Shown: piece by piece, positions 1 to 64,000 of the stretch
How the letters are laid out: each line of letters opens with the position of its first letter
Numbering within the stretch: position 1 is the first letter of the stretch
Origin: Candidatus Poribacteria bacterium
GTDB taxonomy: Bacteria > Poribacteria > WGA-4E > PCPOR2b
DNA length: 64,000 nt
Reading direction: 5' to 3'
Assembly (NCBI GenBank): GCA_003635265.1
Contig: PYIZ01000034.1
Coordinates: 124,001-188,000, forward strand
Made by a program: the position numbers and the translations under genes
Notes under the pieces: model-generated
The model's input: only the letters and a program-made list of their open reading frames with translations
What the model was told of the DNA's origin: nothing
The model's database searches: none

Positions 1-512
1 GCATCCTGTTTGAGACGGAGTTGGGGGACAAAGAAGCTATGAATAACATCCTCAGCGGTAAGTCTGATATGCACCACCTCGTTAACGGGAACATGCAGTT
101 GATTCTCAAGTTCCAAGTCATCGTCAGTGCCCCATTCGCCATCAGGTCCCGGGTAAGTCATATCCCAGTTAAATTGTTTTCCACTTACTTGAACTACTGC
201 CCCCGGATTACCGGGAAATTGGGAGGGGAATTTAATTTTGTTCCATTGTGGCAGACTCAACATTGCAAGTCCAAACACAATGACGGTGGTAGCAGCAGTC
301 CACGTAATTTCAAGGGTTGTGCTACCTTCAATGTACTCGGCTTTGCGACCTTCTTGGAAACGGTACTTAATAATGAAGACGATGAGTACCGCCATCACAG
401 CCAAAAATACAATTGAGGTAATCCAGTAGATTAGGATAAAGAGGTTATCCACCCCTTGTCCAAAAGTTGAGACATTCTCTGGAAGCCATGCAGGAAAATT
501 CAGCCAATTCAT
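1..512 (-). CDS. ctaC: Cytochrome c oxidase subunit II, N-terminal part (cut by window start)
   Basis: This is the membrane-anchored subunit that takes electrons from cytochrome c into a heme-copper oxidase. I translated the minus strand by hand from the ATG at 512. The reading frame stays open to base 1, giving 170 codons. It has two N-terminal hydrophobic segments (about residues 20-45 and 65-85), then the periplasmic start with QFNWDMTYPG and the hallmark DVIHSFFVPQLRLKQD. The binuclear CuA ligands (Cys-x3-Cys-x3-His) would lie past the window edge, so I cannot say whether CuA is present. A strong ribosome site, AAAGGAG, sits 7 bases before the ATG. It is the last visible gene of the respiratory cluster and follows the ABC permease by 44 bases. 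Confidence 0.93.
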   Translation of the reverse strand, partial: MNWLNFPAWLPENVSTFGQGVDNLFILIYWITSIVFLAVMAVLIVFIIKYRFQEGRKAEYIEGSTTLEITWTAATTVIVFGLAMLSLPQWNKIKFPSQFPGNPGAVVQVSGKQFNWDMTYPGPDGEWGTDDDLELENQLHVPVNEVVHIRLTAEDVIHSFFVPQLRLKQD

Positions 513-556
513 TAAAAGCTCCTTTCGAGGCTGCTGAATTTGTCAGTTAATCTCTT

Positions 557-1351
557 TTATGCTACATTCGGACGACGGTATGCCGTTCGAGCAGCACCAA
601 AGTACGTTATAACACAGAACGCGCCGGTAACAAGTAGCGACAACGTGAGTTGAGGAATCTCCTCAGAGACTATAGATGCGTTGAAGTATAGACAACGACG
701 CAAGGCTGCAACCCCATAGGTGAGCGGATTTAACTTCATCACCCATTCAAGCAGTATCGGTACGCCAGATACGGGGAAGAAAGCACCGGAGAGCAGCCAG
801 ACCGGAATAAGAATAAGATTCATAATCGCATGGAAGCCCTGCGTTGAGTCCATTCGCCACGCGATCATTAATCCTAAGTTTGTTAAGCCAAAGGACAAGG
901 TCAACATCACACCGAGTGCTGAGAGTAAGGAAAAGGGGCTTAATGGCACCCCCACTATCGGTGCGAGAAACAGAAAAAGGGCGCCCTGCAAGAGTGCTAA
1001 CGTTGTGCCGCCAAGTGCTTGTCCCAGCACGATCACCCATCTTGAAACTGGGGCAACAAGTACACCTTGAAGAAAACCCTCTCGACGGTCTTGGACAACC
1101 GAAATTGTCGCGAAAATTGCTGTAAACAGTAGTGCAAGCGTGATGATACCGGGGTAAAAATATTCGATGTAGCTTGTTCCTTCAGGAACGCCGGGCGGAT
1201 TAAATGAGGCGTTCAACCCACTCCCTAAAAGCAGCCAAAAAATCAATGGTTGTGCAATCGCGCTCACCAGACGGCTCCGTTGACGTAGAAATCGGATGAT
1301 TTCACGCCACCAAATCGTCGCCACAGGGAGTAGAAATCTTGATATTGACAA
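557..1351 (-). CDS. ABC-2 type transporter permease
   Basis: Membrane half of an ABC exporter, 264 residues. It shows about six hydrophobic segments and the ABC-2 layout: an amphipathic N-terminus (WWREIIRFLRQRSRL), then QPLIFWLLLGSG, and a late LIPVWLLSGAFFPVSGVP stretch typical of this family. The start is a TTG codon 8 bases after the stop of the ATPase gene, so the two are almost certainly co-translated. Family members export drugs, lipids, polysaccharide, or take part in oxidase or copper-site assembly (NosFY-like). The position between a cupredoxin gene and cytochrome oxidase subunit II makes a role in oxidase biogenesis plausible, but this is inference from context only. Confidence 0.88.
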   Translation of the reverse strand: MSISRFLLPVATIWWREIIRFLRQRSRLVSAIAQPLIFWLLLGSGLNASFNPPGVPEGTSYIEYFYPGIITLALLFTAIFATISVVQDRREGFLQGVLVAPVSRWVIVLGQALGGTTLALLQGALFLFLAPIVGVPLSPFSLLSALGVMLTLSFGLTNLGLMIAWRMDSTQGFHAIMNLILIPVWLLSGAFFPVSGVPILLEWVMKLNPLTYGVAALRRCLYFNASIVSEEIPQLTLSLLVTGAFCVITYFGAARTAYRRPNVA

Positions 1352-1359
1352 AGTTCGGT

Positions 1360-2322
1360 TTAGTGCGTTTCAGTGCGGCTGCTTTCTAATCCCACTGAAT
1401 CTTGACTGGAGCCATTTTCCTCAAAGCGACGTCCCGTTAACTTGATGAAAACATCTTCCAATGTCGGCTTTCCAAGACGCACCGATTGAATTTCGGTCGG
1501 GAACGCAGCGACAACATCTCGAACGAATTCATGTCCGTTGTGGCATTCGATTCGTAGCAGTCCTTCAATAGAAGCTGTCGCATACCCAAACCTTTGGTTG
1601 ATTTTCGGTGCTAGCTGTTCAGGTTCTGGAGAATCAACGATGACAATATCTCCACTGACCTGATCTTTCAGTTCGTCCGGTGTTCCGATGGCAACCAATT
1701 CCCCCGCGTTGAGAATCGCCACACGGTCACACGCTTCGGCATCCTCCAAAATGTGGGTTGTCAGGACAACCGTTGTGTTTCTCAAGCCATTCAAATATGC
1801 CCTGAGACTTCGGCGCGCCCCGGGATCAAGTCCAGTGCTTGGTTCATCTAATAGCAGGACTTTCGGGTGATGAAGGGTCGCCTTTGCCAACTCCGCGCGC
1901 CTTTGTAGCCCACCAGAGAGTGTTTCCACACCCTCGTGAGCGCGATCAGTCAGTTCAAATTGGTCGAGCGCCTCTTGGATTCGCTGCTTCAGCGGCTTAC
2001 CCTGTAGCCCGTATAGGTGACCCTGATGTCGGAGATTCTCCGTGACCGTCAGTTTTAGATCTAAACTCGGACGCTGAAAAACCACACCCAGATACTGCCT
2101 AACACGCTGCACTCCATTGCCAAGCTCATGACCAAGAATATTGACCGCAGCCTGATCAACCGGAATCAGGGTAGAAAGTATCTTAAAGAGTGTGGTTTTA
2201 CCGCTGCCATTTGGGCCAAGAAACCCAAAGACTTCCCCTTGTGAGATGCTAAAGGTTACATCTACAAGTGCCTGCCGAGCTCCGTAAGCGTACGACAGAT
2301 TCTCGACCTTGATAGGGAACAT
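1360..2322 (-). CDS. ABC transporter ATP-binding protein
   Basis: Nucleotide-binding subunit, 320 residues, pairing with the permease that follows. Visible motifs are Walker A GPNGSGKT at residues 36-43, the Q-loop glutamine near 83, the signature LSGGLQRR at 135-142, Walker B VLLLDEP at 155-161 and the switch histidine in TTHILEDAE near 190. After the core domain there is a C-terminal extension of about 90 residues (DUF4162-like, ending LEDVFIKLTGR), typical of ABC-2 ATPases of the DrrA/CcmA/NatA type. A GAGGGAAG ribosome site precedes the ATG, and the preceding cupredoxin gene stops only 14 bases upstream. The exported substrate cannot be read from the sequence. Confidence 0.93.
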   Translation of the reverse strand: MFPIKVENLSYAYGARQALVDVTFSISQGEVFGFLGPNGSGKTTLFKILSTLIPVDQAAVNILGHELGNGVQRVRQYLGVVFQRPSLDLKLTVTENLRHQGHLYGLQGKPLKQRIQEALDQFELTDRAHEGVETLSGGLQRRAELAKATLHHPKVLLLDEPSTGLDPGARRSLRAYLNGLRNTTVVLTTHILEDAEACDRVAILNAGELVAIGTPDELKDQVSGDIVIVDSPEPEQLAPKINQRFGYATASIEGLLRIECHNGHEFVRDVVAAFPTEIQSVRLGKPTLEDVFIKLTGRRFEENGSSQDSVGLESSRTETH

Positions 2323-2336
2323 CTTCCCTCAATTGC

Positions 2337-3116
2337 TCATTTTAACGCGAGTGTAAAGTCCTGTGTAACTGCCCCTCCAGCTTCAACAGTAACTGAAACG
2401 GGTGCGTCTTTATTTGAGCCACACGCTTCCTGCCAATAACCTAACTGATAGGTGCCCGGCGGAACATTCTCAAGCGTATATTTCCCGTTCTCGTCGGTGA
2501 CGGCAAAATACGGATGGGGGATATATGCAATCCATGCCTGCATCCAACCGTGGACATCACATTTAACGTTTACGGGTCCTTCTGCCTTCTTCACCGCCTT
2601 AACATTCATCTTTCGTCTGGTTCCCGGCTGCGATTTATTAAATGCGGCATTCACCGAACTAAAGATATGAACGTTATGGTTGATTCTGTCGGGATTAATC
2701 ATGGTCAATCGTTTTCCAACAGGAAGGAGACGCACATGTGGATCAAATTGGCATCCTTTCTGGTCCATTTCGTATTTAGCATCGCTTGGAAAATCCGCTC
2801 CTGATGAGATATCCATCAAGTAAACGATAGTGTTTTTCAGACCATTTCCCTCACCAAGAACAATCGACTCATCATGCTTGTCGGTTTTACCACACACTTG
2901 TGCGTCTTTGGTAATTTCCAGTTTCTTCATCTCAGGTGCGGCACCGTCAAATTTGACCATCCCACTGATAGTACCACCATTAGAGACGCTCATTGCTTTA
3001 TAGGAAGCCGGGAAGACTAGCGATTCAACTTCTTCGTCTCCACCGGCAGCGGTGGCGCTAGCAACGTAAACACAGGCAATGAGTAGGGTTAAAATTGTAA
3101 CAACTTTGGTTTTCAT
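2337..3116 (-). CDS. Exported cupredoxin-like protein with carboxypeptidase-regulatory-like C-terminus
   Basis: Secreted, probably copper-binding protein of 259 residues. I place the start at the ATG at 3116 because AAAGGAG lies 8 bases upstream and a clean signal peptide (KVVTILTLLIACVYVASATAAG) follows; a longer reading frame to 3221 would translate repeat DNA. Near residues 180-230 a plastocyanin-like ligand pattern is visible: INHNVH, then KCDVHGWM, supplying His, Cys, His and Met. The C-terminus (YFAVTDENGKYTLENVPPGTYQLGYW) is a CnaB/carboxypeptidase-regulatory-like beta sandwich. It is a paralogue of the protein at 9430-10179, including the same two-part layout. In this cluster it could carry electrons from the cytochrome b complex to an oxidase; that role is inferred. 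Confidence 0.8.
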   Translation of the reverse strand: MKTKVVTILTLLIACVYVASATAAGGDEEVESLVFPASYKAMSVSNGGTISGMVKFDGAAPEMKKLEITKDAQVCGKTDKHDESIVLGEGNGLKNTIVYLMDISSGADFPSDAKYEMDQKGCQFDPHVRLLPVGKRLTMINPDRINHNVHIFSSVNAAFNKSQPGTRRKMNVKAVKKAEGPVNVKCDVHGWMQAWIAYIPHPYFAVTDENGKYTLENVPPGTYQLGYWQEACGSNKDAPVSVTVEAGGAVTQDFTLALK

Positions 3117-3290
3117 TTTTGAACTCCTTTTGGAATTATTGTTGAAACAGGCTAATAAGTGAAACGTGATACGTGACAACAATTTGTTGACAGGTTCATG
3201 GGTTTTAATGTTGGGTTTCACTAGATTGGGACAATACCTCTTTGTCGAGGTTATGATAGTTTCCTAAATCTCAAGCCAACAGTCTAATTC

Positions 3291-5027
3291 TTATGTATTC
3301 TGCCTTCTCCTGACGCTATTTCTCAAACCGAAAAGGAGACCGACAGAGATTAAGGCAATCAGTGGCGGATAGACAAATCGCTTGTTTGATGGAACGGGAT
3401 CGAGTACGAATGTGTACCACGTTGAAATAGCGCGCTTCGTTTTTACCTCGCCATTCGAGCCATCCCATGCAGAAAAAGCGATGGGTATAAACACGCCCGG
3501 TGTAAACTGCACGTCATTTCTTTTATCATCGGTTGTGAGCGATCTTTTTATCCATAATTGATATTGCCCATCTTTGTAAACTCCTTCAGCCTGTATCGGG
3601 CTTTGGTCAGATTGGACGGTCGCTGTATTGATCCCCTTCGCAGTCATTTCTGTAACTGTTGTTGGTTCAGCAACCTTCCAACTCCAGAGATAGACGGGAC
3701 GATTGCGATCACCATAGATAAAGTAGGGTTTCGGATCCGTCGGACCTTCAGAAATTTTCACCGGAAATTGAATTGCTAAGGCATCTTCAACCGTTTCTCC
3801 GGTCTCGTCATCCGTCTGGGGCAGGGTTTTCGTGCGATCATCCCATGTGAAGCGAAAAGCGATTTCATTATCGTTATAGAACGACTTTGCCATTACTGAA
3901 TCAATCGAGGGATTGAATTGTCGAGGGTCGATAACAATTTGACCGACCAGTGGGAAATAACTGGTTTCTTCAATTTCATTCCACGCTTCATCGTTCATGC
4001 CCGGCAACGCCCCGGCACGATATTGTGAGCGTAGCACTTTGTCACCAACCGCCGCTTGTGGTCGCTCTTCAGGCCCTAAGGATTTTACATAGTTTGCCAG
4101 ATGCCAACTTTTCTCAAAAATCGGCTTCAGGGCTGTATCGAGTTTAGTCTGTTCATCAGGCTCAAGTTCCTCACCTTCTTCAACTTTGAGCATGATGTCC
4201 TCAAACATGAATAACTTTTCTTCAAGCTCCGCGTATTCTTCCTCTTCTGCCTCTGAAAGACCGTCGTTATCCATTTTGAGCTCTAGCTCATTCATACGAG
4301 CCGATTCCTCATCTGTCAGACCGAGCCGGAAACTTGAGATAAATGAGGGCATTGGCGACCCAGCGATACCACCGATGAATCGCTTGAAGATATCCTCAGT
4401 TGTCGAACCGCCCCGATAGTTCCACTGTTCCCAAAGATTGGCGGGCCATGTGCGAAACCCCCACTCATCCGTAAGATCTGGCGCAGACGTGCCATCGCCC
4501 CTGCCAACTACTCCGTGGCAATCGACACACCCAAGATTAGTGTAAAATTCCTTTCCTTGTGCGACACTCTCTTCAGAATATGGGACTTTACCCGACACAT
4601 CAATTAACCGCGGTGAAGCCCCTTCAAAGCCGTCGTAGAATGTCTTGATATGGGCAACGAGTTGCCAACGTTGATCCTCACTCAGAAGTTCGCTCCAAGC
4701 TGGCATTGAAGATCCCGGCATACCGTTTGATATGATGTCAAAGAGATCCTGATCGGTGGGAAGTTGAGCACTTTCCGTCGAACGGATTTTGTAGAGGCCC
4801 CGCGTGAAATCTCTCGGTCTCGGCAACAGGTTTTCTGCCGCAGATCCATCGCCTGCGCCCTCTATACCGTGGCAGTGTGCACACTTGTCATCGTAGAGTG
4901 CCTTTCCTTCTTCGGAGGCTGCGGGTGCCTGTTTCCCTTGGGCAAGAACTGTAATTGGAAAAACCGCTAACAACAAAATAAGACCGGCGACTGAAATCAA
5001 CATTGTATTATAGGATTGATTTTTCAT
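3291..5027 (-). CDS. Diheme cytochrome c with ethylbenzene-dehydrogenase-like heme b domain
   Basis: Exported, membrane-anchored electron carrier of 578 residues. After a signal segment come two cytochrome c domains with CAHCH and CVDCH heme sites, then an unusual Asp/Glu-rich, probably coiled-coil stretch of about 60 residues. The second half resembles the heme b-binding gamma subunit of ethylbenzene dehydrogenase and its relatives (DALAIQFP, PYFIYGDRN, FIPIAFSAWDG, KRAISTWY). A transmembrane helix and a basic tail close the protein. The start is the ATG at 5027, preceded by GGAAGGA. It lies 24 bases downstream of the next cytochrome gene. No molybdenum catalytic subunit is encoded nearby, so the domain probably relays electrons here; this is inference. 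Confidence 0.86.
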   Translation of the reverse strand: MKNQSYNTMLISVAGLILLLAVFPITVLAQGKQAPAASEEGKALYDDKCAHCHGIEGAGDGSAAENLLPRPRDFTRGLYKIRSTESAQLPTDQDLFDIISNGMPGSSMPAWSELLSEDQRWQLVAHIKTFYDGFEGASPRLIDVSGKVPYSEESVAQGKEFYTNLGCVDCHGVVGRGDGTSAPDLTDEWGFRTWPANLWEQWNYRGGSTTEDIFKRFIGGIAGSPMPSFISSFRLGLTDEESARMNELELKMDNDGLSEAEEEEYAELEEKLFMFEDIMLKVEEGEELEPDEQTKLDTALKPIFEKSWHLANYVKSLGPEERPQAAVGDKVLRSQYRAGALPGMNDEAWNEIEETSYFPLVGQIVIDPRQFNPSIDSVMAKSFYNDNEIAFRFTWDDRTKTLPQTDDETGETVEDALAIQFPVKISEGPTDPKPYFIYGDRNRPVYLWSWKVAEPTTVTEMTAKGINTATVQSDQSPIQAEGVYKDGQYQLWIKRSLTTDDKRNDVQFTPGVFIPIAFSAWDGSNGEVKTKRAISTWYTFVLDPVPSNKRFVYPPLIALISVGLLFGLRNSVRRRQNT

Positions 5028-5050
5028 TGTTTTTTCCTTCCGCTCCAATC

Positions 5051-5830
5051 TTAATGCGCCGCCTCACCGAACGTCCTGGGTCGATATCCTGTGTACTCGG
5101 ATAGGAAGAGGATTACATCCCAAATCTCCTCCTCTGTCAGATGGTCTTCCCAGACCGGCATGGCAGAATCCCACGGGGTCGCAGCCGGCGGTAGACCGGG
5201 ACCTCCCTTACTAATACGCCAGAAGAAGAAGGATTCCTGAAAGTTTGGAATAATTCCAGGATCCTGAAAGTTTGCAGGCGGTGGGTTGAAACCGTGTGCG
5301 AAATGTCCCTCGCCATCAAGGTCATCGCCGTGGCAGTAGAAGCAGTTCTGATAATAGACTCGACGTCCATTCTCTACATGCGCCTTAAATGCTTCCTTGT
5401 CATCTTTCTCAAGGTGCCGGAAGGGGTTTTCCACCTGTTGCGTAGGACCTATAACCTTCTCGCGGTAGGTGAGTTCATCGGGTGGCGCCGGATGGGCAGT
5501 GCGCAGCGCAGCCGGTGGATCTGCTTTTGTCGACATCTCGGAAAAGGTTAAACCAAGCATAACCAAAGGAATAAGGACGAATAGTACAGTGCATCTTGTC
5601 CTTCTGTTATCATCAGCCAGAGTCTCTTTGATAGGGCGTAGAAATTCTCGAAACCTGTCATCTTCGACGGATACGTGAACCAGAATCGCCAATAGAATAA
5701 GCCCCAGATACATTGAGATCACGCTGACAGGCAACGGTACAGACCACACACCACCGATGAAGAATCTTAAAAAGAGCCAAAGCACAACAAATATAATCAG
5801 GCATTTTGTAAAAAGGGATAATTTTTGCAT
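5051..5830 (-). CDS. Membrane-bound monoheme cytochrome c
   Basis: Cytochrome of 259 residues with three N-terminal hydrophobic segments (about residues 7-25, 30-52 and 82-98) followed by a periplasmic c-type domain with one CFYCHG heme site. A possible distal methionine lies in SAMPVWEDHLTEEEIWDVI, the usual cytochrome c class I ending. AAGGAG precedes the ATG. The gene is set tightly between two other cytochrome genes (16 and 23 bases), so the three are probably one transcript with the CydA-like oxidase gene upstream. Its likely job is to deliver electrons to, or form part of, that oxidase. The heme site is directly visible; partner assignment is inference. Confidence 0.87.
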   Translation of the reverse strand: MQKLSLFTKCLIIFVVLWLFLRFFIGGVWSVPLPVSVISMYLGLILLAILVHVSVEDDRFREFLRPIKETLADDNRRTRCTVLFVLIPLVMLGLTFSEMSTKADPPAALRTAHPAPPDELTYREKVIGPTQQVENPFRHLEKDDKEAFKAHVENGRRVYYQNCFYCHGDDLDGEGHFAHGFNPPPANFQDPGIIPNFQESFFFWRISKGGPGLPPAATPWDSAMPVWEDHLTEEEIWDVILFLSEYTGYRPRTFGEAAH

Positions 5831-5846
5831 GGCGGTTTAACTCTCC

Positions 5847-7343
5847 TTATTCGGCGGTTTCCTCTGCTTCTTCAGCTGCTGTTGCGGCTGTAGCACCCGT
5901 TAAGCTTGCTAGATAGGCGAGTAGATCGCTCATATCCGAAACCGATAATAACAGCGGAAAGTTATTCGGCATCGGGGAAGTTACAACCAGTCGCTTACCA
6001 AAAGCACGGCTGTAGGTCGGTCCTTCGTCGATATCGAATGTATCAATGATCTGCTCCTCACCATCAACGATTAAGGTGACTTCGTCCTCATTCTCCGACA
6101 CCAACTCCCCGACGATAACATTCTCATCGAAGTCAATCAACGTCGCTTGAACTTTCACATTCGACTTGGAAACTATTTGGGATTCTCCATCCACCTGAAG
6201 CGTAATGCTTTCGTCGGTCTCTTCTACGAAATCCCCACTTATGGTGGCTCCTGTGTCGGCAAGCGTTACTTGAATCCAGAAGTATCCTTTCCCTGTCAGA
6301 TCTGTCAACTCTTCAATCGGCTCCGGATCAAGGTCGCTCAATAGAATAGCGCGCTCTTCTTCGTTACCGGCAGCGTCCTTAACGCGCACGTTAATTTCCT
6401 CATTATCTTGCGTAACAAGTGTCCCTTGAATTATGGCACCGCCGGTTTTCACCGTAATGGAACCGTATCCGCTCACAATTTGTGCATTCGGTAATAGGAC
6501 AGATTCCTCAATATACCGGAGGCTGTTTACCGCAGCGATATCCGTCAATTCGGGTGCAGCGACAACTTCAACACCTTCATCAAGCGTTTGACCGGCAGGT
6601 TGCTCTACGCCAGCAACAGCGTGACAGGCGATACACTTCGCACCTTCTACGAAAACCTTTTTACCCCGTTCAACGTCGCCGGTGAGTAAGGGTGGCTGTT
6701 CCTCCACGATAGCTTCCGCGCTGCCAATATCAACGGGCGGCTTAAACTCTGTTATATCCACTTCACCGCCCTGACTCTGAAGGAAGGCGATGACGGTTTC
6801 GATTTCCAACTCAGTTAGACTGATTGGTGGTTTCCAGACCGGCGGCATAATGTTGCTGTAGCCGGGGACGAGGAATTTGTGGGGTTCATAGGTGGATTCG
6901 ATGAGATACTCCTTCGCAGTCATCCCCGGTTGGCGTGTCGCAGCGTGAGTACCAATATCCGTTAAATCGGGACAGCGACTTTTTGGCGCAGATGGATCAA
7001 GTGTATGGCAGGTGTTGCATTTTCCTTTTCCGTTAAAGATCGCCTCTCCGGCTTCGACAAACACCTCCGGTGTCCGCTCTGTAATCACTACTGTTGCAGT
7101 CGATGTTTCTGGCACAATGCTGGCAGCAAATGCATAGAACCAGATAACCATCAACGCAAATGACAGGAGTTTGACCACGCTCTGCCAAAGTATAATATTC
7201 GCTAAGGCAAAGATGAAAAACCACGTTGACCACGGCAGCAGGTTTTCCGAAGCGATCGGGAAAGCCGGTGCTTTCGCGATATAGGCGATAAAACTCACAA
7301 CCATTAAAATTAAGGATATAATTCTAATTAGTTTTCTTTGCAT
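5847..7343 (-). CDS. Membrane-bound diheme cytochrome c with repeated beta insert
   Basis: Cytochrome of 498 residues with two or three N-terminal membrane helices and two c-type domains (CNTCH near residue 112 and CIACH near 240). The first domain has its methionine in NIMPPVWKPP. The second is split: its heme site and its distal methionine (SPMPNNFPLLLSVSDMSDLLAYL) are separated by roughly 180 residues. That insert holds three related beta-rich segments of the pattern G-x-x-x-G-x-x-V-x-E-x-x-x-x-I-x-L-x-V-D-G-E. A single segment of this sort is known in the Planctomycete/Verrucomicrobium-type heme-binding domain; three copies is more than I would expect. The Ala/Glu-rich tail is probably disordered. 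Confidence 0.85.
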   Translation of the reverse strand: MQRKLIRIISLILMVVSFIAYIAKAPAFPIASENLLPWSTWFFIFALANIILWQSVVKLLSFALMVIWFYAFAASIVPETSTATVVITERTPEVFVEAGEAIFNGKGKCNTCHTLDPSAPKSRCPDLTDIGTHAATRQPGMTAKEYLIESTYEPHKFLVPGYSNIMPPVWKPPISLTELEIETVIAFLQSQGGEVDITEFKPPVDIGSAEAIVEEQPPLLTGDVERGKKVFVEGAKCIACHAVAGVEQPAGQTLDEGVEVVAAPELTDIAAVNSLRYIEESVLLPNAQIVSGYGSITVKTGGAIIQGTLVTQDNEEINVRVKDAAGNEEERAILLSDLDPEPIEELTDLTGKGYFWIQVTLADTGATISGDFVEETDESITLQVDGESQIVSKSNVKVQATLIDFDENVIVGELVSENEDEVTLIVDGEEQIIDTFDIDEGPTYSRAFGKRLVVTSPMPNNFPLLLSVSDMSDLLAYLASLTGATAATAAEEAEETAE

Positions 7344-7370
7344 CGCTCTCGTCCCAATTGTGTTTGATTG

Positions 7371-9194
7371 TTAATCATCCCCTGCGGAGGCTTCGGCTTC
7401 AACGGGTGGCTCTCCCTCTTTTTTCTTATCGCCCCACAAGCCGAGCCAAAAAATAAAACCTACCAAAGCGAAGAAAATCACTATAATAACGGCAATCATG
7501 TTAACGGCATCTGCAAGCAGCGGGGTGTGTGCATCCGGCGAGGTATCAGGCATTACACCGAAAATATGCCACGCCTCTCGAAGTCCCGACCGTGCGTAAC
7601 CCATCAGTCCCATCAGTGAGGTGAAGGTAATGGCGAGTAGAATCAGCACATATTGAGACCGGTCTGTCATTTGTCCCCAGTTGATTTCGCTTGAACGCAT
7701 CGCCTTTCGATACATAATTAGGTCAATCACTGTCACCACAATCATGACCGCTAACGCGACCAGCACTTGTATTGGCGTTAGGACATTGACACGGAAGTCA
7801 GTGTTCACCTTGAACCCTACGATTCCAATTGTAACAATTGCTGCGACAGCTAGCCCAAAAGTAACTGCGATGATGATATTGCCCGCTTTGCGCCAAGTCA
7901 CTGTCGGTGTTTTACCGGATCGACGGTAAAACAGAAAGCTAAGAAAGGTGGTCAAGATAATGAGATTGACAACCGTGTTTTTCGCTGTCATCAAGCCGAA
8001 AAGTCCAACCAGCGGGTGATTGGGTCCTCCCATTGCAGCCAACTCCGTAGGCGTCACAATGAGTGTGCGCGGCGTCATCCAGATTGCGACAGATAGAACG
8101 ATGATAGCGATCATGTAGGGACGAAAACGGGCGTATACCTCCCCGCCTGCGATGCGGGTCATGCCAGACCAGAGATAATAATTCGCTCCGATGAACAGCA
8201 CCCCAATCATCACCGCCTGAATGATGAACAGCCACGAGAAGAGGCTTCCCATCATGTTGATGCCCATCGTTTGGTTGAACATATAAATTTCTCGTCCCAG
8301 CCAATATCCGGCAAATGGCAGCGGAATCAGTCCACACAGCGCGATAAAATTGCCCGTATATCCCATCCAGTCGTAATGCGCCCTATCTTCCTGCGTTTTG
8401 GCAGCCAAGAAACGAAATGCGGCATAAGCACCGACGATTGCACCGCCGAAAGCGATATTCCCAATGAGGCGGTGGATATTGACAGGCATCCACGTATAAT
8501 TATTGATTGCCTGCCACAGTGTCCCGATAAATGCACCCGACTCATCATGGAGTGGAATTGCCTCGTGGGCGGGTTTGGGTCCCATAATCGCTGGACTGGT
8601 TTGGTATGTCAGCCAAGCGTTAGAGACGAACATAATCGCTGTACCGAATACATTCAGGAGCACACCGAGAAATAGGTGCCACATTTTCGACACCCTGCCC
8701 TGCATCCGATCCCACCCATAAGAATAGAGATAGAGCGTAAAAGTCTCTCCAAAGAACAGGATGACGTAGAAAATCATTGACGGACCGAAGATCCCTGACA
8801 GTTTGTTCATCACCTTCGGGTAGCACCAGATGAGGATAAAAACAAGTACCCCGCCCATCAAGGCAGTCGTTGAGAACGCTCCCATACACAGCTTGATGAA
8901 CTCCTGTGCCATCTTATCATACCGTTTGTCCTTCGTTTTCATCCCGACAAACTCAATGACAACCGCAAACATCGGAACGCCCAAGATGAAGGAACCGAAC
9001 AACAGATGCAGCTGGGCAGCAATCCAAGCAGCGTTGCGGCTGCCGATCCCCGGGAAGGGACGGTACTCTGTGTCGGTCGCATCTTGAGCGAAGACAGTCG
9101 CAACCGTCAGCAGCAGATACATAGCAAGTAGAGCGAGAAGAAAATATAGCCTGTTTTTGGACTGGCTCATATTGAGATGTTTGGTGAGATACAT
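7371..9194 (-). CDS. CydA-superfamily oxidase subunit lacking the quinol (Q) loop
   Basis: Polytopic membrane protein of 607 residues with about 14 hydrophobic helices. By eye it aligns with CydA of cytochrome bd: His63 (AQLHLLFG, like His19), Glu150 with following GWDRM (FFGETFTLYLYSYGWDRM, like Glu107), NAWLTYQTSPA near 192-202, His241 (NIHRLIGN, like His186) and Met329 (QAVMIGVL, like Met393). The helix carrying GYWLGRE (296-302) runs almost directly into the next helix, so the large quinol-binding loop of bd is missing, and the later GRQPW motif is not seen. No CydB gene is adjacent; three c-type cytochrome genes are. It may therefore be a cytochrome c-linked bd relative (families called OR-C/OR-N). 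The ATG at 9170 is an alternative start. Confidence 0.82.
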   Translation of the reverse strand: MYLTKHLNMSQSKNRLYFLLALLAMYLLLTVATVFAQDATDTEYRPFPGIGSRNAAWIAAQLHLLFGSFILGVPMFAVVIEFVGMKTKDKRYDKMAQEFIKLCMGAFSTTALMGGVLVFILIWCYPKVMNKLSGIFGPSMIFYVILFFGETFTLYLYSYGWDRMQGRVSKMWHLFLGVLLNVFGTAIMFVSNAWLTYQTSPAIMGPKPAHEAIPLHDESGAFIGTLWQAINNYTWMPVNIHRLIGNIAFGGAIVGAYAAFRFLAAKTQEDRAHYDWMGYTGNFIALCGLIPLPFAGYWLGREIYMFNQTMGINMMGSLFSWLFIIQAVMIGVLFIGANYYLWSGMTRIAGGEVYARFRPYMIAIIVLSVAIWMTPRTLIVTPTELAAMGGPNHPLVGLFGLMTAKNTVVNLIILTTFLSFLFYRRSGKTPTVTWRKAGNIIIAVTFGLAVAAIVTIGIVGFKVNTDFRVNVLTPIQVLVALAVMIVVTVIDLIMYRKAMRSSEINWGQMTDRSQYVLILLAITFTSLMGLMGYARSGLREAWHIFGVMPDTSPDAHTPLLADAVNMIAVIIVIFFALVGFIFWLGLWGDKKKEGEPPVEAEASAGDD

Positions 9195-9347
9195 TGGTTT
9201 TTCTCTGTCACTCCAGACTTAATATCGAGGCTCATGCCAAAAGCAAATGATAGACACTAGGGACGTGAAACGTAAAAACAATTTGTGCATTGGTTCATTA
9301 GTATCCGACCTGCGGGGTTCATACAAGAAAGTGTAGAACGCCTAGAG

Positions 9348-9402
9348 AAACCGAGTTTTGAAGTCCCGCTCGTCCCGATTCTCGGGATCCCGACTTGTCG
9401 GG
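9348..9402. repeat. Cluster of short inverted repeats
   Basis: This intergenic stretch between the second cupredoxin gene and the oxidase gene contains three short elements. AAACCGAGTTTT at 9348-9359 is the same 12-mer that forms one arm of the hairpin at 12238-12267. TCCCGATTCTCGGGA at 9373-9387 is a palindrome, and CCCGACTTGTCGGG at 9389-9402 is a second one directly after it. A similar element, TCCCGATTTATCGGGA, lies at 15999-16014. They look like a dispersed intergenic repeat family rather than terminators, since no T-tract follows on either strand. Confidence 0.6.
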
Positions 9403-9429
9403 ACGTGGATGCTCGACGAGTCGGCAATG

Positions 9430-10179
9430 TTACTTCTTCTTGAAATCGGCACTGGTAAAGCTAATCTCTACGTCTCCGTCTGCAACTTCGACAACTTGGG
9501 CTTTGGTCTCTCCAAGCTCCTCGTGCCATGCTATAGCTCGGTATCTGCCAGCGGGAACATCTTTAATCATGTAGGCCCCCGTATCGCTCGAACCTTCGTA
9601 AGCGTCAGAGCTGATCCATTTGCCGTCTTTGTCTTTATATCCTGTTACAGCGTAATAGTCATTGTCTGTGACAAAGATATATCCGGTCATCCAGTTGTGG
9701 ATATCGCAGGTGAACTTAATCGCTTCACGCTTTTCCAATTTGAGAGGTAACATTTTACCGGGACCCGGTATTTGCCAATTCGGCGCCTCGTTCTTCGTAG
9801 CGTGGGAATGGACGTTATGTGCAACAGGGTCGCTGGAGGTGACATCCACTGTGGTCCCTGCGGTCACAACGAGGACATGCGGATAATACATACAATCTAC
9901 CTGATCCATGACTGGATTTTTGGCGGGAATTGTTGGCTTCGCGCCTCGTGCCCGTAGGTAGACAACGACGTTTTTAATTCCTTTGCCTTTGGAGACCACA
10001 AGGGCTTCAGATTTGCCACTTTTCAGAGAATCGACACAGTGCTGGTCTTTGGTCGCTTGCAAAGCTGGACGTGCTGGCGCGTCCCCATCATACATAACCG
10101 TTCCGGAGATTGTGGCGGCATAGGTCAGGCTAGCGATGAGCATAAAACTGAAGACAATCAGAGTTATTGCGGTTTTCAT
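9430..10179 (-). CDS. Exported cupredoxin-like protein with carboxypeptidase-regulatory-like C-terminus (paralogue)
   Basis: Secreted protein of 249 residues with a clear signal peptide (MKTAITLIVFSFMLIASLTYA). It shares layout and motifs with the protein at 2337-3116: ATISGTVMYDGDAP at the start, a conserved Cys in KDQHCVDS, a cupredoxin core with VAHNVHSH and FTCDIHNWMTG (His, Cys, His, Met ligands of a type 1 copper site), and a C-terminal segment GAYMIKDVPAGRYRAIAWHEELG like a CnaB/carboxypeptidase regulatory domain. An AAAGGAT ribosome site precedes the ATG. It lies just upstream of the CydA-like oxidase gene. A soluble electron carrier to that oxidase is the natural hypothesis, but copper binding is predicted only from ligand spacing. 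Confidence 0.82.
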   Translation of the reverse strand: MKTAITLIVFSFMLIASLTYAATISGTVMYDGDAPARPALQATKDQHCVDSLKSGKSEALVVSKGKGIKNVVVYLRARGAKPTIPAKNPVMDQVDCMYYPHVLVVTAGTTVDVTSSDPVAHNVHSHATKNEAPNWQIPGPGKMLPLKLEKREAIKFTCDIHNWMTGYIFVTDNDYYAVTGYKDKDGKWISSDAYEGSSDTGAYMIKDVPAGRYRAIAWHEELGETKAQVVEVADGDVEISFTSADFKKK

Positions 10180-10287
10180 GATTTAAACCGATCCTTTCTT
10201 TATTTCCGATATTGAAACTATTGTATGTTGATAGTGTTTATGATAGCAGCATATGAAAAGGGGAATCAAGAGTTAAAAAAGGGGATG

Positions 10288-10303
10288 TCACGGATATCCG
10301 TGA
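10288..10303. promoter_or_regulatory. Perfect 16-bp palindrome TCACGGATATCCGTGA, copy 1
   Basis: Exact self-complementary 16-mer, preceded by AAGGGGATG, 109 bases upstream of the start of the cupredoxin gene at 10179. An identical 16-mer with a matching AAAGGGG flank lies at 21705-21720, upstream of the Rieske gene. Length, symmetry and position fit an operator for a dimeric regulator. The half-site (TCACGGAT) is not the FNR (TTGAT) or CRP (TGTGA) half-site. Which protein binds, if any, cannot be told from this window. Confidence 0.5.
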
Positions 10304-10330
10304 ATATTATTTGCTTATGGCTGGCACATA

Positions 10331-10717
10331 TTAATCGATTGTATAAGCGTCAGCTACACGCTTTAACGTCAAGGTTGCCCATTGGACTATAACAATTGCT
10401 ACAATTGATAACAGAATACCACCCAATTGTAGCACAATGCCTCGAAGTTTTCCTTTTCGTGGGCGGGTTAGTAAACGTAGCGTAGAGAACAGATCAAGAC
10501 CTAGGAAGAGCAGCCACGCCATATTGACAATGGATAAAATTTGATAGAGTGAAAGCCCGATATGCGTCGGACCGAGTATATGGATAGGAAATTCTTCACG
10601 GCTAGACTCACGCCAAAGCCATATAACCGGAATTAGGAACAAAAAAACGTAGACAGTTAACCCAAGAACGCTGGTATAGCAATTTTGATTGGTAACTCTC
10701 CGCGATGTGAATTTCAT
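10331..10717 (-). CDS. Small hypothetical membrane protein
   Basis: Protein of 128 residues that I do not recognise. Three hydrophobic segments are visible: SVLGLTVYVFLFLIPVIWLW near residues 16-35, a central one containing ILSIVNMAWLLFLGLDLF, and a C-terminal one (LQLGGILLSIVAIVIVQWATL). A basic loop (TRPRKGKLRG) lies between the second and third, which suggests it faces the cytoplasm. The ATG at 10717 is immediately downstream of the decayed hicBA fragment, whose last stop codon almost touches it; GGGCGA is a weak ribosome site. It sits inside the respiratory cluster between the binding-protein genes and a cupredoxin gene, so an accessory role there is possible but unsupported. Confidence 0.55.
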   Translation of the reverse strand: MKFTSRRVTNQNCYTSVLGLTVYVFLFLIPVIWLWRESSREEFPIHILGPTHIGLSLYQILSIVNMAWLLFLGLDLFSTLRLLTRPRKGKLRGIVLQLGGILLSIVAIVIVQWATLTLKRVADAYTID

Positions 10718-10718
10718 T

Positions 10719-10867
10719 TCAGATCGCCCTTGGTAATCTGCTCATACGGCTACGACCAATGCCTCAAAGTGTTCTTCGGGGACAGGCAGCCCATCTTCCT
10801 CAAGAGAAACGATGTATCCTTCAATTGCCTCTTTGATATTGGCGATAGCTTCTTGCTTCGTTTTTCC
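10719..10867 (-). pseudogene. Remnant of a hicB-hicA antitoxin-toxin pair
   Basis: Reading the minus strand from 10867 to 10742 gives 41 codons beginning GKTKQEAIANIKEAIEGYIV and ending LPVPEEHFEALVVAV. This matches the C-terminal half of HicB/UPF0150 antitoxins (pattern GxTxEEAxxNIKEAIExYL...GxPxPE). Two in-frame stops (10868-10870 and 10871-10873) cut it off from any N-terminal half. Its TGA overlaps an ATG (ATGA at 10745-10742) that opens a HicA-like MSRLPRA and then stops after eight codons at 10719. The ATGA overlap is a common hicB-hicA arrangement. Both genes are therefore broken and no functional toxin is encoded. Confidence 0.68.
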
Positions 10868-10939
10868 TTATTAAAACCGAAACACCTGCCATCAACTAGG
10901 GCCTGATGACAGGGTCCGGTTAACATTTAACACCGAGGA

Positions 10940-12103
10940 TTACTCAAACGCGACGAGTTCGCCGTTCTCGACGGTCAGTATAATAGGGTCGTAAACCGCG
11001 TCCCCGACTTCATCAAAAGAGAAATTCCCCATAACGGTGGGGAAATCCATAATTTTCGCCAACTCGTCCCGAACCGCCGTTGCTTCGGTGGATTGTGCAT
11101 TCGCAATCGCTTCTGCTAGGATATAAAGGGTAGCATACGACTGGGCTGCCCAAGGATCAGCATCGATACCGTATTTCGCTTTGTATCTCGCGACAAAATC
11201 TTGATTGCCGGGTGTGTCAGCCATAGCACTCCAATTGGTAAAAGTGATCGCTCCCTCGGCGGCCTCCCCTGCGATTTGCACTTCGTTTCCGGTTAGATCC
11301 GGAACAATGTAGGTAATAGAGGTGGGGATACCGACCTCACGCCCTTGAATCATAAGATCAGTCATCTGGGCGGATAAGGCGGAGATAAAGACAGCATCAG
11401 GATTTGTCTCCATTATCCGAGTTAACTGTTGCCTAAAATCGGTGCCGTCAGTTTGGATGGTTTCTGTAATCACAATCTCGACACCACTAGCCGCAAGCGC
11501 TTTAGTTACCTCCTCGTTGCTACTCGTGGAATAGACATCGGCCTCATCATATATCAGTGCTGCCCGTTGATAGCCGAGTTTCTCCTGACTTGCCTGGATA
11601 CCCGCTGGATTTAACACATTTGTGGGTAGTCCTGTACGGAAAATAAAATCGCTAAGTGCGCTCAGACCGGCAGCGGAAGAGACCGAGCTATAACATACAA
11701 CTCCGTTCTCTTCTATTATTGGAGCTAACGCTCTGAGCTGAGTTGAGAAAGTGATACCGGTGATAATGGATACGCCATCTTGATGAATCAGTTTATTAAG
11801 GGCTGCCTTCGCGCCTTCAATGGTGCTCCGATCATCCTCAATGATGAAGCTGATTTGGGGTCCACCATAGTGGTTAAGTTCCGCTTGAGCGAGCTCAAAG
11901 CCACGTTTCATCGGCAAGCCATACAGGGGACCGTTTTCGTCGTCAAGCGGCAGGGAGACACCGATGATGACTTCATCGGGAAGCCCCGTCTCAGGTGGGG
12001 CAGGGAAGAGAAGTTGCTGGGCTTGATCACAGGCGGAAAACCCGACAATCAAGGCGACAATTGCTAGTACGGCTGCGAATTTGGTGCATCTTCCGATATT
12101 CAT
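10940..12103 (-). CDS. Branched-chain amino acid/urea-type ABC substrate-binding lipoprotein (copy 1)
   Basis: Type 1 periplasmic binding protein of 387 residues, like LivJ/UrtA. I start at the ATG at 12103 because AAGGAGG lies 7 bases upstream; the reading frame extends to a TTG at 12124 that would bury that site. The signal peptide ends in the lipobox LIVGFSAC, so the mature protein should be lipid-anchored at Cys24. The binding fold begins EVIIGVSLPLDDENGPLYGLPMKR. It is a tandem paralogue of the next gene upstream, with similar C-termini (NGELVAFE/NGEFVAFE). No permease or ATPase gene of a LIV-type importer is adjacent, so the ligand and partner are unknown. Confidence 0.88.
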   Translation of the reverse strand: MNIGRCTKFAAVLAIVALIVGFSACDQAQQLLFPAPPETGLPDEVIIGVSLPLDDENGPLYGLPMKRGFELAQAELNHYGGPQISFIIEDDRSTIEGAKAALNKLIHQDGVSIITGITFSTQLRALAPIIEENGVVCYSSVSSAAGLSALSDFIFRTGLPTNVLNPAGIQASQEKLGYQRAALIYDEADVYSTSSNEEVTKALAASGVEIVITETIQTDGTDFRQQLTRIMETNPDAVFISALSAQMTDLMIQGREVGIPTSITYIVPDLTGNEVQIAGEAAEGAITFTNWSAMADTPGNQDFVARYKAKYGIDADPWAAQSYATLYILAEAIANAQSTEATAVRDELAKIMDFPTVMGNFSFDEVGDAVYDPIILTVENGELVAFE

Positions 12104-12237
12104 TTTGAACCTCCTTGGTTTCAAATGAAAAAATTAAGGCGGGGCAGATTCAGAAAATCTACCCCAGCCTGATTCATAGTTGATTGATATTCAGCAAGGG
12201 TTATCGAAAACGCTCATGTTAAGAATTAGTGCAACAG

Positions 12238-12267
12238 AAACCGAGTTTTCAAGAAAAAACTCGGTTT
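12238..12267. repeat. Perfect 12-bp inverted repeat between the two binding-protein genes
   Basis: AAACCGAGTTTT (12238-12249) and its exact complement AAAACTCGGTTT (12256-12267) are separated by six bases, giving a stable stem-loop. No T-tract follows on the minus strand, so it is a poor intrinsic terminator; it could act as a 3' end or processing structure for the upstream binding-protein mRNA. The same 12-mer occurs once more at 9348-9359. The rest of 12104-12385 holds no open frame that I can support. Confidence 0.6.
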
Positions 12268-12385
12268 ATCTGAGTGCTTTGCACTTTCTTTTTACATGAG
12301 CCATCGAAAAAAATCCCTAAGATCGACGATCGAAGTCGTAATTCCTGCAGGATATAGATTCCGATTCTACTAACCCTACCGAAAA

Positions 12386-13576
12386 TTACTCAAAGGCTAC
12401 AAATTCGCCGTTTTCGACAACCAGTATATTCGGGGCATAAACTCCGTCCCCATCAGCGCCAAAAGAGAAATTCCCTAAAACGGTGGGGAAATCCATGGTA
12501 TGCGCCAGCGCGTCTCGAATTGCCGTTGCCTCAATGGAATGCGTAGTCGCATACGCCTGCACAATTGCCGCGGCGAGAATATTGAGCGTGGCATACGATT
12601 GTGCTGCCCAAGCAACCGGCGCCTCCCCGTATGTCGCGGTATAGCTCTGGATGAACGCTTGATTCATTGGGTTGTCATTCATGCTAAACCAACCGATAGA
12701 AGTAACTACTCCCTCAGCTGCATCACCCGCGCCTGTTACCTCAATGCCGGTCAGCTCCGGAACAAAAACGTGTACAGAAGGCATGAGCTCACGCGCTTCG
12801 ACTATAATCTGAGGTATATGCGCTCCTAACGCGGAGATAAAGAGGGCTTCGGGATTTGCTTCCATTATCCGAGTTAATTCCTCTGTATAAGCGGTAGCAT
12901 CTCCTTGGTAGGTTTCCATAGCCACAACGGCGACGCCGTTCTCTGCAAGCGCATCCCTGAACGCTTTGTCACTAAGTGTAGAGTAGGTATCGCCCTCATG
13001 ATATATTGTAGCTGCCGTCTGGTAGCCAAATTTCGCCTGAGTCGCCATGACGAGAGGAGGGTTAAGCACAGCGGAGGTGAGCCCTGAACGGAAGGTAAAA
13101 TTGCCACGCCCCTCCAGTACCGGTGCAGAAGAAACAGAACTAAAAAGCACAACCTCGTTGTCTTGGGCAGTTTGAGTTACCCCTTCAAGCTGAGTAGAGA
13201 TAGCGAATCCGACAATCGTAGATATGCCCGCTCCAATCAATTCATTAACGGGACCAACGGCACTCACGCTTTGGTCATCTTTTTCGATGAGCTTAATTTT
13301 TGCGTCGCCCAGCATCCCGGAACTGTTAATATGTTCGCTAGCGAGCCTAAAGCCATCTAGCATTGGCAAACCATACGCGGCAGCGAATGGTCCTGTTTGT
13401 GCTACAACAACGCCGATGGGAATCTCGGGAGCTACCATCTCGGGTGGCATTTCAGGCGGCTTTTCAGGTTCTGGAGGAAACAGTACTTGTTGAATTTGGT
13501 CACAGGCAGAAAGCCCCACAATCAGGGCAACAATCGCTAGTACAAATGCGAATTGGGTAAACCTTCCGATTTTCAT
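12386..13576 (-). CDS. Branched-chain amino acid/urea-type ABC substrate-binding lipoprotein (copy 2)
   Basis: Type 1 periplasmic binding protein of 396 residues, paralogous to the gene that follows it. The chosen ATG at 13576 has AAGGAGA 7 bases upstream; the longer frame to 13654 has no ribosome site. The signal peptide ends in LIVGLSAC with Cys as lipidation site, followed by a Pro/Glu-rich linker (PPEPEKPPEMPPEM) that is absent from copy 1. The fold starts EIPIGVVVAQTGPFAAAYG. The two copies differ clearly in the ligand-binding half, which suggests divergence after an older duplication. Regulators of the AmiC or FMN-sensor kind also use this fold, so transport is not certain. Confidence 0.87.
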   Translation of the reverse strand: MKIGRFTQFAFVLAIVALIVGLSACDQIQQVLFPPEPEKPPEMPPEMVAPEIPIGVVVAQTGPFAAAYGLPMLDGFRLASEHINSSGMLGDAKIKLIEKDDQSVSAVGPVNELIGAGISTIVGFAISTQLEGVTQTAQDNEVVLFSSVSSAPVLEGRGNFTFRSGLTSAVLNPPLVMATQAKFGYQTAATIYHEGDTYSTLSDKAFRDALAENGVAVVAMETYQGDATAYTEELTRIMEANPEALFISALGAHIPQIIVEARELMPSVHVFVPELTGIEVTGAGDAAEGVVTSIGWFSMNDNPMNQAFIQSYTATYGEAPVAWAAQSYATLNILAAAIVQAYATTHSIEATAIRDALAHTMDFPTVLGNFSFGADGDGVYAPNILVVENGEFVAFE

Positions 13577-13739
13577 TTTGAATCTCCTTAGTTTTGAAAC
13601 TAAAAAGGTTAAGATGGGAAAACGGATACGCACATTTTCGTATCTGTTCCCCATAACTGGACTCGTAGTTAGTTTAGCAATGAAGTGGTTGAGGAGGTTT
13701 TACTCTGTTTGACGACACATGACAGGAACAACGATGTGC

Positions 13740-14114
13740 CTAATCATGCGTCGGCGTTGGTCGAAAAGTCTCTTTGATAAACTCGAACAGTTCTCGCTGT
13801 TCTTCATCGGTTAAGTAGTAAAAAAATGCCGGCATATCGTCCTTGCCGGCATCAATACTGTGGATAAATTGTTCGTCGGTACGGCCCTCCCAAAATTCGG
13901 TTGTCGTTAGATTTGCGGGGTCTAGCTTTTTGAACCGTCCAATCCGTCCATTGCCTTCACCGTTCGCACCGTGACAACCGGCACAATATCTTGCGTAATT
14001 GTACTCGACTTCGGAGCCGTATCGCGTGCTGGGATCTACCGCCCGACAGAGCCAAATCAGCCAACTCATGCTAGCGGCAAATATCCCAACGATGATGAGA
14101 AGGTGTCGAATCAT
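13740..14114 (-). CDS. Small monoheme cytochrome c
   Basis: Class I cytochrome c of 124 residues with an N-terminal hydrophobic segment (HLLIIVGIFAASMSWLIWL) that can serve as signal or anchor. The heme site is CAGCHG near residue 44 and the likely distal methionine is in KDDMPAFFYYLTDEEQRELFEFI. GGTGGGAT precedes the ATG. It lies 37 bases downstream of the symporter gene, within the respiratory cluster, and is the smallest c-type cytochrome here. It is a candidate mobile carrier between the cytochrome b complex and the oxidases; the specific partner is inferred. Confidence 0.88.
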   Translation of the reverse strand: MIRHLLIIVGIFAASMSWLIWLCRAVDPSTRYGSEVEYNYARYCAGCHGANGEGNGRIGRFKKLDPANLTTTEFWEGRTDEQFIHSIDAGKDDMPAFFYYLTDEEQRELFEFIKETFRPTPTHD

Positions 14115-14151
14115 TTGAACGATCCCACCTTTGCTATTCGCATGATTCTAC

Positions 14152-15801
14152 TTAACTCGACAGTGCGGGGGAGTCTGCCCCCTGTTCTGGCGCAGCCCTC
14201 GATTCAAGTGTCTCAATTACACCAGCACCCACACTATCGCCCCAAACGTTGATAGTTGTTCGGCATCGGTCAAGGAACCAGTCAATAGTCAGGATTAACC
14301 CGATACCTTCGATCGGTAACCCAACAGCTTTTAAGACAATCACCATTGTCACAAGACCCGCCTCAGGGATACCTGCAGCACCGATAGCGGCGATCGTCGC
14401 GGTCAGAAAGATGACGACCTGCTCCACAGGTCCCAAGGTTATTCCATAGACCTGTGCGATAAACATCGCGGCAACGGCTTCGTAGAGCGCCGTGCCGTCC
14501 ATGTTAATCGTTGCACCGAGCGGCAAGACAAAACTTGATGTCCGATTGGATATGCCATTTTTCTTTTCGGTGCCTTCCATCGTCAACGGCAGCGTCGCTG
14601 AACTCGATGCTGTGGAGAAAGCGTTTAACAGCGCTGCGCCCATCCCTTTTACGTAGGTTAGCGGATTCCGCCCCCCAATGAGCAAGAGGATTATCGGCAA
14701 TACAACGAGGGCGTGTATAGCGAGCCCAAATATGACAGTAAAACTATATTTCCCAACTGCAAGCAACTCCGGCAAAAATTTGGTGAACCCACCGGCACGC
14801 CCAATACGACCCGCAACTAGCCCAAAGATGCCTATCGGTGCGAAAATCATGATCCAGTGCACAATACGCATGACACCATCGTTCAACACCGAAATGAAAT
14901 TGATGGCGTTCTGTCCACGTTCACCCAAGATGGAAAATGCACTACCAATCAACAATGAAAAAAAGATTAGCGGCAGAATATCTGTCCGCACCATTGCGTT
15001 GAACAGATTTCGCGGAATCAAGCCCTCTTTTCCGGTTTCCTCATTTCCTATCAGGACTTCCGACAAGATGTTGCCGATGTTTCGCTCTTCTTTGCCACGA
15101 ACTGCCCCGGCGATAGGCAAATCGATTTTTACGCCCTTGCCTCCGGGTTGAAGTTCCGGTTCATCCGAAATGAGCTGCCCTCCAACACGCCGGAAGGGCA
15201 CCCGTGTGCCATCCTCCGCTTCGATATAGACCTCCTCGCCGCCTTGGGTGGGTTCCCACAACTTCACCGTAGCAGAGTTTTCAGTCATTGAATGGATCGC
15301 ACCTTGCACCCCTTGATCAGGTAGAATCAGCGCAAACCTGTCGTCATAGCTTGTTTGTTCCCAAGTACCGTTCGTTAGAGTGACAGTGCGATTGTTGTTG
15401 CCGCCAACTGTATAGGTATACTCTGGATGATCCGCGCCGCGAGAAATCCCTTTCCCCGGCTGAATAATGTTGACCAAGATGATACCGATGAGCACCGAAA
15501 TTCCAGTGGTCGCCATGTAATAGAGCACAGTGCGCCCACCTATTGGACCGAGGTTGCGGATGTCACCTAAGCCGGTAATGCCAACAATCATTGAAAACAT
15601 GACCAGCGGGACGACAATCATTTTTAGCGCATTTAGGAATATGTCACCGAGCAGGGTGGTTTTTGCAGCGAAGTTTGGTATCCAACCACCGACGACAAGT
15701 CCAACGATGATGGCAATGACGATGCCGATGAGAATCCGCTGGCCACTACCATTTCCTGCCGTTGCGGCTTCGGGAGATGCGGAGGGATTGGTTTGAAGCA
15801 T
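14152..15801 (-). CDS. Dicarboxylate/amino acid:cation symporter (DAACS family) with extra periplasmic domain
   Basis: Sodium- or proton-coupled carrier of 549 residues, where 400-440 is usual for bacteria. Family signatures are all present: the serine-rich HP1 loop STASSSAT (396-403), NMDGTALYE (433-441), the HP2 loop AAIGAAGIPEAG (471-482), and DWFLDRCRTTINVWGD (507-522). By position Asp511, Arg514, Asn518 and Asp522 match the substrate and cation residues of GltPh, so an acidic substrate such as glutamate, aspartate or a dicarboxylate is likely. The excess length is a hydrophilic, beta-rich insert at about 120-240, between the end of helix 3 and the start of helix 4. GGGGG precedes the ATG. 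The gene sits between two cytochrome genes. Confidence 0.92.
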   Translation of the reverse strand: MLQTNPSASPEAATAGNGSGQRILIGIVIAIIVGLVVGGWIPNFAAKTTLLGDIFLNALKMIVVPLVMFSMIVGITGLGDIRNLGPIGGRTVLYYMATTGISVLIGIILVNIIQPGKGISRGADHPEYTYTVGGNNNRTVTLTNGTWEQTSYDDRFALILPDQGVQGAIHSMTENSATVKLWEPTQGGEEVYIEAEDGTRVPFRRVGGQLISDEPELQPGGKGVKIDLPIAGAVRGKEERNIGNILSEVLIGNEETGKEGLIPRNLFNAMVRTDILPLIFFSLLIGSAFSILGERGQNAINFISVLNDGVMRIVHWIMIFAPIGIFGLVAGRIGRAGGFTKFLPELLAVGKYSFTVIFGLAIHALVVLPIILLLIGGRNPLTYVKGMGAALLNAFSTASSSATLPLTMEGTEKKNGISNRTSSFVLPLGATINMDGTALYEAVAAMFIAQVYGITLGPVEQVVIFLTATIAAIGAAGIPEAGLVTMVIVLKAVGLPIEGIGLILTIDWFLDRCRTTINVWGDSVGAGVIETLESRAAPEQGADSPALSS

Positions 15802-15998
15802 TTGTTAGCCCCCTTTTAGTAACGTGGTTCATGAGTTCATTGGTGCATTAGTCGGGCAAGATGCCCAACCTACGGGGGGTGGACTGCAATCTATGTATGC
15901 TGTGCTGTACCCTAATTTGCACAAGGGTTACGGCATACGGAGCCCCGATAAGGTCGGTTCCGTTCCGATCCTCGTAGACTCCGATCCGATCGGAGGAT

Positions 15999-16014
15999 TC
16001 CCGATTTATCGGGA
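15999..16014. repeat. Short palindromic intergenic repeat
   Basis: TCCCGATTTATCGGGA is self-complementary except for its four central bases. A second small palindrome, TCCGATCCGATCGGA, lies just before it at 15980-15994. Both resemble the elements at 9373-9402 and the fragment at 25741-25754. The surrounding 15802-16039 interval otherwise contains only decayed repeat text and no gene I can support. Confidence 0.5.
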
Positions 16015-16039
16015 GATTCAAAGCAATATGCCTACTACA

Positions 16040-19000
16040 TTACTCACCTAACGAGTTGAGATAATCTCTCACTAGCCGGATCTGTTCTTCGGCATCATCG
16101 ACTGCAAAGCCATCAACGGGTTGATATGCGCCGCCGATCTTGGGCCAAGCTTGGGGCATTGCAGTTCCCGGCTGGAAGGATTGCGGGTCTTTGAGCCAAT
16201 CAATGACCCAATCAGCCTTGAGACGCCCCTTCGCTAGCGCGAGGTCGGGACGTCCGGTCTTATCGCTGCCCGGTGGGATAATTTCGCCCTGTTCCGGATG
16301 GCAGGAGATACACTGGAGTGCGTCAAAGATCTGTTTGCCGACACGGAGCTCCCTTCGAGAAGCCGGTTGCAACGCGATCGTCTCATACGGGAACACTTCA
16401 TCGTCAAGCGCAGAGAAGTATTTGACAAGCGCAGTCGCCTCGTCGTCCGCGAGACCGAAAGTCGGCATCCGAACTTCAAGTCCGTAGCGGATAGGAGTCG
16501 GTGCTTTGAGGAATTCAAACAACCACTCCGGATAGACCTTAGCACCTTGCGCTTGTAGGGTAGGCGGGGCAAAGCGCTTGGCATTCAGCAGGTCTAGTTC
16601 TTCATTGGCGGCAACCACATTCACGAAATCACCACCTTTTCCTTCAATTTCATGGCAGCCGGTGCAGTTATATTTTTTCGCCAACCGGCGCCCATCATCA
16701 ATCTGCCGCGTCTTTTCGCTCGGCTGGTGGATATAGCTCACCGGGTATTTTTCAGGCTGGAAGCTCTTGAGCAGAACAGCAAGGGCGCGTGCATCCTCCT
16801 CACCGATAGTATGTTCACTAAAGACGGGCATTCGGGAGACAATACGACGCGTTTGATAGCGTCTTGGATTGGTTATTTTTCCGATTGTCCAGCCGTGCCA
16901 ACTGTGTTCGATATCTGTCGTATCTCCAAAGTCTAGTTCGTCAGCTATCTTGGCACCAAATTCACCGAGGTCCGCGCCGACCTTCGACTCATTCTCGAAG
17001 CCGGGGATATTGTGGCAGCCGAAGCAACCGTAGGTTCGCACTAGCTTTTCGCCTTCCATCGGATCAACCGCTGCGTGGGGATTTTCGTTACCGGCAATAG
17101 GAGAGGTTGCCGTCTCTTGCAACGACATCAGGTAGGCAACCGAGTTGTCCACTTCGGTCTTGGTCAGACGCAGACTGGGCATTACGGTGTCGGGGTCGTA
17201 AGATCTTGGATCACTGATCCATTGACGAAGAAATTGTGGTGTGAGCTTGCTGCCGACATTATCCAATTTTGGTGCGAAGTCACTTCCGAGTCCGTCAACC
17301 GCATGGCACGACAGGCAGCCAACAGATTTAACAACCTCTTCTCCGGCGGCAATCGCACGGGGGACTGTCGAGTATGAGGTATCGCCTTGATCTATCGCTG
17401 GATCTTTCATCTGCGCCAAGTATGCCGCAATTGATTTAACCTCGTCGACAACCCGCTCAACGGCGGTGTCAGGATAGGGATATTTTGTACCATCGTCCTT
17501 TTGGAGGATAATGCCGGTGTCGGTTTTGGTGACGACGCCGTAGTGCTTATTTCCATTTTTGAGATAAACGGCTTGGGTCAACTTTTCGACAGGGAAGAAA
17601 TTTGGCATTTTGGTCTCTGGTAGATAGGCGGTCGGCTGTTTAATCCATCCTTCCAACCAATCCACGCTGTTAACTTTACTACCGACTTTGGCAAGCGATG
17701 GACCAACTTTGTCGAGATCCCCTAACACGGAATATCCCTCAACAGCATGACAGCCGTGACACCCAATATCCTCAAACAGCGCCATCGCCTTCGAAAGGAC
17801 CGGCGCATAATCTTGGAGCTGCCCGGTTTCTGGATTGGGAGCGTCTAGCACCATCACGCCATCGTGGCACCGACGACAGTTGGACTCCATGTAACCGTGC
17901 AATTCTTCCGAGGCTTTGCCGGTGTGCTCATCCAACCCCAATACAGGCGTCAGCCAAAACTCTTTTTTGTGGTCTAGGGCGTGTGCGGCTTTTTGGGTCA
18001 GACCTTGGCCCTGTCCGCCGTGGCAGGGTGTGCAGCCAAATCTTTCGACGGGATGTTTGCCGAGAAGCACATCGCGGTGCGGATGCGTCTGAAGCACCGG
18101 ATCATATCCAGTCTCATACGCGATTTCCACGATGTCGGCATAAACGTCGGGATCGGTGAAGGTTAATGTGCCATTTTCGCTCAGTTCATAGCTACCCTCT
18201 TCGGCATCTTCTTCATCAATCAGCACCGTTTCGTTACCCGTTTTGATGTAGGGGTGTTTTAATTGAAGTGTCAGCAGGCTTTCGCCGTCCCCTTCAATTT
18301 CCTCAAACTGCTCTTCGGCATATCCGTCGTATCCTGCTTTGTCTGAAGCAAAGTGGCAGGTCGCGCATCGGTCTGCTGTATAATCAAAATCTTCGATGTA
18401 GTATTGCACAACCGTGCGGGTCTTTGTAAAGGGACTTTCTGCCAGTGTGCCGATGAAAGTGCGCTTAATACCACCAACGGAATGGAGTTTCTCCTCCAGT
18501 CTGTCAACGGCAGTGTATTTCTCTTTATCCGCTTTCGCATCCTCAATTTTCGCCTGAAGTTCACTAATCTTTGTCGGAATTATTGTGTCAGCAGCGTTAT
18601 ACTTCCGAACGAGGAGATATTCAGCTAAGGCAGCCTCAACGTGTCCGTTGGTATCATAAAATTCAGCGAGATCTTTATAAGCAGCGGCAAGGTTTTGCTC
18701 CGCCGCGAGTACTGCATCCGTTAGTTCTCCTTCAATTCGACTCTCAAACTCATCTAATTTCTTTTTCCATTTTTCCGCTTTTTCTGTTTCCCCGTGGTGC
18801 AACGCATACTGATATTTATAGTTGATTGCATCCGACTCGCTCTGGTCAAATTTACGATCCTGTAAGGCTTCGTCTAGCTTAATCTGCAACCCCCAAATCG
18901 CATCTTTTAGCGTCTTCTCCTGTTTAGGGTCAATTTCTTGAGGTGCTTCAACTTCAGGCAGATCTTGTTTCGCTGTTTCTAACTCGATCTTGGTTTTCTG

Positions 19001-19165
19001 ATATTCGTATTCGTAGAATTGCCGCTGAATCTCCTTCCATGGCCGCCTAGTAATTGTTTCGTTATAGAAACCCCACAACGTAACGAACCCTAGCAACCCA
19101 GAAAGGATAAAAAATAGTGCTGCGTAAGATTTTTCCTCAACCCGAACTTCTTTATTGCTCCTCAC
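16040..19165 (-). CDS. Octaheme cytochrome c with N-terminal membrane anchor and coiled coil
   Basis: Large periplasmic cytochrome of 1041 residues, probably the c-type partner of the cytochrome b/Rieske genes upstream. One membrane helix (about 14-33) is followed by a charged, helical, probably coiled-coil region (50-230). Eight heme sites follow: C267-H271, C378-H382, C430-H434, C469-H473, C617-H621, C714-H718, C834-H838 and C952-H956. The last five sit in class I cytochrome domains with SxMP or TxMP distal methionines (for example near 521, 663, 780, 901 and 1011). A beta insert like that of the 5847-7343 protein lies between hemes 4 and 5 (530-570). The start is GTG at 19165. It appears to replace cytochrome c1. 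Confidence 0.9.
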   Translation of the reverse strand: MRSNKEVRVEEKSYAALFFILSGLLGFVTLWGFYNETITRRPWKEIQRQFYEYEYQKTKIELETAKQDLPEVEAPQEIDPKQEKTLKDAIWGLQIKLDEALQDRKFDQSESDAINYKYQYALHHGETEKAEKWKKKLDEFESRIEGELTDAVLAAEQNLAAAYKDLAEFYDTNGHVEAALAEYLLVRKYNAADTIIPTKISELQAKIEDAKADKEKYTAVDRLEEKLHSVGGIKRTFIGTLAESPFTKTRTVVQYYIEDFDYTADRCATCHFASDKAGYDGYAEEQFEEIEGDGESLLTLQLKHPYIKTGNETVLIDEEDAEEGSYELSENGTLTFTDPDVYADIVEIAYETGYDPVLQTHPHRDVLLGKHPVERFGCTPCHGGQGQGLTQKAAHALDHKKEFWLTPVLGLDEHTGKASEELHGYMESNCRRCHDGVMVLDAPNPETGQLQDYAPVLSKAMALFEDIGCHGCHAVEGYSVLGDLDKVGPSLAKVGSKVNSVDWLEGWIKQPTAYLPETKMPNFFPVEKLTQAVYLKNGNKHYGVVTKTDTGIILQKDDGTKYPYPDTAVERVVDEVKSIAAYLAQMKDPAIDQGDTSYSTVPRAIAAGEEVVKSVGCLSCHAVDGLGSDFAPKLDNVGSKLTPQFLRQWISDPRSYDPDTVMPSLRLTKTEVDNSVAYLMSLQETATSPIAGNENPHAAVDPMEGEKLVRTYGCFGCHNIPGFENESKVGADLGEFGAKIADELDFGDTTDIEHSWHGWTIGKITNPRRYQTRRIVSRMPVFSEHTIGEEDARALAVLLKSFQPEKYPVSYIHQPSEKTRQIDDGRRLAKKYNCTGCHEIEGKGGDFVNVVAANEELDLLNAKRFAPPTLQAQGAKVYPEWLFEFLKAPTPIRYGLEVRMPTFGLADDEATALVKYFSALDDEVFPYETIALQPASRRELRVGKQIFDALQCISCHPEQGEIIPPGSDKTGRPDLALAKGRLKADWVIDWLKDPQSFQPGTAMPQAWPKIGGAYQPVDGFAVDDAEEQIRLVRDYLNSLGE

Positions 19166-19218
19166 GATTCCTATTGACTCCTTACTGTTTGAATGAATTA
19201 CACACTATCCAATACGTT

Positions 19219-20085
19219 CTAGATATTGAACCACGGAGTAACCCAGATGTACTTGATATTCAATGTCCACCGAAGAATCATCTTGATTGGCAAAGCCATC
19301 ATCGTCAAAAACAGGAATGAGACAACGATGTAGCGTACCAATCCCAACTCTTGGAGAAATTTGCTCGTTCCTTTCTTCAAAAAGTAGTAGATGGGGCCCA
19401 GAGCAAAATATCCGACGACAACACACATCCCGAAAATACCGGCGGGCTGTTCGTTTCGGATGCCGAATAGGTACGACAGGTTGACGTTGGTTAAGGGCAC
19501 AACCTTGTGCGGATCCCACTCTTTCCATGGGGCGAAAAAGTTCCAACCGGGTCCCCTCAAGAAGGTGCCAACGACCATTAGCACGATCCATAACACAAAA
19601 AAGCCGAAACAGAAGGTTATAAGTGCAAACGGACGCTCCTTCAGGGTATAGTAGCCTTTTCCTTTGGGATTGATATCTATATAGGGGATGGCGATTAAAC
19701 CGGCGATAATCAGCCCCGGCAACACAACACCTGCAATCCACGGATCAAAGTAGACCAACATCTCTTGTAGTGCGAGAAAGTACCATGGGGCTTTAGACGG
19801 GTTCGGGGTTACTGTTGGATCGCTCGGCTCTTCGAGTGGGGCATCAATGGTAATGGACCATATCCCCAGAACAAGCATTATGATGATTGCACAGAGAAAC
19901 TCATTGCGACAGAGGTAGGGCCAGCAGTAAACTTTATCGTTAAGCGCTGCTTCGGCGGGTGTGCCAGCTAGGTCATTTCTGCGCCCTTGGCTGAATGCAA
20001 GCCAAGTGAAGAAAGGCAACAACAACACGATTGCAACAATCGGAACATTATCAGGCTTCGTAATCAATAAGAGAAAGGGATCCAT
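19219..20085 (-). CDS. Cytochrome b C-terminal/subunit IV-like protein
   Basis: Membrane protein of 288 residues that would complete a split cytochrome b with the gene just upstream. It carries DPTVTPNPSKAPWYFLALQEMLVYF near residue 90, the subunit IV region that holds the quinol-site PEWY motif; here it reads APWY, so the glutamate is replaced. Several hydrophobic helices follow, more than the three of plastid-type subunit IV. The start is the ATG at 20085, which has GAGGTGG 5 bases upstream; the TTG at 20097 would bury it. It lies 39 bases after the cytochrome b stop. The changed glutamate may alter the quinol-oxidation site. Confidence 0.88.
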   Translation of the reverse strand: MDPFLLLITKPDNVPIVAIVLLLPFFTWLAFSQGRRNDLAGTPAEAALNDKVYCWPYLCRNEFLCAIIIMLVLGIWSITIDAPLEEPSDPTVTPNPSKAPWYFLALQEMLVYFDPWIAGVVLPGLIIAGLIAIPYIDINPKGKGYYTLKERPFALITFCFGFFVLWIVLMVVGTFLRGPGWNFFAPWKEWDPHKVVPLTNVNLSYLFGIRNEQPAGIFGMCVVVGYFALGPIYYFLKKGTSKFLQELGLVRYIVVSFLFLTMMALPIKMILRWTLNIKYIWVTPWFNI

Positions 20086-20124
20086 ATACCACCTCAATAA
20101 ATAGGGATTAAAATGAGTTCAGTC

Positions 20125-20898
20125 CTACAGGGGGCCAGAAATACCGCCGTCCTTGCGGACACGCCAGAAGTGTAGCGCCATCAACACGCTTGCCAAGAGT
20201 GGTACAGCGACGCAATGCAGGATGTAAAATCGCAAGAGCGTTGAGGGACCGACAATTGTCCCGCCAAGGAGGGCAAAGCGCACATCATTCGATTGGGTGA
20301 CGATATCCTGGGGGTGGAATGGACCTTCATGCCCTAAGACAGGTGTCGCACGCGCCATGTTTGTTCCAACGGTGACCGCCCAGAATGCAAGCTGATCCCA
20401 CGGTAGTAGGTAGCCGGTAAAGCTAAGGAAGAAGGTGACAAGCAACAGGATAACGCCGACACCCCAGTTAAATTCGCGAGGCTTTTTATAGGACCCGGTC
20501 AGGAAAACACGGAACATGTGAAGCATCACTGCGATGACCATGCCGTGGGCTGCCCAACGGTGCATATTGCGCAGGAGCATCCCGAATGGGATGTCGAACT
20601 CAAGATACTGAATATCACGGAACGCGTACTCTGCGGTGGGACGATAGTAGAACATCAACAACACACCTGTAACGGCGGTGACAAGAAACATCAGAAAGGT
20701 AATCCCGCCCATACACCATGTGAATCGGAAGTTAATCGCGTGGCGGGTAACGCGGGGAGGATGCAGATGGAGCCAGACATTTTGGAGGACTTGGAGGGTA
20801 TATCGTCTTCCTGTTTTCTCGTAGCCGTGGCGAAACATCGACTGCCAAATCTGGTTATTTGTGATTTTCTCTTTTAATCCATTACGTCTCTCATTCAT
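20125..20898 (-). CDS. Cytochrome b, N-terminal (b6-type)
   Basis: Diheme cytochrome b of 257 residues, the quinol-oxidising core of a bc/b6f-like complex. Four core membrane helices are visible. The first ligand pair is in LLRNMHRWAAHGMV and LHMFRVFLTG, the second in RFYILHCVAVPLLASVLMALHFWRV, with the usual histidine spacing. GYLLPWDQLAFWAV is the cytochrome b Qo-region signature, and the C-terminus RKDGGISGPL closely resembles the end of b6 proteins. The N-terminal 50 residues form a longer cytoplasmic extension than in b6. The Rieske gene is 163 bases upstream and the subunit-IV-like gene follows directly. Confidence 0.94.
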   Translation of the reverse strand: MNERRNGLKEKITNNQIWQSMFRHGYEKTGRRYTLQVLQNVWLHLHPPRVTRHAINFRFTWCMGGITFLMFLVTAVTGVLLMFYYRPTAEYAFRDIQYLEFDIPFGMLLRNMHRWAAHGMVIAVMLHMFRVFLTGSYKKPREFNWGVGVILLLVTFFLSFTGYLLPWDQLAFWAVTVGTNMARATPVLGHEGPFHPQDIVTQSNDVRFALLGGTIVGPSTLLRFYILHCVAVPLLASVLMALHFWRVRKDGGISGPL

Positions 20899-21061
20899 AA
20901 TTACAACTCAGCCTGCTTCGCGTTAGCATAACCAAGGCTGTATAACTCCTTTCTTACTTAATTTAATTTTCTCGTTACAACCGCACCAAAAGGGTATAAT
21001 CTGATGGAATGGGAAATAATAGCAGTCAGGGGAGGAACATAGGTTATGAACCGCCGCCCCA

Positions 21062-21550
21062 CTAAACCCTTAAAGAGGATCCCGCTTTCCCCCAATCGCC
21101 TCGCTCTTCCAGAAACTTTACGGACTTATCAATCTGCAGTTGTCCATCTTCCGCTAGCGTAATTTGCACGCGCTCAAGGGGTCTCGGCGCAGGTCCCTCA
21201 AAGTGCATCCCCTCACGGTCAAATCCGCTTCCATGACAAGGGCACTTAAACTTCTGTTCGGACGAAAGCCATCGGGGGGTACAACCGAGATGTGTACAGA
21301 TTGCCAACAGTGCGAAAAACTCGCCATCCTCTTTCCGAACAATCCAGACACCGAACGGATCTTTTTTGAACTTTTCGCTAACCGTTCCGGGAGGATATTC
21401 GCCGGGAAATCCAGCCTTGAAGACCGAAGATGGTTCAAAGAGGACTCGTGGGTATAAGAATCGGATCAATCCGGGACCAAAGGCAAGCCCGGTAGCAGCG
21501 AGGAAATTTCCCCAACCCAAGAACTTAAAAAATGAACGTCGTGATAGCAC
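21062..21550 (-). CDS. Rieske 2Fe-2S protein of a bc/b6f-like complex
   Basis: Iron-sulfur subunit of 162 residues that passes electrons from quinol to the cytochrome c side. The cluster motifs are CTHLGC and, 17 residues on, CPCHGSGF, which supply two Cys and two His ligands and the disulfide pair. I prefer the GTG at 21550, giving MLSRRSFFKFLGWGN with a twin-arginine signal and one anchor helix, because GAGGTGAA lies just upstream; the open frame reaches a TTG at 21571. It is the first gene of the cytochrome b complex set and of the whole minus-strand respiratory cluster. A 16-bp palindrome lies about 155 bases upstream. Confidence 0.93.
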   Translation of the reverse strand: MLSRRSFFKFLGWGNFLAATGLAFGPGLIRFLYPRVLFEPSSVFKAGFPGEYPPGTVSEKFKKDPFGVWIVRKEDGEFFALLAICTHLGCTPRWLSSEQKFKCPCHGSGFDREGMHFEGPAPRPLERVQITLAEDGQLQIDKSVKFLEERGDWGKAGSSLRV

Positions 21551-21704
21551 CAACTTCACCTCAAATTTCAAAGTTTGTGGAATTAAGTAAAACGGTATGT
21601 AATAAAGTAAAGGACACGATCCGAGTATTTTGATTGCAGTTCGTCAAATCGGCAGTCATTATAGCACGACACAAAACAGAGATCAAGGCATAAAATAAAG
21701 GGGT

Positions 21705-21720
21705 TCACGGATATCCGTGA
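21705..21720. promoter_or_regulatory. Perfect 16-bp palindrome TCACGGATATCCGTGA, copy 2
   Basis: Identical to the site at 10288-10303 and again preceded by AAAGGGG. It lies about 155 bases upstream of the Rieske start, at the head of the respiratory cluster, in the 344-base gap 21551-21894. That gap also holds a terminator for the gene on its far side and no coding sequence I can support. Two exact copies next to two genes of one functional cluster suggest a shared operator. Confidence 0.5.
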
Positions 21721-21789
21721 CCTTCCTTTATGACGTTTATCAGGCTGAATAAGACTTCTAAGATCGAGCAACAACCCTAATCGCTGAAC

Positions 21790-21821
21790 CGAAAAAAGCA
21801 TCGAGATAACTCTCGATGCTT
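21790..21821 (-). terminator. Intrinsic terminator after the aldolase-family gene
   Basis: On the minus strand AAGCATCGAGA pairs with TCTCGATGCTT (11 bp, stem arms 21811-21821 and 21796-21806) around a four-base loop and runs straight into a T-tract (six T, 21797-21792). It lies about 75 bases after the stop codon at 21895 and fits a rho-independent terminator for that transcript, insulating it from the respiratory cluster. Confidence 0.8.
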
Positions 21822-21894
21822 TCGGGCATTTATGCATTGAGATGGTGTTATGTAGATCCGTACTAATGCGTATACATGTGCAGAACTTCAAGAC

Positions 21895-22539
21895 TCAAGC
21901 ATTCACCTTGACGTGTGTGCCCTCCATCTGCTCTACAACGTGCTGGATCATATCCTCAACTGTCTTGAAGGGATGGTCTGGATATTGTTCCAAACTAAAG
22001 TTCATGTCATTCGCGCCAAAGACGAACATGTCAATACCCGGTTTGCCGAGGTGTCGGGCATTGGTCACGGCATCGATCGACTCCAGTTGTATGGCAAGGA
22101 TGCCGTTGTTGTTCCACCACTCAGCGTACTCCAGTCGTTCCATATCCGGTTTGAAGCCGTACCCTGAACTGGGCCCCCAACTCCTTTTGCCGATTGGCGG
22201 ATAGTAGAAGGCGTTTATTGCCTCATCAACAGTTTCCTCGTCCTCAACCTGTGGCACCACAATTGAGAATGGACCCAAGTCTAGGTAGTTGCCGATCAGG
22301 TACGCATTCCGTGTGTTTTTGATGCGAAATTGGGTAGGCACCCCTAACTCCGCTGCCATGGCACAAAATGAGACCAATCTGTCTTCATTGAACGCTGCAT
22401 GCTGGCTGTCAATAGAGACGAGATCGTAGGAATCTTGACTGAGAAGGGCTTCAAGTTCATTCCTCGATGCATCTATGGAAGACCCTGCGACTTTGAGGCT
22501 CTTGCCCCGGTGTAGACGTTGTTTCAACGACTCTGACAT
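21895..22539 (-). CDS. HpcH/HpaI aldolase/citrate lyase family protein
   Basis: Protein of 214 residues related to the metal-dependent class II pyruvate aldolases (HpaI/GarL type), which cleave or form 2-keto-3-deoxy acids. Visible features are DLVSIDSQHAAFNED (the ID-x-EH region with its catalytic histidine), a middle segment VVPQVEDEETVDEAINAFYYPPIGKRSWGP with the family's P-P-x-G-x-R-S-x-G pattern, and ILAIQLESIDAVTNA, whose glutamate normally binds the metal. It is about 40 residues shorter than the usual 255, so part of the barrel is reduced. AAGGAGG precedes the ATG, and an intrinsic terminator follows, so it appears to be a single-gene unit. Substrate is unknown. Confidence 0.8.
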   Translation of the reverse strand: MSESLKQRLHRGKSLKVAGSSIDASRNELEALLSQDSYDLVSIDSQHAAFNEDRLVSFCAMAAELGVPTQFRIKNTRNAYLIGNYLDLGPFSIVVPQVEDEETVDEAINAFYYPPIGKRSWGPSSGYGFKPDMERLEYAEWWNNNGILAIQLESIDAVTNARHLGKPGIDMFVFGANDMNFSLEQYPDHPFKTVEDMIQHVVEQMEGTHVKVNA

Positions 22540-22608
22540 TTCTCGCTACCTCCTTGATGTTGTTGGTAAATTATGTTTGTCCTTTATCGAAGTGCTATAT
22601 ACATGTCG

Positions 22609-22621
22609 CCCCTCTGGGGCT
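22609..22621. repeat. 13-bp palindromic repeat GCCCCTCTGGGGC
   Basis: Core of a dispersed intergenic element (TGTCGCCCCTCTGGGGCTAA) between two minus-strand genes. Related cores with compensating changes are at 25644-25656 (GCTCCTCTGGAGC) and 25694-25706 (GCTCCTCTAGAGC), so pairing in the stem is kept while the bases differ. Confidence 0.55.
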
Positions 22622-22658
22622 AAATGAACTAATAAACCTGTCAACGTTTACGTATTCC

Positions 22659-24074
22659 CTATTGCGATGTCTGTTCCCCGGTTGGCGGGGCTGATTCTTC
22701 GTTTTTTTCCTTTAGACGCACGGTATTCATCACATCGCCTTTGCGAAGTTGATCGACCACATCCATGCCGGCAATGACTTTCCCAAAAGTGGTATATTGA
22801 CTGTTCAGGCTAAAATAGCGAGATGGCTTTGCGTCCAAGCAGATGTAGAATTGGCTGCCTGCGGAATCCGGTTTGTTCGCCCGCGCCATAGCGACCACCC
22901 CTTTTCTGTGTCGAGGCATCTTTGCACGGAGTTTCGGATTTTGAAACTCACCCGGAATTGTCCACCCGGGTCCCCCGCTACCACTCCCCTCCGGATCGCC
23001 ACCCTGAATCACAAAATTCTCCACATATCGATGAAAAGCGATCCCATCGTAAAATTCCATTTCAATCAGCTTGACAAAGTTGGCAACGGTTTTCGGGGCG
23101 ACATCGGGGTAAAGCTCCATTTCGACCATACCTTTGTTTGTCTCAAGAACAACAACAGGATGGACAATCCGCAGTCGAGCAAGGATCGCGCGGTGATCCG
23201 ATAGCTCGCCGACATCGATAATTTCACACCGCTTGACCTTCTCAACATTGCGAAACTCATCCCGTAAACTTGGACTGATGAGGAGGTGATCGAGCAGATT
23301 TTTTTCACCCTCGTAAATGTACGTATACCGATTATCTGCTTCAACTGCATTGGCAGTCTGTAGGAAATCACCCCAAATGTCATCGAACCCACGGAGTCGG
23401 TTAATCACAGGCGTTGCCGGGGTGTCGTTCATGTCCCCCATGACGATGACATTCTTATCCGCCATCATCCCCTTTACAGCCTGCCGACGCACAACATTAG
23501 CTTGTGCAAGCCGTTTGGGATCGTTTGAACCACGACGAGAAATGAGGTGAGTGATCAGCACATAGTACGGTTGGTTGTCAATCCTCAGTTCGACACCCAG
23601 AATCTTTGAGGGGTTCACATCGCGTTCTTGACCATCTACAAAGTAAATCTCGCGCTCATCTGGAAAATTCGTCGCGCTCCCCGGCACAACCCGAAATTTC
23701 GTGAGGAGGGCGACATCTTGACCGGTATAGGTGTCCCTACCTTCATCGAAGGCAATTTGCCAATCATCGGGACTTGCGAGGTAATATTTGACTCTTTCAA
23801 GGACGGCACGGTTCTCAACCTCAACGAGCCCAACGATGTTCGCTTTGTGTGTATCAATAAGTTCAGCGATGGCTTTGGCTTTTGCCTCATATTGCTCTGC
23901 GGTTGGTACAGGCACCGATTTGCCGACAACCTCCCCATGCGGTTCCTTATGATCGAAAAAGAACTCGGTGTTCAGCAAGAAGATATCAATTTCAATATCC
24001 CCAATTGCTGAACCAAACGAACACAACATCAAGCAAATCGCTGCAAAAATTGCAGAAACGGGTTTATAATGCAT
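22659..24074 (-). CDS. Exported endonuclease/exonuclease/phosphatase domain fused to a cyclophilin-type prolyl isomerase
   Basis: One 471-residue polypeptide with two enzymes. I start at the ATG at 24074 (GGAAGGA upstream, then a signal peptide ending CSFGSAIG). The first 295 residues are an EEP-fold hydrolase with NIVGLVEVEN (metal glutamate), MGDMNDTPATP, LLDHLLISPSL and ELSDHRAIL, the DNase I-like catalytic set. Without a break the chain continues into a cyclophilin: VVVLETNKGMVEMELYPDVAPKT, FHRYVENFVIQGGDP, DSAGSQFYICL and FGKVIAGMDVVDQL contain the prolyl-isomerase active site. The Gln/Pro-rich tail is short. Protein substrates and nuclease or phosphatase activity cannot be told from sequence. 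It is followed upstream by the protease gene. Confidence 0.9.
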   Translation of the reverse strand: MHYKPVSAIFAAICLMLCSFGSAIGDIEIDIFLLNTEFFFDHKEPHGEVVGKSVPVPTAEQYEAKAKAIAELIDTHKANIVGLVEVENRAVLERVKYYLASPDDWQIAFDEGRDTYTGQDVALLTKFRVVPGSATNFPDEREIYFVDGQERDVNPSKILGVELRIDNQPYYVLITHLISRRGSNDPKRLAQANVVRRQAVKGMMADKNVIVMGDMNDTPATPVINRLRGFDDIWGDFLQTANAVEADNRYTYIYEGEKNLLDHLLISPSLRDEFRNVEKVKRCEIIDVGELSDHRAILARLRIVHPVVVLETNKGMVEMELYPDVAPKTVANFVKLIEMEFYDGIAFHRYVENFVIQGGDPEGSGSGGPGWTIPGEFQNPKLRAKMPRHRKGVVAMARANKPDSAGSQFYICLDAKPSRYFSLNSQYTTFGKVIAGMDVVDQLRKGDVMNTVRLKEKNEESAPPTGEQTSQ

Positions 24075-24114
24075 CTCACTTCCTTCCATCAAAATACGCA
24101 TTACGTTCAGCGTT

Positions 24115-25560
24115 TTATTTTTGGATTGTTTCCCAATCGAGGTTGCTCTCATTCCACTCAAATACATCAAGCTGCCCAAATTTCAGGTTAATCGTCAAAC
24201 TTCTGGGGGTCGGCGAGCTGTCAAAACGATTGAAGTCACGGATAACCACATAGGTATGCTGCCCGCCCGAAATCTGCCCACAAGCATCAATAAAATCGTC
24301 GAGATTCCTAATCGCTCGTCCATTAATTTCCTGAATGACCACTTTTGAGTTACCGCTGCGCTCGCGGATGCCAACACGGGCAAAGCTACTCCCCGCATCT
24401 GCATGCGGGAGGTACACCCCAGCCGCCTCAAAGTAAAGTAAATGTCTTAGCTGAGGTGTTATGTCGTGGAAGACTGATCCGGCGAATCGGACGAACCGGC
24501 GGACTTTCTTTAATTCGATATCTTCTACTAAGACTTCAACTGTCACAGCCTTTCCATTGCGAAAGATATCCAAATTTACACTATTCCCGGCATTTTCGTT
24601 GAGGATTGCATCAAAAGTATACAGGTCATCACGAATTAACTTTCCATTAATCCTGTAGATAATATCGGAAGCAAGAAGGCTTGCGGCGCCTGTCGTTTTG
24701 GGTATGATTGACTCGATCTGAATCACTTTCGGCGTTCCCGAATCTGAAGGACCAATCTCTGCGCGAGAGGCTTCAGGTAGTCCAAAATGTTTAATCGCCT
24801 CACCAATCGAGATCAACTCTAAGTCCACACCAATCTCCCCACGTTGGATTGACTCGCCGCTTTGAATCTGTTTGAGTGCATCGATCACATAATTGATTGG
24901 TAATTCAAAGCTAGAGGTATCCGTTCCACGCGCATGGATGCCGATAACCTCGCCTTTTGTGTTCCACACTGGACTGCCGCTTGAGCCGCCGGTGCGATCA
25001 AACGTTGTATGGATATAGCTAGAATGCCGATCGCCTTTGTTCACGTTGAGGTTGGCAACCTTTCCCTCCTTGATGGAATACTCCTCTTTCTCATTATTGC
25101 CGATTAGAAGCAACTCGTCCCCCAGCGCAAGATCGTGCCATGAACCGAGTTGGACAGCTTGGAGCTCAAACAGGACTTCTTCGGGATCAATTTTATAAAA
25201 GCCAAAGTCGTGCGTTGGATCATAGTAAAGCACCTGTGCTTCTGTAAAACTACCGTCGTAGAAGTTGATCTTGACATAAGACGGGCTGCTGCCGGTGACA
25301 TGCCGATTGGTCGCTATGATCCCTTGCGCTGCATCGACAATGAAGCCGGTGGCAAAACTAGTTCCTTTCGACTCCGTCTCAAACACAACCTCTGAAGAGG
25401 TCTCGACATTCACAACCATCGGTTTGAAAGCAGCAATCTGGTCTGTCCAATCGTGTTGTGCAGCACTTTCTAAGGCAACGCCGCTGCTTCCTAGAACAAC
25501 TGCCAGAAACCAGACGACAATCTTTCGTCCAATTTTGGGTTGTCCAACTCTCAAATACAT
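24115..25560 (-). CDS. Periplasmic trypsin-like serine protease with two PDZ domains
   Basis: Exported protease of 481 residues, related to DegP/HtrA and to eukaryotic Nma111-type proteins. After a signal segment, the catalytic triad is readable: His in IIATNRHVTG, Asp in YDPTHDFGFYKID, and Ser in DRTGGSSGSPVWN. The first PDZ (about 250-360) contains GAASLLASDIIYRINGKLI and the second (about 375-465) GNSKVVIQEINGRAIRNLDDF. GGAGGA precedes the ATG. It lies 40 bases upstream of the nuclease-cyclophilin gene on the same strand, so the two may form a cell-envelope protein quality unit (protease plus prolyl isomerase); this pairing is inference. Confidence 0.9.
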   Translation of the reverse strand: MYLRVGQPKIGRKIVVWFLAVVLGSSGVALESAAQHDWTDQIAAFKPMVVNVETSSEVVFETESKGTSFATGFIVDAAQGIIATNRHVTGSSPSYVKINFYDGSFTEAQVLYYDPTHDFGFYKIDPEEVLFELQAVQLGSWHDLALGDELLLIGNNEKEEYSIKEGKVANLNVNKGDRHSSYIHTTFDRTGGSSGSPVWNTKGEVIGIHARGTDTSSFELPINYVIDALKQIQSGESIQRGEIGVDLELISIGEAIKHFGLPEASRAEIGPSDSGTPKVIQIESIIPKTTGAASLLASDIIYRINGKLIRDDLYTFDAILNENAGNSVNLDIFRNGKAVTVEVLVEDIELKKVRRFVRFAGSVFHDITPQLRHLLYFEAAGVYLPHADAGSSFARVGIRERSGNSKVVIQEINGRAIRNLDDFIDACGQISGGQHTYVVIRDFNRFDSSPTPRSLTINLKFGQLDVFEWNESNLDWETIQK

Positions 25561-25589
25561 TATTATTCCTCCATTATTAGCTATTTGTC

Positions 25590-25706
25590 GCCCTGTTAGG
25601 GGTTTGGGATATTAGTGTTGGACATACTTTGCTTACACATTGTGCTCCTCTGGAGCGCGTGGATTGGTCCCATCACCCTTCTATAGACATATCGCTCCTC
25701 TAGAGC
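25590..25706. repeat. Cluster of three related palindromic repeats
   Basis: Within this gap lie GCTCCTCTGGAGC (25644-25656) and GCTCCTCTAGAGC (25694-25706), plus a degraded relative GCCCTGTTAGGGG (25590-25602). Flanks such as ATRTCGC and GCGAAAGG are also shared with the copy at 22609-22621. The rest of 25561-25788 shows only a repeat fragment (CCCAATTTATCGGGG at 25740-25754) and no gene. Confidence 0.55.
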
Positions 25707-25788
25707 GAAAGGAATGAGGGCAACCCCAAGTTTCTTAATCCCAATTTATCGGGGGGTTGTCCCTACACGCACTCTAAGGTGGTATCAA

Positions 25789-27768
25789 TTATGCAAGTTT
25801 CTCCCGGACGACATGTGCGCCTTCATTAATTGCATCAAAGAAATTTCGGACCTCAACACAGTCTCCCACCTCGTAAACCTCGCATCGCAGGTCAGCAGCT
25901 TCAATATCTCGCTTGAGCCCCCTTCGTGGCGTATAGCCTCGACTGATTATCAGCGTCTCAATGGGATGGAATTCCTCGTCCCCGTCGTCCGTGGTCAGCA
26001 CAACACCCGTCTTGTCGACTTGCTTCAGTTCACGGCTTGCCAATATCTTCGTTCCTGACTCCCGGACGCCTTTTCTAAGCACCGCCAAGTTCGTGCCGTG
26101 TTCCTTTAATTTGATTACATCATCTTCGTTTCGACGGGAAACTAGAACGACATCGCGTCCCTGCTGTGCGGCAAACCACGCCACCTCATATCCGACGAGC
26201 CCGGCACCGAGTACCATGACCCGCTCACCAATTTCCAGTTCGTCCCAGCGAACTATGGCGTCAATTGCAGTGATAACGTTGTCTCCATCAATTCCGGGAA
26301 TATCTGGAATAATTGCCTCGCCACCTGTCGCAAGGATAACTACATCTGGGTTGTCGGCTTTTAGTGTATCCAGCGTTACGGTCGTGCCTGCCCGAACCTC
26401 CAAGCCCACCTTCTGAACTTCCGTGATATAGTATTGGAGCAAGCGTTTAATATCCCACTTGAAATCAGGAATCGACGCCGAAATCATCTCTCCGCCGATC
26501 ACATCCCGTTTTTCGTATACGATAACATCGTGTCCCATCTCTTTGGCACGCAAGCCAGCCTCTAGACCACCGGGACCCGCTCCGACGACGACTACCTTTT
26601 TGGGGAAGTCCGTTCTGTTGAACGCGATCAGTTTCTCTCTGCCCACGATGGGATTCGTCGTACACTGCACGCCGCCGCGATCCATGACCACAAACGTGTG
26701 GCAAAAATTGCACCGAATACACGGGATGATATTTTCTCCGGCGTGTGCTTTCTTCGCCCAGTGTGGATCAGCAATCAGCGTGCGACCGAGGGCAACCATA
26801 TCAGCGCGCCCTTGGGAAATAATCTCCTCTGCGTGCACCGGATCAGTAATTCCACCCGTAGCAATAACGGGGATTTTTGCGCCATTCTGCTTAACTTCCT
26901 CTGCCAGATCAACCAGTGTATTGGGTTTGATATAGAGCGGTGGCACAGATGGGTGGGTACATTCCACAAACCCTTTAACCTGCATAATCGTTGCAGAAGT
27001 TGTTGCTACATGCAGGTAGGCGACACCGAGATTTTCCATATATTCCGCAATCCGCAGATGAAGATCATCTTTCACATGCTCGTCGTACCTGTCATTCACG
27101 CCGCCATGGAGATGCTCATGCGCGCTAAACTTAAAACCGACCGGAAAATCTTCGCCACAGACCTGCTTAATCCCTGTCACAATTTCGGTGCCGAACCGCA
27201 TACGCCGTTCAAAATCACCCCCGTAGTCATCATCCCGTCGATTTGTATGAGGTGACATAAACTGCCCGCCGAGATAGGAATGTGCACAGTGATATTCCAC
27301 GCCGTCGAAACCGGCTCGTTTTGCCCGTGTTGCGCCCAAAATGAACGCTTCTATTACCCTTTTAATATCATCCACCGTCATTTCACGCGGCACCTCGGTG
27401 TAGAGTTCGCTTTCGATTGCGGAGGGTGCAAACGGTTCAATATAAGATTTTCCACCCAGCACGGCAATCTGCATGAATATCTTGGATCCGGCAGCCTTGA
27501 CCGCTTCTGCCATGCGCGTAAGCCCCGGGACGAACTTATCATCCCAAACCGCTGTGGTAATTACACGTTGTTCGGGCCAAACGGAAGTGAATTCAGTGAT
27601 GATTAGGCTGGTTTCGCCCTTTGCTCGCTCAACCAGAAAATCTATATAACGGTCAGTGACTTGCCCTTCTGGATCATGCAGCCCGACATCAAGCGGCGCC
27701 AAGACAACGCGATTTTTTAATTCCAGTGAATCAACCTTTATTGGAGAAAAAAGGTGGGGAAACTGCAT
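25789..27768 (-). CDS. NADH:flavin oxidoreductase of the 2,4-dienoyl-CoA reductase family
   Basis: Multidomain flavoprotein of 659 residues. Residues 1-345 form the old-yellow-enzyme FMN barrel (LFSPIKVDSLELKNRVVLAPL, GVEYHCAHSYLGGQFMSPHTN, VIATGGITDP). A 4Fe-4S site follows with Cys350, Cys353, Cys356 and Cys369; the second gap is one residue shorter than the usual C-x2-C-x3-C. The C-terminal part has two dinucleotide folds, VVVVGAGPGGLEAG near 392 and VMVLGAGLVGYEVA near 515, for FAD and NAD(P). Relatives reduce 2,4-dienoyl-CoA, trimethylamine or bile-acid enones, so the substrate is open. TAGGAGA precedes the ATG; the enolase-superfamily gene ends 38 bases upstream. Confidence 0.92.
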   Translation of the reverse strand: MQFPHLFSPIKVDSLELKNRVVLAPLDVGLHDPEGQVTDRYIDFLVERAKGETSLIITEFTSVWPEQRVITTAVWDDKFVPGLTRMAEAVKAAGSKIFMQIAVLGGKSYIEPFAPSAIESELYTEVPREMTVDDIKRVIEAFILGATRAKRAGFDGVEYHCAHSYLGGQFMSPHTNRRDDDYGGDFERRMRFGTEIVTGIKQVCGEDFPVGFKFSAHEHLHGGVNDRYDEHVKDDLHLRIAEYMENLGVAYLHVATTSATIMQVKGFVECTHPSVPPLYIKPNTLVDLAEEVKQNGAKIPVIATGGITDPVHAEEIISQGRADMVALGRTLIADPHWAKKAHAGENIIPCIRCNFCHTFVVMDRGGVQCTTNPIVGREKLIAFNRTDFPKKVVVVGAGPGGLEAGLRAKEMGHDVIVYEKRDVIGGEMISASIPDFKWDIKRLLQYYITEVQKVGLEVRAGTTVTLDTLKADNPDVVILATGGEAIIPDIPGIDGDNVITAIDAIVRWDELEIGERVMVLGAGLVGYEVAWFAAQQGRDVVLVSRRNEDDVIKLKEHGTNLAVLRKGVRESGTKILASRELKQVDKTGVVLTTDDGDEEFHPIETLIISRGYTPRRGLKRDIEAADLRCEVYEVGDCVEVRNFFDAINEGAHVVREKLA

Positions 27769-27806
27769 ACCGTATCTCCTATTGTATAGATGAGCACTTC
27801 AAGTAA

Positions 27807-28931
27807 TCACCAATCCTGAACCGAACCGTCCTCTCGTCGCAAATGTGGGGGTTCACCCGGTGTGGGAGGGTACGCGGCTGCGGCTTCTTCGTTCAGGTCG
27901 ATGCCCAAGCCCGGTGATTCAGGAGCGAGAAGATAGCCATCCTCTGTTCGCAGGTCGTGTTGGATGACTTCGTCCATCCAACCTGACGATGGCGCGTATT
28001 CTTGCACCGCACAGTTGGGGATCGACATATTCAGATGCAGCATCGCTGCCGAGCTAACAGGACTTGAGGTGTAGTGACACGCTAATTCTTGATAGTGGAC
28101 TTCTGCCATCGTTGCGATCTTCTTCCCTTCGGTGATTCCGCCGCTGTGACAGATGTCCACCCGAATGTAATCGATTAATTCCCCCTCAATCAGTTCTCGG
28201 AACATCCATTTCGTCGGAAGTTGCTCGCCTGTACCGATTGGGACATTTGTGTGTTCACGTAGCGTCGCAAACGATGCCGGATTCTCGGAGCGGATGGGAT
28301 CCTCGACAAAGAATGGGTGATATTCCTCAATCGCATTGCACAACTCGATGGCACGGGTTGGCGTCAAGCGGGTATGCACCTCAAAGATGACCTCGGCCTC
28401 GTCACCGATTGCCTTCCGCAACGCACTAAAATGCTCAACGCCGCGCATGACCGCGAGTTTTTGATTGAATCCGCCCTCAATGGTATCAATCGGCGAAATT
28501 CGTAAGACTTTCCACCCCTCTTCCAACTGTCCCTGTGCTGTTTCAATGAGTTGTTCCGGTGTCCCTCCACCGGTATGTCGATAGACCAGCACCTTATCCC
28601 GCGTGGCACCGCCAAGCAGTCGGTAGGTTGGTACACCAAGTGCCTTTCCTGCTAAATCCCACAGCGCAATATCAACCCCGGCGAGTGCAGATTGTAACAC
28701 AGGACCACCGCGCCAGAACGTCCCACGGAAGATGTCCTGCCATATATGCTCTATTCGGGTAGCGTCCTGTCCAATTAGGAGCGGTTTAATATGATGTTCC
28801 AATGCCGCGACAACAGCCAATGATCTGCCGCTTAACGAACCTTCTCCAATGCCATATATTCCTTCGTCAGTCACGATCTTAACGTATATGAACTGACTTA
28901 CTGGAAATACTTTGAGATCTGTAATCTTCAT
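27807..28931 (-). CDS. Mandelate racemase/muconate lactonizing enzyme family protein (sugar-acid dehydratase-like)
   Basis: Enolase-superfamily protein of 374 residues that probably abstracts a proton alpha to a carboxylate, as in D-galactonate or D-mannonate dehydratases. The N-terminal capping domain is followed by the barrel with metal ligands Glu184 (FEVHTR), Glu210 (FVEDP) and Glu236 (GTGEQ). The EVH motif is unusual because the first ligand is normally Asp; His186 would be a possible acid, as in the DxH motif of sugar-acid dehydratases. RISP near 144 lacks the usual KxK base pair. GGGGAG precedes the ATG. Clustering with a UxaA-type gene upstream supports hexonate or uronate breakdown. 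Confidence 0.88.
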   Translation of the reverse strand: MKITDLKVFPVSQFIYVKIVTDEGIYGIGEGSLSGRSLAVVAALEHHIKPLLIGQDATRIEHIWQDIFRGTFWRGGPVLQSALAGVDIALWDLAGKALGVPTYRLLGGATRDKVLVYRHTGGGTPEQLIETAQGQLEEGWKVLRISPIDTIEGGFNQKLAVMRGVEHFSALRKAIGDEAEVIFEVHTRLTPTRAIELCNAIEEYHPFFVEDPIRSENPASFATLREHTNVPIGTGEQLPTKWMFRELIEGELIDYIRVDICHSGGITEGKKIATMAEVHYQELACHYTSSPVSSAAMLHLNMSIPNCAVQEYAPSSGWMDEVIQHDLRTEDGYLLAPESPGLGIDLNEEAAAAYPPTPGEPPHLRREDGSVQDW

Positions 28932-29085
28932 CGTATTCTCCCCTGATTAGCTTGCTAGGAGTTGCCAAACGCAGAAAGACGCTTCCCGATCCCAATGATA
29001 GCATGACCATATATGCTGGTCAACCCCAAAATCAGGACAGCAACGGAGGTGTGGGCATCTATCATCGCGAGATAGATTTCACGTT

Positions 29086-31800
29086 TTACATCGAGATGCC
29101 GAGCAATCCACGCGTAAATTGGAAATCTGTGTTTCCCTTCCCATAGAGCTTGGGTGTGTAACGGCGCGAGGCGACCTCCAAGATAATTTCTAGCATTTGT
29201 GCTGAAAAACTCTCCGGCGTCCAATTCTCATCGGCGGGCAAGAGGTCCAGATCCGCTTCATAGATTGACGCTGTCGTCTCTTCGGTTGTAGCTTGGATGA
29301 GCGGAATCATACGATGCGCCTGAAGGGGATGCCCAACAACATGCGCGAACATCAGATCGACACCTGTTGCCCCCAATCCGGTTAACGTCTCCACAACATG
29401 ATCGGTGGGTGTCTCCATAACATGAAATCCGGGTTCGGTGATAGATTGACCGTAAGATAGGGTATTTCTCACTTGAGAGCGATTGCCAAGAGCGCTTGCT
29501 ACATAGGCAGGTGAAGTTAAAAAGGTCGCATTTGCCGGAATGACGACAGTCCCACCTGCACCGGCGATGGTTTGGGTAAGATATGCCAGACTCTGTGCAA
29601 CCGTTTCTGTCACTTTCCCGCTGGATGTCAACCCGATCCGAAGGTGTTCCAAACCGACATCGGCGTAATCGGGTTGGGGCATTGACTCTAGGGATTGGCT
29701 GAACCAATCCTCGACCTTTTGGATTACAGCATCAATGCCGCCATCCAACTGCACACTCGCCCAACCGTATCGTTCAAGTGGGATATCCTGTTCCGTGAGT
29801 GCGTGGCGGAGGTAGTCGTTATGAGTTTTTTCACAACCGTGTTCTAAGGGCAAACCGAGGGCAACCATTGGATGAATCAGATGCCCGATGAGTGTGCGCC
29901 TGTATATGTCTTCCGAGTTACCGCCCGACACACCACACCCCTCCGTATGTGCCAACGCAACATAGCGCGAAATGCCGTGTTCGCGTCCGAGCCCTTTTTG
30001 GTTGAGCCGATCAACAATCATCTGGGCAATCTGACCGGAGCAGAGGCTTGTTGGCAAGACCAACCCGATCTGATCGCTGTGGTAACCGCTTCCGGTCTGT
30101 ATCGCGCTAAAGGTGTGCTCTGAATGTGGGGCACTGAGTTGAATTGGGATCGGTTCACCGGTTGGAGCATCAGCTGAAACCACCGCTTCTGAATCGACAG
30201 GTCCCGTCTGCTTCCAATTCCGCCATATTGATACCTGCGAATGTCCTGCCTTTTCCCCGACAGATCGCTCTCCAGCAGCAACATTGACGGTGAGATCGAG
30301 CATCTGCTGCCCCAATTCCTCCATCGGTGTGCCATCTTGGTAAGCTCCGGCGTTGACATCCATGTCGTTCTTCAACATTTCGTATCGTGGGGTAGTGGTA
30401 ACAATCTTGATTGTTGGGACAAAGGGGAAGTTCGTGATAGATCCGTTGCCGGTGACAAAGAAAATCATATTTGAACCGGATGCTACCTGTCCCGCAATGC
30501 TTTCAAGGTCGTTACCGGGGCTGTCCATGAAGTAATAGCCCGGTGCAAGCATCCGTTCACTATAATCGATAACGTAATCGAGACAGACCTCCGGATCGCG
30601 TTTCATCGCAGCGCCAATTGATTTGATGACAATGTTGTATAATCCACGAAAATTATTTCCGCCGGAAGGATTGGCTTCGGCCGTATGACCATGCCATCGC
30701 ACTCGCTCCTTAAACCGCTCGATTGTGTCTAAAAACGTGCGAGCGGTATCAAAATCTCGGGCGTTCTGCAGCACATACGGTTCAGCCCCGATCAGTTCAT
30801 CGGTCTCTGCGAGATTGGCGGCACCCCCGTAACGGATAACCTCTTTCGCAACGTAAGCTGCCAGTGGGTTGCCCGATACGCCGGAGAACGCATCTGAGCC
30901 GCCGCACTGAAGCGCAATTTTTATATTAGAGAGAGATTCCTCAGTACGCTGCATTGCGTTTACCGGTTCTAACCACTCTTTGATGATTGCCTCCCCCGCG
31001 TCTAAACTGGTATCAAAGCCTCCCTGTATGCTCAGAAACCGGTGTAGCACAGCCTCCAGTGGATAGTTATTTTCGGTCATATAACGCTGAAGCATCTGAT
31101 TCGTCACCACTTCTGAACCGTAATCAACAGCGAGGATTGCCCCGATGTTTGGGTGGGTGGTAAAGCCGGCGAGTGTCCGAAGCAACATCTCAAGGTTATT
31201 GGGCGTTGTGCTCTCTCCGCCTTCGGTGTGCGTTACAGCAACGACCCCGTCGATGTTTTCGTGATTTGCGCTAACCTCTTTGTATCGGGCTGCAAGTGCC
31301 CTTGCATAGCCGGAGGTCTGGGAGGTTGTTCCCATGATAACGATATAATTTCGGGTTCCGACGCCTCGACCTCCATCCCGTCGATAGCCGAGGAAAGACC
31401 GATCGCGATCATATCGGGGAACTTGCGTCCCCGGCTGAAATGTGTCTTCATTGAGGATGTAGGGGGCGATCTGATCTTTGAAGTTTGGATGGGAGGGGAG
31501 TGCGAAGTCGATATCCCGTATCGCAAGCGCGTCAAGGATCTTCTGGTTACAAGCATAGTCACCGGAAGATAGGTCAGTGATTGCCACCCCGAAAGGCAGT
31601 CCCCACGACAACAGTGATTCCCCCTCAGGAATCGCCTGAATTGCGAATCGGTGCCCCTCTAAAATTGTATGAGATATGGTGAAACTATGACCATTGCAGT
31701 TAATTTCGGCACCAGCGTCTACCCTTCGTGTGGCGATTGCCACATTATCGTCCGACGCTGGTAGTCTGCCAACCTCTTGAAAGTCGTATTGATTTACCAT
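29086..31800 (-). CDS. UxaA/GarD-type sugar-acid dehydratase, double length with internal duplication
   Basis: Protein of 904 residues, versus about 500 for altronate dehydratase. An N-terminal SAF-like domain (1-95) is followed by the UxaA core from FLGYRRDGGRGVGTRNYIVI. The segment GVVAVTHTEGG ... LAGFTTHPNIGAILAVDYGSE ... FLSIQGGFDTSLDAGEAIIKEWL recurs near 610-720 as YVALAHTEGCG ... LIGHLIHPMVALGLPLEHGCE ... WASVQLDGGIDAVIQKVEDWF, so one domain is duplicated. The family dehydrates altronate, galactarate or sulfolactate with an iron centre. TAGGAG precedes the ATG. The mandelate-racemase-family gene follows after 154 bases, which suggests a shared sugar-acid pathway. The exact substrate is unknown. 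Confidence 0.85.
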   Translation of the reverse strand: MVNQYDFQEVGRLPASDDNVAIATRRVDAGAEINCNGHSFTISHTILEGHRFAIQAIPEGESLLSWGLPFGVAITDLSSGDYACNQKILDALAIRDIDFALPSHPNFKDQIAPYILNEDTFQPGTQVPRYDRDRSFLGYRRDGGRGVGTRNYIVIMGTTSQTSGYARALAARYKEVSANHENIDGVVAVTHTEGGESTTPNNLEMLLRTLAGFTTHPNIGAILAVDYGSEVVTNQMLQRYMTENNYPLEAVLHRFLSIQGGFDTSLDAGEAIIKEWLEPVNAMQRTEESLSNIKIALQCGGSDAFSGVSGNPLAAYVAKEVIRYGGAANLAETDELIGAEPYVLQNARDFDTARTFLDTIERFKERVRWHGHTAEANPSGGNNFRGLYNIVIKSIGAAMKRDPEVCLDYVIDYSERMLAPGYYFMDSPGNDLESIAGQVASGSNMIFFVTGNGSITNFPFVPTIKIVTTTPRYEMLKNDMDVNAGAYQDGTPMEELGQQMLDLTVNVAAGERSVGEKAGHSQVSIWRNWKQTGPVDSEAVVSADAPTGEPIPIQLSAPHSEHTFSAIQTGSGYHSDQIGLVLPTSLCSGQIAQMIVDRLNQKGLGREHGISRYVALAHTEGCGVSGGNSEDIYRRTLIGHLIHPMVALGLPLEHGCEKTHNDYLRHALTEQDIPLERYGWASVQLDGGIDAVIQKVEDWFSQSLESMPQPDYADVGLEHLRIGLTSSGKVTETVAQSLAYLTQTIAGAGGTVVIPANATFLTSPAYVASALGNRSQVRNTLSYGQSITEPGFHVMETPTDHVVETLTGLGATGVDLMFAHVVGHPLQAHRMIPLIQATTEETTASIYEADLDLLPADENWTPESFSAQMLEIILEVASRRYTPKLYGKGNTDFQFTRGLLGISM

Positions 31801-31900
31801 AAAACACTCCTATGCCACATAATTTCAAAGTTGCATATATGATAACACATAACCCGTTTATACTGACACAAACTTTACAAATTCTCTTCCTATTTTTGTA

Positions 31901-31930
31901 TTGACTGAATCCGCCCATGTATGTTAAGAT
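31901..31930 (+). promoter_or_regulatory. Candidate sigma-70-type promoter for the glycosyltransferase gene
   Basis: TTGACT (31901-31906) and TAAGAT (31925-31930) are 18 bases apart and lie about 50 bases before the ATG at 31982. The spacing and -35 match are good and the -10 is four of six. The gap 31801-31981 is the divergent promoter region shared with the UxaA-type gene on the other strand. Confidence 0.4.
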
Positions 31931-31981
31931 GGGATTCCGTAAAATTATCAACCATTTCAAACATTCAGCACATACGGCCCT

Positions 31982-33220
31982 ATGATTTCATACATTATTG
32001 GAGCAGTTTATTTCGTCCTTATCTTCGAAGTGCTGCTAATCATTAACTCATTCCGATATGCACGCCGGGAGAGAAATACCAAAAGACCAGATTATACCCC
32101 AAAAGCTGCTATCATCGCACCACATTATGGCTGGGACGACCAGACAGCAGAGAATGTAAAGCGGCTTCTGAATCAGGATTATGCGGGCGCGTATGAAGTG
32201 TTCTTTGTCACGCACACAAAGGGGGAATCCGGTTACGACGAGTCCTATCCGCATCTGCTTGAGATCGCTAAAGGACATCCCAATGTGCATACACTGCTTG
32301 CGCCCAACATCGTGGATAACTCTCTCCCGCGCTCGCAGAAGGTTCAGAACCTAATGACGGCAATCGAAACATTTCCAAATGATATTGAAATCATCGCTTT
32401 TGTCGATGCGGATGCGACCATTGAGCAAGATTGGCTGAAGCTGCTCGTCCAACCGCTTCAGGACAAAAAAGTTGGCGCGACGGTGGGGGCGAGATTTTAT
32501 TTTCCGCATACCTTGAACACGGCATCGCTTGTCGAGGCAATTTGGATCAATTTTCAGATAGCGTTGCAAGGCGATCACCCATTCGCTATGGTTTGGGGCG
32601 GTTCCAACGCGATCCGTCGTGACTCTTTTGAACAAGGCACAGTATTGCAGCGTTGGGCTAATGCAACCATTGAAGACCACAATTTGACGCATACAGTGAG
32701 AGACCTTAAACGCAAGATCCATTTTGTACCGGATTGTATCGCAGTTACCCACACTGAGAAGCGGACATGGAAACAGGTCATAGAGTTTACCAACCGGCAA
32801 ATGGTGATGACCTTTCGGATGGGGCTTAAAGCGCAGTGGTGGGGGACTTTGCTAGTACTTCTGCCGAAGGCTTTGCTTGTGATCAGTTCAATTCCTTTTA
32901 CATTCTATGTCGATAGAAGATTTCTCCTCGTCCTGCTTGTTCCATTTATAGAGATTCAAAGCTTTCGCATCTTCTCGCGAAACTTGCCCCGCTGGCTGAG
33001 AGATATGCCAAAGATACGTGAAACCCTCCGCGCTGCCTCGCTTGTTGTACCGGTAGCGATGTTGCTTGCGGGCCTGAATGCGGTGTACGCAGCATTTCAA
33101 AAAAAGATTGTATGGGGCGGCGTTCGATACGAAATTCTTTCAGCGACAGAGTCTCGTGTTCTTGGAAGGATTACGGAAGCGGATAGAACAGAGGTGCCAA
33201 ACGGAGAGGAATCAGTTTAA
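31982..33220 (+). CDS. Family 2 glycosyltransferase, ceramide glucosyltransferase-like
   Basis: Membrane glycosyltransferase of 412 residues. An N-terminal helix (4-22) is followed by the GT-A catalytic domain: KAAIIAPHYG, FVDADATIEQDW with the metal-binding DADA at 142-145, GGSNAIRRDSFEQ, EDHNLTHTV (acceptor Asp region) and FTNRQMVMTFRM, which occupies the QxxRW position. Two or three C-terminal helices (about 280-310, 350-370) complete the layout of ceramide glucosyltransferases and HpnI-type enzymes, so a lipid acceptor is likely. The radical SAM gene follows 58 bases later on the same strand and probably acts in the same pathway. Donor sugar and lipid are unknown. Confidence 0.87.
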   Translation: MISYIIGAVYFVLIFEVLLIINSFRYARRERNTKRPDYTPKAAIIAPHYGWDDQTAENVKRLLNQDYAGAYEVFFVTHTKGESGYDESYPHLLEIAKGHPNVHTLLAPNIVDNSLPRSQKVQNLMTAIETFPNDIEIIAFVDADATIEQDWLKLLVQPLQDKKVGATVGARFYFPHTLNTASLVEAIWINFQIALQGDHPFAMVWGGSNAIRRDSFEQGTVLQRWANATIEDHNLTHTVRDLKRKIHFVPDCIAVTHTEKRTWKQVIEFTNRQMVMTFRMGLKAQWWGTLLVLLPKALLVISSIPFTFYVDRRFLLVLLVPFIEIQSFRIFSRNLPRWLRDMPKIRETLRAASLVVPVAMLLAGLNAVYAAFQKKIVWGGVRYEILSATESRVLGRITEADRTEVPNGEESV

Positions 33221-33278
33221 ATATTCAAGAGCTTATAAGTAAATTTGGATTTTATGTCCCGTAACAGAGAGGAAGGCT

Positions 33279-34499
33279 ATGGCAATTCGAAGTCGTGTTT
33301 CACCCCGTTTTTTTGTAAATGAACTTGCAACTGCAATGTCTGATGATTGGGCAACCTCCTATTCGCTCATGAAATATCAGATGGCAAAAGAAAGTTTTAA
33401 CTGGAGGCATCCATTTGGTGCCAAACATGGGAAGGGCGACGATGTCCAACTGGTAAGCTTACGAATCACGGATATGTGTAACCTACGTTGTCACTCCTGT
33501 GGACAGTGGGGAGATAACGGATATCTGCTCGGCGAATCCCTCAAATCATTGAAGCAACGGGAGGTTCCTGTCGAATATTACAAGCGACTCGTCGATCAGG
33601 TTGTCGATGCAGGCTGGTCGCCTGTATGGTATATCTGGGGCGGCGAGCCGATGCTTTACCCCGGATTGATTGAACTGCTCCATTACATCAAAGAACGAGA
33701 TATGCCAATCTCGCTTGTAACAAATGGGACCCACCTCGCCAGACGTGCCGATGACATCCTCGAAACATGCAAAATTCTGTATTTGAGCGTTGACGGACCA
33801 AATGAGGAAATTCATAACAATCAGCGTCCGGGGGTCTCGGAGAATTATGATAACTTCAAAGACGTAAAAGCAGCACTGGAAACATTAAGCGTAGAAAAGA
33901 AGCGGCGGAGTGTTGCGTTTCCATATATCGTCCCGCTCAGTTGTATTACGATGTACAACATCGACTATGTGGTTGACCTCTACAAATTCACGAACCAGTA
34001 TGCAGATGCACAGATCTTGTACCTGACGTGGTGGATCGACTCACATTCCGCACAGGCGCACACCGAAGATTTCGAGGGACGTTTCGGGTTCAAGCCCCAA
34101 ACCCACTACGGTTGGATTGGGACATGGAAAGATTTCGATCACGGTGTCATCCTCGATAAGTTCGAGGATATGGAAAAGCTCTCGAAAGAAACGCGGCGGT
34201 GTCCGCCGATGATGATGCCGAGGCTCAACACGCGAGATGAGATTCAACGGTACTATACCGACCACACAGAGGTTTTCGGTTATAATCAGTGCGTCAGTAT
34301 TTACATGACAATGGAAATTGACAGCAACGGCGACGTTAGCCTCTGCCGTGATTACCATGACTACATTATTGGCAATATCAAAACGGATGCTGTCGAGGAT
34401 ATGTGGAATAACGCCGCCGCCCGCGAATTTCGCAATTCTATCAGCACCGATGGTCCGATGCCTGTTTGTCGTCGATGCTGTGGTTTGATGGGATTTTGA
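33279..34499 (+). CDS. Radical SAM protein with SPASM-like C-terminus
   Basis: Protein of 406 residues that uses a 4Fe-4S cluster and S-adenosylmethionine for radical chemistry. The core motif CNLRCHSC gives Cys67, Cys71 and Cys74, followed by YIWGGEPMLYPGL (GGE motif) and LVTNGT. The C-terminus has further cysteines in YNQCVSIYMTMEIDSNGDVSLC and PVCRRCCGLMGF, plus GNIKTDAVEDMWNN, which together match the SPASM/twitch pattern for auxiliary clusters. A GAGGAAGG ribosome site precedes the ATG. It pairs with the glycosyltransferase upstream. Peptide-modifying relatives exist, but no precursor peptide gene is visible nearby, so a sugar or lipid substrate is at least as likely. Confidence 0.9.
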   Translation: MAIRSRVSPRFFVNELATAMSDDWATSYSLMKYQMAKESFNWRHPFGAKHGKGDDVQLVSLRITDMCNLRCHSCGQWGDNGYLLGESLKSLKQREVPVEYYKRLVDQVVDAGWSPVWYIWGGEPMLYPGLIELLHYIKERDMPISLVTNGTHLARRADDILETCKILYLSVDGPNEEIHNNQRPGVSENYDNFKDVKAALETLSVEKKRRSVAFPYIVPLSCITMYNIDYVVDLYKFTNQYADAQILYLTWWIDSHSAQAHTEDFEGRFGFKPQTHYGWIGTWKDFDHGVILDKFEDMEKLSKETRRCPPMMMPRLNTRDEIQRYYTDHTEVFGYNQCVSIYMTMEIDSNGDVSLCRDYHDYIIGNIKTDAVEDMWNNAAAREFRNSISTDGPMPVCRRCCGLMGF

Positions 34500-34512
34500 G
34501 AATAGACGTCCC

Positions 34513-35130
34513 CTATTGTGAGGCGGGAACAAGCCCTTTGCTTGTGAGGAGGGCAATGACACGCTCGGTGCATTCCTCGAGGTTCTGGGCGTCCGTATTT
34601 ACGGTCAGTTCCGGCTGGTTCGGCGCTTCGTAAGGTGCGCTGATTCCCGTGAACTCTTTGATCTCGCCTGCCCTCGCCTTTTGATATAACCCCTTCGTAT
34701 CTCGTGCTTCGCACACCTCTAACGGACAATCAACGAAGACCTCCACAAATCGCCCTTCATCAAGGAGGTCACGCGCATTGTCTCGATCTGCGCGGTAGGG
34801 CGAAATAAAAGCTGTCATCGCAATAACACCGGCATCGGCAAATAACTTCGCGACTTCCCCAATGCGGCGGATGTTCTCCTCCCGATCTTCCGGCGAAAAG
34901 CCGAGGTTCTTATTCAAACCGTGTCGGATGTTATCGCCATCAAGGACATAGGTGAGATGTCCACGCTGGTATAATTTACTTTCCACTTCCAAGGCAAGTG
35001 TGGATTTGCCGGAACCTGAAAGTCCTGTGAACCAGATGACACACCCTTTCTGATTGAGCAGCTGCTCCCTGTCTTTCTGGGCAACGTTCGCTTCGTGCCA
35101 CGTAATATTCGTTGCCTTCTGTTCTGCCAT
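34513..35130 (-). CDS. cysC: Adenylylsulfate kinase
   Basis: APS kinase of 205 residues that phosphorylates adenylylsulfate to PAPS, the donor for sulfation and a step in sulfate assimilation. It shows the P-loop GLSGSGKST (near residue 35), [32 protein letters not shown] and [13 protein letters not shown], the full APS kinase signature set, and [17 protein letters not shown] near the end. It is a free-standing kinase; no ATP sulfurylase (CysD/N or Sat) gene is in the window. It begins next to the stop of the histidine kinase gene, which suggests translational coupling, and it converges with the radical SAM gene across 13 bases. Confidence 0.95.
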
Positions 35131-35131
35131 A

Positions 35132-36535
35132 TTATTCTCCTATTTTTTTAGATTTTGAAGGTGAAGAATCACTAGACAGTGGTAGCCAAAGCGATATTGT
35201 TGTTCCCTGACCAACAACGCTTCTACCCTGTATATCCCCACTGTGTTGTTCAAGAACGCGTTTCGCGTTTGCCAGTCCAAGTCCGGTTCCTTGTGATTTT
35301 GTCGTGAAGAAAGGTTCAAAAAGTTGATTTAAATCTTCCGGGGCAATCCCAATTCCCGTATCCATAACATCAATACGAACCTTGTCTACCCCCTGTAATG
35401 TCACGATTTCCAATGTACCGCCTTTTGGCATGGCATCCATAGCATTTAATACGATATTCATAAACGCTTGTTTCAACTTATCCCGATCCAACAAAACCGG
35501 TGGAAGGTTGGGGGCGAATTTCTTGACTAGCCCAATCTGATGATGATTCAGGTTGGCCCCCATCAGATCCAAGACCTCCTGTAAAACCTGATTCAGATCG
35601 TGGGGCGCGGGGTTCAGGGAGGCAGGGCGGGCGAAATCCATGAACCCTTTGACAATCACATCAATCCGTTCAATTTCCTCAAGGATATATTGCATCGACT
35701 GTTTTCGCCTTGCTTCTGGGAGATCTCCCTTTCGCATTAGCATCTGTGCTAGCATCTGCATCGATGAAAGTGGGTTCCGGATCTCGTGGGCAAACGAAGC
35801 TGCCATCTTGCCCGCAGTGGCGAGGCGTTCAGCGCTTATCAGTTCATTCCTCGAATTTCGTAGTTCACGCGTCATTTGATTAAACGCAACAGTGAGGTCG
35901 CCAATTTCGTCGTGCGTTTTCACCTCGCATTGCTCGTTCAAGTTACCCCCGGCAACCTTCCGCGTGAATTGTACCAGATCCTTGATCGGATTGGTAAGAT
36001 TCCGCCCAATAAGATGACTGATAAGTGCAACTAACAAGATAACGACAGCGGCAATCCCGAACATCAACAGAGTTATGTGCCGTTTTGCATCAGCGATTTT
36101 ATCTATAGGACGCATCAGGCAATACAACCGGTCATACACCTGCGGGTAATAGATAACTTTATAGTGTTTGCTGTTGACCGTCACATTTTGAGAAACAAAG
36201 TCCACGTTCGACTCCTTGATGCGTTTACGGACTTCGTTCAACTTCATATCATCGGCGAAATTCGCCCGATCTCCGGAGAGGGTGGTGTAATTTACTGTGT
36301 TGTCGCTACTCACGACTGTCACCTCTGCGCCGTATGCTTCCTTCACCTTCTCTGGCTGATGAATAAAGCCGGTATCCTCAATCGTCTCAAGCCATTCTTG
36401 GGTTTCACGGCTAACCTGCTCATCGTATTTTCGATCGAAAAGCGCAATCGTAATGACCGGTACGATGAGAACAACCACCGTAAAAAGCAGAATGAACGGA
36501 AGTACGATTTTGTTTTGAATACTATATCGGCGCAT
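35132..36535 (-). CDS. Sensor histidine kinase
   Basis: Membrane sensor of 467 residues. Two transmembrane segments (about 8-28 and 152-174) enclose a periplasmic sensing domain of about 125 residues. A HAMP domain follows ([18 protein letters not shown]), then HisKA with [15 protein letters not shown] (phospho-accepting His) and the ATPase domain with [16 protein letters not shown] (N box), DTGIGI (G1) and [13 protein letters not shown] (G2). I prefer the ATG at 36535 to the upstream TTG at 36550. No response regulator gene is adjacent, so its partner is encoded elsewhere. The close junction with cysC may be chance or a link to sulfur signalling. Confidence 0.92.
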
Positions 36536-36705
36536 AAGAATTAATGGCAATAAACTTGCAATATTGTTGCGAAGTAAAACCGGATTGATTGTCTTTATTA
36601 TTAGGAATTTCTGCCGGATTGACAGGCTGAATCATTACTATAGCCGAGATTTAAGCTGGATGTCAAGTTGAAAGCACTGACTAGAGCAATTCAGAAAATG
36701 AGAAA

Positions 36706-36742
36706 AATTTGATACAGTTTGGAACAATTTGATACAGATTGG
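36706..36742. repeat. Tandem 17-bp direct repeat upstream of the sigma factor gene
   Basis: AATTTGATACAGTTTGG (36706-36722) recurs as AATTTGATACAGATTGG (36726-36742), one mismatch, with a 20-base period, which is about two helix turns. It lies about 80 bases before the sigma factor ATG at 36821 and at the far side from the sensor kinase start. The arrangement fits a pair of activator or repressor sites on one DNA face, or repeated promoter elements recognised by the ECF factor itself. Nothing else is visible in 36536-36820. Confidence 0.5.
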
Positions 36743-36820
36743 TGTGTAATAAATGGATTGGTATCGGTGGCTGCGTCCTTGTACACACCACCCGTTTCGC
36801 ACTACAGAGGAGAACGCAAC

Positions 36821-37462
36821 ATGATTCAACGTAATACTTTATCCACATCTTTAACATCTATGCCTCCGGCTACAGACGAAAAAGAACTGATCGAACGATT
36901 CCAGAACGGTGAACAGGAAGTTTTTAATGAACTAGTAAGCAAATATCAGGGGAAGATCTATAACTTGGTTTATAAGCATGTGCCTAACTCCGAAATTGCG
37001 AAGGATCTTTCTCAAGAGATTTTTATCAAAGCCTACCGCGCCCTGCCTCATTTCAAACGACAATCGGCATTCTATAGTTGGCTCTATCGGATTGCCGTTA
37101 ACCTCTGTATTGACTTTATTCGTCAACAGAAACGGGGGCAGACTTTGTCGTTTGAGGACTTACCCGCAGGGAACAACGATGAAGTGGCGTTTAACGATGT
37201 AAGTCCACTGCCACCAGATCAGTTAGAAACCAAAGAACTTGGACAAATCATTGGTCAAGCGGTGCAGCAACTCCCACCCAAACAGCAGCACGTCTTTAAC
37301 CTGCGATATCACGATGGACTTCAATTGAAGGAGATTGCCGCGCAATTGGATCGCTCTGAAGGCACAATCAAAGCGCATCTCCACCATGCCCATAAACGCC
37401 TCCGGACACTTCTGATTCCGTACTTGAAAAATGAAAAACTGGAATGGGCACTCAACCCTTAG
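36821..37462 (+). CDS. RNA polymerase sigma factor, ECF/sigma-70 family
   Basis: Sigma factor of 213 residues. Region 2 is readable in EKELIERFQNGEQEVFNELVSKYQGKIYNL, AKDLSQEIFIKAYRAL and FYSWLYRIAVNLCIDFIRQQKR; region 4 in QLPPKQQHVFNLRYHDGLQLKEIAAQLDRSEGTIKAHLHHAHKRLRTLL, a helix-turn-helix. I start at the ATG at 36821, where AGAGGAGA lies 7 bases upstream; the open frame reaches 36719 but has no ribosome site there. No anti-sigma gene follows; the next gene is recQ. A tandem direct repeat precedes the gene and suggests autoregulation. Confidence 0.93.
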   Translation: MIQRNTLSTSLTSMPPATDEKELIERFQNGEQEVFNELVSKYQGKIYNLVYKHVPNSEIAKDLSQEIFIKAYRALPHFKRQSAFYSWLYRIAVNLCIDFIRQQKRGQTLSFEDLPAGNNDEVAFNDVSPLPPDQLETKELGQIIGQAVQQLPPKQQHVFNLRYHDGLQLKEIAAQLDRSEGTIKAHLHHAHKRLRTLLIPYLKNEKLEWALNP

Positions 37463-37623
37463 CCGGGTTTTGCGAAAGAAAACTTCCCTAAAAATCATCG
37501 TTATGGTAAAATAGTCCTACCGAAACAAATGGTGTAAGTCGCTGCTGCTGAGACAACTGAATATAAAAATTCACAACAGATATCTCTGGTGAAAGCCGAT
37601 TGGATGATGCCAAATTTTCTAGC

Positions 37624-39462
37624 ATGAAGAACCCACAAGAGCTTCTACAAAGTATAGATGAGCTCCTCAACACACCGGGCGCCTCTCCCACATCCTCTTC
37701 AGTCTCAGTGGATAACACCCAAGATGAAGCCACAAACGAATTACTCCCAGCACTCCAAAAGTATTTTGGCTACACTGACTTCCGCGATGGACAGCGTCAA
37801 GTTGTAGAAAAGATTCTGAATGGAGAGAATATCCTCGCAGCGTTTCCAACCGGCTATGGCAAATCGCTCTGCTATCAGTTACCAGCGTTGATGCTACCGG
37901 GGATAACTGTCATTGTTTCCCCGCTAATCTCTTTGATGAAAGATCAGGTTGATGCGTTGCGTGAGCAGAAGATTTATGCGGTGGCATTGCTCAACAGCAG
38001 CCTGAGCTGGGAGGAGTACCGTGCGGAATTGGAACGCTTAGAACGTGGGGAGATTAAGCTGCTCTATATCGCTCCAGAGCGTTTTCGTAGTCGTCGGTTT
38101 CTGGATCTACTCAATTCACACCAAATCTCCCTGTTTGTGATCGACGAAGCACACTGTATATCTCAATGGGGACACGATTTTCGCCCTTCTTACCTTGCGC
38201 TGCGTGACGCCATCCGCGAATTGCAGCCGAGTTCAATTGCCCTGTTCACAGCGACAGCAACCCCTGATGTACGGGAGGATATTCGGGAGCAGTTAGAAAT
38301 TCAGCCACCCCAAGCCTTCACTCGCGGCATTGAACGTCCCAATCTAAAATTCAGCGTTTGTGAGGCGTCGGGGGAGGCTGAAAAGTATCTGTTTCTCGAT
38401 GAACACCTACAACAACTAAGGGGCAAAGGGATTGTGTATGCTGGGCGTCGGCGGGAGACTGAAGAAATCGCGTCGCATCTAAAGAAGCACGGGCACCGCG
38501 TAGATTTTTATCACGCTGGACGTGAAGATTTTGAGCGCAAACGGGTGCAAGAGCGGTTCTTCGACGATGGTCCTGAGGGACTCGATTTGGTTGTCGCTAC
38601 CAATGCGTTCGGGATGGGAATTGACAAATCCGACATCCGATACATCATTCATTGGACGATGACGGGAACGCTGGAGCAGTACTATCAAGAAGCAGGACGC
38701 GCTGGACGTGATGGCGAAACTGCACACTGTATCCTGTTTTATTGTCCGGACGACCGAGGGTTGCATGAGTGGTTTGTCAAGGAGAGCGCACCCAATAAAC
38801 CAGATCTCCTCAAACTCCTGAAATTGATTGAAACCTTCCCTTCGGTCGGTAGTCTTCGGATGTTTGCAGCGGAAGAATTAGAATGGCTGAGTAGTTTCAA
38901 CGATAGTAAAATTCGAGTCGGAATTAGCCACTTGGAGAAACTCGGTTTCCTGCGGAGATTGTATAACGTCCCTTCAAAACTCTCGGTGAGAATACGTCCG
39001 TTTGAGTATGGCCTGACCGAGGAGATTGCTGACGAATCACAAAAGACTTTACTACGCCACTTGCGCGCTAAATCGGAATTAAATGTCTTAGATTTTTGCA
39101 GAGAGTTAAATCTGCGTCCTGACCAACTCATGGAGCAGCTAATTGACTTGCAGAGTGCAGGCTATCTGCGGTATTGGGGCGCAGAAGATTTGACATTGAT
39201 TGAGTTGCTTGAAGACAGCGATCTGTTCGCCTCGATGTCTGCGGATCAGATGGGGTTTGAGGACTATCTTCGTATTAAAAACCGTCAGATCGATCAGATT
39301 GTCTTTTACGCGCTCGCAGAAGGATGTCGCGGGCGATTGGTACGAGAATATTTCGGAGAGGCCGTTGCGGCGGATTACCGTTGCGAAAGCTGCGATCGCT
39401 GCGATCCGAGCCTGCGACTAGCCCTTCCCAACGAGGAAAATGATGATGCCAACACCTGCTGA
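37624..39462 (+). CDS. recQ: RecQ family ATP-dependent DNA helicase
   Basis: 3'-5' DNA helicase of 612 residues. Helicase motifs are AAFPTGYGKSLCYQLPAL (I), VIVSPLISLMKDQV (Ia), FVIDEAHCISQWGHDFRP (II and the RecQ aromatic loop), LFTATATPDVREDI (III), VVATNAFGMGIDKSDI (V) and YYQEAGRAGRDGE (VI). A zinc-binding region should follow, but the expected four-cysteine cluster is not in its usual place; instead CESCDRC lies at the very C-terminus, as in short-type RecQ relatives with rearranged zinc sites. No HRDC domain is seen. The start is either the ATG at 37624 or a TTG at 37600; neither has a strong ribosome site. The 3' end overlaps the sulfatase gene by 23 bases. Confidence 0.92.
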   Translation: MKNPQELLQSIDELLNTPGASPTSSSVSVDNTQDEATNELLPALQKYFGYTDFRDGQRQVVEKILNGENILAAFPTGYGKSLCYQLPALMLPGITVIVSPLISLMKDQVDALREQKIYAVALLNSSLSWEEYRAELERLERGEIKLLYIAPERFRSRRFLDLLNSHQISLFVIDEAHCISQWGHDFRPSYLALRDAIRELQPSSIALFTATATPDVREDIREQLEIQPPQAFTRGIERPNLKFSVCEASGEAEKYLFLDEHLQQLRGKGIVYAGRRRETEEIASHLKKHGHRVDFYHAGREDFERKRVQERFFDDGPEGLDLVVATNAFGMGIDKSDIRYIIHWTMTGTLEQYYQEAGRAGRDGETAHCILFYCPDDRGLHEWFVKESAPNKPDLLKLLKLIETFPSVGSLRMFAAEELEWLSSFNDSKIRVGISHLEKLGFLRRLYNVPSKLSVRIRPFEYGLTEEIADESQKTLLRHLRAKSELNVLDFCRELNLRPDQLMEQLIDLQSAGYLRYWGAEDLTLIELLEDSDLFASMSADQMGFEDYLRIKNRQIDQIVFYALAEGCRGRLVREYFGEAVAADYRCESCDRCDPSLRLALPNEENDDANTC

Positions 39463-41185
39463 TTCTATTGAGAGTAAACCGAATCTCGTTTTTGTCATCA
39501 CCGATGACCAAGGCTACGGGGATTTCAGTTGTCATGGAAACCCGATAATCGAAACGCCGAATCTGGATGCTATGCACAGCGAAAGCCTTCGTTTGACCAA
39601 CCTTCATGTTGGTCCCACCTGTGCACCCACACGCGCCGGTATTATGACCGGGCGTTACTGTAACTGCACCGGTGTGTGGCATACCATCGGCGGTCGCTCG
39701 CTTCTCCGCAACGATGAACGCACGATGGCGGATATTTTTCGGGCGAACGGTTATAAGACAGGCATGTTCGGCAAGTGGCATTTGGGAGACAACTATCCCT
39801 ATAGACCCCATGACCGAGGTTTTGAGGACGCGCTCTATCACGGTGGCGGAGGGATTAGCCAAACCCCCGACCACTGGGGAAATGACTACTTCGACGATAC
39901 TTACGCCCGTAATGGAGTCAAAGAACCGTTTGAGGGGTATTGCACCGATGTCTGGTTCGATCAGGCGATGCAGTTTATCGAACGAAACAGGGAGAATCCT
40001 TTCTTCTGCTATCTACCAACCAACGCCCCACACAGTCCATACCATGTCCCAAACGGCTACAGTGAACCGTATCATGGGCGTATCCCCGACGCTAGAGCTA
40101 ACTTCTACGGTATGATTGTCAATATCGACGAGAATTTGTTGCGACTAAGGAATCATCTCCGACAGCTTGGGATTGAAGATAACACCATTCTTATTTTTAT
40201 GACTGACAACGGTTCCGCTGAGGGTTGCACGCTCGACCAGAATCAATTCGTCAGAGAAGGCTTTAATGCTGGCAGGCGTGGGAAGAAAGGCTCGGAATAT
40301 GAGGGAGGACATCGTGTCCCGCTTTTCATGTATTGGCCCAACGGTGGATTCACAGAAGGTAGGGATATTGACCAACTCACAGCGAACATTGATCTGCTCC
40401 CTACGTTGATGGATCTCTGCCAGCTGGAGGTTTCGGAGACTGACTTCGGAGCGGGTAGCTTTCACGGCATGAGTCTCGCACCACTTCTCAGAGGTGAAAC
40501 GGAAACATTACCAGAGCGTGTAATCGTGACCGACTCTCAGCGCGTTGAACACCCTATTAAGTGGAAACAGAGCGCGACTATGACGCAGCGATGGCGCTTG
40601 ATTAACGGTGTTGAACTCTACGATATAGAGGTAGATCCGGAACAACGAAACGATATCGCCGCTGAACATCCGGAGGTTGTCGAGGAATTGAGGGAACATT
40701 ACGAAGCGTGGTGGGAACTGGTATCGCCGCGTTTTGGTGAAGATCCCCCGATTGTGCTAGGCACGGAGAACGAAAAAGTATCCGTCCTGACCACCCACGA
40801 TTGGCATGGTGAACAACACGCTTGGAATCAAGGGCATATTCGTCAGGGGCTTGTGTGTAACGGGTATTGGGCAATCGAGATCGCCGAGGATGGGGAGTAT
40901 GCCTTTGAGCTGCGACGGTGGCCCAAAGAGGAAGATAAGCCGCTTACCGCTGGGCTTCCCGGTGAAATCATCGATTGGTATAATGGCGGGAAAGCCCTCA
41001 ACCTGAAAACCGCCCGTCTATGTGTCAGCGATCGGGAGGCAACACAATCGATCGATCCAGAGGCAGAGGGAGTTACGTTTACGTTTCGTCTGACCGCCGG
41101 TGAGATGCAGCTACGGACGTTTTTGACTGATGATGCGGGAGAGTCACTCGGTGCTTACTACGTTTATGTGACAAAAGTGGCTTAG
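39440..41185 (+). CDS. Sulfatase (arylsulfatase family)
   Basis: Sulfate-ester hydrolase of 581 residues. The N-terminus LVFVITDDQGYGD supplies the metal-binding aspartates, and VGPTCAPTRAGIMTGRY holds the cysteine that is converted to formylglycine (CxPTR, an allowed variant of CxPSR). FGKWHLGD, PTNAPHSPYHVP and MTDNGSAEG are the remaining active-site signatures. About 130 residues after the catalytic domain form a beta-rich C-terminal extension. No signal peptide is present, so the enzyme may be cytoplasmic. Three ATG codons run together at 39440-39448 after GAGG; the gene overlaps recQ by up to 23 bases. No sulfatase-maturase gene is in the window. Confidence 0.93.
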   Translation: MMMPTPADSIESKPNLVFVITDDQGYGDFSCHGNPIIETPNLDAMHSESLRLTNLHVGPTCAPTRAGIMTGRYCNCTGVWHTIGGRSLLRNDERTMADIFRANGYKTGMFGKWHLGDNYPYRPHDRGFEDALYHGGGGISQTPDHWGNDYFDDTYARNGVKEPFEGYCTDVWFDQAMQFIERNRENPFFCYLPTNAPHSPYHVPNGYSEPYHGRIPDARANFYGMIVNIDENLLRLRNHLRQLGIEDNTILIFMTDNGSAEGCTLDQNQFVREGFNAGRRGKKGSEYEGGHRVPLFMYWPNGGFTEGRDIDQLTANIDLLPTLMDLCQLEVSETDFGAGSFHGMSLAPLLRGETETLPERVIVTDSQRVEHPIKWKQSATMTQRWRLINGVELYDIEVDPEQRNDIAAEHPEVVEELREHYEAWWELVSPRFGEDPPIVLGTENEKVSVLTTHDWHGEQHAWNQGHIRQGLVCNGYWAIEIAEDGEYAFELRRWPKEEDKPLTAGLPGEIIDWYNGGKALNLKTARLCVSDREATQSIDPEAEGVTFTFRLTAGEMQLRTFLTDDAGESLGAYYVYVTKVA

Positions 41186-41232
41186 TCGCGTGACAATCTG
41201 TGCCCTTTCGTTTTTGATAAAGGAATAAAAAA

Positions 41233-41700
41233 ATGTCAGTTACAGCGAACCCCGATATAGGCGAAGAAGAACTGATCACAATCGCCAATTTTAGCCATCC
41301 CACCGAAGCGGATCCGGTTGTAGCGTGGCTGGAGTCCGAGGGTATCGAATGTTTTGTTACCAATGAGCACACCGTTACTATGAATTGGCTCTACTCAAAT
41401 GCCATTGGTGGTGTTGGGGTACAGGTAAAAGCAGCAGATGTCGAGCGTGCGAACGAAATTCTCCAAGCTGTTTTGAACCCCAACGCAGTTGGGGATGAGC
41501 CAACCCCAACAGATTCTGAGATGGATCAGGAGGGTGACGCTACTAGTGAGATCCGTTGCCCCGAGTGTGGCTCGGAAAATGTGTATTATGAGAAATTCTC
41601 ACGCCGTCTGGTGTTTGCTTCTTGGGTGATTCTAACCGTTCCCCTTCCGTTCTTTAGGAAAAAATGGAAGTGTCAGGAATGCGCACACCTGTTTAAGTAG
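41233..41700 (+). CDS. DUF2007-like protein with C-terminal zinc ribbon
   Basis: Protein of 155 residues. The first 80 residues (LITIANFSHPTEADPVVAWLESEGIECFV ... GVGVQVKAADVERANEIL) match the DUF2007 'putative signal transducing' fold, a small ferredoxin-like domain. A short acidic linker leads to a zinc ribbon with RCPECGSENVYYEKF and WKCQECAHLFK, two CxxC pairs, interrupted by a hydrophobic stretch (VFASWVILTVPLPFF) that may touch the membrane. AAAGGAATAAAAAAATG gives a plausible start. It follows the sulfatase by 47 bases on the same strand and may share its transcript. Function is unknown. Confidence 0.78.
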   Translation: MSVTANPDIGEEELITIANFSHPTEADPVVAWLESEGIECFVTNEHTVTMNWLYSNAIGGVGVQVKAADVERANEILQAVLNPNAVGDEPTPTDSEMDQEGDATSEIRCPECGSENVYYEKFSRRLVFASWVILTVPLPFFRKKWKCQECAHLFK

Positions 41701-41728
41701 TTTTTCATTGGTTTGAAAACTGGACCGA

Positions 41729-42805
41729 TTACCCACCAACCCGCTGTTCAAGCGCACGAATCTCGTCCTCACCCTCCAGAATACCGATTTCCAGATGAAA
41801 CTCTCGGATTTCGCCGGGTTGGATATATTGCAAATACCCGTGTTTGCGATTCCAAGCGCGTCCCAACATACTGACATTGCCGGGTTCAATGCCGGTTACA
41901 TACGTGCCCCTGTGGAAGTGTTGCCAATGGGTAACGATAGGCATCTCCTCAATAGGGAATTTCCAGTAAAGTCCAAGTTGTAGATTGTCGTTAATCAGCC
42001 CGACATGTACGTTCCCGTCTGCGTCTGCGATGGGCCGGTGTATGTACACATCGTCGTGCGCTTCCAGTTGTGGTTCGAGCGCCACGGTGTAGTCTTCAGG
42101 GTTGACTTCCCGGTCTTCCAACCATTCGGTGCTTTTCTCGCTGTTGATTAACACACGGCTGCCGGCAGCCAAGATTGGAAAGCCGGGGTTGGTATGATAA
42201 ACAAACATCAACGGTGAACGATCCACACTGAGATTCTCAATACGGTCATAAATCCGCAGACATTTTTCGCCTAGCACCGTAGAAATTTCTCGGGTCAGTT
42301 CCAGATTCGTCCCGAAGACCACCGCCTCGCGCATCTTTCCTCGAACACGCACAGCATAATCTTCACCTTCCCAACCACAATCAGCAACAACGCCTTTGGC
42401 TGGAATAAAGGAGAGGCGGCCATGAAGCCCAAGTTCCTCGTCTTCCTCTTCGGGATCCACTTCCGGATGACCCGTAAAGATCATACCGCAGCTGGTCACT
42501 AAGCCGCCAAAAAAGCCGCGCATCCACCCATAGCCTTGGGGTTCGTAAAAGGCGGGCCCCACATCGCCGGTACTGCCACGAAAGCCGAGCGACATCCCCT
42601 TGTAATGGGCGGAGGCAACATCAAGGGAACGCCCCGGCAGGATCGAAAAACAGAGACCAGACGCGTTAAAAACTTCAATCAGATCGGAACCTCGTTCGTT
42701 TCCCTCGACCAATTCTGCTCGACGGGCGCTTGCCAGTTGGGTCATATCGCCGACCAATTCCAATAGCTGCTGTTTAGTGTACTGCCGTCCGAAAAGTTGT
42801 GGCAT
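41729..42805 (-). CDS. DUF4432/aldose 1-epimerase-like protein
   Basis: Protein of 358 residues with the galactose-mutarotase-like beta-sandwich pattern of DUF4432. It shows SLDVASAHYKGMSLGFRGSTGDVGP, GFFGGLVTSCGM, GLHGRLSFIPA, MFVYHTNPGFPIL and a late EPGNVSMLGRAWNRKHG, with conserved His and Glu residues in positions that in mutarotases act on the sugar ring. The N-terminus MPQLFGRQYTKQQLLELVGD is typical of the family. GGAGGATAAAC precedes the ATG. It stands between the convergent DUF2007 gene and a HAD gene, and probably handles a sugar from the polysaccharide or sugar-acid pathways nearby; that is inference. Confidence 0.8.
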   Translation of the reverse strand: MPQLFGRQYTKQQLLELVGDMTQLASARRAELVEGNERGSDLIEVFNASGLCFSILPGRSLDVASAHYKGMSLGFRGSTGDVGPAFYEPQGYGWMRGFFGGLVTSCGMIFTGHPEVDPEEEDEELGLHGRLSFIPAKGVVADCGWEGEDYAVRVRGKMREAVVFGTNLELTREISTVLGEKCLRIYDRIENLSVDRSPLMFVYHTNPGFPILAAGSRVLINSEKSTEWLEDREVNPEDYTVALEPQLEAHDDVYIHRPIADADGNVHVGLINDNLQLGLYWKFPIEEMPIVTHWQHFHRGTYVTGIEPGNVSMLGRAWNRKHGYLQYIQPGEIREFHLEIGILEGEDEIRALEQRVGG

Positions 42806-42853
42806 GTTTATCCTCCTTCAGATGATTTACATTTGTGCAGGATCATTTAACGA

Positions 42854-43549
42854 TTACATCAAATTTTCAAGGATCTTCGTCAACTCTCTTAGAGATGATA
42901 TTTCAAAATCGGGTTGCTGCTCTGTTTCATTATCTCTACCCTGACGATTGAGCCAAACAGATCTGATGCCAGCTTGTTTCGCACCGATGATGTCATTTTG
43001 GAACGAATCGCCGACATGTAGCAACTGGCGTTTTGTGCACCTGGCACGATCAATAGCAATCTCGAAGAGCCGCGGATCGGGTTTTTGGATGCCGTGGTCC
43101 TGAGCAAACACCACGAATTGAAAGTAGCCTCCTAATCCGCACCGTTCTGGATAGGTGTTGCCATTAGACAGAAGTCCCATTGTATACCCCCCTTGTAGTG
43201 CATTCAGCGTGGGGAGCACATCGTCGAAGAGTAAGATATCTTCAAATCGATGTTTCAGGTATAGTGTGTTGAGATGAACGGCAAGATCGTCGTCAGGGTT
43301 ATTGATAAATTGGAGTGTTTGCTTGAACGCTTCAAGCCGAATTGCTTCGTGTGTTAGTCCTCGATTCTTATGTTCCTCTGCGACCTGATTCCGAATGGCA
43401 ATTAATGTTTCGACCAAGAGGGAATCAGGAGCGGCAGGAACGAGGCGGCGGAGTTCCTCCAACGCGCATTCCAGCGCATGATGCATCACGCCTTCAAAAT
43501 CCCACAGCGTGCCATCCGCGTCAAATGAAATAGTTGCGATCTTATCCAC
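42854..43549 (-). CDS. HAD-superfamily hydrolase
   Basis: Phosphatase-like protein of 231 residues. HAD motif I is ISFDADGTLWDF, where the second Asp follows as DAD rather than the usual DxD with a single spacer; motif II is GLLSNGN, motif III the Lys in GIQKPDPRLF, and motif IV VGDSFQNDIIGAKQAG. A helical cap lies between motifs I and II (about 15-100), as in C1-cap enzymes such as YjjG or phosphoglycolate phosphatase. The start overlaps the stop of the nucleotidyltransferase gene by eight bases, so the two are translationally coupled. Substrate is not predictable. Confidence 0.9.
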   Translation of the reverse strand: MDKIATISFDADGTLWDFEGVMHHALECALEELRRLVPAAPDSLLVETLIAIRNQVAEEHKNRGLTHEAIRLEAFKQTLQFINNPDDDLAVHLNTLYLKHRFEDILLFDDVLPTLNALQGGYTMGLLSNGNTYPERCGLGGYFQFVVFAQDHGIQKPDPRLFEIAIDRARCTKRQLLHVGDSFQNDIIGAKQAGIRSVWLNRQGRDNETEQQPDFEISSLRELTKILENLM

Positions 43550-44015
43550 TGTCGAGCCATCTCCTTAACATCTTTGCCCTTTCAACCCTTCCGAACTTCA
43601 AATAGGCTTGGTACTCGTATTCTAACGATAGAACCGGCACAAGCATTCCTGCAATCTCTACCATTTGCCTATAATGTGCTGGATTGACAATCTCCTCCCA
43701 GACCCCATCTGCTCCCCTTTTCTGAATGTCGCCCATAATCTCCACTTCAATACCATCAATTTGCAGTGCGCCAAAGTGGGATTTAATTCGCCCTGTAGCG
43801 GAAAACTTGACCTTCCGAATTACCACATCTGAAAACCGGCGTTCAATTTCATAGGCACCCGCTTTGTCGGTTTGGAGGTCAATATCATGGGGTTGGACGG
43901 GGACGCCCTGAAGGGCAAAACCGAGACTCCCTGTGACCACCCAATTCACATCTGTGTTGAACAACCGTGCGTGGATCTGGCGAAGGACGTTGAGGTAGAC
44001 GAGATCAATCATCAT
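43542..44015 (-). CDS. Minimal nucleotidyltransferase-fold protein
   Basis: Protein of about 158 residues with a nucleotidyltransferase core: VNWVVTGSLGFALQGVPVQPHDIDLQTDKAGA supplies the GS motif and DxD metal site, and the third acidic residue may be in GIEVEIMG. It resembles the stand-alone nucleotidyltransferases related to LinB/AbiEii-type proteins. The ATG pair at 44015 and 44012 follows GGGGAGG; the open frame to 44045 would overlap trkH and bury that site. Its stop overlaps the HAD gene by eight bases. It could modify a nucleotide or small-molecule substrate, or act as a toxin of the AbiEii kind; no antitoxin gene is adjacent, so I favour an enzyme role. Confidence 0.75.
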   Translation of the reverse strand: MMIDLVYLNVLRQIHARLFNTDVNWVVTGSLGFALQGVPVQPHDIDLQTDKAGAYEIERRFSDVVIRKVKFSATGRIKSHFGALQIDGIEVEIMGDIQKRGADGVWEEIVNPAHYRQMVEIAGMLVPVLSLEYEYQAYLKFGRVERAKMLRRWLDSG

Positions 44016-44032
44016 TTCCTCCCCTTTAGCCT

Positions 44033-45565
44033 TTATCGTCGCCACAGCTCTGGAGCGAATAAAACCAAGACTGTATATAGCTCTAGGCGTCCCAGTAACA
44101 TGCAGAAAGAAAGAATAAATTTGCCAAGCGTGGGAATATGTGCGTAATTGTCAATCGGACCAACGGATCCCAGGCCGGGACCTATATTTCCCATCGTTGC
44201 GATAGTAGCGGCAGCGGCACTGATTAGATCCAATCCTAGGGTTGCCATAACGCAGGTAACGATTGCGAAGATGCCGATGAAAAGGAAGAAAAAACCGAGA
44301 ATGTGTGCCATCACCTCTTGCGGAACAACCCGGTCACCAAGTTTAACGGGGAGCACCGCGTGTGGGAGTATCAGCCGCTTAATCTCGACATATCCCTGCT
44401 TGATAAGTAGCAGAAGACGGACGTGTTTCATTCCGCCGCCTGTTGATCCCGCACATCCGCCGAAAAACATCAGGATAACTAAAACAAATTGTGACAGTGC
44501 GGGCCACTGCTCAAAGTTGAAAGTCCCGTAGCCGGTCGTCGTGATGATTGATACGACCTGAAAGGAAGCGTAACGTGCCGCAGTTCCAAACGAATCGAAA
44601 ACAACCTGATCGCCAACCCTCGCGGTCATTGTGTTCCAGACAATCAACCCTATACACAGGAACAGCGTCAAGCCGTAGAAACGGAACTCCGGATCTCGAA
44701 CGTAGCTTTTGAAATCACCGCGCAAGGCACGGTAGTGTAAGGAAAAGTTCGTTCCGGCAATGAACATAAAGACGATGATTACAACATCAAAGTAGACACT
44801 GTTGTATTGACCGATGCTCAAATTTTGGGTTGAGAAACCACCCGTCGCCATCGTTCCGAAGGTGTGGCAAATGGCATCAAACCATGTCATTCCACCGAGC
44901 CAGAGCAGCAGCATTTCGACAGCGGAAATAAGGACATAAACACCCCAAAGCAGTTTTGCAGTCTGCGCGATGCGTGGTGTTAGGCGGTCTTTTTGGGGAC
45001 CGGGCACCTCCGCACGATAAAGCTGCATCCCGCCCACGCCTAACATCGGTAGAATGGCTAAAGCCAGCACAACAATACCCATGCCACCCAACCAATGTGT
45101 CAGACTGCGCCAGAACAGGATAGCGTGGGTCAGATGCTCGATTTCGGAGAGAACGGTCGCTCCCGTCGTCGTGAAGCCGGACATGGCTTCAAAGTAGCAG
45201 AACGAGAACTCCACCAACCAACCTCTGCCGACTTGTGCAAAGACACGATCGAAAAGATATGGAAGCGATCCAAACAGCGCTGTTACCGCCCAGCCCAATG
45301 AAACAACCGCGACTCCTTCTTTGTTACCGAGTCCTTGGTTCGATTTGGTCGTCAGACGGAGTGTCAATCCTACAATAAATGTGATGCAAAAAGAGAGGAC
45401 AAATGCTTGGAGGTCAGATCCACCATCCGCCGTCCTACGGTAAAAGGCAATAAGCAACGGACATAGCATCGCCGCAGAGAGACAAATCAACAGATTACCG
45501 AGTGTATACAGAACTAATTTTAGGTTCACGGCGTCGTGGGATGGTTCATTTTCTTTTTCTGCCAA
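44033..45565 (-). CDS. trkH: Potassium uptake protein, TrkH family
   Basis: Potassium-translocating membrane subunit of 510 residues with about ten helices and four pore loops of the K+ channel type. Selectivity-filter-like segments are visible in FEAMSGFTTTGATVL, CHTFGTMATGGFSTQNLS, VSIITTTGYGTFNFEQW and TIATMGNIGPGLGSVGP. SLTHWLGGMGIVVLALAILPMLGVGGMQLYRAEVPGP is the family hallmark. The start is a TTG at 45565, overlapping trkA by 20 bases, so the regulatory and transport subunits are co-translated. Confidence 0.95.
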   Translation of the reverse strand: MAEKENEPSHDAVNLKLVLYTLGNLLICLSAAMLCPLLIAFYRRTADGGSDLQAFVLSFCITFIVGLTLRLTTKSNQGLGNKEGVAVVSLGWAVTALFGSLPYLFDRVFAQVGRGWLVEFSFCYFEAMSGFTTTGATVLSEIEHLTHAILFWRSLTHWLGGMGIVVLALAILPMLGVGGMQLYRAEVPGPQKDRLTPRIAQTAKLLWGVYVLISAVEMLLLWLGGMTWFDAICHTFGTMATGGFSTQNLSIGQYNSVYFDVVIIVFMFIAGTNFSLHYRALRGDFKSYVRDPEFRFYGLTLFLCIGLIVWNTMTARVGDQVVFDSFGTAARYASFQVVSIITTTGYGTFNFEQWPALSQFVLVILMFFGGCAGSTGGGMKHVRLLLLIKQGYVEIKRLILPHAVLPVKLGDRVVPQEVMAHILGFFFLFIGIFAIVTCVMATLGLDLISAAAATIATMGNIGPGLGSVGPIDNYAHIPTLGKFILSFCMLLGRLELYTVLVLFAPELWRR

Positions 45566-46943
45566 TGAAACGCTTAGTCTTGGGTTCTACAAAGAGCTTT
45601 TCAACAACAGGGATAGAATCGGGCATTGTGAAAATAATCACGCGGTCTCCTGCTTGGATTACGCTTGCTCCGGTAGGAATAAGAACTCGATCCTGTCGCA
45701 CAATAGCGCCTATTAATACGTCTTCGGGCAGCATTCCGCCGAGGTGTTGAAGCTCGTTGTATGTAATTTGCGAATTGGGTCCCGCGACCAACTCGATTAC
45801 TTCAGCGTCAATCTCACGTAGGGTTGCTGCTGAAACAATCTCTCCCCGGCGGACGAGACGGAGGATGTTGCTGACCGCTGTCAAATGGCGACTCACAGCA
45901 GCATCAAGGGTTGGAATATTTTCCAAGATTGGCAGGTAACGTGGTTGTTGAACGAGGGCAAGCACACGAGCAGCACCGTGCTGTTTGGCAGTGACGCAAG
46001 CCATCACGTCGTTTTCGTCATCGCCGGTTGCAGAAACGAACCCGTCTACCCCGTCAACGCCAGCCTCTTCTAAGAAGCCGGGGGTGAGGTAGTCCCCATG
46101 TAAAACGGTTGTCTTTCTCAGAATTGTTGATGCAGCTTCAGCCTTCTCCCGGTCGGATTCAATTAGTTTCACCTGTGTCCCGTTTTGCTCAAGCGCTTGT
46201 GCCAAGGATATCCCAATCCGTTCGGCACCAACAATAATGACACGATGGATTTTTTGATTTAATGAAACGCCCGAAAGTTCAAGCAGCTTCGAAGTTGATT
46301 CACGACTGCCGATGACAAATACCTCATCGCCCTCACCAATGAAGTCCAGACCTTTGGGAACAATCGTCGTGCCATCTTTGCGCTTAATTGCTGTAACGCG
46401 TAGATCGGAGGGGATGCCGTGATCCGCTAGACGGCTGAGGGGTGTGCCTCGAAGTGGGTTGGTAGGCTTTACCTGAAAAGCGACTAACTGTACCTTGCCA
46501 TCTTCAAATTCGACGATTTCACGGGCTTCTGGAATATTCAGTAAGCGATAGAATTCCTCTGCACAAAGCTGTTCGGGATTAATCAGCAGATTGATCCCAA
46601 TATCCTTCGGGGATAAATCCGTTTCGTTGGCAAAGTAATCAGGATCGGATACACGCGCAACCTTTGTCTTCACACCATGTCGGGAGGCGATCACGCATGC
46701 CAGCATGTTGATCTCGTCGGAGTTTGTTACAGCTATCAGGAGTTCTGCTTCTTTAATTCCAGCTTCCACTAATAAGGTAGGTGAAGCACCTGCTCCTTCA
46801 AGTGTTATTAGATCCAACTGCTCTTGAACACGCTGACAAGCCTCTCTCGATTGATCGATGAGGATGACATCGTTATTGTCGTCTACCAGAAGTCTGGCTA
46901 TATGAAATCCAACTTCTCCTGCACCAATAATGATTGCTTTCAT
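45546..46943 (-). CDS. trkA: Trk potassium transport peripheral subunit TrkA
   Basis: Cytoplasmic gating protein of 465 residues made of two RCK halves. The first NAD-binding fold begins AIIIGAGEVGFHIARLLVDDNNDVILID, the second RVIIVGAERIGISLAQALEQNGTQVKLIE; each is followed by a RCK_C domain (about 140-220 and 375-455). The ATG at 46943 is preferred over a TTG at 46955. It precedes trkH and overlaps it, forming the two-gene Trk unit. NAD(H) or ATP binding controls K+ flux in this family. Confidence 0.95.
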   Translation of the reverse strand: MKAIIIGAGEVGFHIARLLVDDNNDVILIDQSREACQRVQEQLDLITLEGAGASPTLLVEAGIKEAELLIAVTNSDEINMLACVIASRHGVKTKVARVSDPDYFANETDLSPKDIGINLLINPEQLCAEEFYRLLNIPEAREIVEFEDGKVQLVAFQVKPTNPLRGTPLSRLADHGIPSDLRVTAIKRKDGTTIVPKGLDFIGEGDEVFVIGSRESTSKLLELSGVSLNQKIHRVIIVGAERIGISLAQALEQNGTQVKLIESDREKAEAASTILRKTTVLHGDYLTPGFLEEAGVDGVDGFVSATGDDENDVMACVTAKQHGAARVLALVQQPRYLPILENIPTLDAAVSRHLTAVSNILRLVRRGEIVSAATLREIDAEVIELVAGPNSQITYNELQHLGGMLPEDVLIGAIVRQDRVLIPTGASVIQAGDRVIIFTMPDSIPVVEKLFVEPKTKRFIGRKRK

Positions 46944-46988
46944 TGGTTTATTCAAGAATTCATTAGTTCATTGATGAGCTAAACTAGG

Positions 46989-49922
46989 TTAATAAGAGTC
47001 GATCGGTGGGCAGGCGCAAATCAGGTTTCGATCCCCCTGAACTTCATTAATTCGTGCGACGGGGGGCCAATACTTGCGTTCGCGGACCCATGGTGCAGGA
47101 AAAGCTGCTTTCTCTCGAGAATATCCGTGAACCCACTCGGTCTGCGTGACTTGCACCGCAGTATGGGGCGCATTTGTGATAACGTTGTCGGATTGATCAG
47201 CTTGCCCTTCCTCAATTTCGGCGATTTCTTTCCGGATAGAGATCATTGCTTCACAGAAGCGATCTATTTCAGCCTTCGATTCGCTTTCGGTCGGTTCAAT
47301 CATCATTGTTTCCATAACCGGAAATGATACAGTAGGTGCATGGAAGCCGTAGTCCATCAGACGTTTAGCGACATCGCCTGCTCCGATGCTAGCAGTTTTC
47401 TTGAAGTCACGGAGATCAATGATACACTCGTGCGCGACAAGATTTTTGCTTCCTTTGTAAAGGACGGAATAGTAAGGTTCTAACCGTTTGGCGATGTAAT
47501 TCGCGTTCAAAATTGCGATTTCAGTTGCATGCTTGAGTCCCATCGCTCCCATCATTGAAATGTATGCCCAAGAGATTGGAAGGATGCTCGGACTGCCCCA
47601 AGGTGCTGCTGAAACTGGACCAATCCCATCTTTCCCACCGACCGGGACGACTGGATGGGTAGGAAGAAATGGGACAAGATGCGCTTTAACACCAATCGGT
47701 CCCATTCCAGGACCGCCTCCGCCGTGTGGGATGCAGAAGGTTTTATGCAGATTCAGGTGACAGACATCCGGACCAAAATCTCCCGGACGACATATCCCCA
47801 CCATCGCGTTCATATTTGCACCGTCCATGTAAACCTGCCCACCGTGTTGATGAACGATTTCACAAATCTCCCGAATCTTTTCCTCAAATACCCCATGGGT
47901 CGAAGGATAGGTTACCATTGCCGCTGCAAGCTCATGGCTGTGCTGTTCTGCTTTTGCCCTAAGGTCCAGAAGATCAACATTTCCTTCCTCGTCACAGTCG
48001 ACCACCACTACCCGCATACCCACCATCACTGCGCTAGCGGGATTCGTGCCGTGTGCAGACCGTGGAATTAGGCAGACATCCCGATGCTTGTCACCATAAA
48101 ACTGATGGTATTTGCGTATGACTAGAAGCCCCGCATACTCGCCTTGCGATCCGGCATTCGGTTGCAAGGAGATGCCCGGAAATCCTGTCAATTCCCCCAA
48201 CCACGCTTCGAGCTGCTCAAAAAGGATTTGGTATCCTCTTGTCTGTTCAAGGGGTGCAAACGGATGCGGTTGGCTGAACTCGGGCCAAGTAACGGCGATC
48301 ATTTCGGCTGTAGCGTTTAACTTCATCGTGCAAGATCCGAGCGGAATCATTGATGTGGTCAGGGATAGATCCTTTTCCTGCAGTTTGCGGATGTATCGCA
48401 GCATCTCTGTTTCAGAGTGGTACGTGTTGAAGACTGGATGGGTGAGATAAGCACTTTTTCGTTGTAACGGCTCAGAAATTTCCGATTCCGCTTGAATTGC
48501 TAAACCTTCGACCGCAAAAGGGAGAGGACTCCCTAATGCGAAGATATCAAGGAGATCTCGGACCTCCTCAATGGTTGTCGTCTCATCCAGCGAAATCCCA
48601 ACACGGGAATGGTCAAAAACTCTGAAGTTAATCCGATGTTTGTCGGCAATGGCAAAGAGATCTTCGGGAGTAGGTGCACTCCCCGGCTGTTGATTAGCTT
48701 CGATATTACGCAGATAACTCGAGTCCTTGAGTAGATTAAGATCGACGCTGAATGTATCAAAGTAACAGCTATCATCAAGCGCATATCCTAATCGCGTCAA
48801 CCCTTCACGCAGAACACCTGTGAGCAGATGCACGCGTTCTGCAATGCGCCGAAGCCCATCGGGACCGTGATAGACTGCATACATTCCCGCCACGACTGCC
48901 AAAAGTACTTGTGCCGTGCAGATATTGCTAGTCGCTTGTTCTCTGCGGATATGTTGTTCCCGTGTCTGGAGCGCGAGACGGATTGCAGGCTGACCTTCGA
49001 CATCCTGAGAAAGTCCTGCAATTCTCCCCGGCATTCTACGCTTAAACTCCTCTCGCGTTGAAAGGAAGGCAGCGTGGGGACCGCCATATCCTATTGGCAC
49101 TCCAAACCGTTGGGTGGATCCAACTGCAATATCAGCATCGAATTCGCTGGGAGATTTCAAAAGCGTGAGACTCAGAAGGTCAGCAGCAACTACTAATAAT
49201 CCGCCAGCATCATGGACCTTTCCAGCGAAATCAGTATAGTCATAAACCGGACCATCGCTTGCCGGATATTGGACAAGGGCACCCAGCAGGGGTGTATCAA
49301 ACACAGCAGTCCGATGATCGCCAATTACTAATTCAATCCCTAGCGGTTCTGCACGGGTTTTCAAAACTCCGATTGTCTGGGGATGACAAGCTTCCGACAC
49401 AAAAAACGTTTTGCTAGCACCGCGCTTACTAGCTGCAAGGCACATTCCCATCGCTTCAGCCGCTGCCGTGCTTTCGTCTAACAACGAGGCATTGGCAATT
49501 GGCAGTCCGGTCAAATCAATAATCATCGTTTGAAAGTTCAACAGGGCTTCAAGCCGCCCTTGTGCAATCTCCGCTTGGTACGGCGTATATGCAGTATACC
49601 ATCCAGGGTTCTCAAGGATGTTTCTTTGGATGACAGGCGGTGTAATGCAGTTGTAATAGCCCATTCCGATAAAAGACCGCGAGACCTGATTCTGGGCTGC
49701 AATTTGCCTCAAATCAGCAAGCATTTCAGACTCTGTCTGGGGCTTACCGAGATTTAGCGGCTGATAGTAACGGATGCTTGCCGGGAGAGCGTCTTCAATC
49801 AGTTCATCAAACGACGCATACCCAACCTTTTCCAGCATCGACTCAATGTCTTCCAAACGGGGACCGACATGGCGGTCAACAAACGTGTCTGCAAAATTGA
49901 GGGATTGAAGCGGTTTATTCAT
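46989..49922 (-). CDS. gcvP: Glycine dehydrogenase (decarboxylating), P-protein
   Basis: Single-chain P-protein of 977 residues that decarboxylates glycine and loads the methylamine on the H-protein lipoyl arm. The PLP lysine lies in [26 protein letters not shown]. The two homologous halves are visible, with the N-terminal [23 protein letters not shown] and the C-terminal [17 protein letters not shown] and [18 protein letters not shown] precedes the ATG, which overlaps the gcvH stop by eight bases. It is the last gene of the gcvT-gcvH-gcvP unit. Confidence 0.97.
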
Positions 49923-50304
49923 TTTCCTCTGTTTCGATCATTACTTGGTATTCACGTGCGGACATGAGCGCCTCCAATTCGTCTGAATCGCTCATACGGA
50001 TTTTAATCATCCAACCGGCATCGTATGGGGCTTCGTTTACTAACTCCGGCGCATCTTCAAGTTCTTCATTGATTTCAATGACTTCACCACTGACAGGGGC
50101 ATTAAGATCAAACGCTGCTTTAACGGATTCAATGACGCCAAACGCTTTGTGCTGCTCAAGAATTGTTCCTACCTCTGGTAGCTCAACGTAGACAACATCT
50201 TGGATTTCTGCTTGTGCGTAGTCGCTGACACCAACGTCAACGATGTCACCTTCACGTCTCGCCCATTCGTGGCTTTCCATGTATTTTAGATCTGCAGGAA
50301 ACAT
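49915..50304 (-). CDS. gcvH: Glycine cleavage system H protein
   Basis: Lipoyl carrier of 129 residues. The lipoylation site is the lysine of [26 protein letters not shown]-terminal [39 protein letters not shown] and C-terminal [12 protein letters not shown] are the usual framework. It is encoded between gcvT (14-base gap) and gcvP (8-base overlap) on the same strand. Confidence 0.97.
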
Positions 50305-50317
50305 CTAACTTTCTCTC

Positions 50318-51415
50318 CTAAATCGGTGCCTGATAAAACGGCGTTCTGACCACCTTTGCGGGATGAAGTCTCCCACGAATTTCAATTTCAACTTTGGTGT
50401 TAATCTTGCTTATTTCAGTTGGCAGGTAAGCAAGACCGATATTACATTTCAGACTGGGTGCCGGGGCACCGCTCGTGACCTCCCCGACGCACCGATCTTT
50501 ATGATAAACCGCGTGGTGCGCTCGTGCAATGCTGCGATCTAGCATCTGAAAACCCATCAAGCGGCGTTTAATTCCCTCATCATTTTGCCAAATCAGAGCT
50601 TCTCGACCAATAAAATCACCTTTGTCAAAAGCTACTGTCCACCGTAATCCCGCTTCCAATGGCGTCGTCGTCTCGTCAATATCGTTGCCGTACAGACATA
50701 ACCGCGCCTCTAGTCGAAGGGTGTCCCTTGCGCCGAGTCCAACCGGCTTTCCACCGATGGCGTTGGTTGCCTCATAAACGGCAGCCCATAAATCTGCAGC
50801 GCGCCTAGCTTCGACATAAAGCTCAAACCCAATTTCTCCGGTGTAGCCTGTCCGTGAGATAACGGTTGGAATCCCAGCAACTTTTCCCTCCGTAAACCGG
50901 TAATAATTCACTGTTGATATGTCTACATCGGTAAGCGTTTGAAGGCACTGAGGGGCATTTCGCCCTTGTAGCGCAACGAGGGCAGTTTCGTCGCTCCGGT
51001 TTTCGATTTCTACCCCCGTTTCACTGTGAGTGTGTATCCACTCTAAATCCTTTTTGATATTCGACGCGTTAACGACGAGCATATACCGATCCGCTGCGAA
51101 ACGGTAGACGAGCAGATCATCTACAATTCCGCCCGTTTCTGTGCACATCGGCGTATAGAGTACCTGTCCATCGACCAACTTGGCTGCATCGTTGGCAATC
51201 AACTTTTGGATCAGCGGCAGGGATTCGGGACCTCGGATTTCGAGTTCCCCCATGTGCGAAACATCAAACATCCCCACATTCGACCTGACAGCTAGGTGTT
51301 CGTCAATGATGCTGCTATACTGTACAGGCATCTCCCAGCCGCCAAATTCGATTAGCCTTCCACCAAGTTGTTTATGAACATCGTAAAGGGGCGTGCGATT
51401 GAGCTTTTCTGTCAC
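50318..51415 (-). CDS. gcvT: Aminomethyltransferase, T-protein of the glycine cleavage system
   Basis: Folate-dependent enzyme of 365 residues that releases ammonia and passes the C1 unit from the H-protein to tetrahydrofolate. Motifs include MPVQYSSIIDEHLAVRSNVGMFDVSHMGE near the start, the catalytic-region RTGYTGEIGFELYVEA and GLGARDTLRLEARLCLYGNDIDETTTPLEAGL. The start is a GTG at 51415, only 8 bases after the amidohydrolase-like gene, so the unit is transcribed from upstream of that gene. I see no glycine riboswitch before either gene. Confidence 0.96.
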   Translation of the reverse strand: MTEKLNRTPLYDVHKQLGGRLIEFGGWEMPVQYSSIIDEHLAVRSNVGMFDVSHMGELEIRGPESLPLIQKLIANDAAKLVDGQVLYTPMCTETGGIVDDLLVYRFAADRYMLVVNASNIKKDLEWIHTHSETGVEIENRSDETALVALQGRNAPQCLQTLTDVDISTVNYYRFTEGKVAGIPTVISRTGYTGEIGFELYVEARRAADLWAAVYEATNAIGGKPVGLGARDTLRLEARLCLYGNDIDETTTPLEAGLRWTVAFDKGDFIGREALIWQNDEGIKRRLMGFQMLDRSIARAHHAVYHKDRCVGEVTSGAPAPSLKCNIGLAYLPTEISKINTKVEIEIRGRLHPAKVVRTPFYQAPI

Positions 51416-51423
51416 TTCTAATT

Positions 51424-52179
51424 TTACACCAACCCATAAATCCGAGCCAAATTATCTCCAAAAATCAGCGCTTCTGCATCGTCTCCCAATTCAAGGCGAC
51501 GGAGGGCGTTGATGACTTGGATTGGACGATATTCGGGGGTATTGGATCCGAAAACAATCTGTTCAGGTCCTAACTCATCCACTGCTTTCTTAACCTCAGT
51601 GGGAACGACTTGGTCCGGATCGGTTCCCCAACGGCGATGGAAGCGGAGGATTGTTGTACCTAAAGAGATGTTCGGATTCGCTTTTGCGGCTTCGATCCCA
51701 GCATCAAGGTCATCGGGAAATCCCATGTGATCCATGATGACGGGGGTTTCAGGAATCCAGCTCGCCACGTTGCCTATGCGTGTGGGGTGGCAATTTGCGG
51801 GTCCTGAATGAATCGAAACGATTAGCCCATTATCTCGCGCTGCCTCGGCGACCGGCTTGACCATCTCATCATCAACATCATATCCGTGAACCGCCGGCAT
51901 CAGCTTAATGCCTTTCATACCCCATTCGGTTGCGGCTTTCCGGACCTGTCCAACAGGATCATCTTCGTTGGGGTGAATGAGCGCGCAACCGAGGGCACGC
52001 GGGTTGTCCTTTATCGCTTCACCAAGTTCCTGATTGTCCGGTTCAGGTTGGGTGTTGGGCATGATGACAGCAACATCCATGTCCGCTTCATCCTCAAGGA
52101 CTAACAGTTTGTCTAAATCCAATTTCCCGTTCTCATCGCGGAACGAGTCGTTCAAATAGGCTTCAAAATCTCCTCGCAT
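51424..52179 (-). CDS. Amidohydrolase-like protein without the N-terminal HxH motif
   Basis: Protein of 251 residues with the amidohydrolase-2 (ACMSD-like) barrel. Visible pieces are MDVAVIMPNTQPEPDNQELGEAI, ALIHPNEDDPVGQVRKAATEWGMKGIKLMPA, VSIHSGPANCHP, VIMDHMGFPDD and IVFGSNTPEYRP. The HxH metal pair that normally opens the family is absent because the chain starts directly at MRGDFEAYLNDSF. AAGGAG supports the ATG at 52179; the frame extends to 52239 but through repeat-like DNA. The final strand has FGSNTPE where metal-dependent members have FGSDxP, so an aspartate is also replaced. Gene position suggests a link to C1 or glycine metabolism. Confidence 0.78.
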   Translation of the reverse strand: MRGDFEAYLNDSFRDENGKLDLDKLLVLEDEADMDVAVIMPNTQPEPDNQELGEAIKDNPRALGCALIHPNEDDPVGQVRKAATEWGMKGIKLMPAVHGYDVDDEMVKPVAEAARDNGLIVSIHSGPANCHPTRIGNVASWIPETPVIMDHMGFPDDLDAGIEAAKANPNISLGTTILRFHRRWGTDPDQVVPTEVKKAVDELGPEQIVFGSNTPEYRPIQVINALRRLELGDDAEALIFGDNLARIYGLV

Positions 52180-52333
52180 GGTTAATCTCCTTTTCAGTGT
52201 GTAAAACGTGAAAGGTGGCCATTTGTTTGCCACTAACAAATTAATTTAACGTAATTGTTTATTAGGCAATTCTTAATTACTATGTCTCACCACTTATCGC
52301 CCTTGTAGCCACATCTGCCTGTTTACTACAACC

Positions 52334-53440
52334 TCACTGTTCTCTAGCAACAACCCCATCGGCTTGGGTTGAGTCAACTGGCTTTGCGTTCGCCTCCAAG
52401 TGCTGGCGATAAATGTCATAGTCGGTTTTCGCCGCAGACTCAGTTTCATAGTGTAAAACAAATACTATCACTGTGTCGATCCAATCGGTAGAGGATTTTT
52501 TGTGTAGATATGCAGCAGAGCACCCGGTTACGTTTGGGCTGGATTCTAGCAAATGTTCGGGCAGGAAACGGTGGATTTTCTTCATGGTAGCGCCGGAGGG
52601 GAAGTATTTCTCGCTGTGAGGCACCCTATTCTCTGAAGGAAGCAGGGTCAGAATATGTGGTGTTGTCAATGGATCCTTGATGTGGTCAGCGGTAGCTTTA
52701 GCAAGTTCAACCATACCCTGTTTAATCTGACTTGCAAATTCGTATCCCTCAATTTGTACGAAGTATCTGCCTTTCCAGAAGTTAAGGTCTCGTCCAGAAA
52801 CGATCGCTCTACTGCCGACCCATTCAAATTCATCCTGTGGATAGCGATTGCGACTATAGACACCGAACGCGTTCTCTGGGGTTCCCATGTCGAAAACCTC
52901 TAAAAGAATCAGCGGTTGAGATCCGAGTCGGGGGGTTTGATATTCGACAGAGGCTCCTTCGAGAAAGCCGTAGCTGTGATATAAATGGGGGTTTCCACCA
53001 ATCACATTTTTGTATAAATCTTTCCCAACATCAACACTCGGTTTGCCAACTCTGACCCAGTGAGATGCCTCTCCATCTGTAGGTAATAAATCCAGCGGTT
53101 TTTCGGTTGTGATTAAGGAGAGTGAATCAATTTGAAGAAACCCTTCTGTCAACGTCTGGTCAATATGACGGGAGAGGTTTTTCGCTGCCTTAGCGGTTCG
53201 AGCTTTCGAGACGCCGTAGACATACTGACCATTCTGGCTCACAGCTGTATAATTGCCTTGCTCAGTCTGACACGAAAGAAACAGCAGTATACAAGACACG
53301 CAAACAATCCAAAGATACTGCCGCCGTCGATGAGAAATCTGAAAACGTGGAGTGTCAAACGTGAAACGCGATATGTGATAAGTCACAATCCTATGGTCTC
53401 GCAAGTGCTGTTCCGGGGGTTCTTGGCGTAGTCGGAACAT
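52334..53440 (-). CDS. Lipoprotein, DUF6599-like
   Basis: Protein of up to 368 residues with a likely lipidation site in CVSCILLFLSCQ near residue 57. The first 40 residues (THYHISRF-like text) are encoded by a dispersed intergenic repeat, so the true start is probably later, before the LWIVCVSCILLFLSC signal sequence, at a non-ATG codon. The mature part contains YFVQIEGYEFASQIKQGMVELAKATADHI, LGSQPLILLEVFDMGTPENAFGVYSRNR and HKKSSTDWIDTVIVFVLHYETESAAKTDYDIYRQHL. These patterns fit the DUF6599 family of unknown function, often found near LptE-like or membrane-protein genes. The LptE-like gene lies 12 bases upstream. Confidence 0.65.
   Translation of the reverse strand: MFRLRQEPPEQHLRDHRIVTYHISRFTFDTPRFQISHRRRQYLWIVCVSCILLFLSCQTEQGNYTAVSQNGQYVYGVSKARTAKAAKNLSRHIDQTLTEGFLQIDSLSLITTEKPLDLLPTDGEASHWVRVGKPSVDVGKDLYKNVIGGNPHLYHSYGFLEGASVEYQTPRLGSQPLILLEVFDMGTPENAFGVYSRNRYPQDEFEWVGSRAIVSGRDLNFWKGRYFVQIEGYEFASQIKQGMVELAKATADHIKDPLTTPHILTLLPSENRVPHSEKYFPSGATMKKIHRFLPEHLLESSPNVTGCSAAYLHKKSSTDWIDTVIVFVLHYETESAAKTDYDIYRQHLEANAKPVDSTQADGVVAREQ
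53355..53385. repeat. Copy of a dispersed GTGAAACGYGATAYGTGA-type repeat
   Basis: GTCAAACGTGAAACGCGATATGTGATAAGTCAC is closely similar to GTGAAACGTGATACGTGAC at 3160-3180 and to GACGTGAAACGTAAAAACAATTTGT near 9264-9287, and shorter versions lie at 52200-52213 and 54359-54381. It falls inside the annotated 5' part of the lipoprotein gene, which argues that the coding start is misplaced. Confidence 0.5.
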
Positions 53441-53452
53441 GCATCTATCTGC

Positions 53453-54022
53453 CTACCATTGTTCGGCAAGCGTACTATATAAATCATCAACTAATTCTTC
53501 AACGAGTCGTTTTTGGGCTTCTTCCCGCGTTTCCGGCGGCTCACCTAGCCCTTGAACAACAAAGTATTCGTGAATTTGGACATAATTGTCTCTACGATCA
53601 ATGATTTTGTTCTGTTTCTGATCCCGAAATTCATACTCAATCTCTAAACTCATGCGAAATTGCTCAGGCCTATTATTCGCATCATAACGAGAGGGTTCGA
53701 GATGGTAATCCAAAATAATTATATCAAGTCGTGCATCACTTCCATCGCGCCATTTTTGGTTAAAACGGTTAATAAGCGCGTTCCGAACGGCTTCATCTTG
53801 TGCGTTGCCAGCGGAATCAAACGTGAAATCGGGATCCTGAATCTCAATCTGTGAGATTGTAATTGTTTTTATATGACTGAGATAATCTGACGTTGACACA
53901 TAACCGCACCCTGAAACGACAAAGATCAGTATTAAGCCGCCTATCGAAATCGCATTACGTAGTGTAGCAGCGAATCTCACAAAATTTCGCACGTTGGATG
54001 AGAAAAGCAAAGGAAGTTTCAT
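53453..54022 (-). CDS. lptE: LptE-like outer-membrane lipoprotein
   Basis: Lipoprotein of 189 residues. The signal sequence ends in the lipobox IFVVSGCGY, and the mature part has the LptE-type pattern: IKTITISQIEIQD near the start, EAVRNALINRFNQKWRDGSDARLDIIILDYHLEPSRYDANNRPEQFRMSLEIEYEFRDQKQNKIIDRR, and a C-terminal QKRLVEELVDDLYSTLAEQW. LptE plugs the LptD barrel in lipopolysaccharide export, so its presence supports a two-membrane cell. GGAGGTTT precedes the ATG. It is followed at 12 bases by the DUF6599-like gene. Confidence 0.82.
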   Translation of the reverse strand: MKLPLLFSSNVRNFVRFAATLRNAISIGGLILIFVVSGCGYVSTSDYLSHIKTITISQIEIQDPDFTFDSAGNAQDEAVRNALINRFNQKWRDGSDARLDIIILDYHLEPSRYDANNRPEQFRMSLEIEYEFRDQKQNKIIDRRDNYVQIHEYFVVQGLGEPPETREEAQKRLVEELVDDLYSTLAEQW

Positions 54023-54081
54023 TCCAAACCTCCGGAGTGAATACTTGTCGTATCTATTGGACTGGATGGGGAAGGGGTGGA

Positions 54082-54291
54082 CTATTCTAAACCGAATCCC
54101 AGTATTACGGATTTAACAATCCACTTTGCTTGGTGGATTAGCCAGTCTCGACGGGTAACAGCAAGAACAAAAACGACTCCCAGAAGAACGAAAATAAATG
54201 TCAACAGGTAGGTCAACCACTTCTGATCAAGCAGATCTCTTTCTCTGTTAATTATCCTTCTTCTTCTCTGGGTGGGATCCTTGGTTTGCAC
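54082..54291 (-). CDS. Small single-helix membrane protein, start uncertain
   Basis: Protein of about 69 residues (if the GTG at 54291 is used), consisting of a basic N-terminus (TKDPTQRRRRIINRERDLL) and one or two hydrophobic segments (WLTYLLTFIFVLLGVVFVLAV and a C-terminal VKSVILGFGLE). The reading frame extends to 54423, but that extra part runs through the perfect inverted repeat at 54393-54424 and repeat-like DNA. TTGAGGG, 8 bases before the GTG at 54291, is a plausible ribosome site. I recognise no family. Confidence 0.4.
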   Translation of the reverse strand: MQTKDPTQRRRRIINRERDLLDQKWLTYLLTFIFVLLGVVFVLAVTRRDWLIHQAKWIVKSVILGFGLE

Positions 54292-54392
54292 TTGAGACAC
54301 CCTCAAAAGTGTGCTGCGACAAATATCGCAGGATCTGCCCGGTGACTCTCGCCCTTTAATGAAACGCGAAACCTCAAACGTTACAAGTAACT

Positions 54393-54424
54393 CGTGAGAT
54401 GTGAACGATCTCTCACATCTCACG
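54393..54424. repeat. Perfect 12-bp inverted repeat downstream of pnp
   Basis: CGTGAGATGTGA (54393-54404) pairs exactly with TCACATCTCACG (54413-54424) around eight bases. It lies about 65 bases after the pnp stop. No T-tract follows on the minus strand, so it may protect the mRNA end or be a repeat element rather than an intrinsic terminator. Confidence 0.55.
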
Positions 54425-54488
54425 CTATGGATGATATTTCGCCCAATGGGACGAACCGTCTCACCTATTCGGCAATCGTGGTACTGTA

Positions 54489-56741
54489 CTAGAATCTGCC
54501 TTTAGGAATTCTTGGTGGACGACGATCTCGCGAATCACTGTTGCGATTGTGACGAGAGTTACGACCATCACGCGGCCCTCTGCTCGAACGGTTGTCTCGT
54601 GGGCGTGAATCGCCCCGATCTCGTGACTCGCCTCGCTCAGATGCAGTGGCATCTTGACTTACCGGGTTACTGGCAAGCGTCAGGTCAACCCGTCCCTGGT
54701 CATCAATTTCAATAACACGCACAGCCACTTCATCGCCGATGTTCATCACATCTTCAACCTGTCGGACGTACCCATCTCCCATTTGAGAGATATGAAGCAA
54801 TCCATCTTGACCCGGTATAATCTCAATAAAAGCACCAAATCCTGTTATACGGGTAACTTTTCCGGCGTATTCTTTACCAACCTCAGGAATTGCAGTGATA
54901 GAGAGAATCATCTCTTCGGCTTTGTTAGCTGCTTCAGCATTGAATGATGAAAGCTCGACCCGCCCATCGTCCTCAATGTCGATTGTCACACCGGTTTCTT
55001 CTTGAATAGCCTGAACAGTTTTGCCGCGTGGCCCAATCAAGTCTTTAATCTTAGATGGCGAAATGTTGATTTCATAGATACGCGGTGCGTGCGGCGAAAT
55101 CTCATCGCGTGGTTTATCAATAACTTCATTCATCTTATCGAGAACAACCATGCGTGCATCTTTTGCCTGATGAATAGCTCTTCGCATCAAATCCGGTGTC
55201 ACACCATCAATTTTGATGTCCATCTGGATAGCGGTGATGCCATCCGGAGTGCCGGCGACCTTAAAGTCCATGTCACCGAGGAAGTCCTCCGTACCAAGCA
55301 TATCTGTCAGGATAACCTCGCGATCACCTTCCTTAATCAATCCAACACCAACTCCTGCCACCGGTTTTTTAATGGGCACCCCCGCATCTAGTAATGAAAG
55401 GGTTACACCGCACACGCTTGCCATAGAGGAAGACGCGTTCGATTCAAGGATCTCGGATACCGCACGAATTGTGTATCGGAACTCTTCTCGACCGGGAATA
55501 ACCGGTTGAATCGCTCTCTCAGCGAGAGCACCGTGACCGATTTCCCTGCGTCCGGGTCCCATAATTCTCTTGACCTCGCCGGTGCTGTATGGCGGGAAAT
55601 TGTAGTGCAGGAAAAAGTATTTTCTAACTTCGCCAGTTAGGGTTCGGTTTACATCTTCATCACCTTTGGTTCCTAGTGTTGTTACACAAAGAGCCTGGGT
55701 TTGTCCACGTGTAAAGAGTGATGAACCGTGTACGCGAGGCAGGACGCCAACTTCACCTGAAATTTCTCGAATATCTGTGACTCCCCGTCCATCAACACGT
55801 TTTCCTTCATTCAAGATTGATTGGCGCATCTCTTCTTTCTCGATGTCACCTAATATGGACATAGTATCCTTTGTGACCTCGGGTCCATCTTCTTCTACCT
55901 CAACATCCTCCAGAATTTCCGACAGAATATCTGCTTGTACCTGTTCGAGATAGCCTTCGCGGTCCTGCTTTTGATCCATGCCAATGGATTCGCGAATTCG
56001 TTCTGTAGCAAGGTTTCGGATGCGCGAGTTCAACCCTTCATCAATTTCTTTCATTTTGTACTCACGGGCAGGCTTTCCACAAAGTGCTACTAAACCTTCC
56101 TGAAGTTTAGTGATCTCTTTAATTTCTTCGTGAGCTGCGACAATCGCATCAATCACTTCATCTTCAGGCACTTCGTGCGCACCACCTTCGACAGACATAA
56201 CCGCATCGTTTGTTCCACTGACGAAAAATTCTAATTCACACCGTTCTAATTCTTCATAGGTCGGATTGATGCAAAATTCCCCATCTAAACGTCCTATTGT
56301 AACAGCACCAACAGGACCGTTAAAGGGTATATCAGAGATACTGAGTGCTGCCGATGTTCCGATGAGAGCAGGCACATCAGCGGGGTGGATCTGATCAGAT
56401 GCAAGCACCGTACACATGACTTGCACTTCGACTTGGAAATCCTTAGGGAAAAGGGGGCGAATGCAATGATCAATTAGACGTGCCGTCAAGAGTTCACTCC
56501 CACCCGGACGTGGTTCACGTCTACCATAAACGCCAGGGATGCGCCCTGCCGCATAAGATTTTTCTCGATAGTCTACGGTTAACGGGAAGAAGTCTAGATT
56601 TGAATCCCTCCTATCAGCGACGACTGCCACCAAGACAACCGTTCCACCGTATTGTACCCAAACCGCACCATCTGCTTGTTTGGCAACTTTTCCTGTTTCG
56701 ATTGAGAGGTTTTCACTCCCAAGCTGCATTTCAACTTTCAA
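54489..56741 (-). CDS. pnp: Polyribonucleotide nucleotidyltransferase
   Basis: Phosphorolytic 3'-5' exoribonuclease of 750 residues, part of RNA decay. It has two RNase PH-like halves (about 1-220 and 315-545; MRRAIHQAKDARMVVLDKMNEVI follows), a KH domain (EINISPSKIKDLIGPRGKTVQAIQEETGV), an S1 domain (GKEYAGKVTRITGFGAFIEIIPGQDGLLHISQM) and an Arg/Ser/Asp-rich disordered tail of about 55 residues. The start is TTG at 56741 with GAGGAGG 7 bases upstream; the next ATG is too far from that site. rpsO precedes it by 35 bases, the conserved rpsO-pnp arrangement. Confidence 0.97.
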   Translation of the reverse strand: MKVEMQLGSENLSIETGKVAKQADGAVWVQYGGTVVLVAVVADRRDSNLDFFPLTVDYREKSYAAGRIPGVYGRREPRPGGSELLTARLIDHCIRPLFPKDFQVEVQVMCTVLASDQIHPADVPALIGTSAALSISDIPFNGPVGAVTIGRLDGEFCINPTYEELERCELEFFVSGTNDAVMSVEGGAHEVPEDEVIDAIVAAHEEIKEITKLQEGLVALCGKPAREYKMKEIDEGLNSRIRNLATERIRESIGMDQKQDREGYLEQVQADILSEILEDVEVEEDGPEVTKDTMSILGDIEKEEMRQSILNEGKRVDGRGVTDIREISGEVGVLPRVHGSSLFTRGQTQALCVTTLGTKGDEDVNRTLTGEVRKYFFLHYNFPPYSTGEVKRIMGPGRREIGHGALAERAIQPVIPGREEFRYTIRAVSEILESNASSSMASVCGVTLSLLDAGVPIKKPVAGVGVGLIKEGDREVILTDMLGTEDFLGDMDFKVAGTPDGITAIQMDIKIDGVTPDLMRRAIHQAKDARMVVLDKMNEVIDKPRDEISPHAPRIYEINISPSKIKDLIGPRGKTVQAIQEETGVTIDIEDDGRVELSSFNAEAANKAEEMILSITAIPEVGKEYAGKVTRITGFGAFIEIIPGQDGLLHISQMGDGYVRQVEDVMNIGDEVAVRVIEIDDQGRVDLTLASNPVSQDATASERGESRDRGDSRPRDNRSSRGPRDGRNSRHNRNSDSRDRRPPRIPKGRF

Positions 56742-56776
56742 TATCTTTCCTCCTCACAATGTTCTACGGTGGTTTA

Positions 56777-57067
56777 CTAGTTTCTCCTGCCTGAAATTGT
56801 GTCGCGAATTCCAAGTTGAGTAATCAGATTACGATACCGTTGAACATCTTGTCTGTGTAGATAACGTAACAGACGACGTTGTTTGCTTACGAGCCTAAAC
56901 AGCCCCTGTCTCGAATGATGGTCTTTTCTATGTGTCCGAAAATGTTCCGTCAACTCCCGGATGCGAGTCTGGATAATTGCCACCTGAACTTCTGGTGACC
57001 CGGTATCGCTATCATGGGTCTTATATGCGTTGACCAATTCTTTTTTTTCCGCTGCTGCAAGTGCCAT
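56777..57067 (-). CDS. rpsO: 30S ribosomal protein S15
   Basis: Small-subunit protein of 96 residues that binds the 16S rRNA central domain. DTGSPEVQVAIIQTRIRELTEHFRTHRKDHHSRQGLFRLVSKQRRLLRYL is the S15 signature. AAAGGAGG precedes the ATG. It is followed by pnp as in most bacteria. Confidence 0.98.
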   Translation of the reverse strand: MALAAAEKKELVNAYKTHDSDTGSPEVQVAIIQTRIRELTEHFRTHRKDHHSRQGLFRLVSKQRRLLRYLHRQDVQRYRNLITQLGIRDTISGRRN

Positions 57068-57191
57068 ATATTCACCTCCTTTTTCATCTTTTCTTTTCGT
57101 ACGCTATGCGTTTTTGAGATATACATATAGGTAAATATACCATATACCGGAGCGTTTTGTAAATCAAATTTTCTTTCGACCTAAGCGAGAT

Positions 57192-58142
57192 TTAACAGCA
57201 ATGGGCATTTCTGTGCTTCATTCGCCTCAAAATAGCTTTAGCCATAGTAACATCTTGCCTAATCTGATTAACTAACATCTCTGGGGTTGGAAATTTCCGT
57301 TCAGCCCGAATCTTTTTGATGAATGAGATTTCTATTTCTTCTCCGTATATCATCTTCTCAAAATCAAATAGGTGGGTTTCAATTTGGAATTTTTCGCCAT
57401 CAAATGTAGGTCTGGTCCCCATATTGAGAACTCCAGCGAACATACAGTCCCCCAACTTCACCTGTACGGCGTAAACTCCACTTGGCGGCAACATCTGATT
57501 GCCAGCATCAATGTTAGCAGTAGGAAACCCAATCTGCCGCCCACGTCCCTCACCCTCTAGAACCTCACCCATAATTGAGTATTGGCGTCCGAGAAGGTCA
57601 GATACGAGGTCAAGGTTACCACCTGCAATCGCTTCACGGACTCGTGTACTATGAACGGGTTTATCGTGAAGTTGTACAGGACCAACAATCATCACATCAA
57701 ATTGATACTGATCCCCAAGTTGCTTCAATGCTTCAGCGTTGCCAGACCGTCCTTTGCCAAACTGCCAATCATAGCCAACAATAACCTGTCTGGCATGTAA
57801 TCGCTGCAGTAGAATCTGTTGGACAAAGGCATCAGGAGACATCTGCTGTAAATACGCATCAAAGCGTGCAAAAACCACAGCATCAACACCTAGCTGTTCT
57901 AATATTTCAATTTTCTTCGGAAGGGTTGTCAGGGCTGGAGGACATCTTTCAGGAGCAAGGAAAGCCAAAGGCGGCGGGTCAAAGGTCAGCACAAAACTCG
58001 CTAGGTTAAATTTTTTCGCTTGGGTCAAAACCTGTTGGATAACCGCTTGATGTCCAATATGTAGACCATCAAACACACCAACAGTAACAATAGACTCCTG
58101 AAACGACTCAGCCGGGGCTTCTAGATCATAGTAAATCTGCAA
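57192..58142 (-). CDS. ribF: Bifunctional riboflavin kinase/FAD synthetase
   Basis: Enzyme of 316 residues that makes FMN and FAD. The N-terminal adenylyltransferase has VTVGVFDGLHIGHQAVI and VIVGYDWQFGKGRSGN; the C-terminal riboflavin kinase has GEVLEGEGRGRQIGFPTANID and GVLNMGTRPTF plus IETHLFDF. The start is TTG at 58142 with GGAGA 8 bases upstream. It lies between truB and rpsO on the same strand. The flavin demand of the oxidoreductases elsewhere in the window is compatible but not evidence of a link. Confidence 0.96.
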   Translation of the reverse strand: MQIYYDLEAPAESFQESIVTVGVFDGLHIGHQAVIQQVLTQAKKFNLASFVLTFDPPPLAFLAPERCPPALTTLPKKIEILEQLGVDAVVFARFDAYLQQMSPDAFVQQILLQRLHARQVIVGYDWQFGKGRSGNAEALKQLGDQYQFDVMIVGPVQLHDKPVHSTRVREAIAGGNLDLVSDLLGRQYSIMGEVLEGEGRGRQIGFPTANIDAGNQMLPPSGVYAVQVKLGDCMFAGVLNMGTRPTFDGEKFQIETHLFDFEKMIYGEEIEISFIKKIRAERKFPTPEMLVNQIRQDVTMAKAILRRMKHRNAHCC

Positions 58143-58181
58143 GATTCAATCTCCAAAGACCGACGATCAAAAATCATCAAG

Positions 58182-58898
58182 TCAATGCAACTGCCGATGC
58201 AGCATATCGTCCACCGCATCAATTGGGGTCACAGCCTCACGAGCAAATTCGGGGGTGCGTTTAAGACTATCCAGTGTGTGTGCCCCCTCAATTTTGAATA
58301 CGCCCGAGCGTGTGCGGGTCAGTTCTGAAAGGTGAGCACCACAGCCCAACGCCGTTCCAATATCTGCAGCAAGGACTCGAATATAGGTTCCTTTAGAACA
58401 AACAACTCGGAAACGGACTTCCGGAATATTACAGAGTAGCAACTCGATAGACTCAATGAAGATCCGTCTCGACCGACGCTCGACCTCAATCCCTCGCCGT
58501 GCCAATTTGTATAGGGGTTTCCCTTTGTGCTTCACCGCGGAAAACATTGGCGGCATCTGCTCGATTTCCCCAACAAACTGCTGACAGGCGGATCGAATTT
58601 GATCAGCTGTTATCTGACTCGTATCCGCAGTCTTGATAATTTGTCCGTTGGCGTCAAGGGTATCCGTTGTGACACCCAATATCAGCGTACCTTCATATTC
58701 TTTCGTGCCAGCCTGTAACGCTTCAAATAGTTTTGTTCCATCTCCCAGACAGATGAGTAAAACGCCGGTAGCATCTGGATCGAGCGTACCGCCATGTCCC
58801 GCCTTTTTTACATCCAGTATGCGTTTCACGCGATCAACCGCTTGCCTTGAGGTAAGCTTTGGGGGTTTATTCAGATTAAGAACACCGTGAATGCCCAT
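58182..58898 (-). CDS. truB: tRNA pseudouridine(55) synthase
   Basis: Pseudouridine synthase of 238 residues that modifies U55 in the T-loop of tRNAs. The catalytic aspartate is in KAGHGGTLDPDATGVLLICLG near residue 40, preceded by LNLNKPPKLTSRQAV. Further TruB motifs are YEGTLILGVTTDTLDANG, PPMFSAVKHKGKPLYKLAR and CSKGTYIRVLAADIGTALG. It lacks the C-terminal PUA domain found in longer homologues. Confidence 0.97.
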   Translation of the reverse strand: MGIHGVLNLNKPPKLTSRQAVDRVKRILDVKKAGHGGTLDPDATGVLLICLGDGTKLFEALQAGTKEYEGTLILGVTTDTLDANGQIIKTADTSQITADQIRSACQQFVGEIEQMPPMFSAVKHKGKPLYKLARRGIEVERRSRRIFIESIELLLCNIPEVRFRVVCSKGTYIRVLAADIGTALGCGAHLSELTRTRSGVFKIEGAHTLDSLKRTPEFAREAVTPIDAVDDMLHRQLH

Positions 58899-59040
58899 TG
58901 TCTATCAAGGCGGTTTCACCAAAGCAGTCCCATTAACCCAAACACCATTTTGTATGCATAATCAAACCCATAGCTGGCAGTGAAACCTAACCCAATCTCC
59001 TAACAAAATTTCATGTATCAGCGGTTGCTGTAATTCAGAT

Positions 59041-60051
59041 TTATCGATTTTTCACTCGTTGCTGCGTTGCCGCCACCAATTGTGCAATCGCCTCTTCACA
59101 AGGCGCATCGATCTCGCAGCCGGCAGCGCGCTGGTGTCCACCGCCGCCAAACATGGCAGCAATTTCGCCAACATCAACAGACGCTTTGCTCCGCAGACTC
59201 GCCTTCGATTCACCGTATTTATATTCACTCACGAGGATTGCCACCTCAACGGTATCAATTGAGCGAATATGATTGATAAATCCATCCACGTCGTCACGGG
59301 CTGTTCCGGTTTTACGAAACATCTCTTGCGTTGCATACAACCATCCAATTTTACCATCAGGTGTGGTGCCAAGGGTTTGGAAAACTTCACTAAGCAACTG
59401 AAGAGTTCCGACAGGCAAACTCTCGTAGACAGCACGATATACTTCATCAACGGAGATCCCTTCCTGAATCAAATCTGCTGCAACACGGTGAGCCTTCGGC
59501 GTCGAATTTGAATATCGAAAACAGCCAGTATCAAACATAATCCCTGTGTAAAGGCAAAGTGCTCGTTCCTTTCCTATTGGAGTGCCGTGATGCCGAATCA
59601 ATCGGTAGATTATTTCCGATGTCGATGATGCATCAGTTTCGACGAGATTATAATCTCCAAAGGGCTCGGCAGAAGTATGGTGATCAATGTTGACAGTTAC
59701 TTGGGTCGGAATTAGGGAGCGAGACAGGTATGGCCCGATGCGTTTTAACACACCCGCATCAAGAACGACCAAAACTTCAGGAAAGTCATTCTGAAAGGCT
59801 TTGACAGGCAAAATGGCATCGTAGAAGGGAAGGAATCTGTAGTTCTGTGGCGCGGCGTCTGTGTTGAAGATTTTGACCTGTTTTCCGAGATCCTTAAGGA
59901 AGGAATAGAGTGCTAATTCAGATCCGAGTGCATCACCATCCGGATTGACATGTGTTGAGAGTGCAAAAGACTGATGTTGGTCAAAAATCCGCAAAATTGC
60001 TTGATAATCTTCCATAGCAGCTGAATTAATTAGACTCGATTGCTTCGTCAT
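59041..60051 (-). CDS. nrnA: DHH/DHHA1 phosphoesterase (bifunctional oligoribonuclease/PAP phosphatase)
   Basis: Manganese phosphoesterase of 336 residues of the NrnA type, which degrades short oligonucleotides and may hydrolyse 3'-phosphoadenosine-5'-phosphate (PAP), the by-product of PAPS use. The DHH domain has STHVNPDGDALGSELAL and NIDHHTSAEPFGD; the DHHA1 domain ends in FGGGGHQRAAGCEID. Its start overlaps the rbfA stop by 26 bases. A PAP phosphatase role would connect with cysC in this window, but that is inference. Confidence 0.94.
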   Translation of the reverse strand: MTKQSSLINSAAMEDYQAILRIFDQHQSFALSTHVNPDGDALGSELALYSFLKDLGKQVKIFNTDAAPQNYRFLPFYDAILPVKAFQNDFPEVLVVLDAGVLKRIGPYLSRSLIPTQVTVNIDHHTSAEPFGDYNLVETDASSTSEIIYRLIRHHGTPIGKERALCLYTGIMFDTGCFRYSNSTPKAHRVAADLIQEGISVDEVYRAVYESLPVGTLQLLSEVFQTLGTTPDGKIGWLYATQEMFRKTGTARDDVDGFINHIRSIDTVEVAILVSEYKYGESKASLRSKASVDVGEIAAMFGGGGHQRAAGCEIDAPCEEAIAQLVAATQQRVKNR

Positions 60052-60415
60052 CGGCAGGGGATGAAACTTCTTCTTGGGTATGAATTCTTTTGAGAAGGCG
60101 ATCTATTCGCATTAATTGATCTACAGAATCATCTAATTCAAAACGCAGTTCAGGGGCGTGGCGTAAGCCAATTCGTTGCACAACCTCACGCCGCAGGAAA
60201 CCGGCGGCACTTTTAAGCCCCGTTATGGAATTTCGTTTCTGCCGTTTGTCACCAACGACACTCACCTTGACATCCGCATACCGCAGATCTGTAGAAACTT
60301 GAACTTGGGAAATAGTGCAAAAACTGACTCGCGGATCTTTAAGTTCCCGTTGAATGATGTCACTTAATTCCCTTTGTATGAGCACACCCACACGGTCGGT
60401 ACGTCTTCCTGGCAT
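60026..60415 (-). CDS. rbfA: Ribosome-binding factor A
   Basis: 30S maturation factor of 129 residues with the single KH-like fold: RVGVLIQRELSDIIQRELKDPRVSFCTISQVQVSTDLRYADVKVSVVGD and RHAPELRFELDDSVDQLMRIDRLL. I start at the ATG at 60415, after GAGGGAG; the open frame continues to 60439. The short C-terminal tail (EEVSSPADDEAIESN) is acidic. It lies between ylxP and nrnA. Confidence 0.96.
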   Translation of the reverse strand: MPGRRTDRVGVLIQRELSDIIQRELKDPRVSFCTISQVQVSTDLRYADVKVSVVGDKRQKRNSITGLKSAAGFLRREVVQRIGLRHAPELRFELDDSVDQLMRIDRLLKRIHTQEEVSSPADDEAIESN

Positions 60416-60438
60416 TGTCTCCCTCAGGTCCCATATCA

Positions 60439-60723
60439 TTAGGACAGAATTTCAATTTCGTAGTCCGTTAATTCTGCCAATAGCGCATCTTCAATAAAGT
60501 TGACAACATAAGACAAAACACGATTGAGATGCTTCGTATCATTTGAAATAGATACCACACCAAGCACAGCTTGCTGATGCCGGTCAAGTCGATCAACCTC
60601 GGCGACAGCAATGTTAAAGCGATTTTTCAGGCGGTCGGTGATGCTTTTAACCACCTTCCGCTTCTGTTTGAGCGAATGGCTATCTGGAATTGTTAACCAG
60701 ATGGTACAAACACCAATATGCAT
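60439..60723 (-). CDS. ylxP: DUF503/YlxP family protein
   Basis: Small protein of 94 residues of the YlxP family, usually encoded between infB and rbfA as here. HIGVCTIWLTIPDSHSLKQKRKVVKSITDRLKNRFNIAVAEVDRLDRHQQAVLGVVSIS is the family pattern. Function in ribosome or RNA maturation is suggested by gene order only. Confidence 0.93.
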   Translation of the reverse strand: MHIGVCTIWLTIPDSHSLKQKRKVVKSITDRLKNRFNIAVAEVDRLDRHQQAVLGVVSISNDTKHLNRVLSYVVNFIEDALLAELTDYEIEILS

Positions 60724-60784
60724 AAGCGCAACGCAATTGATACAGGAGAAATGGTTTTAGGCACTCTCGGTACTATCTTCGCTT

Positions 60785-62917
60785 CTACCTCAGTGAGCGT
60801 GGTATGCGTTCGTGGGTATAACACTCCAATACATCGTCCACTTTGAAATCATCAAACGCACTGACGCCAATGCCGCACTCGTAGTTTGCCTGAACTTCAG
60901 TAACATCGTCCTTAAAATGTCGTAACGAATCAACCTGTCCTTCGTAGATTAAGCGATTATCTCGTAGGACGCGGAGGGCGTAGTTACGGATGATTCGCCC
61001 CCAATTCACATAACTACCTGCAATCGTACCCATGCGCGGCGTTCTGAATAACTCTCGAACAATTCCCCTACCGACAACAACCTCTCGAACTTCGGGTTCA
61101 AGTAATCCTTCCATCGCCGATTGAACATCAGAAATCAGGTCGTAAATCACACTGTAGGTCCGGACATCAATGTCTTCGTTCTCTTTGGCGATTAAGGCAC
61201 CAGTCGTGGGGTGGACATTAAAGCCAACGACAATTGCGTTGGAGGCAGATGCCAATAAAACGTCCGTTTCGGTAATTCCACCAACAGCTTGATGAATAAC
61301 ATTAATCTTGACTTCATCCGTGCTTAATCGTTGCAAGGAATCAAAGACCGCTTCGACGGAACCTTGCACATCACCTTTAACGATGATGTTTAGCTCTTTA
61401 ATATCGCCTTCCCGAATCTGGTCGAAGAGGTCGTCTAAACTTACACGGCTCTGGGGTCCGAGTTGTGTCGCCCGATGTTGCTCTTGTCGAGATTCGCTGA
61501 GTGCTCTCGCATCTCTTTCAGAGTCAACTGCAAAAAATTGGTCGCCAGCCTCTGGCACTCCGGTAAATCCAAGGACCTCAACCGGGGTTGAGGGTGGCGC
61601 ATTTTTCACACGCTGCCCACGGTCATTTATCATGGCACGAACTTTCCCGTAATAACGACCAGCAACGAAGGCGTCACCAACTTGCAACGTCCCACTTTGG
61701 ACAAGCACAGTCGCCACCGGTCCTCGTCCTTTATCCAATTTCGCTTCAGCGACTGTCCCACGAGCAGGCTTATTTGGATTGGCACTGAGTTCGAGCAATT
61801 CTGCTTCAAGGAGCAGCATTTCTAACAACTCTTCAATACCGATCCGTTCCTTCGCAGAGATTTCAACAAAAATCGTCTGTCCACCCCATTCTTCGGGGAC
61901 GAGGTCATATTCTGCTAGCTGCTGCTTGACATAATCTGGCCTAGCGTTTTCGACATCCATTTTGTTGAGTGCAACAAGGATCGGAACCCCTGCTGCTTTT
62001 GCGTGATTGAGTGCTTCAACGGTCTGCGGCATCACGCCATCATCGGCTGCGACAACAAGGACGACAATATCAGTCACTTGCGCGCCGCGAGCACGCATCG
62101 CCGTAAATGCTGCGTGTCCGGGAGTATCAAGAAAAACAACACTGCCACTTTCCAATTCCACATGGTAAGCACCAATATGTTGGGTAATCTGCCCCGCTTC
62201 TGTATCCATGACATTTGATTGTCGGATGGCATCCAGCAAGGAGGTTTTGCCGTGGTCGACATGCCCCATAATCGTAATAACAGGAGAACGTGCGAGAAGG
62301 TTTGCTGCATCATCCGGCTCGTCCTGAAGGATTTGCTCTTCCAATGTCAACTTACGAACAGCTTCAAACCCAAACTGATCACTTATCGCTTGTAGGGTTT
62401 CATAGTCTAAACGTTGATTAATGCTCGCCATGATCCCCAATTTCATGAGACGCATAATCATTTCAGTTCCCTTAAATCCTATCTCGGAGGCAAGGAGACC
62501 AACAGTGACTCCTTCCTGGATTTGCGGTACAGTTGGAACTGTTTTTTCCTCACTGATTGTTGCGTCTTCTTTGGGAGGTTCTGTTTTTGCCTCAACAACT
62601 TTTGCTTCGTCGATAGTGGAAACTGCTGCAACTTTTTTAGATTTCTTCGTTTTCTTTTTCGTGCTAGTGCTAGGTGGTTCAACTTTGGCTTCAGGAGGTT
62701 CAGTGGGCGGTGGCTTTGCAGCGTTGCGTTCGGTCTCGATCAACTGGACAGTCTCCGGATCCAGCGTACTCATGTGGTTTTTGATGGGAATGCCATATCC
62801 ATGCAGTTCTTCAACAAATTCTTTGCTGCTCACGCCATATTGTTTTGCTAATTCATAAACTCTAATCTTTTTATTTTTTGTATTCTCGCTCTGCTTGGTT
62901 TGACTACTTTTCATCAT
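60785..62917 (-). CDS. infB: Translation initiation factor IF-2
   Basis: GTPase of 710 residues that places initiator tRNA on the 30S subunit. An N-terminal IF2_N domain ([21 protein letters not shown]), a Lys/Glu/Pro-rich linker (65-130), a second IF2_N domain (135-190) and the G domain (GHVDHGKT at 216-223, [19 protein letters not shown]) are visible, followed by domains II-IV with the C-terminal [31 protein letters not shown] precedes the ATG pair, which begins one base after the ylxR stop. The linker is shorter than in enterobacteria. Confidence 0.97.
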
Positions 62918-63205
62918 CTATACCCCCTTCACGTTTCCATGACTCACCAGACTAAGGAGTTCTTGTTTGAAAGAATCAATAACCTGCCTTGAAAGATTGC
63001 TTCGCAAGTGATTATTGATTTTCTGTGACTTGAAAGTAACATTAATGCACGCTTGTGACTGGCATACATAGGCACCACGTCCCGGCAACTTGCCTGTTGG
63101 ATCTGTTTGGAGGCTTCCAGCTGCATCCCGCACAAATCGAAGCAAATCTTTCTTGGGAAATTTACCCCGGCAGCCGATACAGGTACGGATAGGCATCGCA
63201 GCCAT
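62918..63205 (-). CDS. ylxR: YlxR family (DUF448) RNA-binding protein
   Basis: Protein of 95 residues that normally lies between nusA and infB. PIRTCIGCRGKFPKKDLLRFVRD and GKLPGRGAYVCQSQACINVTF are the YlxR signature. The ATG at 63205 follows TAAGGAGG; the open frame to 63412 extends over the nusA coding region on the same strand and is not real there. Some homologues influence RNase P or transcription; function here is not shown by the sequence. Confidence 0.93.
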   Translation of the reverse strand: MAAMPIRTCIGCRGKFPKKDLLRFVRDAAGSLQTDPTGKLPGRGAYVCQSQACINVTFKSQKINNHLRSNLSRQVIDSFKQELLSLVSHGNVKGV

Positions 63206-63251
63206 GTGACCCTCCTTAAACGCTGAGTAATCGCGCCCCTCTTGGTTTGAC

Positions 63252-64000
63252 TTAACCCGAAAGTATTTGCGATGCAGCGTGATGGATCTTTTCAGCGGTC
63301 TTGGAACCAATTCCCGCCAATGAGGAGAGTTCTTCCAACGTTGCTTGAGCGATTGATTCAATTGTCGAGAAACCAGAATCCCTAAGGATCTCAGCAGTTT
63401 TAGTGCCGACACCTTCCAATTCGGTTAAATCAAGCCCAGCTGGGGAAGACGAATCAGTCTCAACAGGTTTGAACAATTCTTCTGCAATTTCTTCCTTAAA
63501 TTGCACCTCCGCTTCAGATTCGCTCTTTATGTCGATTTTCCAACCAGTTAATTTTGCAGCGAGACGCGCATTTTGTCCACGCCGACCAATCGCTAGGGAC
63601 AGTTGGTCATCCGGCACGATTACTTCTGCACCTGTATTTTCGTCCTCAATATTCACTCGCACAACGGTAGCAGGTTGCAAGGCATTCGCAATGAAGACCG
63701 CAGGATCCGGATTCCATGGAAGGAGATCTATTTTCTCGCCCTCTAACTCCCTTACAACTGTTTGGACACGTGACCCTTTGACGCCCACACACGTGCCAAC
63801 CGCATCGATACTCTCATCTGTCGCAATCACCGCGACCTTTGCGCGGTCTCCGGGATCACGGGCAATTGCCTTAATCTGAACTAAGCCATCATAAACTTCG
63901 GGAACTTCTATTTCAAACAAACGGGCGATTAGACCATTATGTGTACGCGAAAGAATAATTTGCGGTCCTTTTTGATCTATGTTTACCTCCATGACAAGGC
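63252..64000 (-). CDS. nusA: Transcription termination/antitermination factor NusA, C-terminal part (cut by window end)
   Basis: The last 249 codons are visible; the frame is open through base 64000 with LVMEVNIDQKGPQIILSRT at the upstream end, matching the end of the NusA S1 domain, so the N-terminal RNA polymerase-binding domain lies outside. KH1 and KH2 follow (AIARDPGDRAKVAVIATDE, DAVGTCVGVKGSRVQTVVREL, DDQLSLAIGRRGQNARLAAKLTGWKIDI). The C-terminus has two helix-hairpin-helix motifs (LDLTELEGVGTKTAEIL and LSSLAGIGSKTAEKIH), an HhH tail seen in many non-enterobacterial NusA proteins. It opens the translation cluster. Confidence 0.96.
   Translation of the reverse strand, partial: LVMEVNIDQKGPQIILSRTHNGLIARLFEIEVPEVYDGLVQIKAIARDPGDRAKVAVIATDESIDAVGTCVGVKGSRVQTVVRELEGEKIDLLPWNPDPAVFIANALQPATVVRVNIEDENTGAEVIVPDDQLSLAIGRRGQNARLAAKLTGWKIDIKSESEAEVQFKEEIAEELFKPVETDSSSPAGLDLTELEGVGTKTAEILRDSGFSTIESIAQATLEELSSLAGIGSKTAEKIHHAASQILSG

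Follow-up and report, generated by a model that had tools for sequence, protein, structure and literature searches.

A bd-like protein at the head of a four-gene module

The window analysed in this study, a stretch of 64,000 nucleotides from a Candidatus Poribacteria genome (G000:C34:124001-188000), carries a gene for a relative of the cytochrome bd subunit CydA that lacks the quinol loop and is directly followed by genes for three membrane cytochromes c. The locus raises the question of what such a protein does, and with which electrons, in a cell that encodes an aa3-type cytochrome c oxidase only a few genes away. The bd-like gene heads a unit of four, in this order:

7371..9194, minus strand: bd-like membrane protein, 607 aa, intact open reading frame (PF01654; 36-sequence family alignment)
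5847..7343, minus strand: membrane-anchored diheme cytochrome c (PF00034, two CxxCH)
5051..5830, minus strand: membrane-anchored monoheme cytochrome c (PF13442/PF00034, one CxxCH)
3291..5048, minus strand: two cytochrome c domains (two CxxCH), an ethylbenzene-dehydrogenase-like (EB_dh; NxrC/DMSO reductase II gamma) domain and a C-terminal TM helix (PF00034 twice, PF09459, TIGR03477 at 94.9 bits)

A preliminary description, aligned by eye, had read the first product as a bd-oxidase relative, and profile searches bear this out: PF01654 (cytochrome bd subunit I) matched it with 64.7 bits, over residues 53-305 only, and was detected in 31 of 31 family members. Among solved structures, the convincing matches were canonical CydA chains only (E=2.7e-16), again over the first half, to which the relationship to CydA is confined; HMM-HMM comparison of the family with CydA of E. 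coli and others gave 99% probability there. The CydA-like N-terminal helices and the counterparts of His19 and Glu107, by which the cytochrome bd superfamily is broadly recognised, are all present. A very long branch separates the family from canonical CydA in our tree and, together with the absent Q-loop and CydB described below, supports the earlier placement outside the quinol oxidases.

Of the 73 genomes in its order, 67 have the gene; within the class, one genome from a different family has it too. Across nearly all sponge-clade Poribacteria, which span several families, the protein is 71-98% identical. Named relatives at 92-95% identity are Candidatus Poribacteria, many of which we take to be sponge-associated. 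It is the sole CydA homologue in its own genome (88% complete). Each sponge-clade genome has one module-type copy, other CydA matches there being canonical, and many poribacterial relatives also carry canonical CydAB elsewhere in the genome. The viral contigs searched held no relatives, and the plasmids searched gave canonical CydA-like matches only.

That three membrane cytochromes c directly follow the bd-like gene was also confirmed, with CxxCH counts of 2, 1 and 2. The last product resembles alt-NxrC_2 of Nitrospira, and within the sponge clade its TIGR03477 signature is essentially confined to the module. NxrC-type copies (L109 13892-15526, L111 and L112) share conserved Met and Lys residues in their EB_dh domain that are not kept in the module type, where the heme b of the domain may thus be lost or altered.

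Missing quinol loop and CydB

Quinol oxidases of the bd type need an essential Lys and Glu in the Q-loop between TM6 and TM7 (PMC8951039). A structure prediction built from 38 close relatives was poor (pLDDT 44), so we used only its rough helix pattern, together with hydropathy. This low-confidence topology comprises a cleavable-signal-like first helix and about 13 TM helices, and puts a very short stretch at the place of the Q-loop:

8268..8288, minus strand: residues 303-309, at the Q-loop place (predicted helices, HMM-HMM)

Helix 6 ends near residue 300 and the next helix starts near 310, which leaves about 9 residues in place of the approximately 140 of E. coli; the loop is thus missing, as had been proposed. 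The predicted fold has more helices than canonical CydA in the segment from TM6 to the GRQPW region. The bd-like protein of Nitrospina was described with 14 helices, some replacing the Q-loop (PMC3578206), and the topology predicted here (no Q-loop, extra helices, about 14 TM) agrees with that description. The partner subunit is missing as well. We found no PF02322 (CydB) match in the 88% complete genome, inside or outside the window, nor in the 98% complete genome of a member of the same genus (G001), in line with the absence of cydB noted earlier.

Residues at the heme and proton sites

Residue conservation was counted across 36 sequences, of which 26 do not belong to the sponge clade, at the following positions:

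9006..9008, minus strand: codon of His63, counterpart of E. coli His19 (HMM-HMM; 36/36)
8745..8747, minus strand: codon of Glu150, counterpart of E. coli Glu107 (HMM-HMM; 36/36)
8472..8474, minus strand: codon of His241, counterpart of E. coli His186 (HMM-HMM; 36/36)
8250..8252, minus strand: codon of Met315, invariant (36/36), candidate heme ligand at the periplasmic end of TM7
8208..8210, minus strand: codon of Met329, earlier proposed as a ligand, not conserved (M 13, L 21, I 1, V 1)
7989..7991, minus strand: codon of Met402, invariant (36/36), candidate heme ligand at the periplasmic end of TM9
7566..7589, minus strand: Ser536 (Glu445 position), degenerate GRQPW (GLREAW, 537-542) and invariant His543 (alignments)

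The pairing of His63, Glu150 and His241 with their E. coli counterparts, first made by eye, was reproduced by HMM-HMM alignment. Also invariant in all 36 sequences are Tyr143, Arg535, Arg539 and His543. Lys101 aligns (HMM-HMM) with E. coli Lys57; 27 of the 36 sequences have Lys there and 5 have Arg. Two of the ligands initially listed do not hold as such. The counterpart of Glu150, Glu107, is described as a proton donor and not as a heme ligand and is, with Lys57, an element of the published proton path to heme d (PMC13189123). Met329, put at the place of Met393, is Leu, Ile or Val in 23 of the 26 relatives outside the sponge clade; a residue this variable cannot be the heme ligand of the family, and we rejected it. 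Of the low-spin heme b558 ligands His186 and Met393, the former has its counterpart in invariant His241; for the latter, Met315 and Met402 are invariant candidates. In the predicted topology, the conserved redox residues are close to the periplasmic ends of helices.

A local alignment of the C-terminal region to CydA (67% probability; E=5e-5 for one comparison) pairs G537-L-R-E-A-W542 with GRQPW, a motif thought to be absent that is instead degenerate, and Ser536 with the b595 ligand, which we take to be Glu445 in E. coli numbering. At position 536, 32 of the 36 sequences have Ser and the other 4 have Glu, and HMM-HMM alignment puts Tyr143 at the position of Glu99. Among the canonical active-site ligands His19, Glu99 and Glu445, the first is thus kept as His63, with Tyr143 and, at the 67% probability of the C-terminal alignment, Ser536 at the other two. 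The b595 ligand is reported to be a strictly conserved Glu (PMC8951039). With both glutamates replaced and Met329 variable, the earlier statement that three hemes can bind in intact pockets is not established. What the alignments suggest is left of the canonical set is one gas-site histidine, one low-spin-site histidine and the proton path.

A respiratory neighbourhood

The module lies within a larger respiratory cluster, whose other members in the window are:

21062..21571, minus strand: Rieske iron-sulfur protein (PF00355)
20125..20898, minus strand: cytochrome b6-like (ExtP-like) subunit (PF00033; NF040969, 272.8 bits)
19219..20097, minus strand: cytochrome b C-terminal part (subunit IV / ExtQ-like; PF00032, NF040970)
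16040..19165, minus strand: 1041-aa multiheme cytochrome c of the Rieske/cytochrome b complex, conserved neighbour (PF00034, PF13442)
13740..14114, minus strand: small cytochrome c, conserved neighbour (PF13442)
9430..10179, minus strand: cupredoxin-like protein directly upstream of the bd-like gene, place conserved in about 45 poribacterial loci
2337..3221, minus strand: cupredoxin-like periplasmic protein between the module and the oxidase genes (weak amicyanin-like match)
557..2322, minus strand: ABC exporter pair (DrrAB/NatAB-like) separating module and cox genes, place conserved in Poribacteria (TIGR01188, TIGR01247)
1..512, minus strand: 5' part of coxB (CuA-type subunit II; PF00116), operon running on outside the window

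The poribacterial order, conserved as far as the contigs reach, is Rieske, cytochrome b6-like, subunit IV-like, multiheme c, small c, cupredoxin-like and bd-like, then diheme c, monoheme c, diheme c/EB_dh, cupredoxin-like and the ABC pair, and finally coxB, coxA, ctaA, ctaB, coxC, coxC, coxD and sco. The upstream cupredoxin-like product had no Pfam match above the cut-off. The coxB-coxA-ctaA-ctaB-coxC run extends beyond the window and can be followed in L026, where PF00116 and PF00115 match 8833-9513 and 6241-8088, respectively. By inspection, coxB carries a CuA site, CAELCGFGHSGM; with this site and a heme A synthase gene beside coxA, the operon directly downstream encodes an aa3-type cytochrome c oxidase, and the cell does not depend on the bd-like protein for O2 respiration. 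We also considered a missing complex III and rejected the idea, the Rieske/cytochrome b set being present in the same cluster.

In the window's genus, the cluster is interrupted by some transporter genes. The stretches 10940-13654 and 14152-15801 encode two Leu/Ile/Val-binding-like proteins and a dicarboxylate/glutamate-type transporter, the last of which is seen only in the closest relatives (L059-L062). In poribacterial family f4 (L119, L120), the Rieske/cytochrome b genes adjoin a divergent cox operon without the bd-like module, which offers a natural comparison.

The poribacterial module loci contained no nitrite oxidoreductase (NXR) alpha or beta subunits, and no NXR/NAR genes were found at the module in the sponge-clade genomes examined. 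Weak alpha-subunit-like matches in the window's own genome (C30), when checked, proved to be a selenocysteine-type formate dehydrogenase; the ORF (G000:C30 ~12000-15000, L032) has one in-frame TGA at the usual selenocysteine place (NCSRA-TGA-HAPTVAG).

Occurrence in other phyla

A profile search outside the phylum recovered relatives in 18 of the genomes searched. The four-gene order is kept in 19 of 24 loci from 12 families in other phyla, which supports the link to c-type cytochromes that had been drawn from the window. Five of these loci, from four families (G168, G144, G115 and G178/G316), run on into coxB-coxA, three of them (L167, L170 and L173) with a cupredoxin-like gene in between, at the same place as in Poribacteria. 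NXR-type genes occur in three loci (L109, L180 and L183). The first is from G065, a genome of the same class as the window, in which the bd-like homologue sits inside a full NXR-like cluster. The tree sets the sponge clade apart (100/100) and places G065 in an NXR-linked clade (100/100); it does not settle the deeper order.

In one family, three genomes that are nearly complete (G089, G237 and G376) encode two bd-like proteins each, a compact paralogue beside a module-type copy, and neither a heme-copper oxidase nor CydB was found in them. Compact paralogues (L184, L186, L187 and L188) lack the region of residues 436-500 and keep Glu at the Glu445 position, so these may be the real oxidases. 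Elsewhere, the four-gene module occurs twice in tandem, complete both times, in L172 (G287:C79:24000-43900), whose bd-like proteins are 47% and 38% identical to that of the window; L175 of the same genome holds a third module. Between the NXR-like genes and the bd-like module of L183, a single protein (4052-5770) has 16 CxxCH motifs.

Proposed function of the complex

Our preferred reading, held tentatively, is a cytochrome-c-fed reductase of O2, or of another gas, working beside aa3. O2 reduction is the single most likely activity, though one we would stop short of calling probable, mainly on account of the full or almost full conservation of the histidine at the gas site and of the proton path. 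We infer that the bd-like protein assembles with the products of the next three genes, the cytochromes c, and supplies the membrane core. Electrons would enter on the periplasmic side: the Rieske/cytochrome b complex would pass them to c-type cytochromes or cupredoxins, these to the diheme, monoheme and diheme/EB_dh subunits in turn, and the last to a low-spin heme on His241 with Met315 or Met402 as candidate partner. From there they would reach a heme on His63, where the gas, most likely O2, would be reduced with protons drawn from the cytoplasm via Lys101 and Glu150. The complex would thereby be a second, cytochrome-c-fed reductase alongside the aa3 oxidase. The published roles of Glu107 and Lys57 (PMC13189123), the conserved redox residues toward the predicted periplasmic side and a module order kept across 12 families, with five loci directly beside an aa3 operon, are all consistent with such a reductase. 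So are the three genomes with two bd-like proteins and neither heme-copper oxidase nor CydB, and the Nitrospira genomes without a heme-copper oxidase that are thought to respire via a bd-like protein (PMC6606698, PMC12342949). Against it, the module clade has Ser at the Glu445 place, where four compact paralogues keep Glu, and Tyr at that of Glu99; the aa3 oxidase already supplies O2 reduction; the terminal oxidase proposed for N. moscoviensis is bd-like_2, while the module resembles the bd-like_3 cluster; and anammox bacteria, which live anaerobically, retain that cluster (PMC6606698). The oxidase-lacking family could itself be anaerobic.

The loss of the b595 ligand and the aa3 oxidase encoded next door make a serious rival, which we consider less likely, of a protein that reduces no O2 and serves as a b-heme membrane anchor relaying electrons among the cytochrome c pool, the Rieske/cytochrome b complex and aa3. 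It might also exchange electrons with quinone in reverse, the bd fold being kept as a redox-linked proton device. The replacement of both glutamates, the position of the module, which is flanked by the Rieske/b complex and aa3 in Poribacteria and adjoins aa3 in four further families, and the proposal that the matching Nitrospira cluster serves as an NXR anchor or in reverse electron flow (PMC6606698, PMC3578206) fit such a relay. Yet the catalytic-side His63, Glu150 and Lys101 are retained, no quinone site is recognisable, and the Rieske/b genes of family f4 adjoin a different cox operon without the module, so a relay is not required. In our estimate it is rather unlikely that the unit is a non-oxidase bd-fold complex of many phyla, a cytochrome-c-fed proton device re-liganded through Tyr143, Ser536 and His543 that joins the Rieske/cytochrome b complex to aa3 and was later recruited by nitrite oxidisers and anammox bacteria. 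The residues able to separate an oxidase from a relay are His63, Tyr143, Glu150, His241, Met315, Met402, Ser536 and His543.

A cytochrome-c-fed reductase or scavenger of nitric oxide, or of another nitrogen oxide, would account for the relatives in NXR clusters, for the retention of the cluster by anaerobic anammox bacteria (PMC6606698) and for heme surroundings altered by Tyr143 and Ser536; we think it improbable, given that the module of the sponge-clade genomes examined has no NXR/NAR genes. Least credible of all, at a very low probability, is a decayed NXR cluster of little present function that lost NxrA and NxrB: the full cluster of G065 and the missing NxrC-type Met and Lys would suit it, but 71-98% identity across several families and a fixed gene order indicate strong constraint, and the tree separates the sponge clade from the NXR-linked clade that includes G065, on which ground we rejected the idea, prompted by L109, of an NXR cluster that lost its Mo enzyme.

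Comparison with known systems

With canonical CydAB (qOR) the protein shares a homologous first half, including the H19, E107 and H186 positions, and a degenerate GRQPW near the C-terminus; it differs in the missing Q-loop and CydB, in Ser and Tyr at the E445 and E99 positions, and in the extra helices before the GRQPW region. The cluster is reminiscent of alternative complex III in having multi-heme c subunits and a membrane part beside an oxidase operon, but its membrane subunit is unrelated, and none of the 20 genomes of the order examined (20/20) encodes an NrfD-type (ActC/ActF) protein. The bd-like family is said to have been described between 2010 and 2013 and classified by Murali and colleagues in 2021. 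The protein is likely to belong to the OR-N type, an assignment by match to published descriptions. Sources on this type (PMC10839748, PMC12342949, PMC13189123) give as common traits the lack of a quinol site and of CydB and an inferred cytochrome c donor, and the descriptions of Nitrospina and Nitrospira bd-like proteins fit the same placement (PMC3578206, PMC6606698, PMC10839748). OR-N1 and OR-N2 are proposed to pair as CydAA', whereas here there is one copy per cluster and one in the genome.

The four-gene unit is of a known, uncharacterised kind, matching gene by gene the bd-like_3/alt-NxrC_2 cluster of Nitrospira moscoviensis, Nitrospina gracilis and anammox bacteria (PMC6606698, PMC3578206). 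In N. moscoviensis, where this cluster is among the strongest transcribed, bd-like_3 is joined by a pair of membrane cytochromes of the c type and by alt-NxrC_2, which has one TM helix and two heme motifs; the cluster is conserved in Nitrospina and anammox bacteria (PMC6606698). Absence of the Q-loop, about 14 TM helices and cupredoxin-like neighbours are shared features. Unlike that cluster, the poribacterial module comes without the catalytic subunits of NXR, is flanked by a Rieske/cytochrome b complex on one side and an aa3 operon on the other, and forms a clade of its own, apart from the NXR-linked one. The bd-like/alt-NxrC_2 cluster has so far been read mainly as part of nitrite oxidation. 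Because no nitrite-oxidising enzyme was found with the poribacterial unit, its job cannot be nitrite oxidation alone, and a core respiratory module of fixed order without NXR, repeatedly beside aa3 in other phyla, shows a more general function. The new point is thus a role for this kind of unit that reaches beyond nitrite oxidation.
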